From Cladochytrium replicatum (Eukaryota > Chytridiomycota > Chytridiomycetes > Cladochytriales > Cladochytriaceae), in contig JAHLKD010000095.1 of NCBI GenBank assembly GCA_025526935.1, forward strand, positions 1 to 64,000: 64,000 nucleotides of DNA. The letters are read 5' to 3'. Below the pieces are notes generated by a model. The model saw only the letters and a program-made list of their open reading frames with translations. It ran no database searches and was not told the DNA's origin. The position numbers and the translations under genes were made by a program. Shown here piece by piece: positions 1 to 64,000 of the stretch (position 1 is its first letter; the number at the start of each line of letters is the position of its first letter).

Positions 1-35
1 CGACAGTACACTTATTTAAGGAGCCTGTGGCGATA
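1..35. repeat. Left inverted terminal repeat of the left Copia-like element
   Basis: Bases 1-8 read CGACAGTA and bases 21-35 read GAGCCTGTGGCGATA. Both blocks recur in inverted orientation at 3695-3743, at the other end of the left retroelement. The repeat may extend beyond the window edge. Confidence 0.6.
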
Positions 36-88
36 CACACAAGGAGCATTCTCTTGCGCTAGTACTTGTGACTCGCAATCTTCTTTAT

Positions 89-1057
89 TCATCTCTTAGA
101 AACATTAACCCCGTGAATTAGCAACACACACAACCTGAGGATCCAGACCACAGCTTTGTTCAACAAAGTGTCATCGTTCATGTTTAACAAATGGTTATAG
201 TCGTTGGTGGTATCGTGCTCGTCATCAACATTTGAATTATGTTGGGACATAGGAGTAACATGCATTTGTGAGATATCCATTCGATGATAAAATCGTTGAT
301 TGGGATCCAACTCCTCATCAGATGAGGTGTTAGCGCTATCATCAGAATCTGAGTCTGTAGTATTGTCATTATCGCTATTCATATCAGGTAACTTTGAAAT
401 ATCAAAATGTTGACCCTGAGGAATAGGATAGTGTTTGGTGAGGTCATTTAAAGTTTGTGATGTTGGGTTTAAGCCAACAAATACTCCCTCATGAAAAGTA
501 AAGTGAAAATATTTGCTTATGCGTTTGGTATTAAGATTCAAAGCATGAATGATTTTCATATCTTCACCCTTATAACCCAGAAATAGTCCTAGCTCTGACT
601 TCTCTGATACTTTGCGACTAGACCTTTGTTCTGGAGAGATCCAGAGACTAACCAGGGTACCAAAGGTGTGAATGATTGCCGGATCAATCAGCTTGTCAAA
701 GTAAACAGTATGTGGTACATTCTTAGTTCTAGAATGGTAAACACAATTTTTGACAGTCGCAGCATAAAGGATGGCAAATTTGAAGAACTGTAAAGTATGT
801 GGAAGACCAGCTGTTTTCAGCATAGACTTGTACATCTCTTTCATTGAACGGACATTCCGTTCAGCAAGACCATTTAGCTCTTTGACTGATGCAGGTGAAG
901 GATGTGCATGTATGCGTGGTACCTTGTTACTGCACCAAGTCAAGAATTGGTTTGACAATAGTTCTCCAGAATCGGATCTCACTTCATAGACGTGAAGTGG
1001 CAGAAATCTATTTTCAACATCTGCAATGTGTCTTAGCATACTATCAGAGGCTTCGCT
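89..1057 (-). pseudogene. Copia integrase catalytic core and acidic C-terminal tail
   Basis: Continues the same frame after the TGA. It holds the second catalytic acid (RSDSGELL) and the terminal motif NGLAERNVRSM with the third acid, followed by an Asp/Ser-rich tail. It is almost identical to 4316-5160 on the other strand, with only a handful of amino-acid differences and eight extra residues in the acidic tail. At about 165 homology ends abruptly and the last 25 residues are not Copia-like, which marks the internal deletion of the RT. Confidence 0.8.
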
Positions 1058-1060
1058 CTT

Positions 1061-1968
1061 TCATTGCAAGAAGTAGATTGTGATGTGAGAACTGTATTCA
1101 TCTACGATAATCTGCCAGTGACCTATTGTTTTGCCATTTCGGACAATTGGTACTGCATCAGTATGTAGGCGATATAATTTCCTCAGTGCTGGACTTAGCG
1201 TTGAGTAAATTGGAGTTTGTACAGCCTTAGTCTGATTGCAAATTATGCAGTTCTGTAAAATAGACGAGTTAACAAAATCAAGTGCATCACTCCTGACTTT
1301 GGGCAGTTTCTTTCCCAGAGAATGTAAAGTTTGCAGGATTTTCCGCAAATGTATGTGACCAAATTGCCGGTGTAATCTAGCTAATTGATGGTCACAGCTG
1401 AAACGTTGTTTACTCCATTATCAGCCATTGTTTGGGAGTATAGACTTAATGTTGCAGATGAAGCTCCGTCTAAAACTTCACCCCCGTAATTTCTAGTTTT
1501 GTTAGAATCTTTTGGGAAAACATTGTTGTCCTTCACTGTGTCAAACCTTACACCAGACGTGGTTGTCTGCTGCTCTTGGGCAGTGTTTGTAGTGGTACCA
1601 GGTAAAACATTCTGTTTGCCAACAGAGAGTGCAGAATTAGAAAGATTCGTCAAAATAGCTGCACCTATTTTGGAAGAGTGTTTAAGTAATGGATTAGTAG
1701 TATCCAAACTTCCATGAAGATAATATAAACCTCCACGTCTTAAACCAATGGTAACACATTGTTCAGTTCCTTTGTTTGACAAATAGACTTTGTCTTTGGT
1801 GAAACTGACTATATCACCTTCATCCCCGATGATGCTATAGACAGATATAAGTGTATCCTCTAAATCGGGAACAAAAAGTGCATTTTGAATGTGTTTTATT
1901 GAACCATTTGACAAAACAAGTGCAATATCTCCATAGCCTTTAATAGGAATGGGATGATTGTCTGCCAA
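1061..1968 (-). pseudogene. Copia pre-integrase zinc finger and start of integrase core
   Basis: The segment carries a GAG-pre-integrase region (YYLHGS) and then, near 1240-1370, an HHCC zinc finger (LHRQFGHIH and CIICNQTK). The first catalytic aspartate of the DDE integrase follows in LYRLHTDAVPI. The frame reaches VDEYSSHITIYFLQ and stops at TGA. The sister copy at 4226-4300 has CGA there, so this is a single C-to-T change at a CpG. One further stop lies near 1380. Confidence 0.75.
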
Positions 1969-2759
1969 GTAAACACATCTCCTGCATCATTAACGTAAAA
2001 TAAATTCTTGAATGCATGTCTGTCTGGAGTCATCCAAGCAGTAGCACCAGAGTCAATCAAACCGAGAGGTTTGGCATTTACGTGTAGATTGCAGTTGGTA
2101 CTCTTCAATGCTGTGATAATAGAGGGATGTGTAAAATCCACAATATTATTAGCTTTGAATATTGAAGAGAAGGATTTGATGGATTGTACCTTTCTGGAAG
2201 GTTCTGATTCCTGAGAATCGATATCCATGTTCTGGGATGTTGAGGAGGAAGCACGAGATGCTTTTATCTGTTTCCATTCCTCATCATTCAAACTTTTGGC
2301 TAGTTTGCGTTTCCTGCAGAAATTCTGCGTGTGGCCAGATTTGCCACAGAAATCGCAAGAGAATTTGTTGTTCTTCGCATCCTTTGATATTGATGCGGCA
2401 CGATTGTTTGCAGTCTTACTGTTGGCATTTCCTTTATGTGAGGAAGCATGTTTCTCAATCAAATATTTGAGTTGTTTACACTCTGCAGAAGAATGAGAAG
2501 AGTTGGGATGTAAAACACAAACCTCATGAGCAGCATGAGCTTTCGGTAGCCTTTTGGTCTTTGCTCGCATGGCTTTGCCTTTGATTTGAGGTGAATCTGA
2601 AGGAGTGTAATCGCGAGTTACATCCATTTGAATGATTTCTCTCATCTCAGCAAGTAAGTTCTGCATTGTTCTCAGGTAATGGTGTTCTGATTGTATCTTC
2701 TGACCAGAATCATCCTCATCATCAAGTAGATCAGGTTCATACTTTGTGAAAGTGTCCAT
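1896..2759 (-). pseudogene. Copia gag C-terminus with CCHC zinc knuckle, plus aspartic protease
   Basis: The translation contains a retroviral-type zinc knuckle, CDFCGKSGHTQNFC, which binds RNA in Gag, followed by LIDSGATAWMT, the D-S-G active site of a retroelement aspartic protease. The frame then drifts into unrelated residues, while the real continuation (LADNHPIPIKGYGDI) is in the next frame from 1968 downwards. The switch occurs in a T run near 1965 and looks like a one-base insertion. Confidence 0.8.
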
Positions 2760-3035
2760 TGAGATGTCTCTGAGTAAAATCGAAAAGGATTGTAGATTGA
2801 TATCAGGTTCACTGATCTTTGAGCAAACTCAAGTGAGAAGTTCGTGAATAACAGCTTCAGCCGGTTGGGTTGAAAGCTTTTCCTCGGTGAGTTGAATCAG
2901 CTCAGCAATGAATGATTTGACTTCAAGTGCATCTTCACCGTTGGAGCAAGCTAGAGCTTTGAAACGGTCTTCCCAATGGCGGCTCTCAAAAGTCTTCTGC
3001 TGTTTAGCTGCGTAAATTCCGCGTAAAGCAGCAAC

Positions 3036-3530
3036 TCAATCAACGGCATTCTGATGTTTTTGCACTAAATTGATGTCGACCTCCGGAAAACAATCGGCAA
3101 GACAACTGTTTGCAATGTTGTTGTGTCCTTGAGATCGTTCGTACATCTGTAATTCAGCGCGATATGATTGCAATCGTCGATGATTGTCGTTCACAATTGC
3201 GTTGTACTCTTTCAACGCTACGTCGTACTCTTTAACGGCATAATCAAAGTCATTTGTTGTGTCGTATTCTTCGAGTGCAGATGGTCGTTCAGGCCGTTCA
3301 GGCTCCTCTTCTTTCACAAAGTCTTCCGGCTTTGGGTAGGGCGGCTTTGTGAGCAAAGTTCCAGCTTCTCCTTTCAAGTTCGCATAATTCTGAACGATCT
3401 TCATGTATTTATCGAACTCCCCAAGCGTTTGCCCAGCGAACGGCCTTGGTTTTCCGTCGCGGGTGTCGTTCTTAGGCATACTGTAAGCGTTGGAGATCTG
3501 GTGTTGATCGGGGGAAGCGCCTTGTGGCAA
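3036..3530 (-). pseudogene. gag: Copia gag, N-terminal part
   Basis: A 164-residue reading frame rich in charged residues with an internal E/P/Y-rich region (VKEYDVALKEYNAIV). It lies upstream of, and separate from, the zinc-knuckle segment on the same strand. The ATG at 3528-3530 is close to the element end, as expected for gag. A stop falls at 3036 and about 280 nt of degraded gag separate it from the next frame (1896-2759), so gag is not continuous. Confidence 0.6.
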
Positions 3531-3694
3531 TAACTATTGTGTCGAAGTTTGGTTTGAGGGCGATGTGATTTGATCAGTTTAAGTGCTGCTGATCTGGGAC
3601 TTGCGCTAGAGATAGTCCTCAGGTTGATCTGTGTAGGTGCAGAGTTTCGTGTTTCTCCAATCACGCTCTTGCGCCACAGCCACCCGAAATCTCA

Positions 3695-3743
3695 TATCGC
3701 CACAGGCTCTTTGAATTGTGCAAACAATTCAAATATACTGTCG
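3695..3743. repeat. Right inverted terminal repeat of the left Copia-like element
   Basis: TATCGCCACAGGCTC at 3695-3709 and TACTGTCG at 3736-3743 are the exact reverse complements of 21-35 and 1-8. The spacer differs from the left end and contains a small palindrome (GAATTG...CAATTC). Together they give the left element imperfect terminal inverted repeats. Confidence 0.6.
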
Positions 3744-4217
3744 TTTCGGCTTTTATAATTAACCTGTGGCTATAGATATATGGAAATATCTAATATAAAC
3801 ATTATTCTCTCGAATAGAGAGATATAGATCCCAGTGATCGTTCACAATAACCATTGTGAGCAGAACATGAAGATTAGCTATAATCTTGTCTACAATGACA
3901 TGTTCTCTATGAGAAATAAATATGTAGTACCTTGCATTAATATCATACGAGATGTACTCGAGTATGATATAACTGTCAGCAGCAAACTGATTAGCATCAC
4001 ATTCTTTCTCAAACGCGTGATCACTTGCAGAACTCTACTAGATTCCAATGAGTAAAGGAGGATGTCTTCATGACCAATAGTTAGAAATGCCAGTTCTTTC
4101 ATGTAATGTATGATTACGCATGAACTTGTCCCAGACTTCTCTGGTAAGGCTATTTCCCCTCAGTGTCGGTAGTGGATGAAGACTGGAGTAGCTAGTTCCA
4201 TATATGTGCATGCATCA
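3744..4217. other. Spacer between the two Copia fragments; possible LTR remnant
   Basis: AT-rich, with no supported gene. At 3762-3775 the bases CCTGTGGCTATA resemble the terminal-repeat core CCTGTGGCGATA in plus orientation. Short hairpins occur (CACAAT...ATTGTG near 3843 and ATCATAC...GTATGAT near 3946). It may be a degraded LTR or leader of the right copy, but I cannot define LTR ends. Confidence 0.35.
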
Positions 4218-4225
4218 ACAAAACA

Positions 4226-5191
4226 ATGGGTCACTGGCAGATTATTGTAGATGAATACAGTTCTCACATCACAATCTACTTCTTGCAACGAAAGAGCGAA
4301 GCCTCTGATAGTATGCTAAGACACATCGCAGATGTTGAAAATAGATTTCCGCCACTTCATGTCTATGAAGTAAGATCAGATTCTGGAGAACTATTGTCAA
4401 ACCAATTCTTGACTTGGTGTAGTAACAAGGTACCACGCATACATGCACATCCTTCACCTGCATCAGTCAAAGAGCTGAATGGTCTTGCTGAACGGAATGT
4501 CCGTTCAATGAAAGAGATGTACAAGTCTATGCTGAAAACAGCTGGTCTTCCACATACTTTACAGTTCATCAAATTTGCCATCCTTTATGCTGCAACTGTC
4601 AAAAATTGTGTTTACCATTCTAGAACTAAGAATGTACCACATGCTGTTTACTTTGACAAGCTGATTGATCCGGCAATCATTCACACCTTTGGTACCCTGG
4701 TTAGTCTCTGGATCTCTCCAGAACAAAGGTCTAGTCGCAAAGTATCAGAGAAGTCAGAGCTAGGACTATTTCTGGGTTATAAGGGTGAAGATATGAAAAT
4801 CATTCATGCTTTGAATCTTAATACCAAACGCATAAGCGAATATTTTCACTTTACTTTTCATGAGGGAGTATTTGTTGGCTTAAACCCAACATCACAAACT
4901 TTAAATGACCTCACCAAACACTATCCTATTCCTCAGGGTCAACATTTTGATATTTCAAAGTTACCTGATATGAATAGCGATAATGACAATACTACAGACT
5001 CAGATTCTGATGAGGAGTTGGATCCCAATCAACGATTTTATCATCGAATGGATATCTCACAAATGCATGTTACTCCTATGTCCCAACATAATTCAAATGT
5101 TGATGACGAGCACGACACCACCAACAACTATAACCATTCGTTAAACATGAACGATGACACTTATGTACCACTTTCTGTACAACACGTATAA
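4226..5191 (+). pseudogene. Copia integrase fragment, right copy
   Basis: Holds VDEYSSHITIYFLQRKSE, then RSDSGELL and NGLAERNVRSM, the two downstream catalytic acids of the DDE integrase. The first catalytic aspartate lies upstream of the breakpoint, so the domain is incomplete. Compared with the left copy it has CGA instead of TGA at the premature stop and lacks eight residues of the Asp/Ser-rich tail. Confidence 0.85.
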
Positions 5192-5221
5192 GAACAAAAT
5201 GAAGATGATTCCCAAAGTGAT

Positions 5222-6277
5222 TTGGAAGATTTACAATGGATTGGTGAAGATGATGACAACGATTATGGATTTGTTGTACACAAAGCCAAACATCGCAAAC
5301 TTAAAGGCAAACAACCTATGGTTACTCCAACAAACAGATTTCATCCCCAGCAAAGACATCCCTTGTTGAGACGTAATATCCCCAATGTCAATGTAAATGA
5401 GAAAGCAAAATCGAGTACACCTGACATTCCTATACTTCAAGGACACTTGAGAAGTATTCCCAAAACAGTCCAGGAAGCTATGTCGCGACCAGATGAATGA
5501 CCATACTGGCTTGCAGCCATGTGTGAAGAAAATCAACAACTTATCAATTTGGGAACATGGAACAAACGCATCTTGCCAAATGGGAACAACCTTCTCACTG
5601 GCAAATGGGTATATTCACACAAACTTGATGAAGATGGCAACATCATCCGATTCAAGGCACGATGGGTAGTTAGAGGGTTCTCCCAGATACAGGGAATGGA
5701 TTTCGACAAAACCTATTCTCCTGTGGCGAAAACCACTACAATTCAATTACTAGTTGCTCTTGCTGCAATTGTCAAATTACACATCTATCAATTTGACATT
5801 ACAGGAGCATATCTCAATGCATCACTTGAGGAAGATGTTTATGTTGAAATGCCTCATGGATTTACAGAGACTGACGAATCTGGCAATCCATTAGTTTGTA
5901 ATCTTGTCAAAAGCTTATATGGTTTACATCAAGCTGCTAGAGAATGGTACAAATGCCTCTGGGCGAAATATGAAGACATGGGATACATCCGTGATCTTTC
6001 AGATGCTTGTCATTTCTGGCAAATGAAATCATCTACTCACAGTTCCACTGTGAAAATACGTGAACACACTACTGTTCATGTAGATGATATTCTTCATTTC
6101 TCTCCAGACCCAAATGGCTACCAAGACTTCATGGATGGCTTGAATTCCTCATTCAAGGTCGGAAGTCACTCTACAGCCAAATGGATTCTGAAAATGCAAT
6201 TGATCAAAACTATTCACGGTTATTTCATAACCAATGCTCAATATGCAAAGGAAAAGGGTCAGTGTCAGGTACTGTAA
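5222..6277 (+). pseudogene. Copia reverse transcriptase (RVT_2) fragment
   Basis: After a charged linker the RT begins at about 5500 (PYWLAAMCEENQQL). It holds the Copia RT landmarks TGKWVYSHKLDEDG, RFKARWVVRGFSQ, TYSPVAKTTTI, QFDITGAYLNASL, KSLYGLHQAAREWY and HVDDILHF. The catalytic box is HVDD, not YVDD, so the first position is changed (TAT to CAT). A TGA at 5498-5500 and the end at 6277 before any RNase H show it is inactive. Confidence 0.9.
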
Positions 6278-7211
6278 CAATCATGTCTATTTTATTGTTT
6301 ATCGTATTTGTGGCATTGTGGTGTATCACGTGATTGATCAAGTGATGTGCAAAATTATTTTGTGTTGGCTTAGACTCCCATAAACGGCTTCATTCCCTCA
6401 AACCTCTACCACAGTTGTAACAGGTACAGGCTTCAACCACTTCGCGTCTGGGTATACTGCTGCTACCCACAGTGACCTGGCAGGTGCACTGAATTCCGTG
6501 ACCCAACATGCGGGTCAACTCTCCAACTGGCCCAGCCAAGACTGGCCGAAATTTACTTTTCAAAATTTTTGGATTATGCAATCTAATACTTGTCACTGAT
6601 ATTTTCTTCTTTATACCTTCCATTATTATACTATCACTTTATAGTAGCATGATTTCATCAAAAGTCAAGGTGGTGCAAAATTGCCCAGAGAACTTGTTCA
6701 ACATTTAAAATCGTCCACCGTAGAAATTCAGTGTTGATATTGCCATAATAATACATTGTTCTTTATGGACCGGACATGTTGTTTTCAGATACCCATCCTG
6801 GAGTATTTGGAATCAAAGGGCAATGTTAATTTATAAAGACATGTATACAGCAAGCCCTACTAAATTGCTCCTGAGGCTGGAATTGCTGTAACCCATAGAA
6901 AAGCAGCCAAGCAAGATCACTAATAACCTTATAGAAGGGCATTGATATACCACAGCACATTCCCCACTGGACCCTTGTTACTCGTCCTAAATTTCTGACA
7001 GGTCCAAGCCACCCTCAAAAATTAGTTTTGCGCGAATTTCGTTCGTTTCGTTGCTCAAGCGCTGCTTTTGCTGGAGTGTTTGACAAGGTGCGTTGGACGG
7101 TCAGATGAATCTGGCCTATTAGTTTCTTTAAACTTACTAAACTTTGTTGGACCGCATTCATTTAAGTAAAGGTGGCCCGCCGGAACCTGACGTAATCTCG
7201 CCTAACTTATC
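6278..7211. other. Intergenic region, nothing recognised
   Basis: No convincing coding segment, RNA gene or repeat was seen on either strand. The last part should hold the promoter and 5' UTR of the downstream PSD1 gene. Confidence 0.5.
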
Positions 7212-9168
7212 ATGCCCACTCGTTCTCCGTCAACTGGCCCTGTGAGCTCCCAGGTATCCACTCTGAGGGCCCTGATCAATCTCGGAGGTACCGTCGCCGC
7301 GCCGTATCTCCCTCGCCGTCAGCCTTTATCACATCTTGGTGTAACTCCGTCCTGGTTGGTTCGACCCTTCTCTGCCACAACAGCGAGCGCTGCGACGAAC
7401 GGGAAGGACGCAAGTAGTTGGAAGAGGAGAAACAGCGGGGTGTTGATGACACAGAACGTGTTGCCGGAATGCGCTGGCGGAGTTGAGTTTGGGGGACGGG
7501 TGAAGAGGAGGTTTCATTCGAAGCAGGAACATAGACAGTCGGATGATGGACATGGCGGACGACAGAAAGGAAAGCGAGGTAATCTATCATATTTTTGACT
7601 GAGCGGATCGGTTCTCATACGTATTGCAGGGAGCTGGAGACGAATGCGCGATGCTTGGGTGAACACGCCAATCCAATGGGCACCAATCCCGATCGGTCTT
7701 GGACTCAGCTTCTTGGCCCTCCTTCAATTACTGCATATGTTTCAACGAGACTTACCCGGCATCGCACAAAAGCAAACTGTAGTACCAGATGTGTCCGTAG
7801 TTGGACCCTGGCAGGTAACGCACCTCAACGTTCCCGCAATTGGAATGATTATTAATCGTTGCAAAAGATTCATGTGTATGCGACGCTCCCTTTACGGTCT
7901 CTTTCTCGTGTGTGGGGTGAACTCAACAACTTGACAGTGCCTATGTGGCTCAGAGAACCTTTGTACTCGTCGTATGCATACCTGTTCGACTGCAATATTG
8001 AAGAGGCAAAAGTGCCAGATTACAAAGCATATCGAAATCTCGGCGAATTCTTTTACCGAGAGTTGAAGGACGGAGTGAGACCAATCGACTGGAGCGCTGC
8101 AGTGGTGAGTTTCCTCTACAGGAATAGGTTTGCGCGCACACTTAAAACCGGTCATATGTAGGTCAGTCCAGCAGACGGTAAAGTTCTAAACTTTGGCATT
8201 ATTACGAACCGCCGCATCGAGCAAGTCAAAGGTTTCACTTACTCCCTTGACGCTCTCATGGGCTCAAAAGGTTCCGGCTCCGAGAGTGAGCGTGCGCTGA
8301 AATCAGCCGCTCAGCGATCCGGCTCAAACCAGGTAGTGTCCGAAGATCATTTCGCCAACGTCAATGCGATCGAGTACTCGCTGGATCAGATGCTTGGCGA
8401 TTCGCCGGAAATGTCAGCGGATGGATCGCAGATGAGCGAAGGGGAACGGAGTCGGTTGCTGGAACACCGGAACCATTTGCACGGAGCCGGCCATACTACG
8501 CGTGAAGGGAACGCGCTTTTCTACACGGTGATTTATCTTGCACCTGGTGATTACCACCGGTTCCACTCACCGACGAACTGGACTGTGGAGAAGCGAAGGC
8601 ACTGCGTTGGTATGTGACACCTGTAGATTTGAAAGACTCGCAAGACACAAACTCATGTTTTGTTTCCATCGTTAGGCGAACTGTTCTCCGTGTCTCCGGC
8701 TATGGTCAAGATGCTTGGAAACCTGTTCGTGCTTAATGAGAGGGTGGTGCTGCTCGGCAACTGGCAGCACGGGTTCTTTTCCATGATTCCGGTTGGAGCA
8801 ACCAACGTCGGATCCATCAAAATCAACTTTGACGGTGTAAGTTCTGTGCCTTCCTTAAGCTTTGGTTGGTATTCTGATACCGGTGACAGAAGGTAAAGAC
8901 CAATGTAGCAAAGCGTAAGTCACCTGTGCCGATCGGGACGTGCATCGAGACGAGCTACGCGAACCTTACAACGCCGCTAACAACAGCTTCCGGAGCGCTA
9001 ATAACTCCAACAAAGAAGGGAATTCCATTGAATGTGGGCGAGGAGGTGGGTGGTTTCCGGCTCGGTTCGACGGTGGTGGTGTTGTTCGAGGCACCGGCAG
9101 ATACATTCCGGTTCACCATCCGCGAAGGGCAGAAGATCAAGCTTGGTGAAAGCATTGGAACAATCTGA
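7212..9168 (+). CDS. PSD1: Phosphatidylserine decarboxylase proenzyme, mitochondrial
   Basis: Converts phosphatidylserine to phosphatidylethanolamine at the mitochondrial inner membrane. Six exons fit: 7212-7578, 7630-7814, 7868-8104, 8162-8609, 8676-8836 and 8893-9168; all five introns are GT-AG, 51-66 nt, and keep the frame. The product starts with a long Ser/Arg-rich presequence and has one likely membrane segment ([17 protein letters not shown]). Family motifs follow: [34 protein letters not shown] and, near the C-terminus, [14 protein letters not shown]. The last holds the GST autocleavage site that makes the pyruvoyl cofactor. Between SPADG and GDYHRFH there is a hydrophilic insertion rich in Ser and Glu. 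It looks complete and functional. The start is the only ATG that opens the presequence frame. Confidence 0.95.
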
Positions 9169-9636
9169 ATTGTTTCAAGCCACCAGATTTTGTGAACTGT
9201 TTCTGTTTCTGTTTTTACTTCAGCAAATCATAGAATTTCTTAATCTCTTGTTCCTGTCATCATCGTCTTGAGTCTCTGTTGTTCATTCTAGTTTCATGCT
9301 CATCCTTGTTAACTGTTTCGTACCGTACTCTTCTGGCACATCCCCTCTGGTAGTTTCTTCCACAATTCTCTTCCACTCATCCATCCTGGCGAGTTCTGAT
9401 AGTGAGATGAGATCATATTACAACATACGCATACTAAACAAAAAAAAAAGCTTACATGAGCAAACCATCACGATTTGTGCAATCAAAGAAAAACTCGCTG
9501 AATCCAACAGCTGAACAAAATAATTGCACGAACGAGAAAACATTAAGTACTGTCGTGCAAAACCTTGACCGAAACCAAATATCCAAAACAATCGCACAAA
9601 TGTCCAATAAAAGCACAGCAGGCTAGACTTTCAAAT
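9169..9636. other. Convergent 3' intergenic region between PSD1 and GBE1
   Basis: T-rich then A-rich sequence, including an A run near 9440, between two convergent stop codons. It presumably holds both 3' UTRs and polyadenylation signals. No gene is seen. Confidence 0.5.
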
Positions 9637-12161
9637 TCATTCGTGACTCAGGACGAGCACCGTGCGACACGGGATGTACACCTGGATAAAGTTGGCCCGT
9701 CCGTTCCATTCCAGAGGGCTCGTAAAGTGCTTCCCGTTCTCGTCCACCCGCTCGTGGCCACCAAAACGCTTGTTGTCCGAGCATAGCTCAACCTTGTGTC
9801 TAAAGAACAAAAGTAGGTTCGTGAAGAAGACTCCTAACTGGTTTAGAGATTGTCTTACACTCCGCTCCATGGTGTCCCCACACGGTAGTCCGCGTATGAT
9901 TGGGTCGGATGGAAGTTGAAGATGAACAACAGGTTTCCGCGCTCAAAGACGATAACTTTGTCGCCCTGGTGTTTCAGCGACACATACTGCGTTCGAAGCA
10001 AATAGATCACAAGGATAAGAAGATGGGAAACAAAAAAAATGAGCATGATGCGTTCTGTCACACCTGAGTGTCCTGGAGCCAGTCGAAACGGCCCTCGAGG
10101 TGGTGCATCGCCGAGTCAAAGTTGTTCAGGTACTTGTACCTCAACAAATTGTCGTCGACGAGGTTGTACTGCCTCCTTGCATAATGGAAGCTAATACAAG
10201 GACAGGTTCATTTCAACACACATCCTTGCGGCACACCTCACACACACTACGCCCATACCTGTTTCCATTCCCCTCTCTCGGGAAATCAAGCCATTCCGGA
10301 TGTCCAAACTCGTTCCCCATGAAATTCAACCACCCCTCCCCGCCCAACCCATACGTCAGCAAACGAATCAACTTGTGCAGCGACAACCCACGGTCAATGA
10401 TCGGGGTCAGCTCGCTCGTATCGCTCATGTGCGTGTACATCTCCTTATCCATCAGCCAGAAAGCGAGCGTCTTGTCGCCGACGAGGGCCTGGTCGTGCGA
10501 CTCGGCGTACGCGATCACGGGCTCCTTGTACCGCCGGTTGGTGAGCGTGTGTGTGATAAACTCCATGTCCCATTCGTCGTCCTGAGGGGCGGAGATTGTG
10601 AGATGTACGGAAAGTTGGGGAACGGAATGGATACATACGCGCTTCTCTTTGAGGATTTTGATCCACATGTCGGGAAGAGCCATGGCCAGACGGAAGTCGA
10701 AGCCGATTCCGCCTTCGGCGACGGGACGACCCATAGTCGGCATCCCCGACACGTCTGAATTTATATGATCAGATGGGGGAAAATCTATATCAAAGTTTTT
10801 TGTGCTAACCTTCAGCGATAGTAAGGATGTTTGGGTGCAGCTGCCTCATCGAATCGTTTGCCAGCATCAGGTACACACAAGCATCGAGGTCCGCTTTCCC
10901 ACCGCTAAAGTACTCCTCATAGTGCCCTGTGAAACCCGTTCCAATACCGTGGTGGGTGTACAGCATCGACGTGACACCGTCGAATCGGAACCCGTCGAAC
11001 CGGAACTCGCGAAGCCAGTATCGCAAGTTGGACAACAAAAAGCGAAGGACCTCGTGGTGTCCGTAATTGAAAAGTCTGAACAAAACACAAAGGTAAAATT
11101 TCAAAGACTTGCAAAGTGGGTGAATCCAACCTCGAATCCCAAAGTTCATGTCGACCTTTCGTGCCCTCATGGAAGTAATGGTGCCCAGACCCGTCGAACA
11201 AGTTCAGCCCATCGAGCACATTGTTTGCCGCATGGGAATGAACCACATCGAGCAACACCGTCAGACCCAACCCATGCGCAGTGTCTATGAGCTCCTTGAG
11301 CTCGTCGGGAGTTCCGCAGCGGGACGACGGCGCAAAGAAGGATGTCACCTGATACCCAAAGGACGCGTAGTAAGGGTGCTCCATGATGGCCATGAGTTGC
11401 ACGGTGTTGTAGCCGAGAGACTGGATTCGTGGGAGGACGTCCTTTGTAAAGTGTCCGTAGGACGCGACCTTCCCCTCGGGCGATGAGATTCCAACTAACC
11501 AAAATCAGAACTACTTTCAATTTGATCAATTATTTGACTCACCGTGAGCCTCGTAGATACGGGGTGACTTTGGAACAGGCGGAGCTGAGTTCTTCCACTG
11601 ATACTGCGTCGGCGGGTTCCAGAACCTCGCATCGTAGACAGGCGACACAGCCAGATCCTGAGTAACGTATCTGATCCACGCGGGGATTCTGTAGATCACT
11701 TCTCCGGACTGCGAGATCATCGCAATCTTGACCTTTGAGTTGTGTGGGATCCCTGCGGATCCGTCTGGATTGTTGGGAAGAAAGACGGACCACACCCCAA
11801 AATCGTCCTTGGCCATCGAATGCGCGCCAATCTTCCAGTCGTCTGAACACATAGAAAATTAGCTATCTTTAAGAGATTCGGTTACAGTTAACTCACTGAA
11901 CTCGCCGACGAGGAAGGCTTGCTGTGCAGCAGGAGCCCACTCACGGTAGTGGATGCCCTTTCCGGGTTCCACATTGAAGCCGAAGCGTTCATAAGAGCGG
12001 GTGAAAGCGTCGTAGCCACCCTCTGTCGACTCGATGGTCTGCTTCCATTTGGTGAACCTGTAGTATCTGTAGTCGAGGTGGTCGCGGTAGGGGGACAGGT
12101 AGGGGTCGTCCTGGATGAGTGCGTTGACAGGCACGATTGGGACGGGCGTTTCGGCAGGCAT
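9637..12161 (-). CDS. GLC3/GBE1: 1,4-alpha-glucan (glycogen) branching enzyme
   Basis: Introduces alpha-1,6 branches into glycogen in the cytosol. About nine exons are joined by short GT-AG introns. The order is an N-terminal region ([16 protein letters not shown]), the CBM48 carbohydrate-binding segment ([20 protein letters not shown]), then the GH13 barrel. Barrel motifs seen are [29 protein letters not shown] (nucleophile Asp), ILTIAEDVSGMP (acid/base Glu) and [17 protein letters not shown] (transition-state Asp). [20 protein letters not shown] and a C-terminal beta domain ending RTVLVLSHE follow. The start at 12159-12161 gives MPAETPVP, a usual fungal beginning. No frame break is needed. 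It lies next to the fructose-2,6-bisphosphate enzyme on the same strand, so two carbohydrate-storage genes are adjacent. Confidence 0.95.
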
Positions 12162-12380
12162 TTGAGAGAGAGCAACGATATAAAAGCGAGCCGTCCGTTT
12201 TATTTAACGGTGGGAGTTGGGGAGTGGGGAGATCAGAGTGGGGCACAACGAGCCGGGACAGATCGATGGATGGAGGGAGAAAATTTAAAATGGAAGTAAT
12301 ACTAATACCGGCAATTATGGCAATATGACAGCCTGTAGCTCATCATTATGTATAACAGAGGTATTAACACCATTCGATCA

Positions 12381-15211
<2,831 letters not shown>

Positions 15212-15579
15212 TGGGATGGGTAAAGGAGATTTAGGAGAAGTTGTGAAGTTTGGAAGGTTGGAAATGAGTGGAAAATCAAGTTGGACACGACTCGTTAACT
15301 CTGGGCACACAGAAATATCAGGACGGCCCCATTGACTGCAGTCAAGAAAGGTCCACCAACCGACGCCACTACTGACCAATCTACCCACCGGCCGTTGGTC
15401 GATACAACAGATTCGAGCTGACGGCCAAGACCAAATCACGTCTGATGAACGTTACACCTTCTGACTCCACCGATCAGTTCGTTGCCATTGCGGTCTAACA
15501 GATTCATTCTCACAACACTCACTCAGCATCCTATCACAGCAGCGACAAAAAACAGAAGAGCGCGTTGCTGTTGCTGGTA
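15212..15579. other. Divergent intergenic region between PFK-2/FBPase-2 and IST1-like gene
   Basis: Holds the presumed promoters of the two divergent genes. The frame of the kinase gene stays open up to 15439, so a longer N-terminus cannot be excluded. Nothing else is recognised. Confidence 0.4.
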
Positions 15580-16824
15580 GTTGGGATCGCATTCAACGGG
15601 AACAGAACAAAGGTATGAATATATATGGTATATGGTGTTGTTTGGTATAGGCGGACAAAGTACTGATATTACTGATATTACTGCTGATAAAGGTACAGCT
15701 GAAGCTGGCGATCACCAGGATAAAGACTCTTCAGACTAAAGACGGCTAGCGTACAACGGAGGAGATCGCTCAGCTGTTGGAACGGGGCAGGGAAGAGAGC
15801 GCTAGAATTAGGGTAATCCCAATATGCTCACCGTTTGTCAATCGATCGGCTAATTCCGCGATGTGATTATTCGCACCAAAGCTGTTTGCATTTAAGGTGG
15901 AACATATTATACGAGAGGACTTCAACATGGAGGCAATGGAGATCCTCGAATATATTAAGAACTGCTGCTTGCGCGATTCGGTCTACTCGAGCAGATGAAG
16001 TACGTGACACACAACTCTCAAATACGCCTGATGATAATTCACAGGGCATCGTGACCACGCAATCGCAGAAGCTGTCAATACAGTCATCTATGCTGCACCC
16101 CCGCTCGGAGGTCAAAAACTCAATATCGTACTTCAACAAATCGCTGTTCGTGTATTCAGGTACGAGATCAGTTGATCCTCAAGTTTGGAAAGGAATTCGC
16201 GATGGCGACAATGGAAAACAAGAACGATGTTGTCAACCCTCGTGTGTGTGCTGCTTTCGCTCTTACTTATTCTCGTGAATTGCTTGTTAACGCCTTGCTT
16301 CAAGATTGTTCACAGGTTACGCGTGCAAACCTCCGACCCGATCCTCGCAAAGCAATACCTTCTCGTAATTGCCCGTGCCTTCAACGTGACCTGGGACGGC
16401 GGCGTTGATTAAGAACTTTCTGCTGTACGTATTTTGTCCTAAGGAATCACTTTTCATTATTTGCTCACACGATTCTATCAGCTCGATGAGACTATTGACG
16501 TGTCTCTGGGTATCTCCAACATTGGAATGCCTGGTCCTGGCGAGCGTTTGCGTTGCCGGAACTGCTCTCGTATGATGAAGCGGATGCAGTGAACGCACCA
16601 CCGCAACCTGCTCCGAAATCAAACATGCCGGACCTCCTAGACTTGAAAGGACCGCCGGCAGCACCGGCACAGAACACGCAAGCGAAGGACGATGTCTCGC
16701 CTTCGGATATTAGTGTCCCAGACTTTGACGAGCTTGCGAGAAGTGAGAATATTACGTACAAACCAGTACTTTGATCTTGCCCGTCTTTTGAAAAGGGTTC
16801 GAGGCGCTCAAGAGGCGGAAGTGA
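15580..16824 (+). pseudogene. IST1: IST1-like ESCRT-III associated protein, with apparent lesions
   Basis: IST1 binds ESCRT-III and Vps4 in endosomal sorting. Family segments follow in order: FNGNRTKVQLKLAITRIKTL (split by an intron at 15613-15692), EIAQLLERGREESARIRVEH, IIREDFNMEAMEILEY, LLLARFGLLEQMK, AIAEAVNTVIYAAPPL, LILKFGKEFAMATMENKND, VQTSDPILAKQYLLVIARA. It ends with the MIM-like tail DFDELARRFEALKRRK, the last part rebuilt through an intron after 16741. Between KTLQTK and EIAQLL there is a TAG and frame change, and single-base shifts occur near 15960 and 16540. One intron (about 16102-16133) would be only 32 nt. No ATG is found before the first segment. Either the copy is decaying or the assembly has base errors; the intact C-terminus favours a recent or artefactual defect. 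Confidence 0.7.
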
Positions 16825-16931
16825 AGGTGTGCATCCTCGTTGGGGTTTTCATTTTTCTGTTCTTGAAAAGCATTATGTACAAAATGGAATTTCATGGATG
16901 TTTGCAGATAAAGGAGAGCGCTAAAATCATA

Positions 16932-17802
16932 TCATCCGCGGACTTTGAAGCAACCTTTTCTCATCGACTGCCACCGCGCTGCCGCCGTCGCTGCTACCTG
17001 TCCAGCCATCAACACTGCCAAGTAGATTCACATCAGTGACCTTCGCATGGACATGAAATACACATACGTTCCCTCTCGGTTTCATCGAGCGACTGGGCAA
17101 ATTCGTCAAGCTGAATGCGGATGTTTGGGGTCTTTGCAATGTCCATAATGAGACCCAATCGCCCTCTAAAACCCTGTAAAACTATAATCAACTCCCATCT
17201 CAAAGGTTGGAGGGACCGCGTTGGTTAATACCCGCTCGAGCGTTTGGTGAAGTTCCTTATCAAGCATACTAAAAGAACAACCCATGTTTCAAATCGAGTG
17301 TCCTCCGGTATTGTTCTGTAAAACTCACAGGTCTACAACCCGCAAGCCGAACTCGTAAAAATACGGATTTCGAGCGTGGAGGTTCACGGCCGCCGGGTCC
17401 GCAACGATATCATCCCGAACTTGCTGGTTGAAGCACTTTGGCGGATCAAGCGCCACTAGATCCCTGCGCAAACCAGGGTTTCAGCCCATTTCTCGTTTAA
17501 CATAGATATTTGTGCGTACTTTTCTGCAAGACTGCTCATTAGCCAGAAAGGAAGGTCTACTTTGACGTTGGGAAGAAGCTTAAAATTGCAACAGATCAGT
17601 ATCATTCCTCCAAAACGGAATGTGTTTTCTTACGTGCTGCTCTCCTCTCGATTCGAGAAAGCCCATGTCGGGCACCTGTATCCTGAACGCACCAGAAAGT
17701 CTCTAAATCCACCGACGTGAGCTCCTTGCACACGGTCTCCGCGAGTCTCCGCACCTGCTGCTCCGCGAGGATGTCGTCCAGGTCGAAGTAACCGGCATCC
17801 AT
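16932..17802 (-). CDS. PSF3: GINS complex subunit Psf3 (DNA replication)
   Basis: Subunit of the GINS tetramer, part of the CMG replicative helicase. The product starts MDAGYFDLDDILAEQQ, the typical Psf3 opening, and continues after a 44-nt intron with GAFRIQVPDMGFLE. LPNVKVDLPFWLMSSLAEKY, DPPKCFNQQVRDDIVADPAA and NPYFYEFGLRVVDL follow. The C-terminal helical part is RGRLGLIMDIAKTPNIRI and QLDEFAQSLDETERELLMAG. One frame change is needed near 17172 in a T run (TTTTAG), where a one-base insertion is the simplest explanation. The start at 17800-17802 lies only 2 bp from an ATG of the divergent kinase gene. Identification is firm; intron edges are inferred. Confidence 0.85.
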
Positions 17803-17843
17803 CAATGTCCAAATATAGACTAATTGCGCCAGATCAAGATCAC

Positions 17844-19731
17844 ATGCACCACTTCGTTGGGGTCGACGTGGGCACTGGGAGCGTGCGGGCGGCGGTCGTT
17901 GCCTCGGACGGGAACATCGTCGGTTCAGCACAGTCTAAGTCGATTCTGATACACTCCCCACAGAGCGAATACTATGAGCAGGTGCACACTATTTCGCAAT
18001 TTCACACCAAAAAAATAGATCACGTTGATTTTTATAGTCCAGCGTGGACATCTGGGATGCATGCATTCATGTCATAAAGAAAGCAATCGAATCTTCGGAC
18101 ATTGACGCTTCGAGTATACGTGGAATGGGGTTCGATGCTACGTGCAGCTTGGTGGTGTTGGACCCCGACGGAAAGCCCGTTCCCGTGTCGCCGAACGGCG
18201 ATCCCAAATTCAACGTGTAAGATGAATTTGAACAGTGTGTATTTCGCTTTTATCTGATGGGGAAGGGTAGGATCATGTGGCAAGACCATCGGGCCATTGC
18301 TGAGGCGGAGGCGCTGGGATCGACTGGATCGCGTGTGTTGAAGTACACCGGAGGCAAGATATCGCCAGAGGTACATAAAACTTTCGAGGAATTTAGTAAT
18401 CTTCTGATTGATGTTTCCAAAAGATGTCCGTTGCGAAACTCGCATGGCTCAAGCGGCACCACAAGGAAGCTTGGACTCGCGCAAAGCATTTCATCGAATT
18501 ACCAGAGTTCCTGACTTACATGGCCACGGGAAGCCTCTCGAGGTCTTCGTGCTCGCTTGTTTGCAAATGGGGTTATATGGCGGAAGGGCAGGATATGAAT
18601 AGTTGGGGATGGGATCAGGAATTCTTGAAGAAATCTGGTTTAGATGACGTGATGGCGAACATTGAGCGATGGGTTCCGGGCAAAGATGGTGTGAAGATTC
18701 CAGGCGACGCTGTTGGTGCGGTTCTCCCGGTGGTTCTCGAACGGCTCGGGATTCCGGTTGAGGCAAACGTGCAAGTTGGCACCGCGCTCATCGACGCGTA
18801 TGCAGGTGCACTAGGCACCCTTGGAGCCATGGACCCCGCCTCGCCATCTTCAAACCTCAACATATCGGAACTTCCTCAACGGCTAGCGATCATCGCGGGA
18901 ACATCGTCGTGCCACATCGTAGCGACGCCTCAACCCGCGTTCGTCGAGGGTGTGTGGGGTCCATACCCATACTCCATGCTGCCAGGGATGTACTGCGCCG
19001 AAGGCGGGCAATCGGCCACAGGCAAAGCGCTCGACTTTGTCACGTCGCTGTACACCCCCGCGCTCGAGCAAGTACGCAAACAGGCCGAAGCGAACTCGCG
19101 CGGCGTGTACGACGAGCTGAACGCGCTCGTGCGCGAGTTTGCGGTCGCGGAACTCGGAGACGATGAAGAGTACGTGGCGGTGTGGGCGGAGAACGTGTTT
19201 GTGAACCCTGATTTCCACGGGAACCGGTCGCCGCTTGCGGACCCTGAGATGCGGGGCACGATCAGTGGGCTTCCGATCGACACCGGCGTGCGTGCGCTCG
19301 CGCAAGTGTACCTTGCGACGCTACAATCGCTCGCTTACGAAACGCGGTTCATCGTGGACAGGCTGCATAGCGCCGGACACAAGATTAAAGATGTTTTCAT
19401 GAGCGGGGGGCTGTGTCAGAACGAGCTGTTTGTAAAGACTTTGGCGGACGTTCTGGGGATGCGGGTGTGGATTCCGAAGTATCCGAACGAAGCAGTTCTG
19501 ATTGGTGCGGCGGCGTGCGGTGCGGCTGCTGCGAAACGGGAATATGGGAAGGACCTTAGTGTTGAGGAGAGAGCAGAAGGATTGTTCGAAGAGATGGTAA
19601 GGTTTGGGAAGTGCAACGGGATTGTGGAGCCTTCAAAGAAGGATAGCTTGAGGAGATTCCACGAGAAAAGGTACCAAGTGCTCTTGAAAATGTATGAGGA
19701 TCACAATCTCTACAGAAAAATGATGGAGTGA
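17844..19731 (+). CDS. FGGY-family carbohydrate kinase (D-ribulokinase / YDR109C-like)
   Basis: ATP-dependent sugar kinase of the FGGY family, closest in pattern to the eukaryotic FGGY (D-ribulose kinase) group. Exons are 17844-17981, 18038-18216, 18271-18370 and 18424-19731. The N-terminal half has the phosphate-binding GVDVGTGSVRAAVV, GMGFDATCSLVVLD and VIMWQDHRA. The C-terminal half has IAGTSSCHIVATP, FVNPDFHGNRSPLADPEMRG, FMSGGLCQNELFVKTLADVL and AVLIGAAACGAAAA. An in-frame ATG at 17805 would add 13 residues; 17844 is preferred because it sits directly before the conserved core. Either start overlaps the expected promoter of PSF3 on the other strand. Confidence 0.92.
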
Positions 19732-21021
19732 ATCCAGAGTTCAGACCAATGTTTACCAAAACCGTATACTCCATGGATGACCATACAGCGAAGGTTATTT
19801 GTCTATATTCGATTGATCAGAGAAAGACTCCTGAAATATAATACTTAGATCTCCCAAAAGAAGCACACTGACTCGAATTCCACCTCCAAATCTATCACAA
19901 CAAACTGCTCCAGTGTCCAGTAGTCTATCACGCCTGCCGTCCACAAAACCATTACATAACGTTCAATCCAATCCACATTCCCTCGCGACGTCGTGTGGGA
20001 GCACCGTAGCTTGAGCAGGGGATTCTGGTGTTCGTGAACCCCAAACAAACCTCAATGAAAACCGCCTTCGACTTATGCGCAGAGCTCAGATATGAAGGTG
20101 CCGCATTCGTAAGAGACTGTCGCAATTAAAAGAACCTCCAGATCTTGGTGGGAAGGCACTATGACGACGAGAGTTTAAATGAAGTAACGCTGCAAATCAC
20201 AGCATGCTACATGTAGCTCATAAATTCGCTATGTGCGGGAACAACGAGATTGATTTGAAGCCGATGTTTATGGTGCACTTTTTCAAATGTTTACTCAACG
20301 CTCCCTGAATTGGTGAGATGTGAACTTTAAGGTAGCGGCCGATGCGATTGTGTATCTTCACGGTATATTTTGACTCGATCTGTGTTTCAACTGTGCTTTC
20401 CTTGCTAGTTGTTCTAACCGTTTGGGAGGAATTTTCATAACCCACACAAATCCCAATGACGAGATCTTGAAGTGCCTGGACACCGCTCGCATTCAAAGTT
20501 GTAGGCAACCCACGTTCAAGCCAAGTTCATCCCCCCGATATGTTGGAGCTCTTCAACTCTACTTGTATGCCCACGAACGATCCTTGTTACCTTTTGCGTC
20601 CATATGCTATCTCCTCAGTGCTGGGGTCATGGAAGCTGCCAGCGCAAACGGTCACGTCCGACATCCTCGAATGGTCGAAACACAACCGGTCGACAGAATG
20701 GTCGAAGTCAGTGGACTCGAACTCAAAATGAGTACGGCAGAGGACTTGGCGGGACAAAGTTTGATTTCAAAAACATTCTCAATGTTTGCTCCTGCAAAAT
20801 GGGTGTTGACTCCAGCTCCATCGAACACTGTCAGATGCGGATTTGCCAGGCTTTCTTAGGCGTTGAGAGTGTATTGTTCCTTATTTAATGAAAATTGCCA
20901 GCGGCTGTTCAAGCCTTTATGCGAATTCTATTGCAGTGTTTGCTTTGACAAACGAACCACTCGTTGACACGTACTTAAAGACTTGACCACGGATTTAAAA
21001 AGCCGGCAGCTAGGTGTCACT
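19732..21021. other. Unassigned region with scattered coding-like segments
   Basis: On the minus strand, 20218-20508 encodes a 96-residue frame (starting MPTTLNASGVQALQDL), and a second stretch near 20800-20860 reads VFDGAGVNTHFAGANIENVF. They could be exons of one gene running from about 20870 to 19850 on the minus strand, but stops and frame changes separate them and I recognise no family. It may be a decayed gene. Confidence 0.3.
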
Positions 21022-21829
21022 TTATTTCTTCTTTCCGAATTGTACAGACGCCAACACCGGGGTGGAATATCTGTTACTCAACCGACTGCCCATCCTGTCA
21101 TTCAACATCAAACCAACCACTGGAACTGTATTCCAGTGTAGAGTCAAGTTCGCCTTTATCCCACTATTGAAGAGTGTCAATGGTACATCACACCCCAATT
21201 TAAGTACTTACTTGACCACATTCTCAACGTATGTCAAGGGATACTCTGCACGCTTATCCCGAAAAGAGATCAGAGCATCATCTTTGTGTGTAATGATATC
21301 GTCCCATATCGTTACTTGATTCCACCGCTAAAAGTCAAAAAAAAGAGTGAGAACGTGTTACATCTCAGTCCGACGCTACACACATGCTTTTCCGTTTCAT
21401 ACTCGGCAACCAAGTACACAAACAATTGTTTCGTGTTCCATGTAAAGAGCGGACGGAGGTCTAACGTCATCAAGGTAAATGGATAGATTAAACTCGGTAA
21501 AAGTGTCATTCTTTACCAGCTTCGAGGTCAAATTTGACAATGCCAAGCTCGACGACCTGAGAATGGTGGTTGTAGTAGCTCCCCAGTCGTCCCCTCTCTC
21601 TGTAGTTTTCAAATAGTTTACAAAAGCAGATGTGAGCGACTTTGACGACAGTTCTGCGTCATCTAACCCACATTGAAGTTCGTTTCACTGCGATCTTGGG
21701 TGTCGCCAATTCGATTGGTGAGACGGTCGAGAGTAATGGGCCGATTGCTGCAGCGATTGCGGCAACAACACACGCAACTGTGACGGCCAGGGCCAACACC
21801 GCGTTGGCTCGTTGCGACAGCGAGTACAT
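21022..21829 (-). CDS. SPC3: Signal peptidase complex subunit 3 (SPC22/23 type)
   Basis: Accessory subunit of the ER signal peptidase, with one N-terminal membrane anchor and a lumenal domain. The start MYSLSQRANAVLALAVTVAC fits the family and leads into the membrane segment. It is followed by YYNHHSQVVELGIVKFDLEA, then after an intron DLRPLFTWNTKQLFVYLVAE, the family signature. VTIWDDIITHKDDALISFRD and KRAEYPLTYVENVV come next, and the C-terminal strand is NLTLHWNTVPVVG, ending VQFGKKK. Introns are short GT-AG; the one removing 21472-21530 restores EADLRPLF exactly. Its stop is 1.3 kb from the sugar kinase and its start is 137 bp downstream of the fusion gene's stop on the same strand. Confidence 0.88.
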
Positions 21830-21965
21830 TGAAGATAATAATACGTGGCTTGATGGACGCCAAAAATGTGTGTTGAAAGAACGAATATCACAATTAATAA
21901 TAGCAGGCAGCAGCAGAAAACATCTACTTCTAATTCCAAAAAAGAATAACGAGCAGCAAAAACTT

Positions 21966-24148
21966 TTACAGCATAGCTATCAAGTTCGGGGGAAGAGGAG
22001 GGCAAGTTTCTTGTGCGCCTACCACAAGCAATCGCTTAAGCTCCATCAGCTCTTCTTTCGAGAGCCCCCCTTCCGCTTCATAATACCGCTCCACTGATCC
22101 GTACACAGCGGTAAACTTCTCAAGAAACAATTCCATCGATCTCGGCCGCGCAGAAAGCATCATCCTCGCACCTTCCATCGTAACAATCCCATTCGAATGT
22201 TCACATAGCCCACTCAGTTCCGCATCGCTCCACGACAGCAGCGAATCGGTTAGCGCATAGTCGCGCACTATCAGGTCGTCGTCGACCTCGAGAAATTTTA
22301 GCAGAAGGGCGACGAACACTCCGGTTCGATCTTTCCCAGCGGTGCAGTGTACCACTGTTGGCTTTTTCGTGCTCAGCAAATGGCGAAGAAATATCGCGTT
22401 TGCTGTTGTTCCGCTCTTGCAGACGGTCATATACACCTCGGCGAATCCTTCTTCTCCTGCTGTGTATAGCCTCCTTCGCTTAGCTAGTGCTACAATACTT
22501 GTTCATACTGCACTCAAAGTCTGAAGATCCTGTCCTTATCATACCTGCTGGGGAGTAGTCCTTGTCCACAGAAACTGGAGCGTGTACTCGTTCCACCATT
22601 CCAATAGCTGGTGTTGGATCACGGCAGATTTCTTGATTTGATCTCAGATCAACCATATGGGTTACTCCCAACGCTTGGAGCTGACGCTTTCCCTTTTCGG
22701 TAACTCTATCGAGCCTGAGGTCACAGAAGTTCAAAAATGAAGCAAAGTCGTGGAAAATTAAAACTTACTTTGCACAGCGATACAGATGCTCCCAGCGAAC
22801 AATCTTCCCGCCTCGAACAGGGTATCCACCGAAATCTCTGAAATTTTGCACGCCCTCGACTAAGCTGGAAGGCACCCACTTCACGCCAGCTCTTTCTTTG
22901 CCGATTCTCGACCTCCCCGCACCGATCACTGGCGGGGTAATGCAATGGGCTCTGTAGAACGGTCCCATACTAGATGTTTGCTCATGCAACCAATCTGTGA
23001 TCACGGTCACGGCATGGTCGGTGAACCCATTTCGAAAAGTGTGGTCTGCACCTGCAACGAGCCGCAGTGTACTGTTTGCTAAAATGCTGGACAAGCTTGC
23101 AATTTCATTTATCGGAATAACCTGTGAGAAGCGATCAGAAGGGGCACCGTAGTCGACGTGATGATGGATTACATTGTCCTTTGTACCATGGACCATGAGC
23201 GTTGGTAAAGTCCGTGGCAAGGATTTCACTTCGGGGTCCAGAGTCAACCCGTGGGAGTTTTAGATCTCTTTCGCACTTACGGTCGATCACGGTTTTGTCG
23301 TCCAATTCTTTCCACAGGCGCTTGGGACTTTCTGTTAATCTTGTGACACGCGATTTTCCATTTTTGAGGATTTCAATTTTCTCGTACCAGCCCTTTGGAA
23401 GTCCAATTTGTTCATAACGAGTTTCGGCTACCGCGGGGCTTTCCCATACCTTTTTCTCGAGTGCCTCATCCATCCCATCAAACGTTTCAGAAACAACCTG
23501 CAGTATCGACGGTGGCCCAGAAACACACACGAGGAATCTAGATATGAGCGGTCTACGTCTGACAGCTTGGATAGCAGTGTAACAGCCTTTGCGCTGGTAT
23601 AAGTACCAACTAAAAGATATTTTTCAGTTAAACTTCCTACCTCGAGAATGAGCGATGATTGCGAAGATCCTCCATCCGCGAAGAGTCAATACATCGATGG
23701 CCAAATCTAGGTCTTCTAAGTCGCCCTGATCAAATGAAAGTCAGGTTGATTCCACACGCAGCTATCTTAAGCGTACAGGTAAATGTCTCTTTAAATCCCC
23801 CGTTCTATCCGGGGGATACGTGCTTTCGCCATTATCACGGAAGTCAAACCGGAATGATGGATACTTGAGCGCTTTTGCGAGGGACTTCTGATACACGTAG
23901 TTCTTGTGCCCCAGGTAGCCATGCACAAGTAGTACGACAGGTCGACCAGCTCCGTTGAAGACATCAGTGATGGTAGAAGGTGCAACGTGGGACGGTGTTT
24001 CCAGGGTCTCCCCCATGAAATTCAGGACGAACGGAGCTGCATCTTTCGCGTCAGATACACCATCTGCTGAAGCGCTTGCCCCGCGCAATTCAAACCGTCC
24101 CACAATATCCTCGTTCTTTGCGTTCCGCAGGACTAATTTGAGGGACAT
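21966..24148 (-). CDS. Alpha/beta-hydrolase fused to a tyrosine-phosphatase-like domain
   Basis: The N-terminal part is an alpha/beta hydrolase: VVLLVHGYLGHKNYVYQKSL (oxyanion region), KYPSFRFDFRDNGEST, GWRIFAIIAHSRG, where the expected nucleophile GxSxG reads AHSRG, TLMVHGTKDNVIHHHVDYGA (acid Asp) and LVAGADHTF (His). In the same exon (22765-23247) it passes into the second domain: GVQNFRDFGGYPVRGGKIVR, THMVDLRSNQE and the P-loop VVHCTAGKDRTGVFVALLLK with the catalytic C-x5-R. This is the Siw14/Y_phosphatase3-like group. An intron of 52 nt near 23231-23282 joins KTVID to LKSLPRT. One single-base frame change is needed near 23537. The start at 24146-24148 (MSLKLVLRNAKNEDI) is chosen over a longer frame with no similarity. 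Substrates are unknown. Confidence 0.8.
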
Positions 24149-24317
24149 CAGCAACAGCAACTGGGTGTGGCGCTCGCCCGGGTCAACGAAACGCCGGGGA
24201 GCCCCATAGAAACATGACATCACATTCAGAAACTTATAACCAGAAAAACACATATATTTTAGCTGTAAAAATGAATCCTTATAGCACTTATTCAATTTGA
24301 TTCGTGCCTATATACAT

Positions 24318-27309
24318 TCAGTTGCGACCATCCCAGTTTTGTGATTGTGCTGCTTCTCGTTGGTCCATCATGGCCGACCAGGCGGCGCCGAGCGCTTCAT
24401 TATCAGGATAGAACGGTGCCGATGGATTCAGTAGCGTGGCAAGTAATGCCTCTGGCATTACTCCGTTACCAATCGGGGCGGATGTTGCCGGCAAAGAGGA
24501 GTTCTGAACCATCGGGAACGATCCGGAAAGGTTTGTCAGGTAAGTAGAAGGCATATTTGCGTACTGTTGAGCGGGGAGTGTTATTTCAAATCCACTCGGG
24601 AGAGGTGCGGACATGGTGGGAACGCCATATACTCCGGTACTACTGCTGCTTGAGGTGGTCACGTAGCCACCGCCCAAAATGCCTGGAGCGAGCACAGCCT
24701 GTGATGGCGGGGTAACTGTCTGTGCCCCTGGCACAGACTCTCTGATCCCGATGACAGCATTGAACTCATGGAAATCTTTGATTTGTTCCATAGCTGTAGT
24801 CACGTCCATGGTCGGCTCGATTTGCACAAACGATCTGATCCCTGGAAACCCGCTTGCACCCGTCGACCCAGGAAACCCAGAATTCTCCACGTCCTTGCTG
24901 AACAGCACTTCCAAGACGTTGAACGTGTCGTCTGCACTCTGTTCTGGCGCGACGCCCTTCACTTCCTCGATGATTCTATCCACCCTCTGGAGTAACGACA
25001 CATGTGCGTTGCCAACATGTCGGACAACGACCGAATACTTTCCCAGAATATCGGTCGCTTGCACGTTAATTGTCATTGCGCGGCGACAATTGGCGATCAG
25101 ATCAGGTTCGTTGCGTGAAGCGGCTCGAATCACTATGAGAGTGAGAACGAGCGAAGAATCAAAAGCTCCGATTCCAAACATAGCGTTGATGTTTTGGAAG
25201 GTGGGGTTCACTTCCATCGCACGCTCAATGATACGTGAAACAGCTGGAGGAAAAATTACGTGATGTTTTGATTCACAGTACAGGACGATGCTTACCCATT
25301 GCTCCATCGAAAGATTTACGAAGGGAGGTCTGGCAGCGACGCAATTGGATCGGAGAGAGCTCGTCGGCCGCGAACCCGAAGGGTGTGAAATCAGCCGAAC
25401 TGTTGCTGAAAGCATTTGGGGTCCCCCCGCTCTCATCAGAGTTGGAATCACCCGCTGGGGTTCGGTCATTTGATCCAACCAGCAGCACAAGCCAAGGCCT
25501 ATGGAGCATGCATATTGCGCCTTTTGTTAACTTCATTAATAAAGGTGGAAAAGATGAACTATAATTGTAACTCACCGTAATACTGAATTAGCATACAAAT
25601 GCACAGCCATGGTGGACGATCAACAGCCGCAATGCTATCCGAAAAGCCACGAGAAAATCGGGATTCACGATACTGCTCTGGAAGTGTCTCGTACCAGTCC
25701 AGAAGTTCTGCCTCGAGCCTCACGTACTCGAGATAATCCGTTGGCTTTGGGGTTGATCGCGTTAAACTCATCACTCGCTGTATGAGTTCAGTGAGTCGCC
25801 CGTTTACAACAAAAAGTCCATCGAGTTGCGGGCCACCAGGAATGTCAGCTTTAGTGATTGAAGCCAGAGGCGCACATTCCCAGACCAATTCCGAGCCCGG
25901 ATATTTTACTTCAGGAGTTTTCTCTGAGAGATATCGCTTTCGACCAGACAACCCCGTCACCATCACATCCACGAAGTAGACGCTCCAAAAAGTTCTACGC
26001 CGAGTCTCCTTTTCAATCCACGAGATCGGGAGATTACCAGGATCTTTGTCCAACTGCAAAATCGATATCATCCGAGCAGCAAGACCCTGTTTTTTAAAGT
26101 ATGAGCACCTGCTGGATCACAACGTGGGTTTGCAATTACCAAATACACCCACGAAACAGAGACCCGAGAGCAGAAACCTGCGTAAATTGATAATAATAGA
26201 ATTCCTTGCAGCTTTCCAACTGTGGGTTGTTCAACTTCTGAATGAACCATGGTACGAGCGGCCTGATAGTATTGCTCTCCTTTCTCTGCGCCTTCCGGCG
26301 AAATGCAATGCTTTCCAAACCGCGCTGACAGCGCACACATAGCGAGCCTTAATGTGACCACAGTTAGAAGATGTCTGAGAAAAATCACATCCTTGGTATC
26401 GTACCTCAGTATGACGGGCTGTGTGAAAACTGATGCGAAGAAAGTCTCACGATGAATCATCCATGCGGGACTGAATACTTGTGAGTACACGAAATATTCA
26501 AGAAGAAGAGTGTAAGTGTCCGGTGAGTCCAACAGAGAGTTGATTGTGGTCCACGAAGGTGGTGGTGCGTTCTCGTTCTCCGCAGAAACCGGACCACAGG
26601 ACCTCACGATTTCATAGGGATCAAGGTCAGCAATTCCATCCATATTCTTCTGCTGTTGCTGAAACAAGGCGTCGGATTGTATCACATTACTGTAAAGCGT
26701 GCCACTTCCGCTTTGTTTGGGCGAGCTGGTGCTGAGCTTTCCACTCCCGGGTGAAGAGCCATTGAATGCAGAGACAAAATCTGGCGGACCAGAGCCAGGG
26801 AAGTCAAAGGGTGGAAGTGGAGGTGCCGATCCAGGGGGAAGGTCAAATGAAATCGACTCCATATCCGTCGCAATTAGACTCTGCGCAAAAGACATTTGGG
26901 CATCCTGGAGGAGCTTTTCGAGCAAGTCGACGCGATTCTTCAGCGTTCGAGGATGCAAACCCAGTTTTTTGTCCATCGTATCTCGAGATTCGTTGCGTTT
27001 CGACTGCGATTGTGTTCTGCGGATGGGTCCACCTGCTGTTGAAGCCAATGTGGCTGTCCGAATTGATCTCGAAGAGTCGGGGTTTGTGCTGGCAGTGGCA
27101 GCTGCTGAAGATTCTTGCGGTGCGGAATAAATACAAGGTTCATTGCGGTCTGCACATCGTGTGCACGAGGGGAGAAGGGCGTCACAGCGCTTTTTCTTTG
27201 AACGGCAAGAGAGACAAGCGCGACCAAGCGGGAGGGTTGTGCGCACCGGGACTTTAGGCTCCGCGAGGGAAGGGTCCGGGTTGGGAGAACGATTCGTGGG
27301 AGCAGACAT
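24318..27309 (-). CDS. Zn2Cys6 fungal transcription factor with Fungal_trans domain
   Basis: Nuclear DNA-binding regulator. Near the N-terminus is a complete binuclear zinc cluster, CLSCRSKKKRC followed by CTRCADRNEPC, spaced C-x2-C-x6-C-x5-C-x2-C-x6-C. A linker with a short coiled-coil-like stretch (NRVDLLEKLLQDAQM) follows. The central part resembles the fungal-specific transcription factor domain (DTYTLLLEYFVYSQVFSPAW, GILLLSIYAGFCSR, KETRRRTFWSVYFVDVM). The C-terminal 200 residues are Ser/Pro/Gln-rich with a probable activation role. Several short introns occur, including around 25250-25310 and 25560-25575. The start at 27307-27309 (MSAPTNRS) is preferred; the open frame upstream would overlap the divergent TLS1 start. 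The target pathway is unknown. Confidence 0.85.
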
Positions 27310-27328
27310 GGCAACGCAAAGCCACAGC

Positions 27329-28534
27329 ATGTTTGTGAAGAAGGTGAAGCGAGGGACATATAGGAGGAAAGGGGACGAAGAAGAGAGGGGGAAGGAGGGA
27401 AGGGATACGGGACAGGCGGAGGGGGAGGTTGATTCAAGGTACGTCAGAGGACGTGGGTGTTGCTGGCAATCGAAATTGACGAAGTCACAGCCAGGTGCTA
27501 CAGGAAGCGCTCGAGCTGAGAAAGCTGAGAAAGCGTCCAAAAGGTCTTTCTGTTGAGGAACTCATCCGACCAGAGGAAAAGGAGGAAGCACCCCAGAAAG
27601 CAGCGAAAACCCCCAACACATACGGCCTCATGGACAAGTATTGACCCAGAGCTGGATTGTCTATCCAGAACGAAATTCTTACTTTCTTAATGTTTCTCAA
27701 GTGCAAGTCTTAACTTCGCCCAACAGTCCAACGCAATGGACACCGATCGACTCATGTGAGAGCAACTGAGGCACACGCTTTCACTGTAGAATACTAAAAT
27801 TTCTTAGGAAAGAGTTTGTTGAGAGGGAATTGCGAAAACGACGAGGAGAAGAGGACGTACCAGCGAAAGATAACAAACCTGCGTACGTTGATCCAACTGA
27901 TGAACTCTACTCAGTTCCGAGTCATCTCAAGGTTTGCAATTGAGGATATCTGACACGTACGTGAGTTCTCATTAACGACCTGGCAGATCGAAGAGAAACC
28001 GGTGAACGAAGGAAACGTTACATTGTCAACTTCCATGCTCACGGCGATCCCTGAAGTTGATCTTGGTATCGAGTAAGCTTAACCATTCGTTCTGTTGAGC
28101 TTATTCTGATGCAGTTTCGTGATTTCCTGATGTAGAGCAAAAATCAAATGCATAGAGGAAACCGAGAAAGCCAAACGACTCTTAGCTGAGCAGAAGAGGG
28201 GCGGCGGGGATGGAATCGTAAGTTAAATCGAGTTGAAAAGTTGATGAAACTTACAAGCGTCATGTGTTGTCACTTTGGCAGGATCGATTGTTGAATCCTC
28301 GTCAAATATCCTCACAACGATGTGAGTCAGAAACGACCGAACGCTGTCTAATTTAACTCTTCATAAATCTTTTGCCAGTCTCCACTGGCCGTAGGCAACC
28401 TGAAAATGGCTCGCGACAGGATGGAGGAAATGGGAACACAAACGACAAAAGATTCGACCGGCGGACGATGGCAACAGACGAGCTCGTCATGGAACGCTTC
28501 CGAAAACGGACCAGACGGTGATTACGTTATGTGA
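27329..28534 (+). CDS. TLS1: Tls1 / C9orf78 (HCA59) family spliceosome-associated protein
   Basis: Homologue of human C9orf78 and fission yeast Tls1, nuclear factors linked to splicing (Brr2 in the human and fission yeast work) and telomere gene expression. Exon 1 gives MFVKKVKRGTYRRK with an acidic tail. Exon 2 gives the family core LQEALELRKLRKRPKGLSVE, later ERELRKRRGEED, PTDELYSVPSHLK, the highly conserved EGNVTLSTSMLTAIPEVDLG and IEETEKAKRLLAEQKR. It ends DGDYVM. Five or six short introns are needed. Its start codon is 19 bp from that of the divergent Zn2Cys6 gene, so promoter elements must lie within coding sequence or the two share a minimal promoter. Confidence 0.85.
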
Positions 28535-28761
28535 AAGCAGAAATATTTAATATACAATGTAGTATGACTTTGTGCAGAGTACTGGAAATTCCTCTCTTCA
28601 ACAAAGGGTTGTATTTTATGAAAGACACTGTGGTGACAATAATGGAGAGGGCAACGCATAGATCGATGATACGAGGGTAGAAACAAAGTGCAGGCTCGGA
28701 TTCCCTCCGCCGTCGAGATGCACTTTTCATCTAAGGAATGGTTCAAATATTATATGCGCAT

Positions 28762-29252
28762 TCACGGTTTTGCCTGATCCGCAGCATCCTTGAGAGCCTT
28801 CAATGTGGGGATAGGTACCCAGAGCTTTACATATACAAATTAATGGATCATAGCGCGATTAAAGAAAGTTCGAAATCATACCCCGAAGATACCCAAGTAG
28901 TTAGTCTCCTGCTCCGGAACTTATAAATCAAAGCAAATGCCATCAGACTGGCGACCAAACGATATGATGTCACCACATACCATTGACAATGGAGAAAAAC
29001 TTGTAGTCTTTCCGCTTGTAGACGAGCGATGCGAGGTTTGTTACAAGGAGTCTCTCAACGGTGCTAGATCCAGATCGACGCATTACAGTGTCCACATACT
29101 TTTTGAAGCTGTCATCGTCGGGGTTCCTGTCATACAAAAGACGCGGTAAGACCCATGCACGCACGAAACACGCAGTCCGCTTTTCAAAGCACGTACGTAG
29201 CCAATGCGATGCCCAGCAGCAGTACCAGGACGGTGGTGGATCTCGCCGACAT
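28762..29252 (-). CDS. Small membrane-anchored DUF4359-like protein
   Basis: Four short exons give about 100 residues. MSARSTTVLVLLLGIALAT is a signal or membrane anchor. After an intron it continues NPDDDSFKKYVDTVMRR, TVERLLVTNLASLVYKRKDY and KFFSIVN, then PEQETNYLGIFG and LWVPIPTLKALKDAADQAKP. The pattern NPxxxxFxxY, an aromatic FFS, then YLGxFGxW resembles DUF4359-type proteins known mainly from bacteria. The assignment is from memory of that pattern and is moderate. The function is unknown; secretion or ER/mitochondrial membrane attachment is possible. All introns are GT-AG and keep the frame. The start is at 29250-29252 and the stop at 28762-28764. Confidence 0.6.
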
Positions 29253-29299
29253 TTTTGAGGATAAGATTTGGAGTTTTTGATTGCCTAAGCCACAAGGCA

Positions 29300-30100
29300 T
29301 GCATTCCTTTGAGTTGTCTGTGGGCGAACTGGACAAGTTGAAATTTTGGATTGGTGGAAGAGGAGTGGAGTGGATCCCGTGTACTCGGGAAGCGCAATCG
29401 ACTTTGCGAGCAGGATAGGGCACGTTGGTTTCCTAAGCTCGGCGTATCGATGTTCTAGAGTGGTGGAAGGACAGATGGGCTCGAGCTGAGGTGCGACAGT
29501 GGCTTCATGGACCTCGCTAGCCAAAACGGGCTCATTCTGGTTCTGCAATGGTGGAAAGAGAGTGGGCTCGAATTGAACCGGAGTGAAATGGCAATGAATC
29601 TTGCAAGCGAACGAGGTCGAGTCGACGTTCTCGGTGGTGGAGGGACCGTGGGCTCGACCTAAAGGCACAGATTATGCAATCGACAAAACCAGTGGAAATA
29701 GCCACAATTAGAGTACTTCAGTAGTGAAAAAACTGTGGGCTTGATCTGATGTACACGGGTCGCGCAATGGATATCGCAATCAACTCCGGTAATCTTGACA
29801 ATTTGAAGTGGACGGAACGAGCTTTACGATTTGCGACAGCAAGGAATCATCTTCAAGTGGTGCAATGTTGGGAAGACAGCGGTCTGGAGTGGACGGTGAG
29901 TGATTTGCCGTATGAAAGTATAAGCGATATTGCAGACGTGCGATACATAACAACTGGAAGTGAAGCTGAATTAAAGAATAGCGGAAACGTTACCGTTGTA
30001 CATGTTCGAGGGGCCAATGGTTACAAATTTTCATCATCAAAATATCAAAATGTGGTGAGCGGTCGTCTGTTGGATAGTAGCAGTGATAATGATGAGTGAT
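29300..30100 (+). pseudogene. Degenerate ankyrin-repeat gene, chytrid type
   Basis: The plus strand shows repeated units such as MDLASQNGLILVLQWWKESG, LELNRSEMAMNLASERGRVD and MDIAINSGNLDNLKWTERAL, RFATARNHLQVVQCWEDSG. This is the WWK-SGLELK-AMDxAS variant of ankyrin repeats. Units are interrupted by stops and frame changes; the longest open piece (29749-30099) ends in a Ser/Asp-rich tail. Part lies antisense to the upstream end of the DUF4359-like gene. No intact start is seen. It is a relic of a multi-repeat protein. Confidence 0.65.
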
Positions 30101-30325
30101 GTGAATAAGATGTGAAGATCAGAATGCCTTTTCCTTGCTCACTTTGTATTGAAGGCAATCCTAACCCTTTTTATAGCACTTCAACAGACTCAACCGACCC
30201 AATGACCAAAAAACCCCCGAAGTAGCAAGCCAACCGAAGGACGATCAACCCGAAAAGGAAAGAAACAAGCCAACTGTCGTTGCGAATGATTGAGTGGTGG
30301 AAGAAGAGCGAGTATCTTCAAGATT

Positions 30326-30385
30326 AAACCAGGAAGATCAAAATGAAACCAGGAAGATCAAAATGAAACCAGGAAGATCAAAATG
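30326..30385 (+). repeat. Three perfect tandem copies of a 20-bp unit
   Basis: The unit AAACCAGGAAGATCAAAATG is repeated exactly three times (30326-30345, 30346-30365, 30366-30385). It lies between two ankyrin relics, in non-coding sequence. Confidence 0.95.
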
Positions 30386-30439
30386 AAAAAAACAGCTTTC
30401 AATAGATATTAAAGTCTCTAGAGCCAAAAACCAATCAAC

Positions 30440-31390
30440 AATGTCCCTTCCCAATGAGATCGTCGACTGAATCTTGCTGCTACTGGTATAGAAGAGGCAT
30501 CAAATCCAACCTCTGATATCGTCACGTCCATCCAAGATGGTCTGTCGATTGATCACAGTATGTGAAGCCAGCGAATGCATATGCTGGATCTATTCCTCGA
30601 ATACAGAGAGCCGTATTGTTAGTCTAAATACTCGACGGATCCTTCAAGCAGATATGTCCCACTTGTCACTTGTGATGAGCGTTTCCCACGGCAATTTCAA
30701 CGTCGATTCCCCTCTAGATTATCGACAGCATCCTGCTGCTCCTCGATAACTGGGCATCGACTCCAAAGTTAGCAGCATTTAGACTAACCTCGGATTAGTA
30801 GGCGACACGTCATGGCAAAGCTGGTAGACGTGGTACACTGGACCAGGCTAGCGAACATGGCTTCGCGCATATGCTGAACCTATTTTTCGATTCTTCTGGA
30901 CCGTATCTGCACACTCTGAAGTTGCCATGGATCATGCAAGTAAGGACAGGCACACTGACGTTCTCCGGAGGTGGCAAAATAGCGTTCTTGAAGTGCAACG
31001 AAGCGAATGCGCGTGATCTTGCCACCGGTATGGGTTCGTGGAAGTGTTGCAGTTGTGGAAGGACAGTGGTCTGAAGATGAAGTGGACCGATGTAGCGTTA
31101 ATTGCTGCGAGAGAGAGAGACCGGCCGCATTGACGTTTTGGAACGGCGGAAGCAGGCCGGACTCAAATTGAAATTGATGGAGAGGCGATAGACACGGCGA
31201 GCAGAGAGGGTCGCGTTGCGGATTGGTGGAAACCAAGCGGACTTGAGTCGAAGAAGTGGTCGACCGATTCGAAGGATAGTGCTGCAAAAGTCGAGAAAGA
31301 TTGATCTTGAACTGAAATGGACATCATTGGCGATGGATAGTGCCAGCGAGAAATGCTTCGGAAAAGTACTGGGCTTGTGAGAAGATGAAG
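30440..31390 (+). pseudogene. Second degenerate ankyrin-repeat gene
   Basis: Begins at about 30440 with MSLPNEIVD followed by a stop and ILLLL, which resembles the LPNEIVDxILLLL opening of related ankyrin proteins. From about 30900 it shows decayed repeats (AMDHASKDRHTDVLRRWQNS, VLQLWKDSGLKMKWTDVALI and AIDTASREGRVADWWKPSGL). Frame changes and stops occur in each unit. With the previous relic it suggests a local duplicated family. Confidence 0.55.
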
Positions 31391-31578
31391 GATATACGAA
31401 GAAGTCTGTGGACCGATGCTCTTCAGTGATGCAACTACAGACTGGAAACTGCGTTCGGCAGCAGTTTTATCAGACCAGAATGGTGCATTTATTCTTAGAA
31501 AATAGCAAAAACTACCGAAATTAGAAATCAATTTATATCACATGTTCGTATTTCGGATAGTGAAACGTCCCACGTCCG

Positions 31579-33500
31579 ATGGTGAAGAACCTCGCTGTTC
31601 TGGGAAGAGCATCAGCGATCAGGAGTGCGGTTGGCGCAAGTTCGGCGGGACCTGGTCCACTGAGAGCAAGCCGTGCTCATCCAGTTGCGGCCGGATCCCA
31701 CTGCAACAACAGATACTTGACTTCGCTTGCAGAACACTCCGCAGGTAAACTGAGATTCGGAAAGGAATATCAGTATCGTTCTGAAATTTCTTTCCTCTCG
31801 TAACAATTCCCTGTATATTCAGATGCGGTTTCATTGGAGAATACTGCACGGAGAAATGAATCTGGGCCTTCCCGGCCAATCTATCTGGATGAGCAGGTAG
31901 CGAAGTGAATTCTCTGCAGCAATTTCAAATCAGAATTCACGTAACTTTTCTTTTTCCTTTTAGGCAACAAGTCGGGTTGACCCTCGAGTATTGGATGCCA
32001 TGTTGCCGTACTATACGCATCTCCACGGAAACCCACACTCGAGAACACATCAGTATGGCTGGGAATCTGAGGAGGCGGTTGAGACTGCCCGCAAGGTATT
32101 ACTCGTTTTCTAACTTACGAGATCGGTGACCTCACCTGACTGATTTGCAGCACGTCGCTGCGCTTATCAAAGCCGATCCGAAGGAGATCATCTTCACATC
32201 CGGAGCAACGGAAAGCAACAATCTCAGCGTGAAAGGTGTTGCGCGATTTTACAAAAACAACAAACGCCATGTCATCACAACCCAGACGGAACACAAATGT
32301 GTGCTCGACTCGTGCAGAGTGTTGCAAGAGGAAGGCTTTGACGTCACTTATTTGAAAGTGAAGCAGAATGGTCTGATCGATCTTGGTGTATGTGAAATGG
32401 AATCTTTAAGCGATGTGACGTCGTGTTGATTGTTCCCTTGTCGGACAGGAATTGACGGCGGCGATTCGGCCTGACACTGCGCTTGTTTCTGTGATGACCG
32501 TGAACAACGAGATTGGCGTGATCCAACCCATCGCGGAGATCGGTCGAATCTGCAAAGAGCGCAAGGTGTTCTTCCATGTCGGTTGAAAATTCTGATTACC
32601 ATATAAGAGTTCTCCATTAACTTCTATTGAATAGACCGACGCAGCACAGGCGGCTGGAAAGATTCCACTGGACGTGAACGCAATGAACATTGACCTAATG
32701 TCGATCTCTGGCCACAAAGTTTATGGTCCCAAAGGCGTTGGTGCGCTATACGTGCGCAGACGGCCGCGTGTGAGGCTTGAACCTCTTATGTCGGGCGGTG
32801 GACAAGAGCGTGGTCTGAGGAGTGGAACTGTGCCAACACCACTTGTCGCTGGGCTAGGGGAGGCGTGCAGGATTGCGGCTGAGGAGATGAGCGTAAGCAA
32901 ACAAACAAACTTCTTAGTTTTCGTTTTCATTGAACGCTGCATTTAGTACGACTCAAAGAGAATACGAAAGTTGGCCGAGAAATTGTTGAATGGGATCACG
33001 TCGCAGGTTGCTGATGTGGTGCGAAACGGTGACTCGACGGCTTGGTATCCTGGTTCGTTAAACCATGAAGCGAGACCCACGATCTTCTTTTGCTTACGCT
33101 GTCGTTTTATCCTCGCAGGTTGTGTAAATTTGTCGTTTGCATATGTCGAGGGTGAATCGCTTCTTATGGCTCTGAAGGAGATCGCACTGTCTTCGGGCAG
33201 CGCGTGCACATCTGCCTCCCTCGAACCATCGTATGTTCTACGTGCACTGGGTGCCGATGAGGCCATGGCGCACTCGTCGATCCGTTTTGGAATCGGTCGG
33301 TTTACAACGGACGAAGAGGTGGACTACACCGTGAAGCAAGTTGTTTCACACGTTTCGCGACTAAGGGAGTTGAGCCCATTGTGGGAGAGTACGTATTTGG
33401 ACAGTGACCGAAGATTTATTAATCTGATGATCCTTTTCAATTGCTATTAGTGGTTCAAGAAGGAATCGACATTAACTCCATCCAGTGGACACAGCATTAA
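31579..33500 (+). CDS. NFS1: Cysteine desulfurase, mitochondrial
   Basis: PLP enzyme that takes sulfur from cysteine for iron-sulfur cluster and tRNA thiolation. Nine exons fit exactly: 31579-31744, 31823-31896, 31964-32095, 32151-32387, 32449-32577, 32635-32892, 32947-33052, 33119-33388 and 33451-33500. A mitochondrial presequence is followed by [20 protein letters not shown] (the family usually has LDMQATT), [52 protein letters not shown], the PLP lysine in [20 protein letters not shown], and [20 protein letters not shown] with the catalytic cysteine. The eukaryotic tail [18 protein letters not shown] is complete. No lesion is seen. Confidence 0.97.
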
Positions 33501-33591
33501 AGATCGTTTTAGCCGTGGTGATTACCTTTGTGTACATTTAGTTGAGAAGCACTTGGACACCAATATATTCCTTAGGCATTGCGGCGTGAGA

Positions 33592-34979
33592 CTAATTCAC
33601 GGTGATGGGCAGCTTGTTTGGTAAGGGGGTGAGGTCGGACTTTGTGGGTTCTTCGAGGGAGCACAGGTTGCCATCGTGGAAGGCCTCGATGAGGGACTTT
33701 ACAAGTGGGCCGAAATCGTTGAATTCGTTGCATTCGAATTCGAGCGAGACGGAGAACTTGCAGATGGCGGTGTACCATGTGGGATGCCCGCGGGCGATCG
33801 GAGTTACGAGGATTCATCGGAGTCGGCGGAGCAGGCGAGGTTGAGAAAGGTCGACAGGTCTGAGTTGGGATTGCCATGTTGGTAGGCGCGGGAGAGTGTT
33901 GGGTTGGATTTTTGGATATGTTTTAGAAAGAAGATGGTTTCGAGAGTCCACTTGGGGGTGTCGCGGATGAGCTGAAGTGCTTGCAGGTGGTATCAACAGT
34001 GTCCCAAGACTCGTACCCGCGGAACGGGTCTCACCATCCGCCGTCTACATTATGGTGCTAGAAAAAGCTGTCAAAGTCCAAGGAAATGCAACCAATGAGA
34101 ACGGGATAGCGGCTGGGCAGGAAGATATCGCTGACAAAAATGACGCTGCCAACGTCGAAGAACCACTGCAATCACCCGACCAGAGGTACTCCAGCCTGGG
34201 GTTCGGTTCTCCTTTCCAAAAGCAAGGGTAATTGGTGTTGAATCGTCGCGCGAAGCCTTTGTCGATTGTACACCGAAAGCTGCAGACCTCCAAGACCACG
34301 AGCCATGGCTCCCCACCACCACTTAAATAGGCCATGCTTCTTCTCCTTTTCGTTCCATCTCAGCTCCATATGCACACTTTCAGGACTAGCAAGCATTTCT
34401 TCGCGGTCATTACGAATCACCGAGCTCGCATCGCTGATCACCTTTTCGGACTCCTCCTCCTTCACTTCGACTTTTATCGTGGGTTCGTCGTCGATCTTGA
34501 TGATTGGATTTTGGCTGTCCGCTCCCTTCTCGTGTTTGATCGGTATCGGTTCAGGCTTCTTCTCCATCTTGGCGAGCGAGCGGTGGGGATGTTTTGGTTG
34601 TTCTTCCAGCAGCTTGAAATTCTCTGGTTGTGCTCTCGGCTGTTTTCAGAGGCGGGAACTTCTCGATCGACAACAGCACTCACCCTTCTCGCAGACGGAG
34701 AATCGGCAGAGCTTCTTGAACCAGGAACAAATCTCAAGCTCGGACTAGCACCTCCCGAACCTTATAAATCAGCATCCTACGCTCACAGTCGACCGTAACC
34801 GTAAATTGCTGCCTGAAACGCTTCTTCTGTTCCTCAAGCTTCACCAGTAAATCTTTCGCAATACTCCCCGAGCGCGCAGTTCCCGAGGACGACGACAATG
34901 ACTCTTCGTAGGCGGGCGGTTCCGGGGACGTCTGCTCAGAGGTGTACACCGTGACGCTGATCTTTCCGTTCTGGGCCAA
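33592..34979 (-). CDS. Uncharacterised multi-exon protein
   Basis: I do not recognise this gene. Coding-like pieces on the minus strand are MAQNGKISVTVYTSEQTSPE with an acidic Ser-rich stretch and EEQKKRFRQQFTVTVDCERR; then KMEKKPEPIPIKHEK with a Lys/Glu-rich region and HGLFKWWWGAMARGLGGLQL; then FFDVGSVIFVSDIFLPSRYP; and finally KWTLETIFFLKHIQKSNPTL, LSTFLNLACSADSDE and TWYTAICKFSVSLEFECNEF, ending LPITVN. A one-base shift is needed near 33820. Exon borders are not settled and the true start may lie further right (see 35070-35640). Confidence 0.45.
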
Positions 34980-35069
34980 CCTTCTGCGTTTGTGTTTGTT
35001 GGGGGCAGGTTCGCCCAGTACATCCTCGTAATTGTTTTTGCTATATTTATTCTTCTATGTCTGGTTCGT

Positions 35070-35640
35070 GTAACCCCCAACGTCTCGAACCTGGAATCGT
35101 TTAGTGTGCGGATGATTGGAGGACCAGTGTCTCCAAAGTTGCGATTTAAACCCAGATCCTGATCCGGAGTAGGCACAAGGAAAGGCTGGGGGTGAGCGAG
35201 ACCCATCGAATAGTTGGATCCCTCGGCCCAACAGGTTCTTGCGACCTCTGGCCACCATTATTCCCGTCACCGCTTACCCCGATGGGCAACCTTGTTCTGA
35301 TTACGGATATTGCCACCGTTGCAATTGTTTCCGCGTCCGCTGTTGATTTTATCGTGATTCCGGTGTCATGGGTTGTCGTACCCGATTGCAATTCCCTCGG
35401 TAAATCCTGCGACTGTTCACGTTGCGGTAGCTGTTGCTATATCTTACTCCATTCTATCTGCCTGCGTTCGATGATGAATTGGCACCTCTCTGGCCGTCCC
35501 TGCTCCCTCCCGACGACGAACGATTGTGGTTGTGTCCGTTTTTTGTTGCCGTGGCCGGTCGTCGTTTAGTGATGCGCATTTCTCCGGCGATGTATATGTT
35601 GTTGTTGCTGTTTGTTTCTACCGCTTCCTTAGTAATCCTC
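35070..35640 (-). other. Low-complexity region, possible 5' exons of the uncharacterised gene
   Basis: On the minus strand one frame reads MGLAHPQPFLVPTPDQDLGL then NRNFGDTGPPIIRTLNDSRF. It could precede the KISVTVYTSEQ exon. Further up, the sequence is rich in Asn/Gly/Arg-type codons. No family is recognised, and whether this is coding is uncertain. Confidence 0.3.
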
Positions 35641-35853
35641 CTGTCTTAGTAATCCTCCAGTATTGTATACTTCCATTTCCAATCTTCTTCCTACAAAGTT
35701 CCGTTCCGCTTTGAAATATTTGTATTTTTTGATCTCATCGGGTAATTTCGCTTCCGCAACTCCAAAAACTTTCGTCATCGTAAATCCGCAAACCCGCAAA
35801 AAGTCCGCCCTACGCTGTCCCCGAATCCATCTCTCCACTCACAAAATCCATCC

Positions 35854-37140
35854 ATGCGCTCAGAGACGCATCACCAGCAACACCAGCAGCCTCCCTCCCT
35901 CAACCTCACAACCGCCCTCTCGGCGTCCGCGCTCACCCCCTCCCTCCGTCCGTCCCCATCCTCCCCACTTCAAGTCGAATGCCTCGTCCGTGCCCGCATC
36001 CCCACAACAGACCTATCGCGCGGCCAATGCCACCTCCTCTCCTACATAAACAACCACGACGCGCTCGAGCACCTCGCGATCGTCTACGGTGACATCCACT
36101 CCAAATCCCTCAACCGCATCCTCGTCCACGGCGAAACGGACCTGGACAGAGCCGCGCGCGGCGCACTCAACCTTGAAAAAGCCCAGGCGTCGGGGTTTTT
36201 GGAGTGTGCGAACGGACATGTGAGTGGGAACGGGAACGGGGTTGTGCATGCACAGCCGAGGAACGCGAATGGGCACTCGGCGCTGTTGTTGGGTACGCAC
36301 GCTGCACATATTCATCCGAACGGACACGGACTCAATAGACCTGCGTCTGCGAACGGACTTACGTCATCGTCGTCCGCAGCAGCAGCAGCACCCGTCCTCC
36401 TACCCAACGGACACTCCACGCCTCCACCCTCGCCGCTTACCACCGCCAACAACAACGGTGCCGCATCATCACCCGAGTCCGCGCCGCTGGTACGGATCCA
36501 CTCGTCGTGTTTCACTGGCGAAACCCTCGGCTCCGCAAGATGCGATTGCGCAGAGCAGTTGCAAGAGTCGTTGAGGATGATTGCGAGCGAGGGGAGAGGC
36601 GTTGTCGTGTACTTGCAGCAAGAAGGTCGGGGCATCGGCCTCCGCGACAAGCTCAGGTACATTTCCATTTTATTTTTTTTGGTTTTCCGCAAATACTGAA
36701 GAATGCTTCTTCCTTTTTGCAGGGCATACAATTTACAGGATTTGGGTGCGGACACGGTGACCGCAAACACGTTGCTGCACCACCCGCCTGACGCACGTCA
36801 GTACACCGTCGCAGCGGCTATTTTGGCGGACCTTGGCGCGGACCCCGTGAGACTGCTCACGAACAATCCGGACAAGATCGCGCAGCTCACGAGGGACGGC
36901 GTGAGGGTCGCAGGGAGGGTTCCGATGGTGCCGCTTTCGTGGAGGGAGAGGAGGAAGAGCAGCAGCGCGGAGGGGAGGGTTGATGAGGTCGATGGGTATT
37001 TGATTACAAAAGTCAGAAAGATGAATCATTTGCTGGATTTGCCGTGGGAGGTGGAGAGTCCGACTGCACCGACGATAACGACAACGCCAACGGCGACGAA
37101 TGGGGCAACTGCTACAAATGGCACAGGACCGAATGTATGA
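35854..37140 (+). CDS. RIB1: GTP cyclohydrolase II (riboflavin biosynthesis)
   Basis: Catalyses the first committed step of riboflavin synthesis, turning GTP into a diaminopyrimidine. Two exons: 35854-36656 and 36723-37140. The core has [20 protein letters not shown], holding the three zinc-binding cysteines, and [17 protein letters not shown]. After the intron come [38 protein letters not shown] and [10 protein letters not shown]. The first half of the domain ([20 protein letters not shown] and [14 protein letters not shown]) is separated from the zinc site by about 90 residues rich in Gly, Asn, His, Ser and Ala (36200-36490), coded by repeats and not expected to be structured. The C-terminal tail is Thr/Ala/Asn-rich. 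The start at 35854 is the first ATG in frame. Confidence 0.95.
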
Positions 37141-37892
37141 CGGAAATGTTACTTTATATTGTGTCCAATGGCTGGATGCGGTTTGGGCTATGGAGTTTAT
37201 TGCAATTCCAAATGCGATCTGGAATCTTGCGTGAGATTTTGGATTCGTTTTCTATCTGCACAGACGACTTGTGCTTTTTAATCGCCAAGAATGGTTCCCT
37301 CACTTTCTGTTTCAACTTTCAGTCTTGTTGTTTTAGGAGTCGATCTTCCAATAAATCCACAACCAGCTTCATCACACAAGTTTTCTTTCTTCACCAGGTA
37401 TTATGTATGTATTCCTTGCTTAGTAAATAATGCATGCAGCGAGGAATTGGGGTTATCGTGTGCTCCTCATTCCTCGCTGCATGCAATGAGTTTTGTTGTG
37501 TTTTCGAAAAGGGGTCGAACTTACTGCGACAATCATAGCGAAAATCTTTCCCTTCTCTTTTCGTCCATCCTCAGAATGTCCCGACGTGGATACCATCATG
37601 GCCTCAAACCGAAGAATAAAACATTGACTGAAAGAGAAAGAGAAAAAAGCGAAAATTATTGATTATTGTCAGAAAGGATGGTGGGCGTACTGTGATGTAA
37701 GGACGGTTGGACGAAAGCGGCTCGAAAACGAGTGCACACTGCGTAGGTGTTTTTCAAGGCTCGTGGAACTGTTCTGGAAATTCCAAATGATTGCGTGAGA
37801 CGTGCATGATGCCGGGATGGACACACGTACACATCTTTCGGTTGCTGTGCAAACTGAGGAGGAAGGGGAACAGGGGGTGGATAATTAACTTA
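37141..37892. other. Intergenic region 3' of RIB1
   Basis: No supported gene. It holds the RIB1 3' UTR, a strong hairpin (listed separately) and a purine-rich stretch near 37620-37660. The 3' tail of the TBP fragment may extend to about 37680. Confidence 0.45.
37431..37485. repeat. Perfect 17-bp inverted repeat with 21-nt loop
   Basis: TGCATGCAGCGAGGAAT (37431-37447) is exactly complementary to ATTCCTCGCTGCATGCA (37469-37485). It lies about 300 bp past the RIB1 stop. It could be an RNA hairpin in the 3' UTR or the core of a small inverted-repeat element. Confidence 0.9.
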
Positions 37893-38232
37893 CCGCTAAG
37901 CACCGGGTAGATCTTCTCGAATGCATCGTAGATCTCCTGCCGGACTTTCGCACCAGTCAAAACGATCTTTCCAGATACGAAGATGAGAAGAACAATTTTA
38001 GGCGAGATCATGCGGTAAATTAGACCTGGGAACAACTCAGACTCGTACTGCCAAGGCGAAATGTTTTGCTTTCCTGACACAAACCATCCCACTGGGCTAA
38101 ACTGGCCGTGAGCGTACGCGAAACCTTCCAACCGAATAGGGAACTTGGCGTCGCAGGACCCGACAATATTCTGGATCTTGAAGTCGCTAAACTTTGCGGG
38201 GAGCCCGAGCTTTTGGATGATATGGGCATACC
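37893..38232 (-). pseudogene. TATA-binding protein, second half only
   Basis: On the minus strand the sequence gives [40 protein letters not shown], an in-frame 45-nt putative intron, then [20 protein letters not shown] and [30 protein letters not shown]. This is the second of the two TBP saddle repeats, well conserved. The first repeat, which should precede IIQKLG, is absent in all three frames up to 38550. The tail after YPVL runs through an intron at 37892-37854 into residues unlike the usual EFRK end. A functional TBP needs both repeats, so this is a fragment, perhaps of a duplicated gene. Confidence 0.75.
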
Positions 38233-38239
38233 CAGAGGG

Positions 38240-38480
38240 AGTTCATGCGCATCGCGGCTCGGCATGCCCCGACTTTCGCTGGTTCTGCAAGATCGATCAC
38301 TCGAAAACAAACGAAACGTACATCCGCACAATCCACGACGTAGACATAATACCGGGGAAATGGGATGGTGTGGCATCTCCGGCGAGGAAGAGGAAGGGAG
38401 AGCAGGCAGAAAAGGTTGAGTTGATGGAGGTAGAGGTGGAGGATAGCGCTAAACGTGCAAAGATGAGTGACGAACAATTC
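38240..38480 (+). pseudogene. Unrecognised gene fragment abutting the TBP fragment
   Basis: The plus strand reads CPDFRWFCKIDHSKTNETYI, RTIHDVDIIPGKWDGVASPA and then a Lys/Glu-rich tail (AEKVELMEVEVEDSAKRAKM). This has coding character but starts right where TBP homology on the opposite strand stops. I do not recognise the family. It may be the 3' end of another gene joined by rearrangement, or chance. Confidence 0.3.
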
Positions 38481-38550
38481 ATTTCAATCTGTACTCTTTT
38501 GATTGGGTTGATCGGACCACTATGTACTATTGGTAAAGAACCATCAAGAG

Positions 38551-39759
38551 ATGGACTGTGTGGAAGCAACTGTTGGGAAGAACCAGCTGCATTCACTCTT
38601 GGGAGGAACCTTTGCGATGCTCGTGATCGCAATCAGTTTCTGGGAAGTAAGGAGTGAACCCACATATGATCCAAACCGACCGCTGATTACCACAACCCAG
38701 CCCTCATCCTCGTCGCCTCGGACAAAATCGCACCAGCCATGCTCGTCGGCGGCATCGCGACCGTCAGCTGGATCGTCTCCTGGGCCTCCCTGACATTCCA
38801 CTCTGCAACCCGTGCCCTCATGATCCTCCTCCCATACCTCCGCCGCGTGCCAGTCTGGACCCTCAGCGGCGCGCTTGTAGTCGTGCAGCTCGGGATCAAC
38901 TCGGTTGGAGCGTACTACTTTGCCAGATCGAGTTTGCCGGATGGAACTGGTAAAACCAAAAACACTGAAAGATGTTGTAGATTTGATGGTTTTTTGTGGG
39001 ATAGATTGGGAGAAGAGGACGAGCAGAGCTGTATCGGTCGTGGAAGCGGTTTGGTATAGCTTGGTGGAGTCGTTGCTGTTCTTTGCGACCCAGTGAGTCT
39101 AAAAATAACCCCAACACCTCTCAAGGAATGTGGGTCGATAAAATCTGTGCATTTTCAGGTTCAAGATTGTCGCTACGGTGACTGAAGTCCGCCGCTTTTC
39201 GAATGTAACGAAAACAGGATTATCGGTGACGACACAGGAGTCTACCGCCGCAGCATCCGGGGCTACCATCATCGCTCGTCGTATATCGCGCGCGGTTCGA
39301 GACAGGGCTTTGCTGTATTTTAAAGCCTTCCTGCGCTGGGCGTTCTTCAGCACCAGCATCGCCATGACGTACCTAACCTTTGGCGGTCACCTCGGATCAA
39401 CGAAAGGTAAACAAAAGAGGGCTCCAAAACATACAATCTGAATCTATTCCACGCTTTTTCTTCAGCAAAGTATGTTAAAAGATGATCGCTATATAAGAAC
39501 CTTTTTCATGTGATATTTTTGTTTTTGCTTTTGAAAAAGTAACTGGAGCTCGAACGGGCTTATGATCTGCATCATGATCCTCATGACCGACTCGCTTCGG
39601 TTCCAGAACGCGCTGGAGCTATTGCAAGCGGGGGAGCACTCGTTTGGTGTCAATGGGGAGGGCGTGAGACGGGAAACTGCGAGAGTTCGACCGGTGGGGA
39701 CGGGTACGGGTTCTGTGGGCGTGCGGGTTCAGCGCGCGGGACGGGTTGAGTCGATGTGA
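38551..39759 (+). CDS. Seven-transmembrane-family paralogue A (probably altered)
   Basis: First member of a tandem membrane-protein family that I do not recognise. It opens MDCVEATVGKNQLHSLLGGT and TM1 (FAMLVIAISFWEV). The segment matching TM2 of copy D is missing and a frame change is needed near 38690. Then come TM3 (VSWASLTFHSATRALMILLP), TM4 (VWTLSGALVVVQLGINSVGA), TM5 (AVWYSLVESLLFFATQFKIV), a loop, TM6 (FLRWAFFSTSIAMTYLTFGG) and TM7 (WSSNGLMICIMILMTDSLRF), with a Gly/Arg-rich tail. Introns are at the same places as in copy D. The TM6-TM7 junction needs a 4-nt exon (39466-39469) between GT-AG introns. It may encode a six-helix variant or be a young pseudogene. Confidence 0.6.
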
Positions 39760-39779
39760 AATGATGACGGAAACATTCG

Positions 39780-40690
39780 AGCTCCTACGTGGGCAGGATG
39801 CAGAGATATTTTTATATTTTTGGAGCGGGCCTTCTATTGTTCGTTGGATGGTACTGCTCAGAAATTTCTTTTTTTTTTTTGCCACATGTACAAGCATATC
39901 CTGCGCCGAAGTCTGTAAACAGTATAGCCTTCACCTTCCTCGGTGTAACAACTATCGCCTGGATCTTGTCCTGAGCGTCTCTCACATTCCAGTCTGCGAC
40001 CCTGTTTCCCTACCTCCAACGGCCTGCAATATGGTTCCTCAGCGGCACCTTAGTGTTTTTTCAGCTTGCATTTAGATTGGTAGGAGGAGCATATTTCCTC
40101 GTCAGGTCCTAGTCAAATACGTATGATTAAATAGGTTGTTTTGGGTGCTCGGAAGTGATCTTCTGGGCATTTGAAGAATATGAGATCAGAGCGATCGACT
40201 TGTCACAAGTGCGGAGGGAACTTGGTACAGCGTGGTCGAGTCGTCGTTGTTTTTCGTACTCGGTAAGCGATTCTTCTAACGTCAAAACCGATTAAGATTC
40301 AACGAGTCTACTTTGCAAGGCCACGTCGCCACAGTGTCAAAAGTGCACCATATTTCACAAACGACCAACTCGATACCTAGTCCGACGTGAAGTGACGGTG
40401 GGGCTGCCTCGAATCGAACAACCAAATTGTACCACATATCGAAACATCTCAGTTCTTTACTTGAAAGAGCTTCAGCTTTCTACAGTGTCAGCAATCATGG
40501 TATACCTGACCATAGGCGGACACTTCCGATCAGTAAAGTGTGAGTTGCTTATTAAATTCATGTTACAGTTAAACTCAATTGCGGGTTGTTTCCCCTTGGT
40601 ATTTCAACAGCAACGCCATGATAGCATTGGATCTGGAACGGAGTGGAGAAACATTCTGTTTAAATTTTCTCTAAATACAAGATCATCACA
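39780..40690 (+). pseudogene. Seven-transmembrane-family paralogue B, decayed
   Basis: Recognisable pieces in array order: FTFLGVTTIAWILS, a TGA stop, ASLTFQSAT, FPYLQRPAIWFLSGTLVFFQ (TM3-TM4), EGTWYSVVESSLFFVL (TM5) and IMVYLTIGGHFRSVK (TM6). TM1 and TM7 are not found. An internal stop and loss of the ILL motif show that it cannot make the full protein. Confidence 0.65.
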
Positions 40691-40718
40691 ATTATTTTAG
40701 AAGTTAAGCAAATGCCAA

Positions 40719-40907
40719 ATGCCTCAAGAGCAAGAAGAGCACCAAGTCGACCTAGCGTTTCCGGGCTTCCACGATCCCCATTCGTTCGGAAAGACACCTG
40801 CTATGCTCTACATAAAAGGTGCTTTGCGCCTCATTTTCTTCAGCGCCAACGTTATTCACGGTCTATCTCATAATCGGTCAATCTTCACCAAAAAAAGTTG
40901 TTACTAA
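40719..40907 (+). pseudogene. Seven-transmembrane-family relic C (TM6 only)
   Basis: Contains LYIKGALRLIFFSANVI, which matches the start of TM6 in copies A and D (LHFKGMLRSAFFSANIV). The rest does not match. It is a short fragment of a further copy. Confidence 0.5.
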
Positions 40908-41448
40908 CCATCATCAGTTTTGTAAGTCACACTCCTTAGGGCTCGTCTTCCTTGTTTGATTCATCATTTTACCTATGATTTCCCTGCGCTTGGATTACAA
41001 ACGGCTTAAGTATCGCCATTTTCATCCTGATATTTTCAAATTGCTCTTGACCTTCTACATGGCGAGAAGATATAGAGTAGCCACGGAGAAGACCGGCGCG
41101 GAGACGGTCGATCTTGGAGGATGATAGGGGAGGGTAAAGGTATATGCGGAGGAAGTGAACGACGTTGGTTCGCCAGGCCAGGAGTTTCCAACAAGACTTG
41201 AATTCTAAGAAGCTCCACCAAGCTCTTAGAGTGGACAAACTGCGAGGTGCAGGAGGGTTCAGATGACTGTGCATCTGTGTTTTGCTGCCCACAGAAACAT
41301 TATGAAATTTTTAATACTTTGCATCTGTGTGGAACTAAAACTTGTATTGCTACCTACTACCTACGACGCTGATTGGCTGTTGATGAAGTTGTAGCTGCTC
41401 CAAAGCTGAAGAACAAGGCCTCGCCTCCCAAAAACACTTCTCCTAGGA
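40908..41448. other. Spacer upstream of paralogue D
   Basis: No supported gene. A minus-strand open frame at 40969-41292 has no recognisable features. The last 150 bp should hold the promoter of copy D. Confidence 0.4.
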
Positions 41449-42807
41449 ATGGACTGTATGATCATCTCTCTTACAAATCAAACACATTCAGTTGCCAATG
41501 GCATCTTCTGTCTCCTCGCTGTCGCCATTAGCTTCTGGGAAGTAAGAAAACAAAAATTCATGTATGGTGCCGGGGCTGATGTGAAATTCGAGAACTTTGA
41601 CAAGATCAAGAGCATGCTCCTATACTCCTCCATATTGCTAAGCATATTTTTCACAATAATCTCTGACGTATTGGCAATCATAGGTTAGTTGTGTTGCGTC
41701 AGTTTGGAGGGCTCCCGCTGTTCCTCTAACGAAAGCCAGGTTTTCAGGTTTTGTTAGCGGGGAAACCATCTTTCTCCGAGGGGTTTCTTAATTGGAGCAC
41801 ATTGTTTCGAGTTATATCGTGGGCGTTACTTACACTCCACTCTGCAACTCGAGCTTTCATGATCTTGCTCCCATACCTACGACGACCACCATTATGGGTA
41901 CTAAGCGGCGGACTTGTGGTGATTCAGTTATGCATAGACCTTGCTGGAGCAGTTTTCTTTATCAAGCTGCAACACCCAGACTTTACTGGTACGTGCGAAC
42001 AACTGTACGCTTCTCCATTCCAAAACTTGACTATCCAACATAGGAGATGATATCGCTATGAGCGAAAGGATCACGCTTGCCGAATCGATTTGGTTCAGTT
42101 TAGTGGAGTCTGTTTTGTTTTTCGCAACACAGTGCGTGAGAAGAAGAGTTTTTGGTGAGTAATTAAAATATGCTCTCAGGTACAAGATCATCTCGGCAGT
42201 GACCGAGGTGCAGCAAGTGGCTAGCAGCCCTCATCGCGCCACTCTGAGCCGACATACAGAGTCCACCTCACAATCTGCACCGCCGACAACATCGAGAACA
42301 ACAAAGTGGACATCTTTTGTGCTGCACTTCAAGGGAATGCTGCGGTCAGCTTTTTTCAGTGCCAACATTGTCATGACTTACCTCACTCTCGGTGGATACT
42401 TTGGGCCGAATAAATGTGAGACCGCTTGGTGTTCAAGATGAGATCTTGTCTAATTTTGGCCCCTTGTTGACTCCAGACATGTGAGTGTTCGGCGCGTTGT
42501 CATTCAGTCTTGACAGCTAATCAAGCTCATGTGTTTTCCCAGATCTTGGAGTTCCAATGGATTATGTATCTGTGTCCTCATTCTAATGACCGATGCTCTT
42601 CGGTTCCAGAGTGCCATTGACATTATCCGAAGCGACAATAATACAGGAGGTGGCTCAATCTCGACGGCACCTCGCACCAGTGCTGGATTGAGAAGCTTTG
42701 TACCAGGTTCCAGACAAAGCAGAGGGAAAGTGCATCCCGAAGCGAAAGACATTGGATCATCTGATGGTGCAATCTCTCCAGCTACAATAAAAGTTGAAGT
42801 TGCATAG
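41449..42807 (+). CDS. Seven-transmembrane protein, intact paralogue D
   Basis: Unrecognised family with seven predicted helices. TM1 is VANGIFCLLAVAISFWEV, TM2 SMLLYSSILLSIFFTIISDV, TM3 LFRVISWALLTLHSATRAFM, TM4 LWVLSGGLVVIQLCIDLAGA, TM5 SIWFSLVESVLFFATQYKII, TM6 GMLRSAFFSANIVMTYLTLG and TM7 NGLCICVLILMTDALRFQSA. The tail after TM7 is hydrophilic. Exons are 41449-41683, 41740-41988, 42044-42131, 42180-42415, a 4-nt exon ACAT at 42477-42480, and 42543-42807. The tiny exon is needed to keep frame into TM7. The topology is receptor-like, but no DRY or NPxxY motif is seen. Sensor, channel or transporter roles are all open. Confidence 0.7.
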
Positions 42808-44687
42808 CTACCATGGATAATGTGCATCAGCCGCGAAATAGATGTGAACATGTATTGGATTATGCATTAAATTTACATCACAGTGAAAGTCCCAATTTGA
42901 CAATTTGAGCGATCAAACTCCCTGCAAGCATCTCAATCCCCAATGGTGCATTGACATGTTGCTAGTCTTGGCGACGACGACGACGACTGCACGTTGACCT
43001 CGTCCAATATCACACCCCTTGTAGTTCCTATCAAGTCCATCAAGAAAACAAAATCAAAATTATTCCCGGACATACTCGAGCCTCATTGTTTTGAAACCTT
43101 TCTCAAGATTTTGCTTTGAAAGAAAAGCTGTACACCGCCATGCACATGGAGGTTCAAGCCACCGAACGAGGCCACAATCGAGGATCTAGCACACTGAATT
43201 GAACGACGAGATCCTCCGCGATCTCAGGTGTAAAAGTCTGTCGAAGAAATCAATATGAACCGAGAAACAAAGTGAGCAGCAGAACTCACAGTGGGTCAAT
43301 ATGTGCCATTGAACTCACTGTGGGGTCACACTCGGCCTTTTGGAACATTTCCATCCACTGTCGTTAGTGCTTCCTGGGACTGCTTGCTCAATAGGACGAG
43401 CTTGCTCAGCAGCTGGAATCGGCGAGCTACGGGATCCTCAACCAGAATTCCTTTCCGGGAAGTACAACTCTTCCCACCATCCCCACTCGTGTTAATGATG
43501 GTGTGGTTGGTTGTGTGTGGGGCTTGGGCTGGAGTTTACTTGGATAAACGCCACACTGTGCCACAGCCGGGCTTTTCTTGCTGTTTGTTTGCTAATGGTA
43601 AGTTGGGAGGATTTGTGGGAGAGAGTGTAATGAAGATAGCATCCCAAACTGTCGACGAAATACCGCTGACGATAACACGGATTAACATACATGCATCACC
43701 ATCTGAACACTCTCTATCCCCTCCACTAATTCATTGGTGCTGTTCGTTAAGATCATTCACTGATTCATTGTTCTTTCACTGTTAGGTTGAAAGGAGCCGC
43801 TGGAGCTGACGATCTTCCAGATTGATAGCATCGGACTGAACGTCGTCAGCTTCAGATCAGACTCTGCTCTTTTCTTTTTGTAGCTCTTCTCTTTTCACCG
43901 CACCTTAGACAGAATGGGGCAACCTTTAGGCAATGGATGCACATCATGATTCTGGCTCGCGAAGAGATACGAGAACTTGTTTCTCAGTTGGTTTCACTAG
44001 AACATATGAACTTCAACAGATGGCTAGGTCTTCTATCATCTCATGGTTCATCATGTGTAGACGAAGCCAAACATTTGTTGAATTTAAGCATCGAAGAATA
44101 AATATGGCACATTATTCGGCGATCATGCCATCCCCGTTTCTTTCCTCAATCTTCCCATCGTTTCTTCCGCTTGCGTACTTTTGCTCAAATTCTATTCTCG
44201 TATCCTCTCCATCTAAAATAACAATAACATAAACAATTTATCCAAAACCCATTTATATTGCACACACTTGCCGACACAGAGTGGCGCAAGCTTAACACGG
44301 AACCCTACCAAAAAGTCAAAGGTGAGATGGAAAAGGAAATGGCGAGCTGGCGTTGCTGCCATCAACAATTATAGAAGGTATGTACTAGAGCAGTATTAGA
44401 TCACTTATGTTTCCCTCTGGCTCCATTGGAGACCTCCCAATATCCATGGTGATAAAAGTTATAGCAACTGCTCTGAGCATCTTTTTTAAATAATCTTTTT
44501 TGCACTTTGTCCAGGTTATTGGGCAGCTATCCGTAGCGGCACGATATCGAGCTGCACTGGGTTTACATATGGGTCTTTTGGTTTCGATCTTCAGAAGCTG
44601 ATTAGAGTATTCACACAGGTTTTCTGGTCAGGCGAAAATCTACCTTAGAAAGCTGGGGAGCATTTGAGAAGAAAGAAATTTTTTGCT
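42808..44687. other. Long region without a supported gene
   Basis: Open frames at 43291-43785 (plus) and 43933-44232 (plus) lack family similarity and look like chance. Near 44280 the plus strand reads EWRKLNTEPYQKVKGEMEKE, slightly like the end of an HMG-box, but nothing supports it upstream. The 3' end should contain the promoter and 5' UTR of the RS protein. Confidence 0.4.
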
Positions 44688-47493
44688 ATGGGAGATCAGT
44701 CAAATCAGTACTGGGACTACTACTATAGCCAATATGGACAATCTGTGACTGGTAAGAATAGCACAGGATACGAGCCCCATATTTTCTGGGGATGTTGAAA
44801 TCCTTTATGTCCAGCCCCCAAAAGTGTCTCTTTTGCATTTTTTGATGCCAAGTGAATGCGAATGAATGTGCGGTTTGATCAACTCATCGCTCCGAATAAC
44901 AAGCTAACGATTTCTTTCTATCACAAATTTACTCACTGAAAAATAGCGTCAGATCCAGCACAACAATACGGACAGCAGTATGACGCTGAGACCTTGAAAG
45001 CTTGGGAAGAATATTGGAAAAACAACCCGGAAGCAGCCGAGGCGTATCACGCAAAGGCGAATGGTGATCAGAGTGCGCAGAATGGGAAGGTGATGACTGG
45101 AGCATCTGAGAACGGAAAGGCGGACAATGAGAAGTCCTCTGACAAATCGACGGCAGCTGCGCCGGCAGCGGAAGCCGGAGCACGGAAACGGGAGGACGGT
45201 GCATCCACGACAGGTACCACTTCGGTGAGTGTCAGTCAACTCAACTATGTAACGGAATGCGTATCAATATTTTGTTTTCTCAGGCCGGTTACTCTGGTTA
45301 CATTCCGGCGGAATATTACCAGTATTTCGGTGGAGGTTTCGAAGAACCATCTGCGGTCGGCCGTTCAATGCATGTTCCGTTTCGCCCATCTCCGAAAGGT
45401 TGGTCTCGAACGCTCGTATGGCCAAACCATATGCTGACAATTTTACAGTCACGCTGGTTGCTCACACGATTGTCAATCCGTTTTCAAGTAAGTCCTAGTC
45501 ATTTTGAAACGGAACCTTGCTCATTGATCTTTCGTTCAAGAATCAAACGCTTCAGAATCGGGAATTCAGAATGATTTGTCTGGAGCTTCGTCGGACAACA
45601 CAACCGCTTTGAAACGATTGCTAGAAAACGAAGAAATAGTGGTAATCGATGTGTAAAGAATAAGAGAGTCAAATCTGATCATTTCACTGAACTTAGGTTC
45701 CAGAAGCGAAGGTATCCGCCACTGAAATTGAGATCGTCGTTGTTAACAACGTTGTTAAAGAATTGGTGCTTGAGGTGATTCGTGAGGAGAAATTAAGAGT
45801 TGAGGGCAAATCAACCTCGAATGGCGCTTCAAATGCAGCAGAAGAAGACAACCGTACGATTGAGGGTGGGCGGTCCCCCGCATTGGCTACAGCGAGTATG
45901 GGCGCGACCAGCAATGGACTTACCAAGCGCTTTGACGTGCAGCTCAAAGCAACTGGCGTGTCGTCTGTATTTACGCAGAACCAGGAAGCTCAAAATAATC
46001 CCACTTCCCACCGTACTACAGTCGCTCACTCCGCTCTGAATAAAGGGACAACTCAGGCGTCGATCCTCCTGGCGACTCTTCAGAGTCAAACTGCAGAAGA
46101 ACGTGAGGAGTGGGCACGAGGACCTAAATATGGTGGAGGACGTCCTTACAGAGGGAGGTACTTTCGCCGTGGGGGGCGATACGGTCGACGATATTCGAGG
46201 GAAGATGAAGATAGAAGGGAGCACGACAGGGGACGGAATGATTCTAGAACGGATTATAGAAATGGACATGATCGTGACGCTGAATTTTCCACAGTCCGTC
46301 ATCGTGAGGAGAATGGTTCAGGCAGCGAAACAGAAGATGCTGATGTTCGACGACACAAAAAGAGGTCTACAAAACAGCGACACAGAAAGCGGTCAGGAGA
46401 AGACACCGAGGACGAACGCCGAAGTGTGAAGTTAGCCAGTTCCTCTAAGAAGGACAAATATTCCAGGCGGGATGACAGCGAACGTCGTAGCCGTTCGAAA
46501 CATGATAGAAAGAGCTCGAGTAGGAAGAAGACCTCCCAGAAACGACGATCGCCGTCAACCTCCTCAGACTCTGGAAGTTCGCGATCCAGATCAAGCTCGA
46601 TATCCTCTCAATCTGACTCGGATGTGTCAAGGCGACTATCGAACTCATCGAGCTCTCGAAGCTCCTCAGTGGACAGACGCAAGCGGTCTCCTGACTTGAA
46701 GCGGCTAGGGCGCGATGAGCACAATCTGCATAAGAGCGAGAGGGACGGGAGACGGTCGACGAAGGATTCTGGATCGGACAAAAGGGCAAAACGTGGACTG
46801 TCGAGACCGCCTTCGGATACTGAGGATGCTCCGTCTCGCTCCCAGGACCAGGTGCGTCGCACCCCGTCGAGCTCTACCAGATCGAGACCAACATCTGTAG
46901 AAGATCAAAGTCGCGAAACTGACAAACGGGAGGATGAGCGGCTTTTCAAACGAAATGAAGTCGGGGAGGGAAAGTCCACTGACAGTGTTTATCACAAAGA
47001 AGGAAATGCAAGTGATGGCGAATCGGACGAGGTCAAAAATGGTCTTACCGCGAAGGAAGATTGTGCTCAAGTTGAGTTGCAGCTAGTTAGATCCCACGGA
47101 GACGAAGATTCTGCTACTGACAGCGACTACAGACGTCATAGACGGAAGGATGGAAAAAGTCGTCGAGAACGTGGTGAGAAGAAACGGAAGGGACGAGAGG
47201 ACAGTGGGTCTGAGAATGATCATGGATCGAAGAAGAAACGAACGAGAAAGGCTTCTGGTGATCAGGAAGGTTCAAAAGGAGAGAGGACTGCTGTGGAACA
47301 TGTACTGGAACATCATATTAATATGTTGAGTGAGGACGAAAAGAAATGCCGCGAGAAAGAGCGAGAGCGTCGCCGGAGATCGAGGCGCGATTCGGATGCA
47401 GAGGGTGACAGGGAGAAGAAACGGAAAAGTAGCAGTTTGAAGAAAAGGGAAAGGAGTGGTGAACGTCATAAGAGCAGCCGCAAGCACCGGTGA
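44688..47493 (+). CDS. Arginine/serine-rich (RS-domain) nuclear protein
   Basis: The N-terminus is Tyr/Gln-rich (DQSNQYWDYYYSQYGQS) and is followed after introns by QQYDAETLKAWEEYWKNNPE, SGYIPAEYYQYFGGGFEEPS and a short conserved-looking region. The last exon, 45698-47493, codes for nearly 600 residues dominated by Arg-Ser, Arg-Glu/Asp and Lys-Arg tracts, with an Arg/Gly/Tyr patch (GGGRPYRGRYFRRGGRYGRR). RS domains of this kind are typical of pre-mRNA splicing proteins in nuclear speckles and are phosphorylated by SR kinases. No RRM is present, so it would act through protein contacts. The exact orthologue is not identified. Confidence 0.7.
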
Positions 47494-47681
47494 AGGACAA
47501 TTGAATTACAATCTTTGTTGCCAGTTGTTTTTGAGTAGAACACATATTTGTTGATCAACACTCAAAATATTTATGTCCACACGTGAGGGTGATCGAAGTC
47601 TCACAAACTTGCTGAACGTCGGTGCATTGCTGGGCTGGAGTAATTGAAGGAAGCATCTAGCTCCCAACGAAGCCAAGTGCG

Positions 47682-48428
47682 ATGACAGACCAGACTCCTG
47701 GTGCGAGACTTAAGCTCTCTGGGCATTTCGACGGAGAATCCGCCCTCAATATACTTTCAAAAGCGGAAGAGTACGAATGGGATCTTCTCCGGAAGATGCA
47801 GGCAAAATACAGGTCTATCATGGAGGCTCGAGCAGAGCAGAGGAGGCTTCTCGAGCAGGTCATCAACGACCTATCGCCACGCACAGAGTCGAGCCGAAGT
47901 AATCGAGAACCTCAACCTACGGATTCATCTGAATTCTTGAGTCGCCGGCAACCGCACGTCAACGGTGGGGCCGAAAATACATGGCAGGATCGATCTTCTG
48001 TCGACCAACTGTCAAGGGACGATGATCCGATCAGAGCGCCTTCGAAGCGACCGAAACAGAGCGATGAAGATGCTTTCAAAACTCCCTCGAAGCGAACGAA
48101 ACAAAGCAATGGATTCAGCGATGGCAGCAGCGCAACTTTCCTTCCCGGATCGGACAGGGCACTCCATGGGGACATGATCAAGCTGTACCTGAACTCGCCT
48201 CAGAAGAAAAGGTTTAAGATGTATGCGTACCCCGATGTACCCGTGGCCGAGGTGATGGAAGCTATCAGAGACGGCGGATTGGAGTTTGACAAGGCGACGT
48301 ATCAGGAGACACCGGTCGACGACGCTGTGGGAGGGAATCAGCGTACGCTCGAAGACTTTGGAGTACGGAGTGGATCTACTTTGGATCTTCGCTTGTCCGG
48401 TGACTCAATGGACGGCTCCACCGTCTGA
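47682..48428 (+). CDS. Protein with C-terminal ubiquitin-like fold, function unknown
   Basis: A single exon of 248 residues. An N-terminal coiled coil (KAEEYEWDLLRKMQAKYRSI, MEARAEQRRLLEQVINDL) is followed by a disordered Ser/Arg linker with a repeated motif (APSKRPKQSDEDAF and TPSKRTKQSNGF, a likely nuclear signal). The C-terminal domain (MIKLYLNSPQKKRFKMYAYP, VAEVMEAI, RTLEDFGVRSGSTLDLRL) has the strand-helix-strand order and LxDFGVxxGSTLxLxL ending of ubiquitin-like folds. No diglycine tail, so not a conjugated modifier. It is 190 bp downstream of the RS gene on the same strand. Confidence 0.65.
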   Translation: MTDQTPGARLKLSGHFDGESALNILSKAEEYEWDLLRKMQAKYRSIMEARAEQRRLLEQVINDLSPRTESSRSNREPQPTDSSEFLSRRQPHVNGGAENTWQDRSSVDQLSRDDDPIRAPSKRPKQSDEDAFKTPSKRTKQSNGFSDGSSATFLPGSDRALHGDMIKLYLNSPQKKRFKMYAYPDVPVAEVMEAIRDGGLEFDKATYQETPVDDAVGGNQRTLEDFGVRSGSTLDLRLSGDSMDGSTV

Positions 48429-48735
48429 ATACTACACGAATATTTTCTTTTCTTGTCTCCAATATCTAATTTTCTTTATTTTTTTTTCCAACGGGAATGA
48501 GATGGTGATGCTTCGTATTGCGGTCTTGTTTTGGGACTACGGATTTTTGGTCCAGTTCTGTTCTTTGAGCTCCATACTTCTTCTCACCTTGCTCCATCAA
48601 CTGCAGTATTTGTATTAGCTCGAACATGATAAAACAGATGCACTTCTTCAACTGATTAACAGTGTAAGACGATCCTTCCCAATAGTCTTCCCTCAGCTCT
48701 AAAGCCACACCGTCCCTTGCCTCGCTGCACCGAGA

Positions 48736-50089
48736 ATGCCGACAGACTCCAACACCATGCCCATCGACGGCAGGCCGTCAGGTGGCTCTTCCAACACTGG
48801 AACTGTCCTGCTTGCTGCAAATAGGACCGTTCTCGCGGGTACTTACCCCGTCCTTGGGGTTGGATACTGGACAACACATCCATCACTATGGGCATTGACT
48901 TTGTGCCACGTTATCATCGCAGGTAAGTGAATGTTATGCAACATCTCAGAGACTCAGTGTCTCTTGGATACGGAAGAATATTACATCGGAGCGGCAAGAC
49001 TACGTTGCCTGGTGGGCTGAATGTTATGGTTGCTTGCTCTGATTTCAAATCATTTCGCTTCATTGCTCTCTTTTAGTCGCAGTTTCGTTCGTCATTACGA
49101 TCTTTATGTTCATTTTCCTCCTGCCGCTACAAGCCCGAGCGCTTATGAATCTCAACTGCCCGGAATGGTCAGTTTCTGCAAAGCTTTTCGTTTGGTTTTG
49201 TTTGCATGGCGGATGCTGTCTGTGAGCGCACAGAATGGGAGTTTTGCTTATGGTATGTCTTGCCGTCATAGGGCTGCATGGCTCGTTTGTGTTCTTTTCA
49301 CCTTGATTGAGTCAAGCGTCGCATCCGTTGTTTTCAGTTTGCTGTATATTTTCTTGGTAAGCTTGGAATTTGCAGCAGACGTCTGTCATTCCCATTCTCA
49401 TCTGCTCATTCTGTACCAGTTTGTGATGGACCGCATTTTCGACCTAGTGATGAAACAGCGCGGACATGGCAACATTGCAAAACGAGCGGAGGAACTTCGA
49501 AAGGTTTGCAGTATACGATAATTGCGAAGTTCATGTTTCTGACGTATCAATCGAAGCGTGAGCGAAGCTGCACCAGAGGGTTCCAAAGGTTTTTACATCC
49601 CCTCTCGTTCACCCTCTGCGTGATTCTTGTTGCTCCGATTTCTATCATCCCGATTGTTGGATGGTACATCTTTTTCCTTGTGAACGGATACTTCACCGGT
49701 AATTATTATCCCGCATTATGAAATATTCGTGCTGATTGACAAATGTTTTAACAGCATGGGGATGCCATCTTCACTATTTTGATCAACTCCAGATGACCGG
49801 AAAGGAGGCTCACCAATATATGAGATCTCATTGGAATGAGGTAAGTTTGTTTCACACTTCTTCTCCGTACGGTTCTCATTTTCATCCTCAGTACATGAGC
49901 TTTGGTTGGTCTGCAGGTGGGATGGGGCTGCTTCCGTTTGGCATTGGAACCTTCACTATGTTCACATCGACCGTTGGGTCAGCTCTCTGGGCAGCCGATC
50001 TGGAGGATGAGCACCGAGGACCGATTTCCGAGCTGGAGGCAGCCGCAGCTGGGGATGTGCCAACGCCAGCAATCGCAGCTACTGTATAA
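48736..50089 (+). CDS. EI24/CysZ-family membrane protein (Lds1/Lds2/Rrt8-like)
   Basis: Several exons. The product begins MPTDSNTMPIDGRPSGGSSN, then LAGTYPVLGVGYWTTHPSLW, a family-like re-entrant start. Membrane segments follow: VAVSFVITIFMFIFLLPLQA, AAWLVCVLFTLIESSVASVV (with FSLLYIFL) and FTLCVILVAPISIIPIVGWY. Between them is FDLVMKQRGHGNIAKRAEEL, like the FDxVLRxRG element of the family. The last exon has MGLLPFGIGTFTMFTSTVGS. In yeast, related proteins sit on lipid droplets and at the spore wall; the role here is unknown. Intron count and edges are approximate. Confidence 0.65.
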
Positions 50090-50205
50090 AGTCCCCGGAT
50101 TAATGTTATATGTCGTTGTGGTTTTCAATTATTTCTAAGTTGAATAGTATTTGCGCGTTGTCATTTCGTCAACATTTGCCCAGAAAGGAAATTACGCGAA
50201 CACAT

Positions 50206-52057
50206 ATGCCACTTGACAGTATCATTGGTGATCAACAGCTCGGCTCCTTCGCTGCATACGCAGATAAGCATGAGCTTTTTGACTTGTTCCAGAAAATGGT
50301 AGCGCGCATTATCATAGAAAGGCCACCAGACGTTCTTCAGTTCATGATCGATATGTTGAAAGCACCGAAAGGTTAGTACGTTGCATCAATCTTGCACTCG
50401 GAATACTCATTGGAAAGGACTGTGAAAAGTGCCTCAAATAATGATCATCGCACCTCCGTCTTGTGGGCGCACTCAAGTGGTGAGTGGATTCTGATTGTAT
50501 TGGCGACAAATCATAAACTTCAGTTGCTATAACCAAGTGTCAGGCACTCGCGAAACAGCTGAACGCGGTCCACATCTCAGCGTCCGCTTTGTTAAAAACC
50601 GCTATTGAAAAACAGAGTCCGATGGGGATGCAAGCCAGGCCATTCATGGAGAAAGGGAAGATGGTTCCCGATGTAATCATGATGGGGCTTCTATCATTAA
50701 GGCTTGCACAAGGAGAAAACACTCCCAGCGGCAGTGAAGTTGCTGCGCGTGGTTTCGTCCTCGAAGGAATGCCTCGAAACAGGGAGCAAGTTTATGCGCT
50801 TCAGAAGAAGGGACTGTTCCCTTCGCATTTTGGTATTAAAAAGGTTATAAGTGCGCATTGCTCGATTTCTCATTAGTTTCATGTTTTTTAGTCATTCTTG
50901 AGATCCCAGACGAAATAATTCTGCTGCATACAGTGGGAACGGTCATTGATCCCATCACAAATACCCGATACCATCCTCTCCACAACCCTGTTCCTCCCAA
51001 CAGCCCAATTCTTGAGTCACGGCTTATTCAGCGTGCATCTGACAGTGCTCCTGCTGTGAAGGCACGGTTGGCGCTGTATCGAAGGCACTTACCCGGCGTT
51101 CTTGCCACAACACGGGGATTTTCCAGATCCTTCACTTACACAGATGGAATATCATTTGGACAAGGGGCTGTTGAAAGGGTTGTTCGTGATCTCATGGAAT
51201 ATGTGCGAACACAGCCGGTCTCGGCTGCTCCTCGGTCATTCCGAATCGTATTGGCTGGATTGCCAGGGTGCGGGAAGACGCAAGTTGCCAAGAAATTAGA
51301 GGAGCGCCATGGTTTTGTTCATGGTGAGAAATACAGGTTTGTTGAGAAAATCCAGAAGCTGAAACTTGAGCGACAGTTTCGCCATTCAACATTATAATGG
51401 AGCAAATGTCGCAGCGTACAACCCAAGGAAAGCTGCTGGCTCCGTATCTGGAGTTTCCAGAAGATGGTCTGAATCAATGCACCATATTGGACCTACCACT
51501 AACTTTGCCCCACTTGATTTAGCGCCAGAGACCATCATGATTGAGCTTATTGCTGCACGTCTAAAAGAAATGGATGCCGTTGATCGCGGCTGGGTTCTTG
51601 AAGGCTTTCCATTGACGTCTGCTCAGTCGAAGGCATTGAAGGAGCTCGGATTAGTTCCGAACAGGCAAATATAACACCTCAATCGCAACCCCAAGGTCAT
51701 AATGATCTTTAAATCTTCTGAAATAGGGTGATCTGGTTCTCATGCAGCCCCGATACATGCATCAATAGACTGACTTCAACGCATGTGGTTCAAGGAACAG
51801 GAAGGTTAAGCGCTGGTGGTCGGCGACTACAAAAAGCAGCGGTTGATCCGGGCAAGGTCCGCATGAGGGTTGAGCGGCTGGAGGCCATGAAGGCAGACCT
51901 GGAAACCGCTTATGGGTATAGGATTTTTGGACAAGCTGAAGCTGAGGGCATCATGCAGGAAATTGACGCAGAGGATATTAAAGAGGATCGTCTGCATGAG
52001 ATGGTTGAAGGAGCACTTTTGCGATCAATTCCTGAGAGACTGGTTGATCTAAACTGA
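50206..52057 (+). CDS. AK8: Adenylate kinase 8-type protein (two kinase domains)
   Basis: The N-terminus reads YADKHELFDLFQKMVARIII with ERPPDVLQFMIDMLK, the docking-like helix of AK8. Domain 1 has a P-loop variant (IIAPPSCGRTQ), GFVLEGMPRNREQVYALQ (lid/NMP region) and VIDPITNTRYH. Domain 2 has IVLAGLPGCGKTQVAKKLEE, VDRGWVLEGFPLTSAQSKAL and a C-terminal helical region. Both halves carry the adenylate kinase order P-loop, then GWVLEGFP. AK8 and its relatives are components of motile cilia and flagella and balance ATP/ADP/AMP along the axoneme. Exons are joined by short introns; the stretch 51300-51400 has an uncertain splice. The presence of AK8 implies flagellated zoospores. Confidence 0.82.
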
Positions 52058-52219
52058 GCACAATTTTCGTAATAGCATAATATTTCCACAAAGATCGATA
52101 GCTCAACTCGACTGAACTGTGATTTTGAACATGAAGAACGGTCCTTGTATTCCAACTAGGTGAGTGGTGACAGTCAATTACGACTGAGTCACCCATCAAT
52201 TGCACATCCACCAGACACG

Positions 52220-53242
52220 ATGCAGTCGTACGATACTCTCGTCACAGGCTCCGCTGGCCATCTCGGTGCAGCTCTGATGCTCACTCTTCCTTCTCTTGGA
52301 TACACGCCTCTTGGGATCGACATTCTACCGTCCGCAACAACCGATCTAGTTGGGTCCATAACGGACCGTAATTTTATCCGGGGGATTTTCGAAGGTAGCG
52401 ATATCAAGCACATCGTTCACGCGGCAACTCTCCATAAACCCCACGTCGAGTCGCACTCCAAGCAGGAGTTTGTGGACACCAACATCACAGGCACGCTTGT
52501 CCTATTGGAGGAAGCTGCATCAGCTCTCGGCGGCGAGAGAAACCAAATCGAAAGTTTCGTCTTCATCAGCACAACGAGTGCTTTTGGTGGTGCCCTTAGC
52601 GCTAAACCCGGCGAGCCAGCCGCGTGGATAGATGAAAACGTGACGCCAAAGCCGAGAAACATTTACGGTGTCACGAAAGTCGCCGCCGAGGATCTGTGCT
52701 CTCTGATCCACAAGGATTCGGGGCTACCTGTGGTCATTCTTCGAACCAGCCGCTTCTTCAACGAGGCAGATGATGATGAGGAGAGACGCGATGCGATGGA
52801 TGATGCGAACCTGAAAGTGCTGGAGTTGGCTTATCGTCGCTGCGACATGGAGGACATCGTTTCAGCATGCGATCTCGCGATGAAGAAGGCTCGCAAACTG
52901 GGTTTCGCGCGTTACATCATCTCAGCGCCGCCGCCCTTTGCAAACGATCGAGATACCCTCATAGCTTTAAACTCCGATCCGAGAGAGCTTTTTGGGAATG
53001 TCCACCCAGGAGTTAGAGAGGTATTTGAGAGGAAGGGTTGGAAGCACCTCAAGAGAGTAGACAGAGTTTATGATTCCAGCAAGGCAGCTAGGGAGCTGGG
53101 GTGGGAGCCAAAATTTACCTTCAAGAATGTGATTCTTTCTATTCGAGATGGAAAGGAGAACGCTTGGCTCAGTGAATTGGGAAGAAAGATTGGGAAGAAG
53201 GGTTACCACCAGACAACAACAGGCATTTACACCACTCGTTGA
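52220..53242 (+). CDS. NAD-dependent epimerase/dehydratase (extended SDR)
   Basis: Single exon, about 340 residues. The Rossmann motif TLVTGSAGHLGAAL starts at residue 5, so the ATG at 52220 is preferred over one 60 nt upstream. GIDILPSATTDLVG follows with the acidic residue typical of NAD(H) binding at the second strand, then KHIVHAATLHKP, FVFISTTSAFG and the active-site YGVTK. The C-terminal region (RVYDSSKAARELGWEPKFTF) is shared with UDP-sugar epimerases such as GalE-like proteins. The substrate cannot be read from sequence. It starts about 160 bp downstream of the AK8 stop. Confidence 0.85.
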   Translation: MQSYDTLVTGSAGHLGAALMLTLPSLGYTPLGIDILPSATTDLVGSITDRNFIRGIFEGSDIKHIVHAATLHKPHVESHSKQEFVDTNITGTLVLLEEAASALGGERNQIESFVFISTTSAFGGALSAKPGEPAAWIDENVTPKPRNIYGVTKVAAEDLCSLIHKDSGLPVVILRTSRFFNEADDDEERRDAMDDANLKVLELAYRRCDMEDIVSACDLAMKKARKLGFARYIISAPPPFANDRDTLIALNSDPRELFGNVHPGVREVFERKGWKHLKRVDRVYDSSKAARELGWEPKFTFKNVILSIRDGKENAWLSELGRKIGKKGYHQTTTGIYTTR

Positions 53243-53867
53243 GTTCATCATTTCGATGGGCAAGCGTTGAATTGGTACTTTTGATTAGTCGGTAGCAGTT
53301 GGGGGTTCTGTCACATCTGTCGAAAGATTATCATTTTCAATCCTGATTCCACCAACTTGTTTTGCCAGGTTGAAAGTTAAAAATAAGGCTTCCAAACAAT
53401 CCAGCTGGTTATTTGCTCCGGAAAGGAAGGTTTGTTTAAGTGGCTTCCGGATGTTGCAAATATGTCAGCTCAGTGAGGCTACTCCGTGATCAAAAGACAC
53501 TTTCTCCTCTGCTGATATGTATTTAAGGTGATTGCTATTTAAAAGATAGGCACTACTCAGTATGAGTGTACAAACAAGAATAGAGAAAACTGCCCAAAGG
53601 TAAGTATATCTGGACTGTGAGTGATTCTACTTCACTCATGTCCATATGGGTTTACCATTCCAAGGTGAGATAATACCTCATATGGAAAGTTTGACACCAA
53701 ACATTCCATATGTGGTAATATCATCCACTTTTAACACTCCCCCTCGAGCACCTTTCACACTATTATCGGCACTAAAAACCTCAAGGAGAAAACCTCCAGT
53801 AGAACTGCTGGGGAAAATTCAGGAGAGGAAAATTGTCAATCAATGTGAACGAGGATGATCATCAGGT
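53243..53867. other. Intergenic region holding LTR-like sequence
   Basis: Near 53730 the minus strand reads a polypurine run (CTCGAGGGGGAGTGTTA), the usual boundary before a 3' LTR beginning TGTTA, followed by GATATTACCACATATGG. No gene is seen. The polypurine tract belongs to the Copia remnant next to it. Confidence 0.55.
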
Positions 53868-54385
53868 CTTGGAGTTGCCTTCGAGAATTTGAGGCTTGTA
53901 ATGCTTGCAAGGGGTGTAATCTGATGTTTCAACATAATTGATCATGTGTAACGTTTGGTAATACTTTGGTGAATAAATTTGCAATGTTGTCCTCCGAAGC
54001 AACATGTGAGACTTGAACTGTCTCCCCATTGTGTTCATGAGCAAGGGTGAATTTCAGATTCAGGTGTTTTGTTTATATCTTTTTGGATGTATCCACTGTT
54101 GATCTGAGCGATACATGAAGTGTTGTCGTCATAGAGCAGTGTTGGTTCTTGTGGTTTATAACCTTTCATGCTGAACTGTTTGAGAACCTTCTTGATGTAA
54201 GCGCTCTGGTGTAGGAGAATGCTTTCAGCAATCCTTGTAATCTCAAAACCAAGAACCTATGAGGATTGTCCAAGGTTTTTCATCTCAAATTCTGATGACA
54301 AGATACTCTTAGTCTCCACAATAGCCTTCGCGGTCCCAATGATATTTTGGTCATCAACATAGAGACACGATATTACCCATTCCGC
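53868..54385 (-). mobile_element. Third Copia remnant (RT end and RNase H end)
   Basis: The minus strand gives WVISCLYVDDQNIIGTAKAI, then SSEFEMKNLGQSS with an in-frame TAG, VLGFEITRIAESILLHQSAY and IKKVLKQFSMKGYKP. It then skips most of RNase H to LLYDDNTSCIAQINSGYI and HNGETVQVSHVASEDNIANL. These are Copia RT and RNase H motifs. The YVDD box is intact here, unlike in the 4.2-6.3 kb copy. It has internal deletions and stops. Confidence 0.75.
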
Positions 54386-55075
54386 TCCTCATTCTTTGAA
54401 GAAGATGCACAGGAGTTGATGAATGCTGTGGTGAATCAGCGTCGTGGGAGTAGGATATACTTTGTGACTTCCTGGTTGAGTAGAGTCGATCCTGATACTC
54501 ATACACCCCATTTAACCATCAAGTGTACCGTTTATACAGATATGGTTTGATTACTAAACTACTGTTCCCAGTAAGTAAATATTACTCTGATTACTAAATA
54601 GTGCTTCAATCAGACAATGGATTCTTTGCTCCTAACTGAGAACAAATCCAAATCAGTGTATATTTTTTGTTCCTAATTGAGAACAATGAATACTCTTGGA
54701 TTGATATGGCCCCGAAATATTACCATATGTGGTAACATCATAGAAGACACGTAAGTACATGTTCTCACCATCATAATATATTTTACTCTTCTAGAGTAAA
54801 CGATTGCTATCAACTTAACAATTATAACCGACAGGTCTCTCTGCATCCCGCATTGAGAACTTCTGGATGTCTCCGGTCTATCCGTTATGTCACTGTTTTG
54901 TGTATGGTTTGTTAAAGTTACTGTGGTAATAGAGTCATATAACATACATAATGCAACAGGTTTGTCACAATTAGCCATCTTCTTATTACTCAAGGTAACA
55001 ATGTCTTTATGCTAATGCTACACCCTTGTCTGAAAGATAGCAACCAAATAAATTAAATACACGGTGCAATCGTCA
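54386..55075. other. Region with second LTR-like trace
   Basis: At 54720-54745 the minus strand has GATGTTACCACATATGGTAA, similar to the LTR start near 53730, so this may be the opposite LTR of the remnant, very degraded. Short direct repeats (TGATTACTAAA at 54549 and 54579; CCTAA-TGAGAACAA at 54633 and 54674) are also seen. No gene. Confidence 0.4.
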
Positions 55076-56572
55076 CTAGTTAGTGCTTCCTAAGCCCAGC
55101 GAAGAATTTGAACGGTATACTCGCCCACACAACCAATGCTTTGTTTTCTTGACAGGTATACTTTCCCGTGTTGTGCACTCTAACGAAACAAACAAGTATG
55201 GCAGCACCGCACCACCTTCTTCGGATCCACGATGAGGGACCGCCAGCAAATCCGAAAGTACTGCGTTACGTGGTTCAGTTGACGTTGGCGCCACTGCGTG
55301 GGCACTCCCCACAGCTCTTCGTTTCGCATCATTTAGTTCACTTTCATCGCTTTCACGTTTCCTCTCCTGCTTTACCATCTGCAGATCACATCGGGGAATT
55401 TGGAGCAGCACTACGAACATCATCTTATTCGAGGTCGCCTCCATCTCAAGCTTGTGCGTCGCAAATGAAGCCATCCACGTTTCATCCACAGTTTCTGCGG
55501 ATTTTCCACTCGAACCAGATCGTCGAGGCGGTTCTTTGATTTGGATCCCGACGTCCGGGACAACCTTCGACTCGACGCAATCCGCATCCGATGGGTTGTC
55601 CCCCACTTCATGCGGAACCATCTGATCAGGATCGGGCGAGAACACAGGTGCTTTGTGCAACGGGGAGATGCTCATGATCTTTGCGCCGTTGATGCCGCGG
55701 AACGCGATCTGAGGTTTCGCGCAGCTGTTTTGCCGTGACTGCGAGATGACTTTTGTCATTCTGGAGATTATTTGCGCGATGAGGTCGCGGGGTAATTGCG
55801 TGCTCTGAAGGTTGGAATATGTTCCGCCCGAGGCTTTCGATACCCATGAAATGGGAGTCTCGGGTTTTCCAGCGGGAAGCGGGCCAGAAGATTCACCCGG
55901 AAGGCAAATGACGTGAACGGGGCAGGGAAGAGGTGCATCTAGAGAGAGATTCGGGGATCTGTCGCTGACGAGCATGAATACAGCCGGTTGCTGGCGAGGA
56001 CCCTTTCCCACACCCTTCTTGAGTACGTTCTTCAGTCTCTTCAGCCCGAGATTCGCGTCGAAACGTCTCGCCTCGACATTCGTGGCGACAGTTTTGGCGA
56101 CACCGGGCTTGAAGGCCAAAAGCTTCGTGGCCAGCTCTGCACGTTCCTGTTCTTTCTGCATACTACTCTGCTCTCCAAAAGGCAGACTATTCGCCATGAG
56201 CACTGTGATACGATCACAAATGTTCCGCGTTCGTCTGATGATCCGAGCAATGGCTTCGACGGATGCTCTGTACACCGACACATCTTGCTTCACGCCATCC
56301 AGAACGTCTGCCGACGCGACATTGAGCGCAATCCAACTTGCATCCAGAACAACATAAATGTCCACGGGCTCCTCCGGAAACCCGAGACCAAGGTTTACTC
56401 GAACAGCTGCGGATTCGGCACTGGGAAGGACTGAGGACTCGGAGAATGAGCAGATCTGGGGAGGTTGGAGACGTAGTGTGCCGGTGAGGATGTCTGTTGA
56501 CTTGAGGTCGTCGGACATGTCCCAATTTTTGTCCTGCTCCTCATGTGGAACCTCCGTTACAGTGAGAGCCAT
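55076..56572 (-). CDS. vWA-domain-like protein, function unknown
   Basis: One long exon, about 498 residues. After MALTVTEVPHEEQDKNWDMS it has VDIYVVLDASWIAL, resembling the first strand and metal-site region of von Willebrand A domains. However, the classical DxSxS is DASWI, so the metal site is not complete. VYRASVEAIARIIRRTRNIC, RITVLMANSLPFG, a Rossmann-like continuation (PAVFMLVSDRSPN) and PVHVICLPGESSG follow. The C-terminal half is charged and disordered. The exact family is not identified. The start at 56570-56572 is chosen; a longer frame starts at 56596 without added similarity. Confidence 0.55.
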   Translation of the reverse strand: MALTVTEVPHEEQDKNWDMSDDLKSTDILTGTLRLQPPQICSFSESSVLPSAESAAVRVNLGLGFPEEPVDIYVVLDASWIALNVASADVLDGVKQDVSVYRASVEAIARIIRRTRNICDRITVLMANSLPFGEQSSMQKEQERAELATKLLAFKPGVAKTVATNVEARRFDANLGLKRLKNVLKKGVGKGPRQQPAVFMLVSDRSPNLSLDAPLPCPVHVICLPGESSGPLPAGKPETPISWVSKASGGTYSNLQSTQLPRDLIAQIISRMTKVISQSRQNSCAKPQIAFRGINGAKIMSISPLHKAPVFSPDPDQMVPHEVGDNPSDADCVESKVVPDVGIQIKEPPRRSGSSGKSAETVDETWMASFATHKLEMEATSNKMMFVVLLQIPRCDLQMVKQERKRESDESELNDAKRRAVGSAHAVAPTSTEPRNAVLSDLLAVPHRGSEEGGAVLPYLFVSLECTTRESIPVKKTKHWLCGRVYRSNSSLGLGSTN

Positions 56573-56624
56573 TTCCGAGTTACCTCGGAAGAACAAAGGA
56601 TGGGAAAGCTACTAAAAATAGAAT

Positions 56625-56994
56625 TCATTGTTTGGAAGAGTTTGTAGGAATTTTGCTTGCCTCTGTGTATCTTCCATGAACGCTTCTTTTTCGTTTGAAT
56701 CCCGTACTGATGAGTGTTTCTCGGAATTGGGGAAGACCGAAACCCTCCGACTGATTGCTGATGAACGCCTGGTACCAAATTGAAACCGCCAATTCTGCAA
56801 AATCCTTCTCTGCGAAGACAAGAACAGATCTTCCATCGGCTGACCATCGAGCGACTGATTTAGGGATCGAGGCAGATTCCAAAGCTCTAGAAAACAAAAA
56901 CCATGAGAATCGGATGGCCCACTTTGTATAATCGAGCTTACTTGTGCAGGCATCGCACCAACAGTGTTATGCGAGACTTAGGGCTCGTCGCCAT
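56625..56994 (-). CDS. Single-domain HSF-like DNA-binding protein
   Basis: Two exons give about 104 residues. MATSPKSRITLLVRCLHK, then after an intron ALESASIPKSVARWSADGRS, VLVFAEKDFAELAVSIWYQA, FISNQSEGFGLPQFRETLIS and TGFKRKRSVHGRY. The order RWSxDGRSVLV, an FA..V helix and FRETLISTGFKRKR resembles the winged helix of heat-shock factors (RWSxDGxSFxV ... FVRQLNxYGFxKV). It lacks trimerisation and activation regions. The real protein could be an unusual HSF-fold factor. It overlaps no other gene and lies 52 bp upstream of the vWA-like gene on the same strand. Confidence 0.5.
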
Positions 56995-57219
56995 CCAGAA
57001 GATCAGGGGCTTGGACACTATAATGTGGGGGTAATCCAAATCACAAACAGAAGATCTTTCTTTGGCGGCTTCTGATCTGTGTTACCGACTCGCAGGAGTT
57101 ATCATCTCTTTCTGCTTACACTCTCCACTTTTTTTATTTCTTTTTATCATCAGCGTGCCAGCAGCACCACGTGAACCCGTGAGCAACGCGCTTTCGAACG
57201 CGCTCCAGTGTTTGCACAA

Positions 57220-60104
57220 ATGGAAAGTGGACAAACGTCAAGCCGCCAAAACCGGCAATGCACTCCAATGAACATATCCGCTCCGATACTTATTTCTTCC
57301 ACAAACCCAGCGACTCCCACGGACCTTCGCCCGACATTTGCAAGACGAATTCTCCCTGCTGTATCAAACCCTTCCTCCCCGTCAGCCCCTTGGGCATGCG
57401 CTCGTAACAGCATGTCAGGCAGAGTTTCTGACGATCCAGCTCACCTCTGCGACTTGCGGACAGAATCTGAGGGGACTGTGGTTGGAGGAGAAGACGTGGA
57501 GAGCGAGTCGGGTTTGAGATCAGTAACGAAAGGATCGGAGAAAGATGTGTCGAGCGATATTGGTTTGGTGGAAGAGAATTTACCAGAAGGAGAATCGATG
57601 GTAGTGAATAGGCCAAGAAGACGACGGCCAAAGTGCTTGTGGCTGTTAGCTAGCTTGGTTATTGTGATTTGTGTGATCGTTGTCATGATTCCGTTGACGA
57701 TCAAGGTAATGCCTATTTTCCACATGTGCAGCCACTAACCGACCATAATTTCAAGGTGATTATTCCGTCAGTGATCCAGAATGCATTCAGAAGCATGGAT
57801 TTCACTACCTCCCCACGCAGTGATGCACAGTCACAAATGTCCTTAGGAAACCTCACACTGACTAAGTTCACCTCAACCGGACTATTCTTTGACCTATCTG
57901 CCACAATTCCTGTTCCACATTCATCATTGCCATTTGGAACATTTGTGATCGAGCCTCCATTCAACGTCGGCGTTCTGTACCTGGGACGTAGCTCTGGACC
58001 CTGGTTGCTTGGAAACATAGACATGGGTGATAATCCGATCGAACTGAGAGCAGGAGACCCACCATGTGAAGTTGATCTTAAACACGCATTTCTGAAGATT
58101 GTGGAGCCGGACTGGGTGCGCGATAGCTTCATCCCTCGATTAATCAACCAGGACTACGAAATCGTGATGGATTTTGCGCTGCGTGTGAGTGGCGCCAATT
58201 TCAAGGTCCTCGGTATCCCGGTTCAAGGAGTGGATCTATATCGAGAGGTGAAAGTCAATCTTTCGCAATGGCTTTCGCAGGCTGCCATCGGTTCGACGAC
58301 GTTTGATACAGTCGACATCAATATCGGGACTGATCACACGGGAATACACGTTTCTGTCTTTGCGGAATTGGGAGAGTCGCTTATACCCGTATCAGCGTCA
58401 GTGCCAAGCCTGTCATTCGACGTATGTGCAATTACCTCAGTTCAAAGCTCGCCGATATTGGCAACGCCGCGAGATAGCTGGTGCTTGGGAAACATTAACG
58501 CTACGGTTGGGATTCAAAGCGGTCTCAAAATCAATGCTCTCGTCCATGGCAGACTAGTAGCAGGAAACAATCCGATAAGGATCTTTTCTTCTGGAACGAC
58601 CGCTACAGCGGATTTCGACCTTAGCTCATTTCGGTTCAACGATCAAGATGGCATGACTATTTCTTTTCTGGAGCAAATGTTTTCCAATTCCTACACGCTA
58701 TTCCGGAGCGTACAAGTTCCAGTGACGGTGGACGTAACTAATTTTATTCGGGACGCTATCATGCAGGTGTCTTCTGGGCTCGCTGTTGGCGGATTTTCTG
58801 TAAGTGTGAATGTAACTGATGAAGGAGTTCTTGCGACTGTGGTGGGGACCAACATTCCTAGCGAGTTCAGAGTTGGTCCAACATCAGTGAAGGTTTCAGG
58901 ATCCCTCTTGAATGGAGGAGGAATAACGATCAGAATCGGCGAGACTGCATTGGGAGTCGTCGAGTGGAGCGGGCTGAACCTTCAGAGTGGAAATATGAAT
59001 GCAACTCTTCTAATTCATTTAGTGAATGGAGACGAAGTGGAGACTTCGGTGGCTTTCATGATTGACTCAGCAATGGAGTTAGCACGGTTGATGATGTCAG
59101 GTGCAGGCCAAGTACCTGTGTCATTTCCTGCAGCGGGAGTCGGTGATATTGGAATCAATATTAGAGACACGACTGGACAAACAGGGACACTCGTCCTTCC
59201 AGTATCCGCAACCGTGAGTCTTGCACGGCTATTCCAGCAAGTGCTTCAAAGTCGAAATCTGAAAACATTCAGGAATGCGGCTGTCAGTTCACCTGATCTT
59301 GTTCCGTGGCGGAAGATGTTTGTACCGAGATTCTTCTCTTCATTTTCGTCTTCTATTGCATTAACCGATGCGGGATTCACCGGAGAAGCCAAATTGGCGC
59401 TATCGGAAGACATGCCACCATTGGAACTGAACATACCCCGGCTATCGGTGGATATCCTTCTTGGGAGTGCAGCGGATCAAATCAAGCTTGCCACGTTCAA
59501 CTTTTACGTCATTCAATTATCTAGCCAGATCCCACCTGTGCCAATATCGTTGGTTTCGTTGGTGGATCCCACGATAGTACCCCGACTAATCAGCCTGTTT
59601 CAAACCGTGAGCGGCACTGCGGAAATTGAGTTTGCGAACCTGCGATTCGGCGCCTCGCAAAATGAGACAACGATCACCACATTCTCACGGTCAAGAATCT
59701 ATTTCAGCGTTCCACTCAAGGCGACTCCAAGCGCTATTCAGCTTACCCAGTTTGTTTTTTCGATAGTTCCATTGAGAGTGCAAGCTGAGATTATTAGCGC
59801 GCTACCTGTGAACATTACCCTGGCTCCTTGGATCACGGCAGACGTTTCAAATGCGGTTGGGGCGAAACTGGCTCGGGTGAACATCACGGGACAGCGGAAA
59901 GGATCGGTAACAGTAAACGAGGGGAATCAGGGGTTTGAAATGGAAGCCAAAGATGTGAATATTGGAGCTTTACTGCAATTTGGAGTGGACAAAGCAGATC
60001 ATACGGTCCAGATTGGGAACGTTGTTGTTGAAGGTGTACGCTGGTTGACAGAAGGGTTGGTTGGTTTGTCTCTGAGAATTCCGACTGATAATTTCTTTGG
60101 TTAA
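57220..60104 (+). CDS. DUF3712/Tag1-like single-pass membrane protein
   Basis: Exon 1 (57220-57705) codes a disordered cytosolic N-terminus, a basic stop (NRPRRRRPKCLW) and one membrane helix (LLASLVIVICVIVVMIPLTI). Exon 2 (57756-60104) codes about 780 residues of lumenal repeats, each with the DUF3712 pattern: FDLSATIPVPHSSLPFGTFV with LGNIDMG, later INALVHGRLVAGNNPIRI, and VPVTVDVTNFIRDAIMQ. Several N-glycosylation sites occur. In yeast, Tag1 of this type is a vacuolar membrane protein that ends autophagy; the link is inferred from architecture. The start is the first ATG in frame, at 57220. Confidence 0.75.
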
Positions 60105-60608
60105 ACGTTTCGTCCTCTAGCAACTGGTTGTACATAATGCAAAGAAGCGCTTCTTCAATCAATTGGTGATCCAATTCGAGTAATAATGATAACTTGAGCA
60201 CAATTTTTCATTGGTGTGTCAAATTTTCTCTCGTGTGACTCCTCGGTGCCATCCCCGAATTGTGGCGGTGCCGAATGGCGGAAGGCGAAACACAGCCGGG
60301 CGTGTGATTTTGCATGAAAGAAGTCGGTGTTTTTGGCACGATTGTTGTAGTACATTGGACAATCAAACACCAGAATGACAGGAAGCAGTCGAAAGGGCAT
60401 GGCACTCTCATGGTGCCAAAGTATGGTTGCTTGATCCGCACAAGACGAGAGGCAGCCTTTCCTGTTCGGTGCTTTGGGCTTGTCACGCTCAGTGCCACCT
60501 GATCGCATGGACCAATGACCAATGTAATAAAAGTACGCGCATCCACAATTTTGTAATAAAACCTTCTGCTCCCTCAATTCGGCATTATCGTTTGTGTTAT
60601 TGAGAACA
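60105..60608. other. Intergenic region upstream of the first MFS gene
   Basis: No supported gene on either strand. The sequence holds the 3' UTR of the DUF3712 gene and the promoter of the transporter. Confidence 0.5.
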
Positions 60609-62682
60609 ATGGCCGAAGAGAAGGAAAAGACGGTCGAAGCTCACGCCACCGAGGAGACCCCAATTGCAACCATCGTTCAGTCCGAGTCTGAAAAGAAGCA
60701 TGATTCTTATGAAGTTGAGATTGAGGAGACCACTCTCTCCTGGTCGGAATCAGAGGAGCAACTGATTGTTCGGTACGTGGGCAAACTGCTAGAAGGCTGG
60801 TAGATTCTGACTGTTTTGATTCAGCAAAATGGACAAGAACATCATTCCATGGGTTACAGTCATGTATCTACTGAGTTTCCTTGACCGTGTAAACATCGGT
60901 GGGTAGTAATTGCTCGTGGTAGCTATATGTACTTATACAATTTGATATGGACAGGAAATGCAAAGGTCGTCAATTGTGAGTATTGATGCATATTTGGCTG
61001 GCTGGTGTTTCATTTGGCTCAATGTTGTGTTTCTGAAGCCAACGCGGCCGGAGTTGGTTCCATGGAAGCTGACCTCGGGCTAACAGGCGATCAGGTATCA
61101 CCGAATGGGATTTTTGGATACTCCTTGATTTACAACTCGTTTTAGTACAACTGGGCGCTGTCCATCTTCTTTGTGGGCTACGTTATCTTCGAAGTTCCCA
61201 GCAACTTGATGTTGAAACGTGTTCGACCTTCCCGTTGGGTAAGACACTCCCTTGCTAAATTCGAATTGCACAATCTGATTATTAGCATAGCTCGCACGCA
61301 TCATGGTCACTTGGGGACTTTTTGCTGCCCTTCTCGCTGCTTCTGTCAACTTTGGTGAGATAACTCTGATAGCCAAACGAGAAGAAGTGCTGATTGCATT
61401 CCAGCTTCTCTCATGATCTTCCGTCTCCTCCTTGGAATCATGGAGGCTGGACTCTTCCCAGGCATTCTGTTCTACTTGTAAGCTGAGATCTAACAACGGT
61501 TATATCTTGTTTATCAACATTCGATTCCAGGTCCTTCTGGTACCGCAAGCATGAATATGCTCGTCGCATGTCGTGGTTCTTTGCAGCAGCTTCGGCTTCA
61601 GGCGCGTTCGGTGGATTGCTTGCGTTCGGAATAGCTCGTCTTGATGGTGCTGCAGGGCTTGCTGGTTGGCGTTGGGTGTTTCTCCTTGAAGGTAAAGACT
61701 ATTAGAACGAAATCCAGAACATTTTCTTACCCAAGATATGAAGGTCTCCCAACCATCCTCTTTGGTGTCGCGACCTGGTGGGTACTTCCCGACTTCCCCT
61801 CGACTGCCAAGTTCCTCACCGACCGTGAGCGCAAGATTGCAAATGAGCGTTTGAAGCGAGAGAATGTAGATCCCGACGAAGTCGAATTTTCGTGGCACCA
61901 GTTCACCAGCACGGTGTCGGACGCAAAAGTTTGGATCTGGATGATCTTGTACATCAGCCAGTTGATCCCGCTTTACTCTTTCTCGTTCTTCTTGCCGTCC
62001 ATTGTCCGTGGATTGGGCTTCACTAGCTTGAACGCTCAGGTGAGGAAGATCTGAAACTATGCAGTGCTAATGGTGTTGATATTCTTAACTCAGGCGATGT
62101 CTTCGCCTCCTTTCCTCATGGCCTGCTTGGCCAGTGTTGCGTCTGGTTTTTCATCTGACTACTTCAAAGACCGTTCTTCCCACGTCATGTTCGGTGGGTT
62201 GTATTGCAATGTTTCTTTCACCAAAAATAACATCATCTTGATCAGGTCTCGGTGTTGGTTCCATCTCATTCTGGCTCCTCGCATTTGTTCGTGGCACTGC
62301 CGCACAGTACGCACTCACCATCATATGCGCCATGGGCATCTACTCCTCCATTCCCCCCATCCTCTCCTGGGTCTCCAACAACGTCACCGGCTCCACCGGT
62401 GCGGGTGTCGCTCTCGCCATGGTCGTCGGATTCGGAAACATTGGCGGCGCCATCGCGGGACAAGTGTACAAGAGCTCTGATGCCGCCAACTTTTACCAGA
62501 CCGGTCACATCGTCAACGGGTCCCTTACAATCGTGGGAATCGTGCTCGCTCTATTGCAGCGGCTCTACCTTATTTCGTTGAACAAGAAGCGTGCGGAGGC
62601 TGAGAAATTGTTGTCGCCTGAGGAGAACCCGGAAACTTTGTTTGTGACAGCGGACAGCCCCCGCTTCAGGTGGCAGCTGTAA
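60609..62682 (+). CDS. MFS transporter, allantoate permease / anion:cation symporter type
   Basis: Multi-pass importer of the ACS (Dal5/Tna1-like) group, which carries organic anions such as allantoate or nicotinate. About a dozen exons. The N-terminal tail is acidic (MAEEKEKTVEAHATEETP), then KMDKNIIPWVTVMYLLSFLD with RVNIGNAKVVN, MEADLGLTGDQYNWALSIFF, VGYVIFEVPSNLMLKRVRPS (family signature), FRLLLGIMEAGLFPGILFYL and WRWVFLLEGLPTILFGVATW. The C-terminal half has LYSFSFFLPSIVRGLGFTSL and GYS-like helices to IVGIVLALLQRLYLISLNKK. Exon 3 is only 21 nt (60955-60975). The plus-strand start is ATG at 60609-60611. It looks intact. The substrate is not inferable. Confidence 0.88.
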
Positions 62683-63022
62683 GGATCAGGTGGACGGGCC
62701 ACTGATCGTCCAAGATCACTTTTTTCGACCATGTCAATTTTAGTGTGCTGATATCGATCTTTGTATTTCTATGTTGGCTATAATCCTGAACGTTGTTGGT
62801 TGGACCATGTATTCCGTCCAGCTGATAGCGGACTGATTTTTGGGTAAATGTAACAAGTTATGTGTTCATATGGCTTCCATCCGTTACCTATCAAAGCTCG
62901 TAGACCGCAATAGCTTTTCACTTACAGCCATTTATTACGGGCCCTGCAGACGCCATTCTTTGCGTTGGTGATACAAAATTGTTCTGTCCTCTGGCCCGGA
63001 TCTCCGCCCGCAAAGCATCGCA
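62683..63022. other. Spacer between tandem MFS genes
   Basis: About 340 bp between the stop of the first and the start of the second transporter. No gene is seen; it holds the 3' UTR and promoter. Confidence 0.5.
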
Positions 63023-64000
63023 ATGTCTAACGAGCTCGAGAAACCAATCGCAGTTGAGGATACTCCTCAGATGGATGATACAACTCCCATCAACACCATT
63101 GTACAGCAAGAATCCGATAAAAAGGACGGCGGGGAAGGTTTCGACGCGCTCCTGATCGAGGAGGCGTGCCTCTCGTGGAGCGAGGATGAGGAGAGGGCGA
63201 TTGTTCGGTTAGTTGCGGCGAATTCGCCAGAAGAACTGATCTCTAATTGAGTGCAACGCAGGAAAATGGACGTGCAAATCATCCCGTGGATCTCCGCGAT
63301 GTATCTTTTGAGTTTCCTTGATCGTGTTAATATCGGTGGGGCATTTGGATTCTGTGATTTCGAGTGTTCTTGTAACCTGACCTCGTGATCTCTTTAAGGA
63401 AATGCCAAAGTTGTCAATTGTACGTCAATGGAGAGTCTCTACATCCGTTGCTAATATCGTATCATCCACCCTTCTCAGCAAACACCTCTGGGATTGGCTC
63501 GTTGGAAGCAGATCTTGGCCTTGTGGGTGATCAGGTATGTAGCGATCAAATATGACACGCCCGTATTGATTCGTGATTTATAGTACAATTGGGCGTTGTC
63601 CATCTTTTTTGTTGGCTATGTGATCTTCGAGGTTCCAAGCAACCTCATGCTCAAGCGCGTTCGCCCTTCCCGTTGGGTACAAAGTCCAGTTAGCTGTCAA
63701 CCTTCACTTCTTACTCTAATGTTTCAGCTTGCTCGCATCATGGTCAGCTGGGGATTATTCGCTGCGCTCCTTGCTGCCTCAGTGAACTTCGGTGAGCACA
63801 TCGATTTTGTTCACTTCACAACTTAATACAAATATCTATCCTAATTGAATAGCGTCTATCATGATTTTCAGGCTCTTGCTTGGCATAATGGAAGCAGGGC
63901 TGTTCCCGGGAATTCTCTTCTACTTGTAAGCTCGTTGATCCACGTACCATATATGGTGCACCACTCATGAATCCAAGGTCATTCTGGTTCCGCAAGCACG
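63023..64000 (+). CDS. MFS transporter, tandem paralogue, cut by window end
   Basis: Starts MSNELEKPIAVEDTPQMDDT and follows the first transporter segment by segment: KMDVQIIPWISAMYLLSFLD, RVNIGNAKVVN, YNWALSIFFVGYVIFEVPSN, LARIMVSWGLFAALLAASVN, MIFRLLLGIMEAGLFPGILF and SFWFRKH at the edge. Introns sit at the same places, including the 21-nt exon (63399-63419). The pair is a recent tandem duplication. The N-terminal tails differ more than the membrane core. The rest lies outside the window. Confidence 0.88.

Follow-up and report, generated by a model that had tools for sequence, protein, structure and literature searches.

Class A G protein-coupled receptors (GPCRs) carry a DRY motif at the end of helix 3 and an NPxxY motif in helix 7. 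Microbial rhodopsins are characterised by a retinal-binding lysine in helix 7, and fungal opsin-related proteins that do not have this lysine keep the type-1 rhodopsin bundle as a scaffold or chaperone in the membrane. In insect OR/GR-type seven-transmembrane (7TM) channels and in PAQR/HlyIII proteins, the N-terminus is located inside. A survey of fungi described 17 classes of GPCRs in 1357 species (PMC12842992); its main text does not name Cladochytrium. Chytrid zoospores swim to chemicals, for example to N-acetylglucosamine in Rhizoclosmatium (PMC12115818), and the titles and abstract openings listed in the literature searches do not name the receptors.

The window, by which we mean the whole stretch of 64,000 nucleotides that was analysed (contig C95), comes from the 50.5-Mb assembly of the chytrid fungus Cladochytrium replicatum. 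It contains four copies of one gene (A, B, C and D) on the forward strand between position 38551, which holds the copy A ATG, and position 42807, the final base of the copy D stop codon, so the span given for the array in the original prediction was exact at both ends. Spliced alignment also bore out its composition, with one intact copy (D), one altered copy (A) and two relics (B and C). The array family is not a product of chance, as D-like exons are repeated across the genome (the best copy besides D, on contig C88, had an E-value of 3.7e-51). A tandem array is present in the window, but the family to which it belongs is not local, since exon searches located it throughout the genome.

Copy D (41449..42807, + strand) is an intact gene. 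Spliced alignment with a paralogue-informed query yielded seven exons at 41449-41541, 41593-41683, 41740-41988, 42044-42131, 42180-42415, 42477-42480 and 42543-42807 (93, 91, 249, 88, 236, 4 and 265 nt, with the stop codon included in the last), which encode 341 amino acids and seven helices. The six introns have lengths of 48–62 nt, and all six are of the GT-AG type. The first intron (41542..41592, + strand) is easily taken as coding because its 51 nt are in frame and contain no in-frame stop. It starts with GT and ends with an unusual GAG acceptor that is also present in C88 copy 1. When this intron is read as coding, a six-exon model of 358 amino acids results; as indicated by the paralogues, the product of copy D is more likely a protein of 341 residues from seven exons. 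The expected seven hydrophobic segments were found in a single spliced frame, joined through GT-AG introns. With a cut-off of 1.3 for the mean hydropathy over 19 residues, six distinct segments stand out. Helix 6, FFSANIVMTYLTLGG, remains under this cut-off, but its counterpart is helical in the AF2 models of both paralogues described below. The deposited protein of copy D (P0001) has a late start, and its micro-exon is extended into the preceding intron.

The sixth exon of copy D comprises only the nucleotides ACAT (42477..42480, + strand). It keeps the frame into the exon of helix 7, and its omission shifts the frame. The same layout, in which exon 5 is followed by an intron, a 4-nt exon, another intron and the helix-7 exon, is predicted for most members of the D-type subfamily, to which copy D belongs. 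Of the 21 D-type copies, 20 contain a single micro-exon candidate each, defined as AG-NNNN-GT with at least 38 nt to each side, compared with 2.3 expected from shuffled intervening sequence, and these 20 cases are not independent events because the copies are related. No candidate was found in the D-type copy on C17. The bases vary among the copies (ACAT, CAAA, TGCA, TTGT, CATC and others), whereas the length and phase are constant. The micro-exon path, which is predicted from genomic alignment alone, depended on the query. With the copy D query, the aligner took the micro-exon in 15 of 18 copies, including C39_2, and introduced one long intron in C68_1, C33_2 and C88_5. With queries near to each copy, the micro-exon was taken in 18 of the 21 D-type copies, C68_1 and C33_2 among them and C39_2 not; C88_5 was aligned with one long intron under both query sets, despite its available candidate. 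The deposited models of a C68 copy (P0012) and of copy A (P0003) agree with the micro-exon. We regard the conserved 4-nt micro-exon as a candidate, predicted feature of the D-type subfamily; neither it nor the family is described in the titles or abstract openings of the literature searched. It would offer a test case for the recognition of very short exons in fungi and illustrates the cause of automatic mis-annotation of such genes, as seen in P0001.

Copy A (38551..39759, + strand; deposited as P0003) was resolved by spliced alignment into exons at 38551-38646, a remnant of exon 3 that extends to 38949, 39005-39092, 39159-39406, 39466-39469 (micro-exon CAAA) and 39540-39759. The 91-nt exon 2, which encodes most of helix 2, is absent. 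Copy B (39927..40671, + strand) is a pseudogene relic with two stops and two frameshifts in the read-through, and its best match is its counterpart, C88 copy 5 (64% identity over 674 nt). Copy C (40670..41308, + strand) is a pseudogene relic of the 3′ half of a gene with two frameshifts, and it is best matched by C88 copy 3. All three copies had been proposed to carry the segments of copy D in the same order. This is correct for copy A, in which FHSATRA-, SLVES-, MTYLT- and NGLMIC-type segments are found, but only partly for the relics, because the SNGLxICxLILMTD motif, recognisable in A and D, is not recognisable in B or C.

When the genome was searched with three queries (copy D, one C-type protein and one C39 protein), family exons were located on contigs C1, C3, C4, C17, C31, C33, C39, C43, C54, C68, C88, C92, C94, C95, C102 and C111, together with a single short match on C18. 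Spliced alignment produced models of 40 copies, a count that excludes B, C and fragments. In 33 of them (one, C39_5, being partial) the modelled part contains no frameshift or stop, and most of these lesion-free models sit in clusters. A tree of 32 lesion-free sequences separates two subfamilies. Of the 40 models, 21 are D-type and 19 are C-type, 17 of the latter being lesion-free. In 16 of these 17, the C-type gene consists of four core exons with lengths of 71 (or 68), 80, 223 and 361 (or 364) nt; the C-type copy L046_293 has a five-exon model. The C-type proteins end in long tails that are rich in S, Q, N, G and Y. Among 15 D-type and 17 C-type sequences, mean identity is 40% within the D-type subfamily and 67% within the C-type subfamily, and falls to 32% when members of the two are compared.

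A block of the window (33625..53242) is collinear, in inverted orientation, with the 143.5-168.9 kb region of C88 (blastn pieces of 65–93% identity), which harbours at the corresponding place a five-copy array without frame lesions. The partner of copy D is C88 copy 1, whose protein is 86.7% identical (dN/dS of 0.108). The counterparts of B and C are lesion-free in the modelled part, whereas copy A is represented on C88 by a decayed remnant only, which suggests that copy loss took place independently in the two blocks and affected different copies. No counterparts of C88 copies 2 and 4 were found in the window. The array in the window is best read as a decayed local portion of the family. The two blocks may derive from an old duplication, from the two genomes of a hybrid or from diverged haplotypes. 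The literature searched on the ploidy of zoosporic fungi contained nothing specific to C. replicatum.

The original prediction had suggested a fast birth-and-death family. The comparison with C88 confirms that copy number turns over, but fast change of the sequences themselves is not supported. Eight closely related pairs (D/C88 copy 1, C43/C68, five C3/C92 pairs and C102/C54) had dN/dS values of 0.005–0.117 at dS of 0.28–0.93, which corresponds to purifying selection. Of three within-array pairs, one gave no value; for the other two, in which dS was saturated, dN/dS came to 0.076 and 0.111. Strong purifying selection in several pairs, with dN/dS down to 0.005, would also agree with a housekeeping role in the membrane, the array then being an ordinary decayed duplicate that is uninformative on sensing, and the losses in the window could be routine after block duplication. 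We consider this explanation improbable, as it accounts poorly both for 33 lesion-free models, mostly clustered, and for the lack of relatives from other organisms in the protein searches.

The description of the family as unrecognised was upheld by the searches for relatives. A match of copy D to a Pfam family, which had been named as evidence against the prediction, was looked for, and none was obtained at E ≤ 10; a PDB sequence search with copy D returned no relative. Homologues, the absence of which had been named in the same way, do exist, though they were found only inside the C. replicatum genome. The 11 sequences of alignment A1 gave no match to a GPCR or rhodopsin profile or to DUF6534 in Pfam at E ≤ 10. 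Four weak matches of A1 members, to DUF4748 (E = 0.0038), Prok-E2_E, Ufd2P_core and GPHR_N, were judged to be due to chance because each occurred in a single member only, and a match to diacylglycerol kinase in the PDB search with the A1 profile (E = 0.17–0.21) was also judged to be due to chance. Searches of a set of 5.8 billion protein sequences yielded 3, 19 and 12 matches, with solely C. replicatum among the matches listed; because the second of these searches was capped at 8000 candidates and all three rely on shared 5-residue words, divergent relatives may escape detection. The 54 and 80 pattern matches in viral contigs and in one genome per prokaryote species, respectively, included no relative. 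Judged by these sequence comparisons, the family is apparently a previously unclassified one, so far seen only in C. replicatum. It could be contained among the 7TM sequences that were left unclassified in the survey of fungal GPCR classes (PMC12842992).

Topology prediction and a structure search had both been proposed as checks. The loop charges, which are positive in loops 1-2, 3-4 and 5-6, predict that the N-terminus is outside. The spliced protein of copy D is not a contiguous translation, so the structure search was performed with AF2 models of two deposited paralogues, P0012 and P0005, both of which contain seven long helices. GPCRs were top-ranked by Foldseek for both models, with no E-value below 0.001, and 9 of the 50 rows for P0012 were unrelated or rhodopsin proteins. 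In VIA-align, all 50 listed rows for P0012 were GPCRs and the top two of the 50 listed rows for P0005 were microbial rhodopsins, with scores near the helical-bundle background for both models. Structural alignments to class A GPCRs had 5–14% identity. A GPCR-like fold of the predicted models is supported but not decisively, and one paralogue fits microbial rhodopsins equally well. The proteins might instead be read as non-photochemical relatives of microbial rhodopsins that use the type-1 bundle as a membrane scaffold or chaperone. This is rather unlikely in our judgement: a retinal-type lysine is not conserved in helix 7 (over the stretch compared, 5 of the 32 sequences have a lysine, and these occupy three different positions), neither copy D nor the 11 A1 sequences matched a Pfam rhodopsin profile at E ≤ 10, and GPCRs came first in Foldseek for both models and filled the VIA-align rows for P0012.

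Positions that are fully or almost fully conserved across both subfamilies (P0005 numbering) include sites in helix 3 (W86, T90, H92, R96), helix 4 (Q119), helix 5 (E153, W156, S158, E161, F165, Q169), helix 6 (R197, N204) and helix 7 (T238, D239, R242). DRY and NPxxY motifs are absent from helices 3 and 7, which instead have T-x-H-x3-R and LILMTD-x2-RF-type ends. The invariant residues would fit a common signalling core. Conservation did not differ significantly between the inner and outer halves of the helices (p = 0.11), the inner half being more conserved in helices 1, 2, 3 and 5 and the reverse being true for helices 4, 6 and 7. Faster divergence of ligand-facing parts was considered for the eight pairs and was not significant, either for extracellular versus cytosolic loops (30/330 versus 24/395 changes, p = 0.16) or for outer versus inner helix halves (36/607 versus 31/640, p = 0.45). 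This loop divergence with no sign of ligand-facing change is compatible with a lineage-specific seven-helix transporter or ion channel, in which the buried polar side chains of E153, E161 and Q119 could have a part in transport. Light-driven ion pumps (ClR, NmHR and KR2) are among the microbial rhodopsins listed. However, rhodopsin pumps are the sole transporters among the 50 VIA-align rows listed for each model, and their retinal lysine is absent here. The predicted N-outside orientation is also opposite to that of insect OR/GR-type channels and PAQR proteins, and we therefore regard a transporter or channel as unlikely.

Computation shows the genes, their alignment-based splicing, the family size, the topology predicted from loop charges, the copy loss and the purifying selection. 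As to function, we lean towards a lineage-specific family of GPCR-like receptors that are candidate chemoreceptors. Its members would be built and oriented like GPCRs, with the N-terminus outside and the tail inside, and would most likely act at the cell surface, plausibly as chemoreceptors of zoospores or rhizoids. The outer half of the bundle would bind an external ligand, and the signal would probably be passed via heterotrimeric G proteins. The repertoire is renewed through tandem duplication and loss, with surviving copies kept by purifying selection. Grouping of exon matches in the genome gave nine G-alpha loci, plus a borderline one on C120. The family outnumbers the receptor profiles searched in the genome, namely class C receptors (approximately 15 loci after exon matches were grouped), cAMP-receptor-like proteins (6 places above the cut-off) and class A receptors (PF00001; a single match below the cut-off, on C152), and its size provides concrete candidate receptor genes to test in chytrid zoospores. 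A broader proposal, that the family represents a novel class of chemoreceptors coupled to G proteins, originated in the Cladochytrium lineage, comprises ∼33 lesion-free copies, carries a 4-nt micro-exon in one subfamily and forms the main chemosensory repertoire of zoospores, is put forward only tentatively, and we hold it to be somewhat doubtful.

When compared with known systems, the family shares with class A GPCRs (PF00001) the seven helices, the predicted N-outside orientation and, at scores near the helical-bundle background, a superposable predicted bundle. It differs from them in having no match to the 7tm_1 profile, no DRY- or NPxxY-type motifs and the low identity given above, and in not being found outside C. 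replicatum. It likewise has no profile match to class C GPCRs (PF00003) or cAMP-receptor-like proteins (PF05462), and the matches to these profiles in the genome lie elsewhere. From microbial (type-1) rhodopsins (PF01036) and fungal opsin-related proteins it is distinguished by the lack of both a conserved helix-7 lysine and a Pfam match, and from insect OR/GR-type channels and PAQR/HlyIII proteins by its predicted orientation. From the fungal pheromone receptor Ste2 the C. replicatum family differs in sequence (7% identity), in its many arrayed copies and in having no Pfam match. The Pth11-like proteins of Pezizomycotina and the DUF6534 group of Agaricomycotina, candidate GPCRs presented in PMC12842992, are likewise lineage-restricted 7TM families, and the DUF6534 group is, like the C. 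replicatum family, receptor-like by computation only. Both belong to other phyla, whereas the family described here is from a chytrid and matches no Pfam family, DUF6534 included.

The window segment 33625–53242 and the collinear, inverted segment at 143.5–168.9 kb of contig C88, which holds a five-copy array of the seven-helix family, form a large duplicated block. In the family arrays on contigs C3 and C92, the copies nearly match each other when the genes are compared without their flanks. The dS of the paired genes is ∼0.3–0.9, and the pairs may have originated by whole-genome duplication, through a hybrid origin or as diverged haplotypes.

The GTP cyclohydrolase II gene (35746–37137, + strand), identified by Pfam matches to PF00925 in two adjacent frames, has a match in the collinear C88 block as well. 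The TATA-binding protein gene (37757–38242, − strand; Pfam match to PF00352) lies beside the seven-helix array. Comparison with C88 indicated that part of the first repeat is missing in the window from ∼38230 on, whereas this part is present in the C88 counterpart from 163769 onward. The window gene looks like a truncated duplicate, cut close to the start of the array. An NAD-dependent epimerase/dehydratase frame (Pfam match to PF01370) is located at 52160–53239 on the + strand.

Near the end of the window, a weak family match at 63178–63393 (− strand) had E 0.11 in the genome-wide search with intact copy D as query and E under 1e-3 in the search of the window only; it is possibly a low-complexity match. 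The deposited C-type proteins P0004, P0006, P0008, P0011 and P0017 end in long tails of low complexity, in which S, Q, N, G and Y are abundant; in several of these proteins the tail contains repeats such as SQYGGSQ and GSQNGQYGSQ. On contig C39, the tandem copies C39_4 and C39_5 (about 7991–10000 of stretch L032, C39:35800–45799) have near-identical translations and a spacing of ∼869 bases, and either arose by duplication very recently or reflect an artefact of the assembly.
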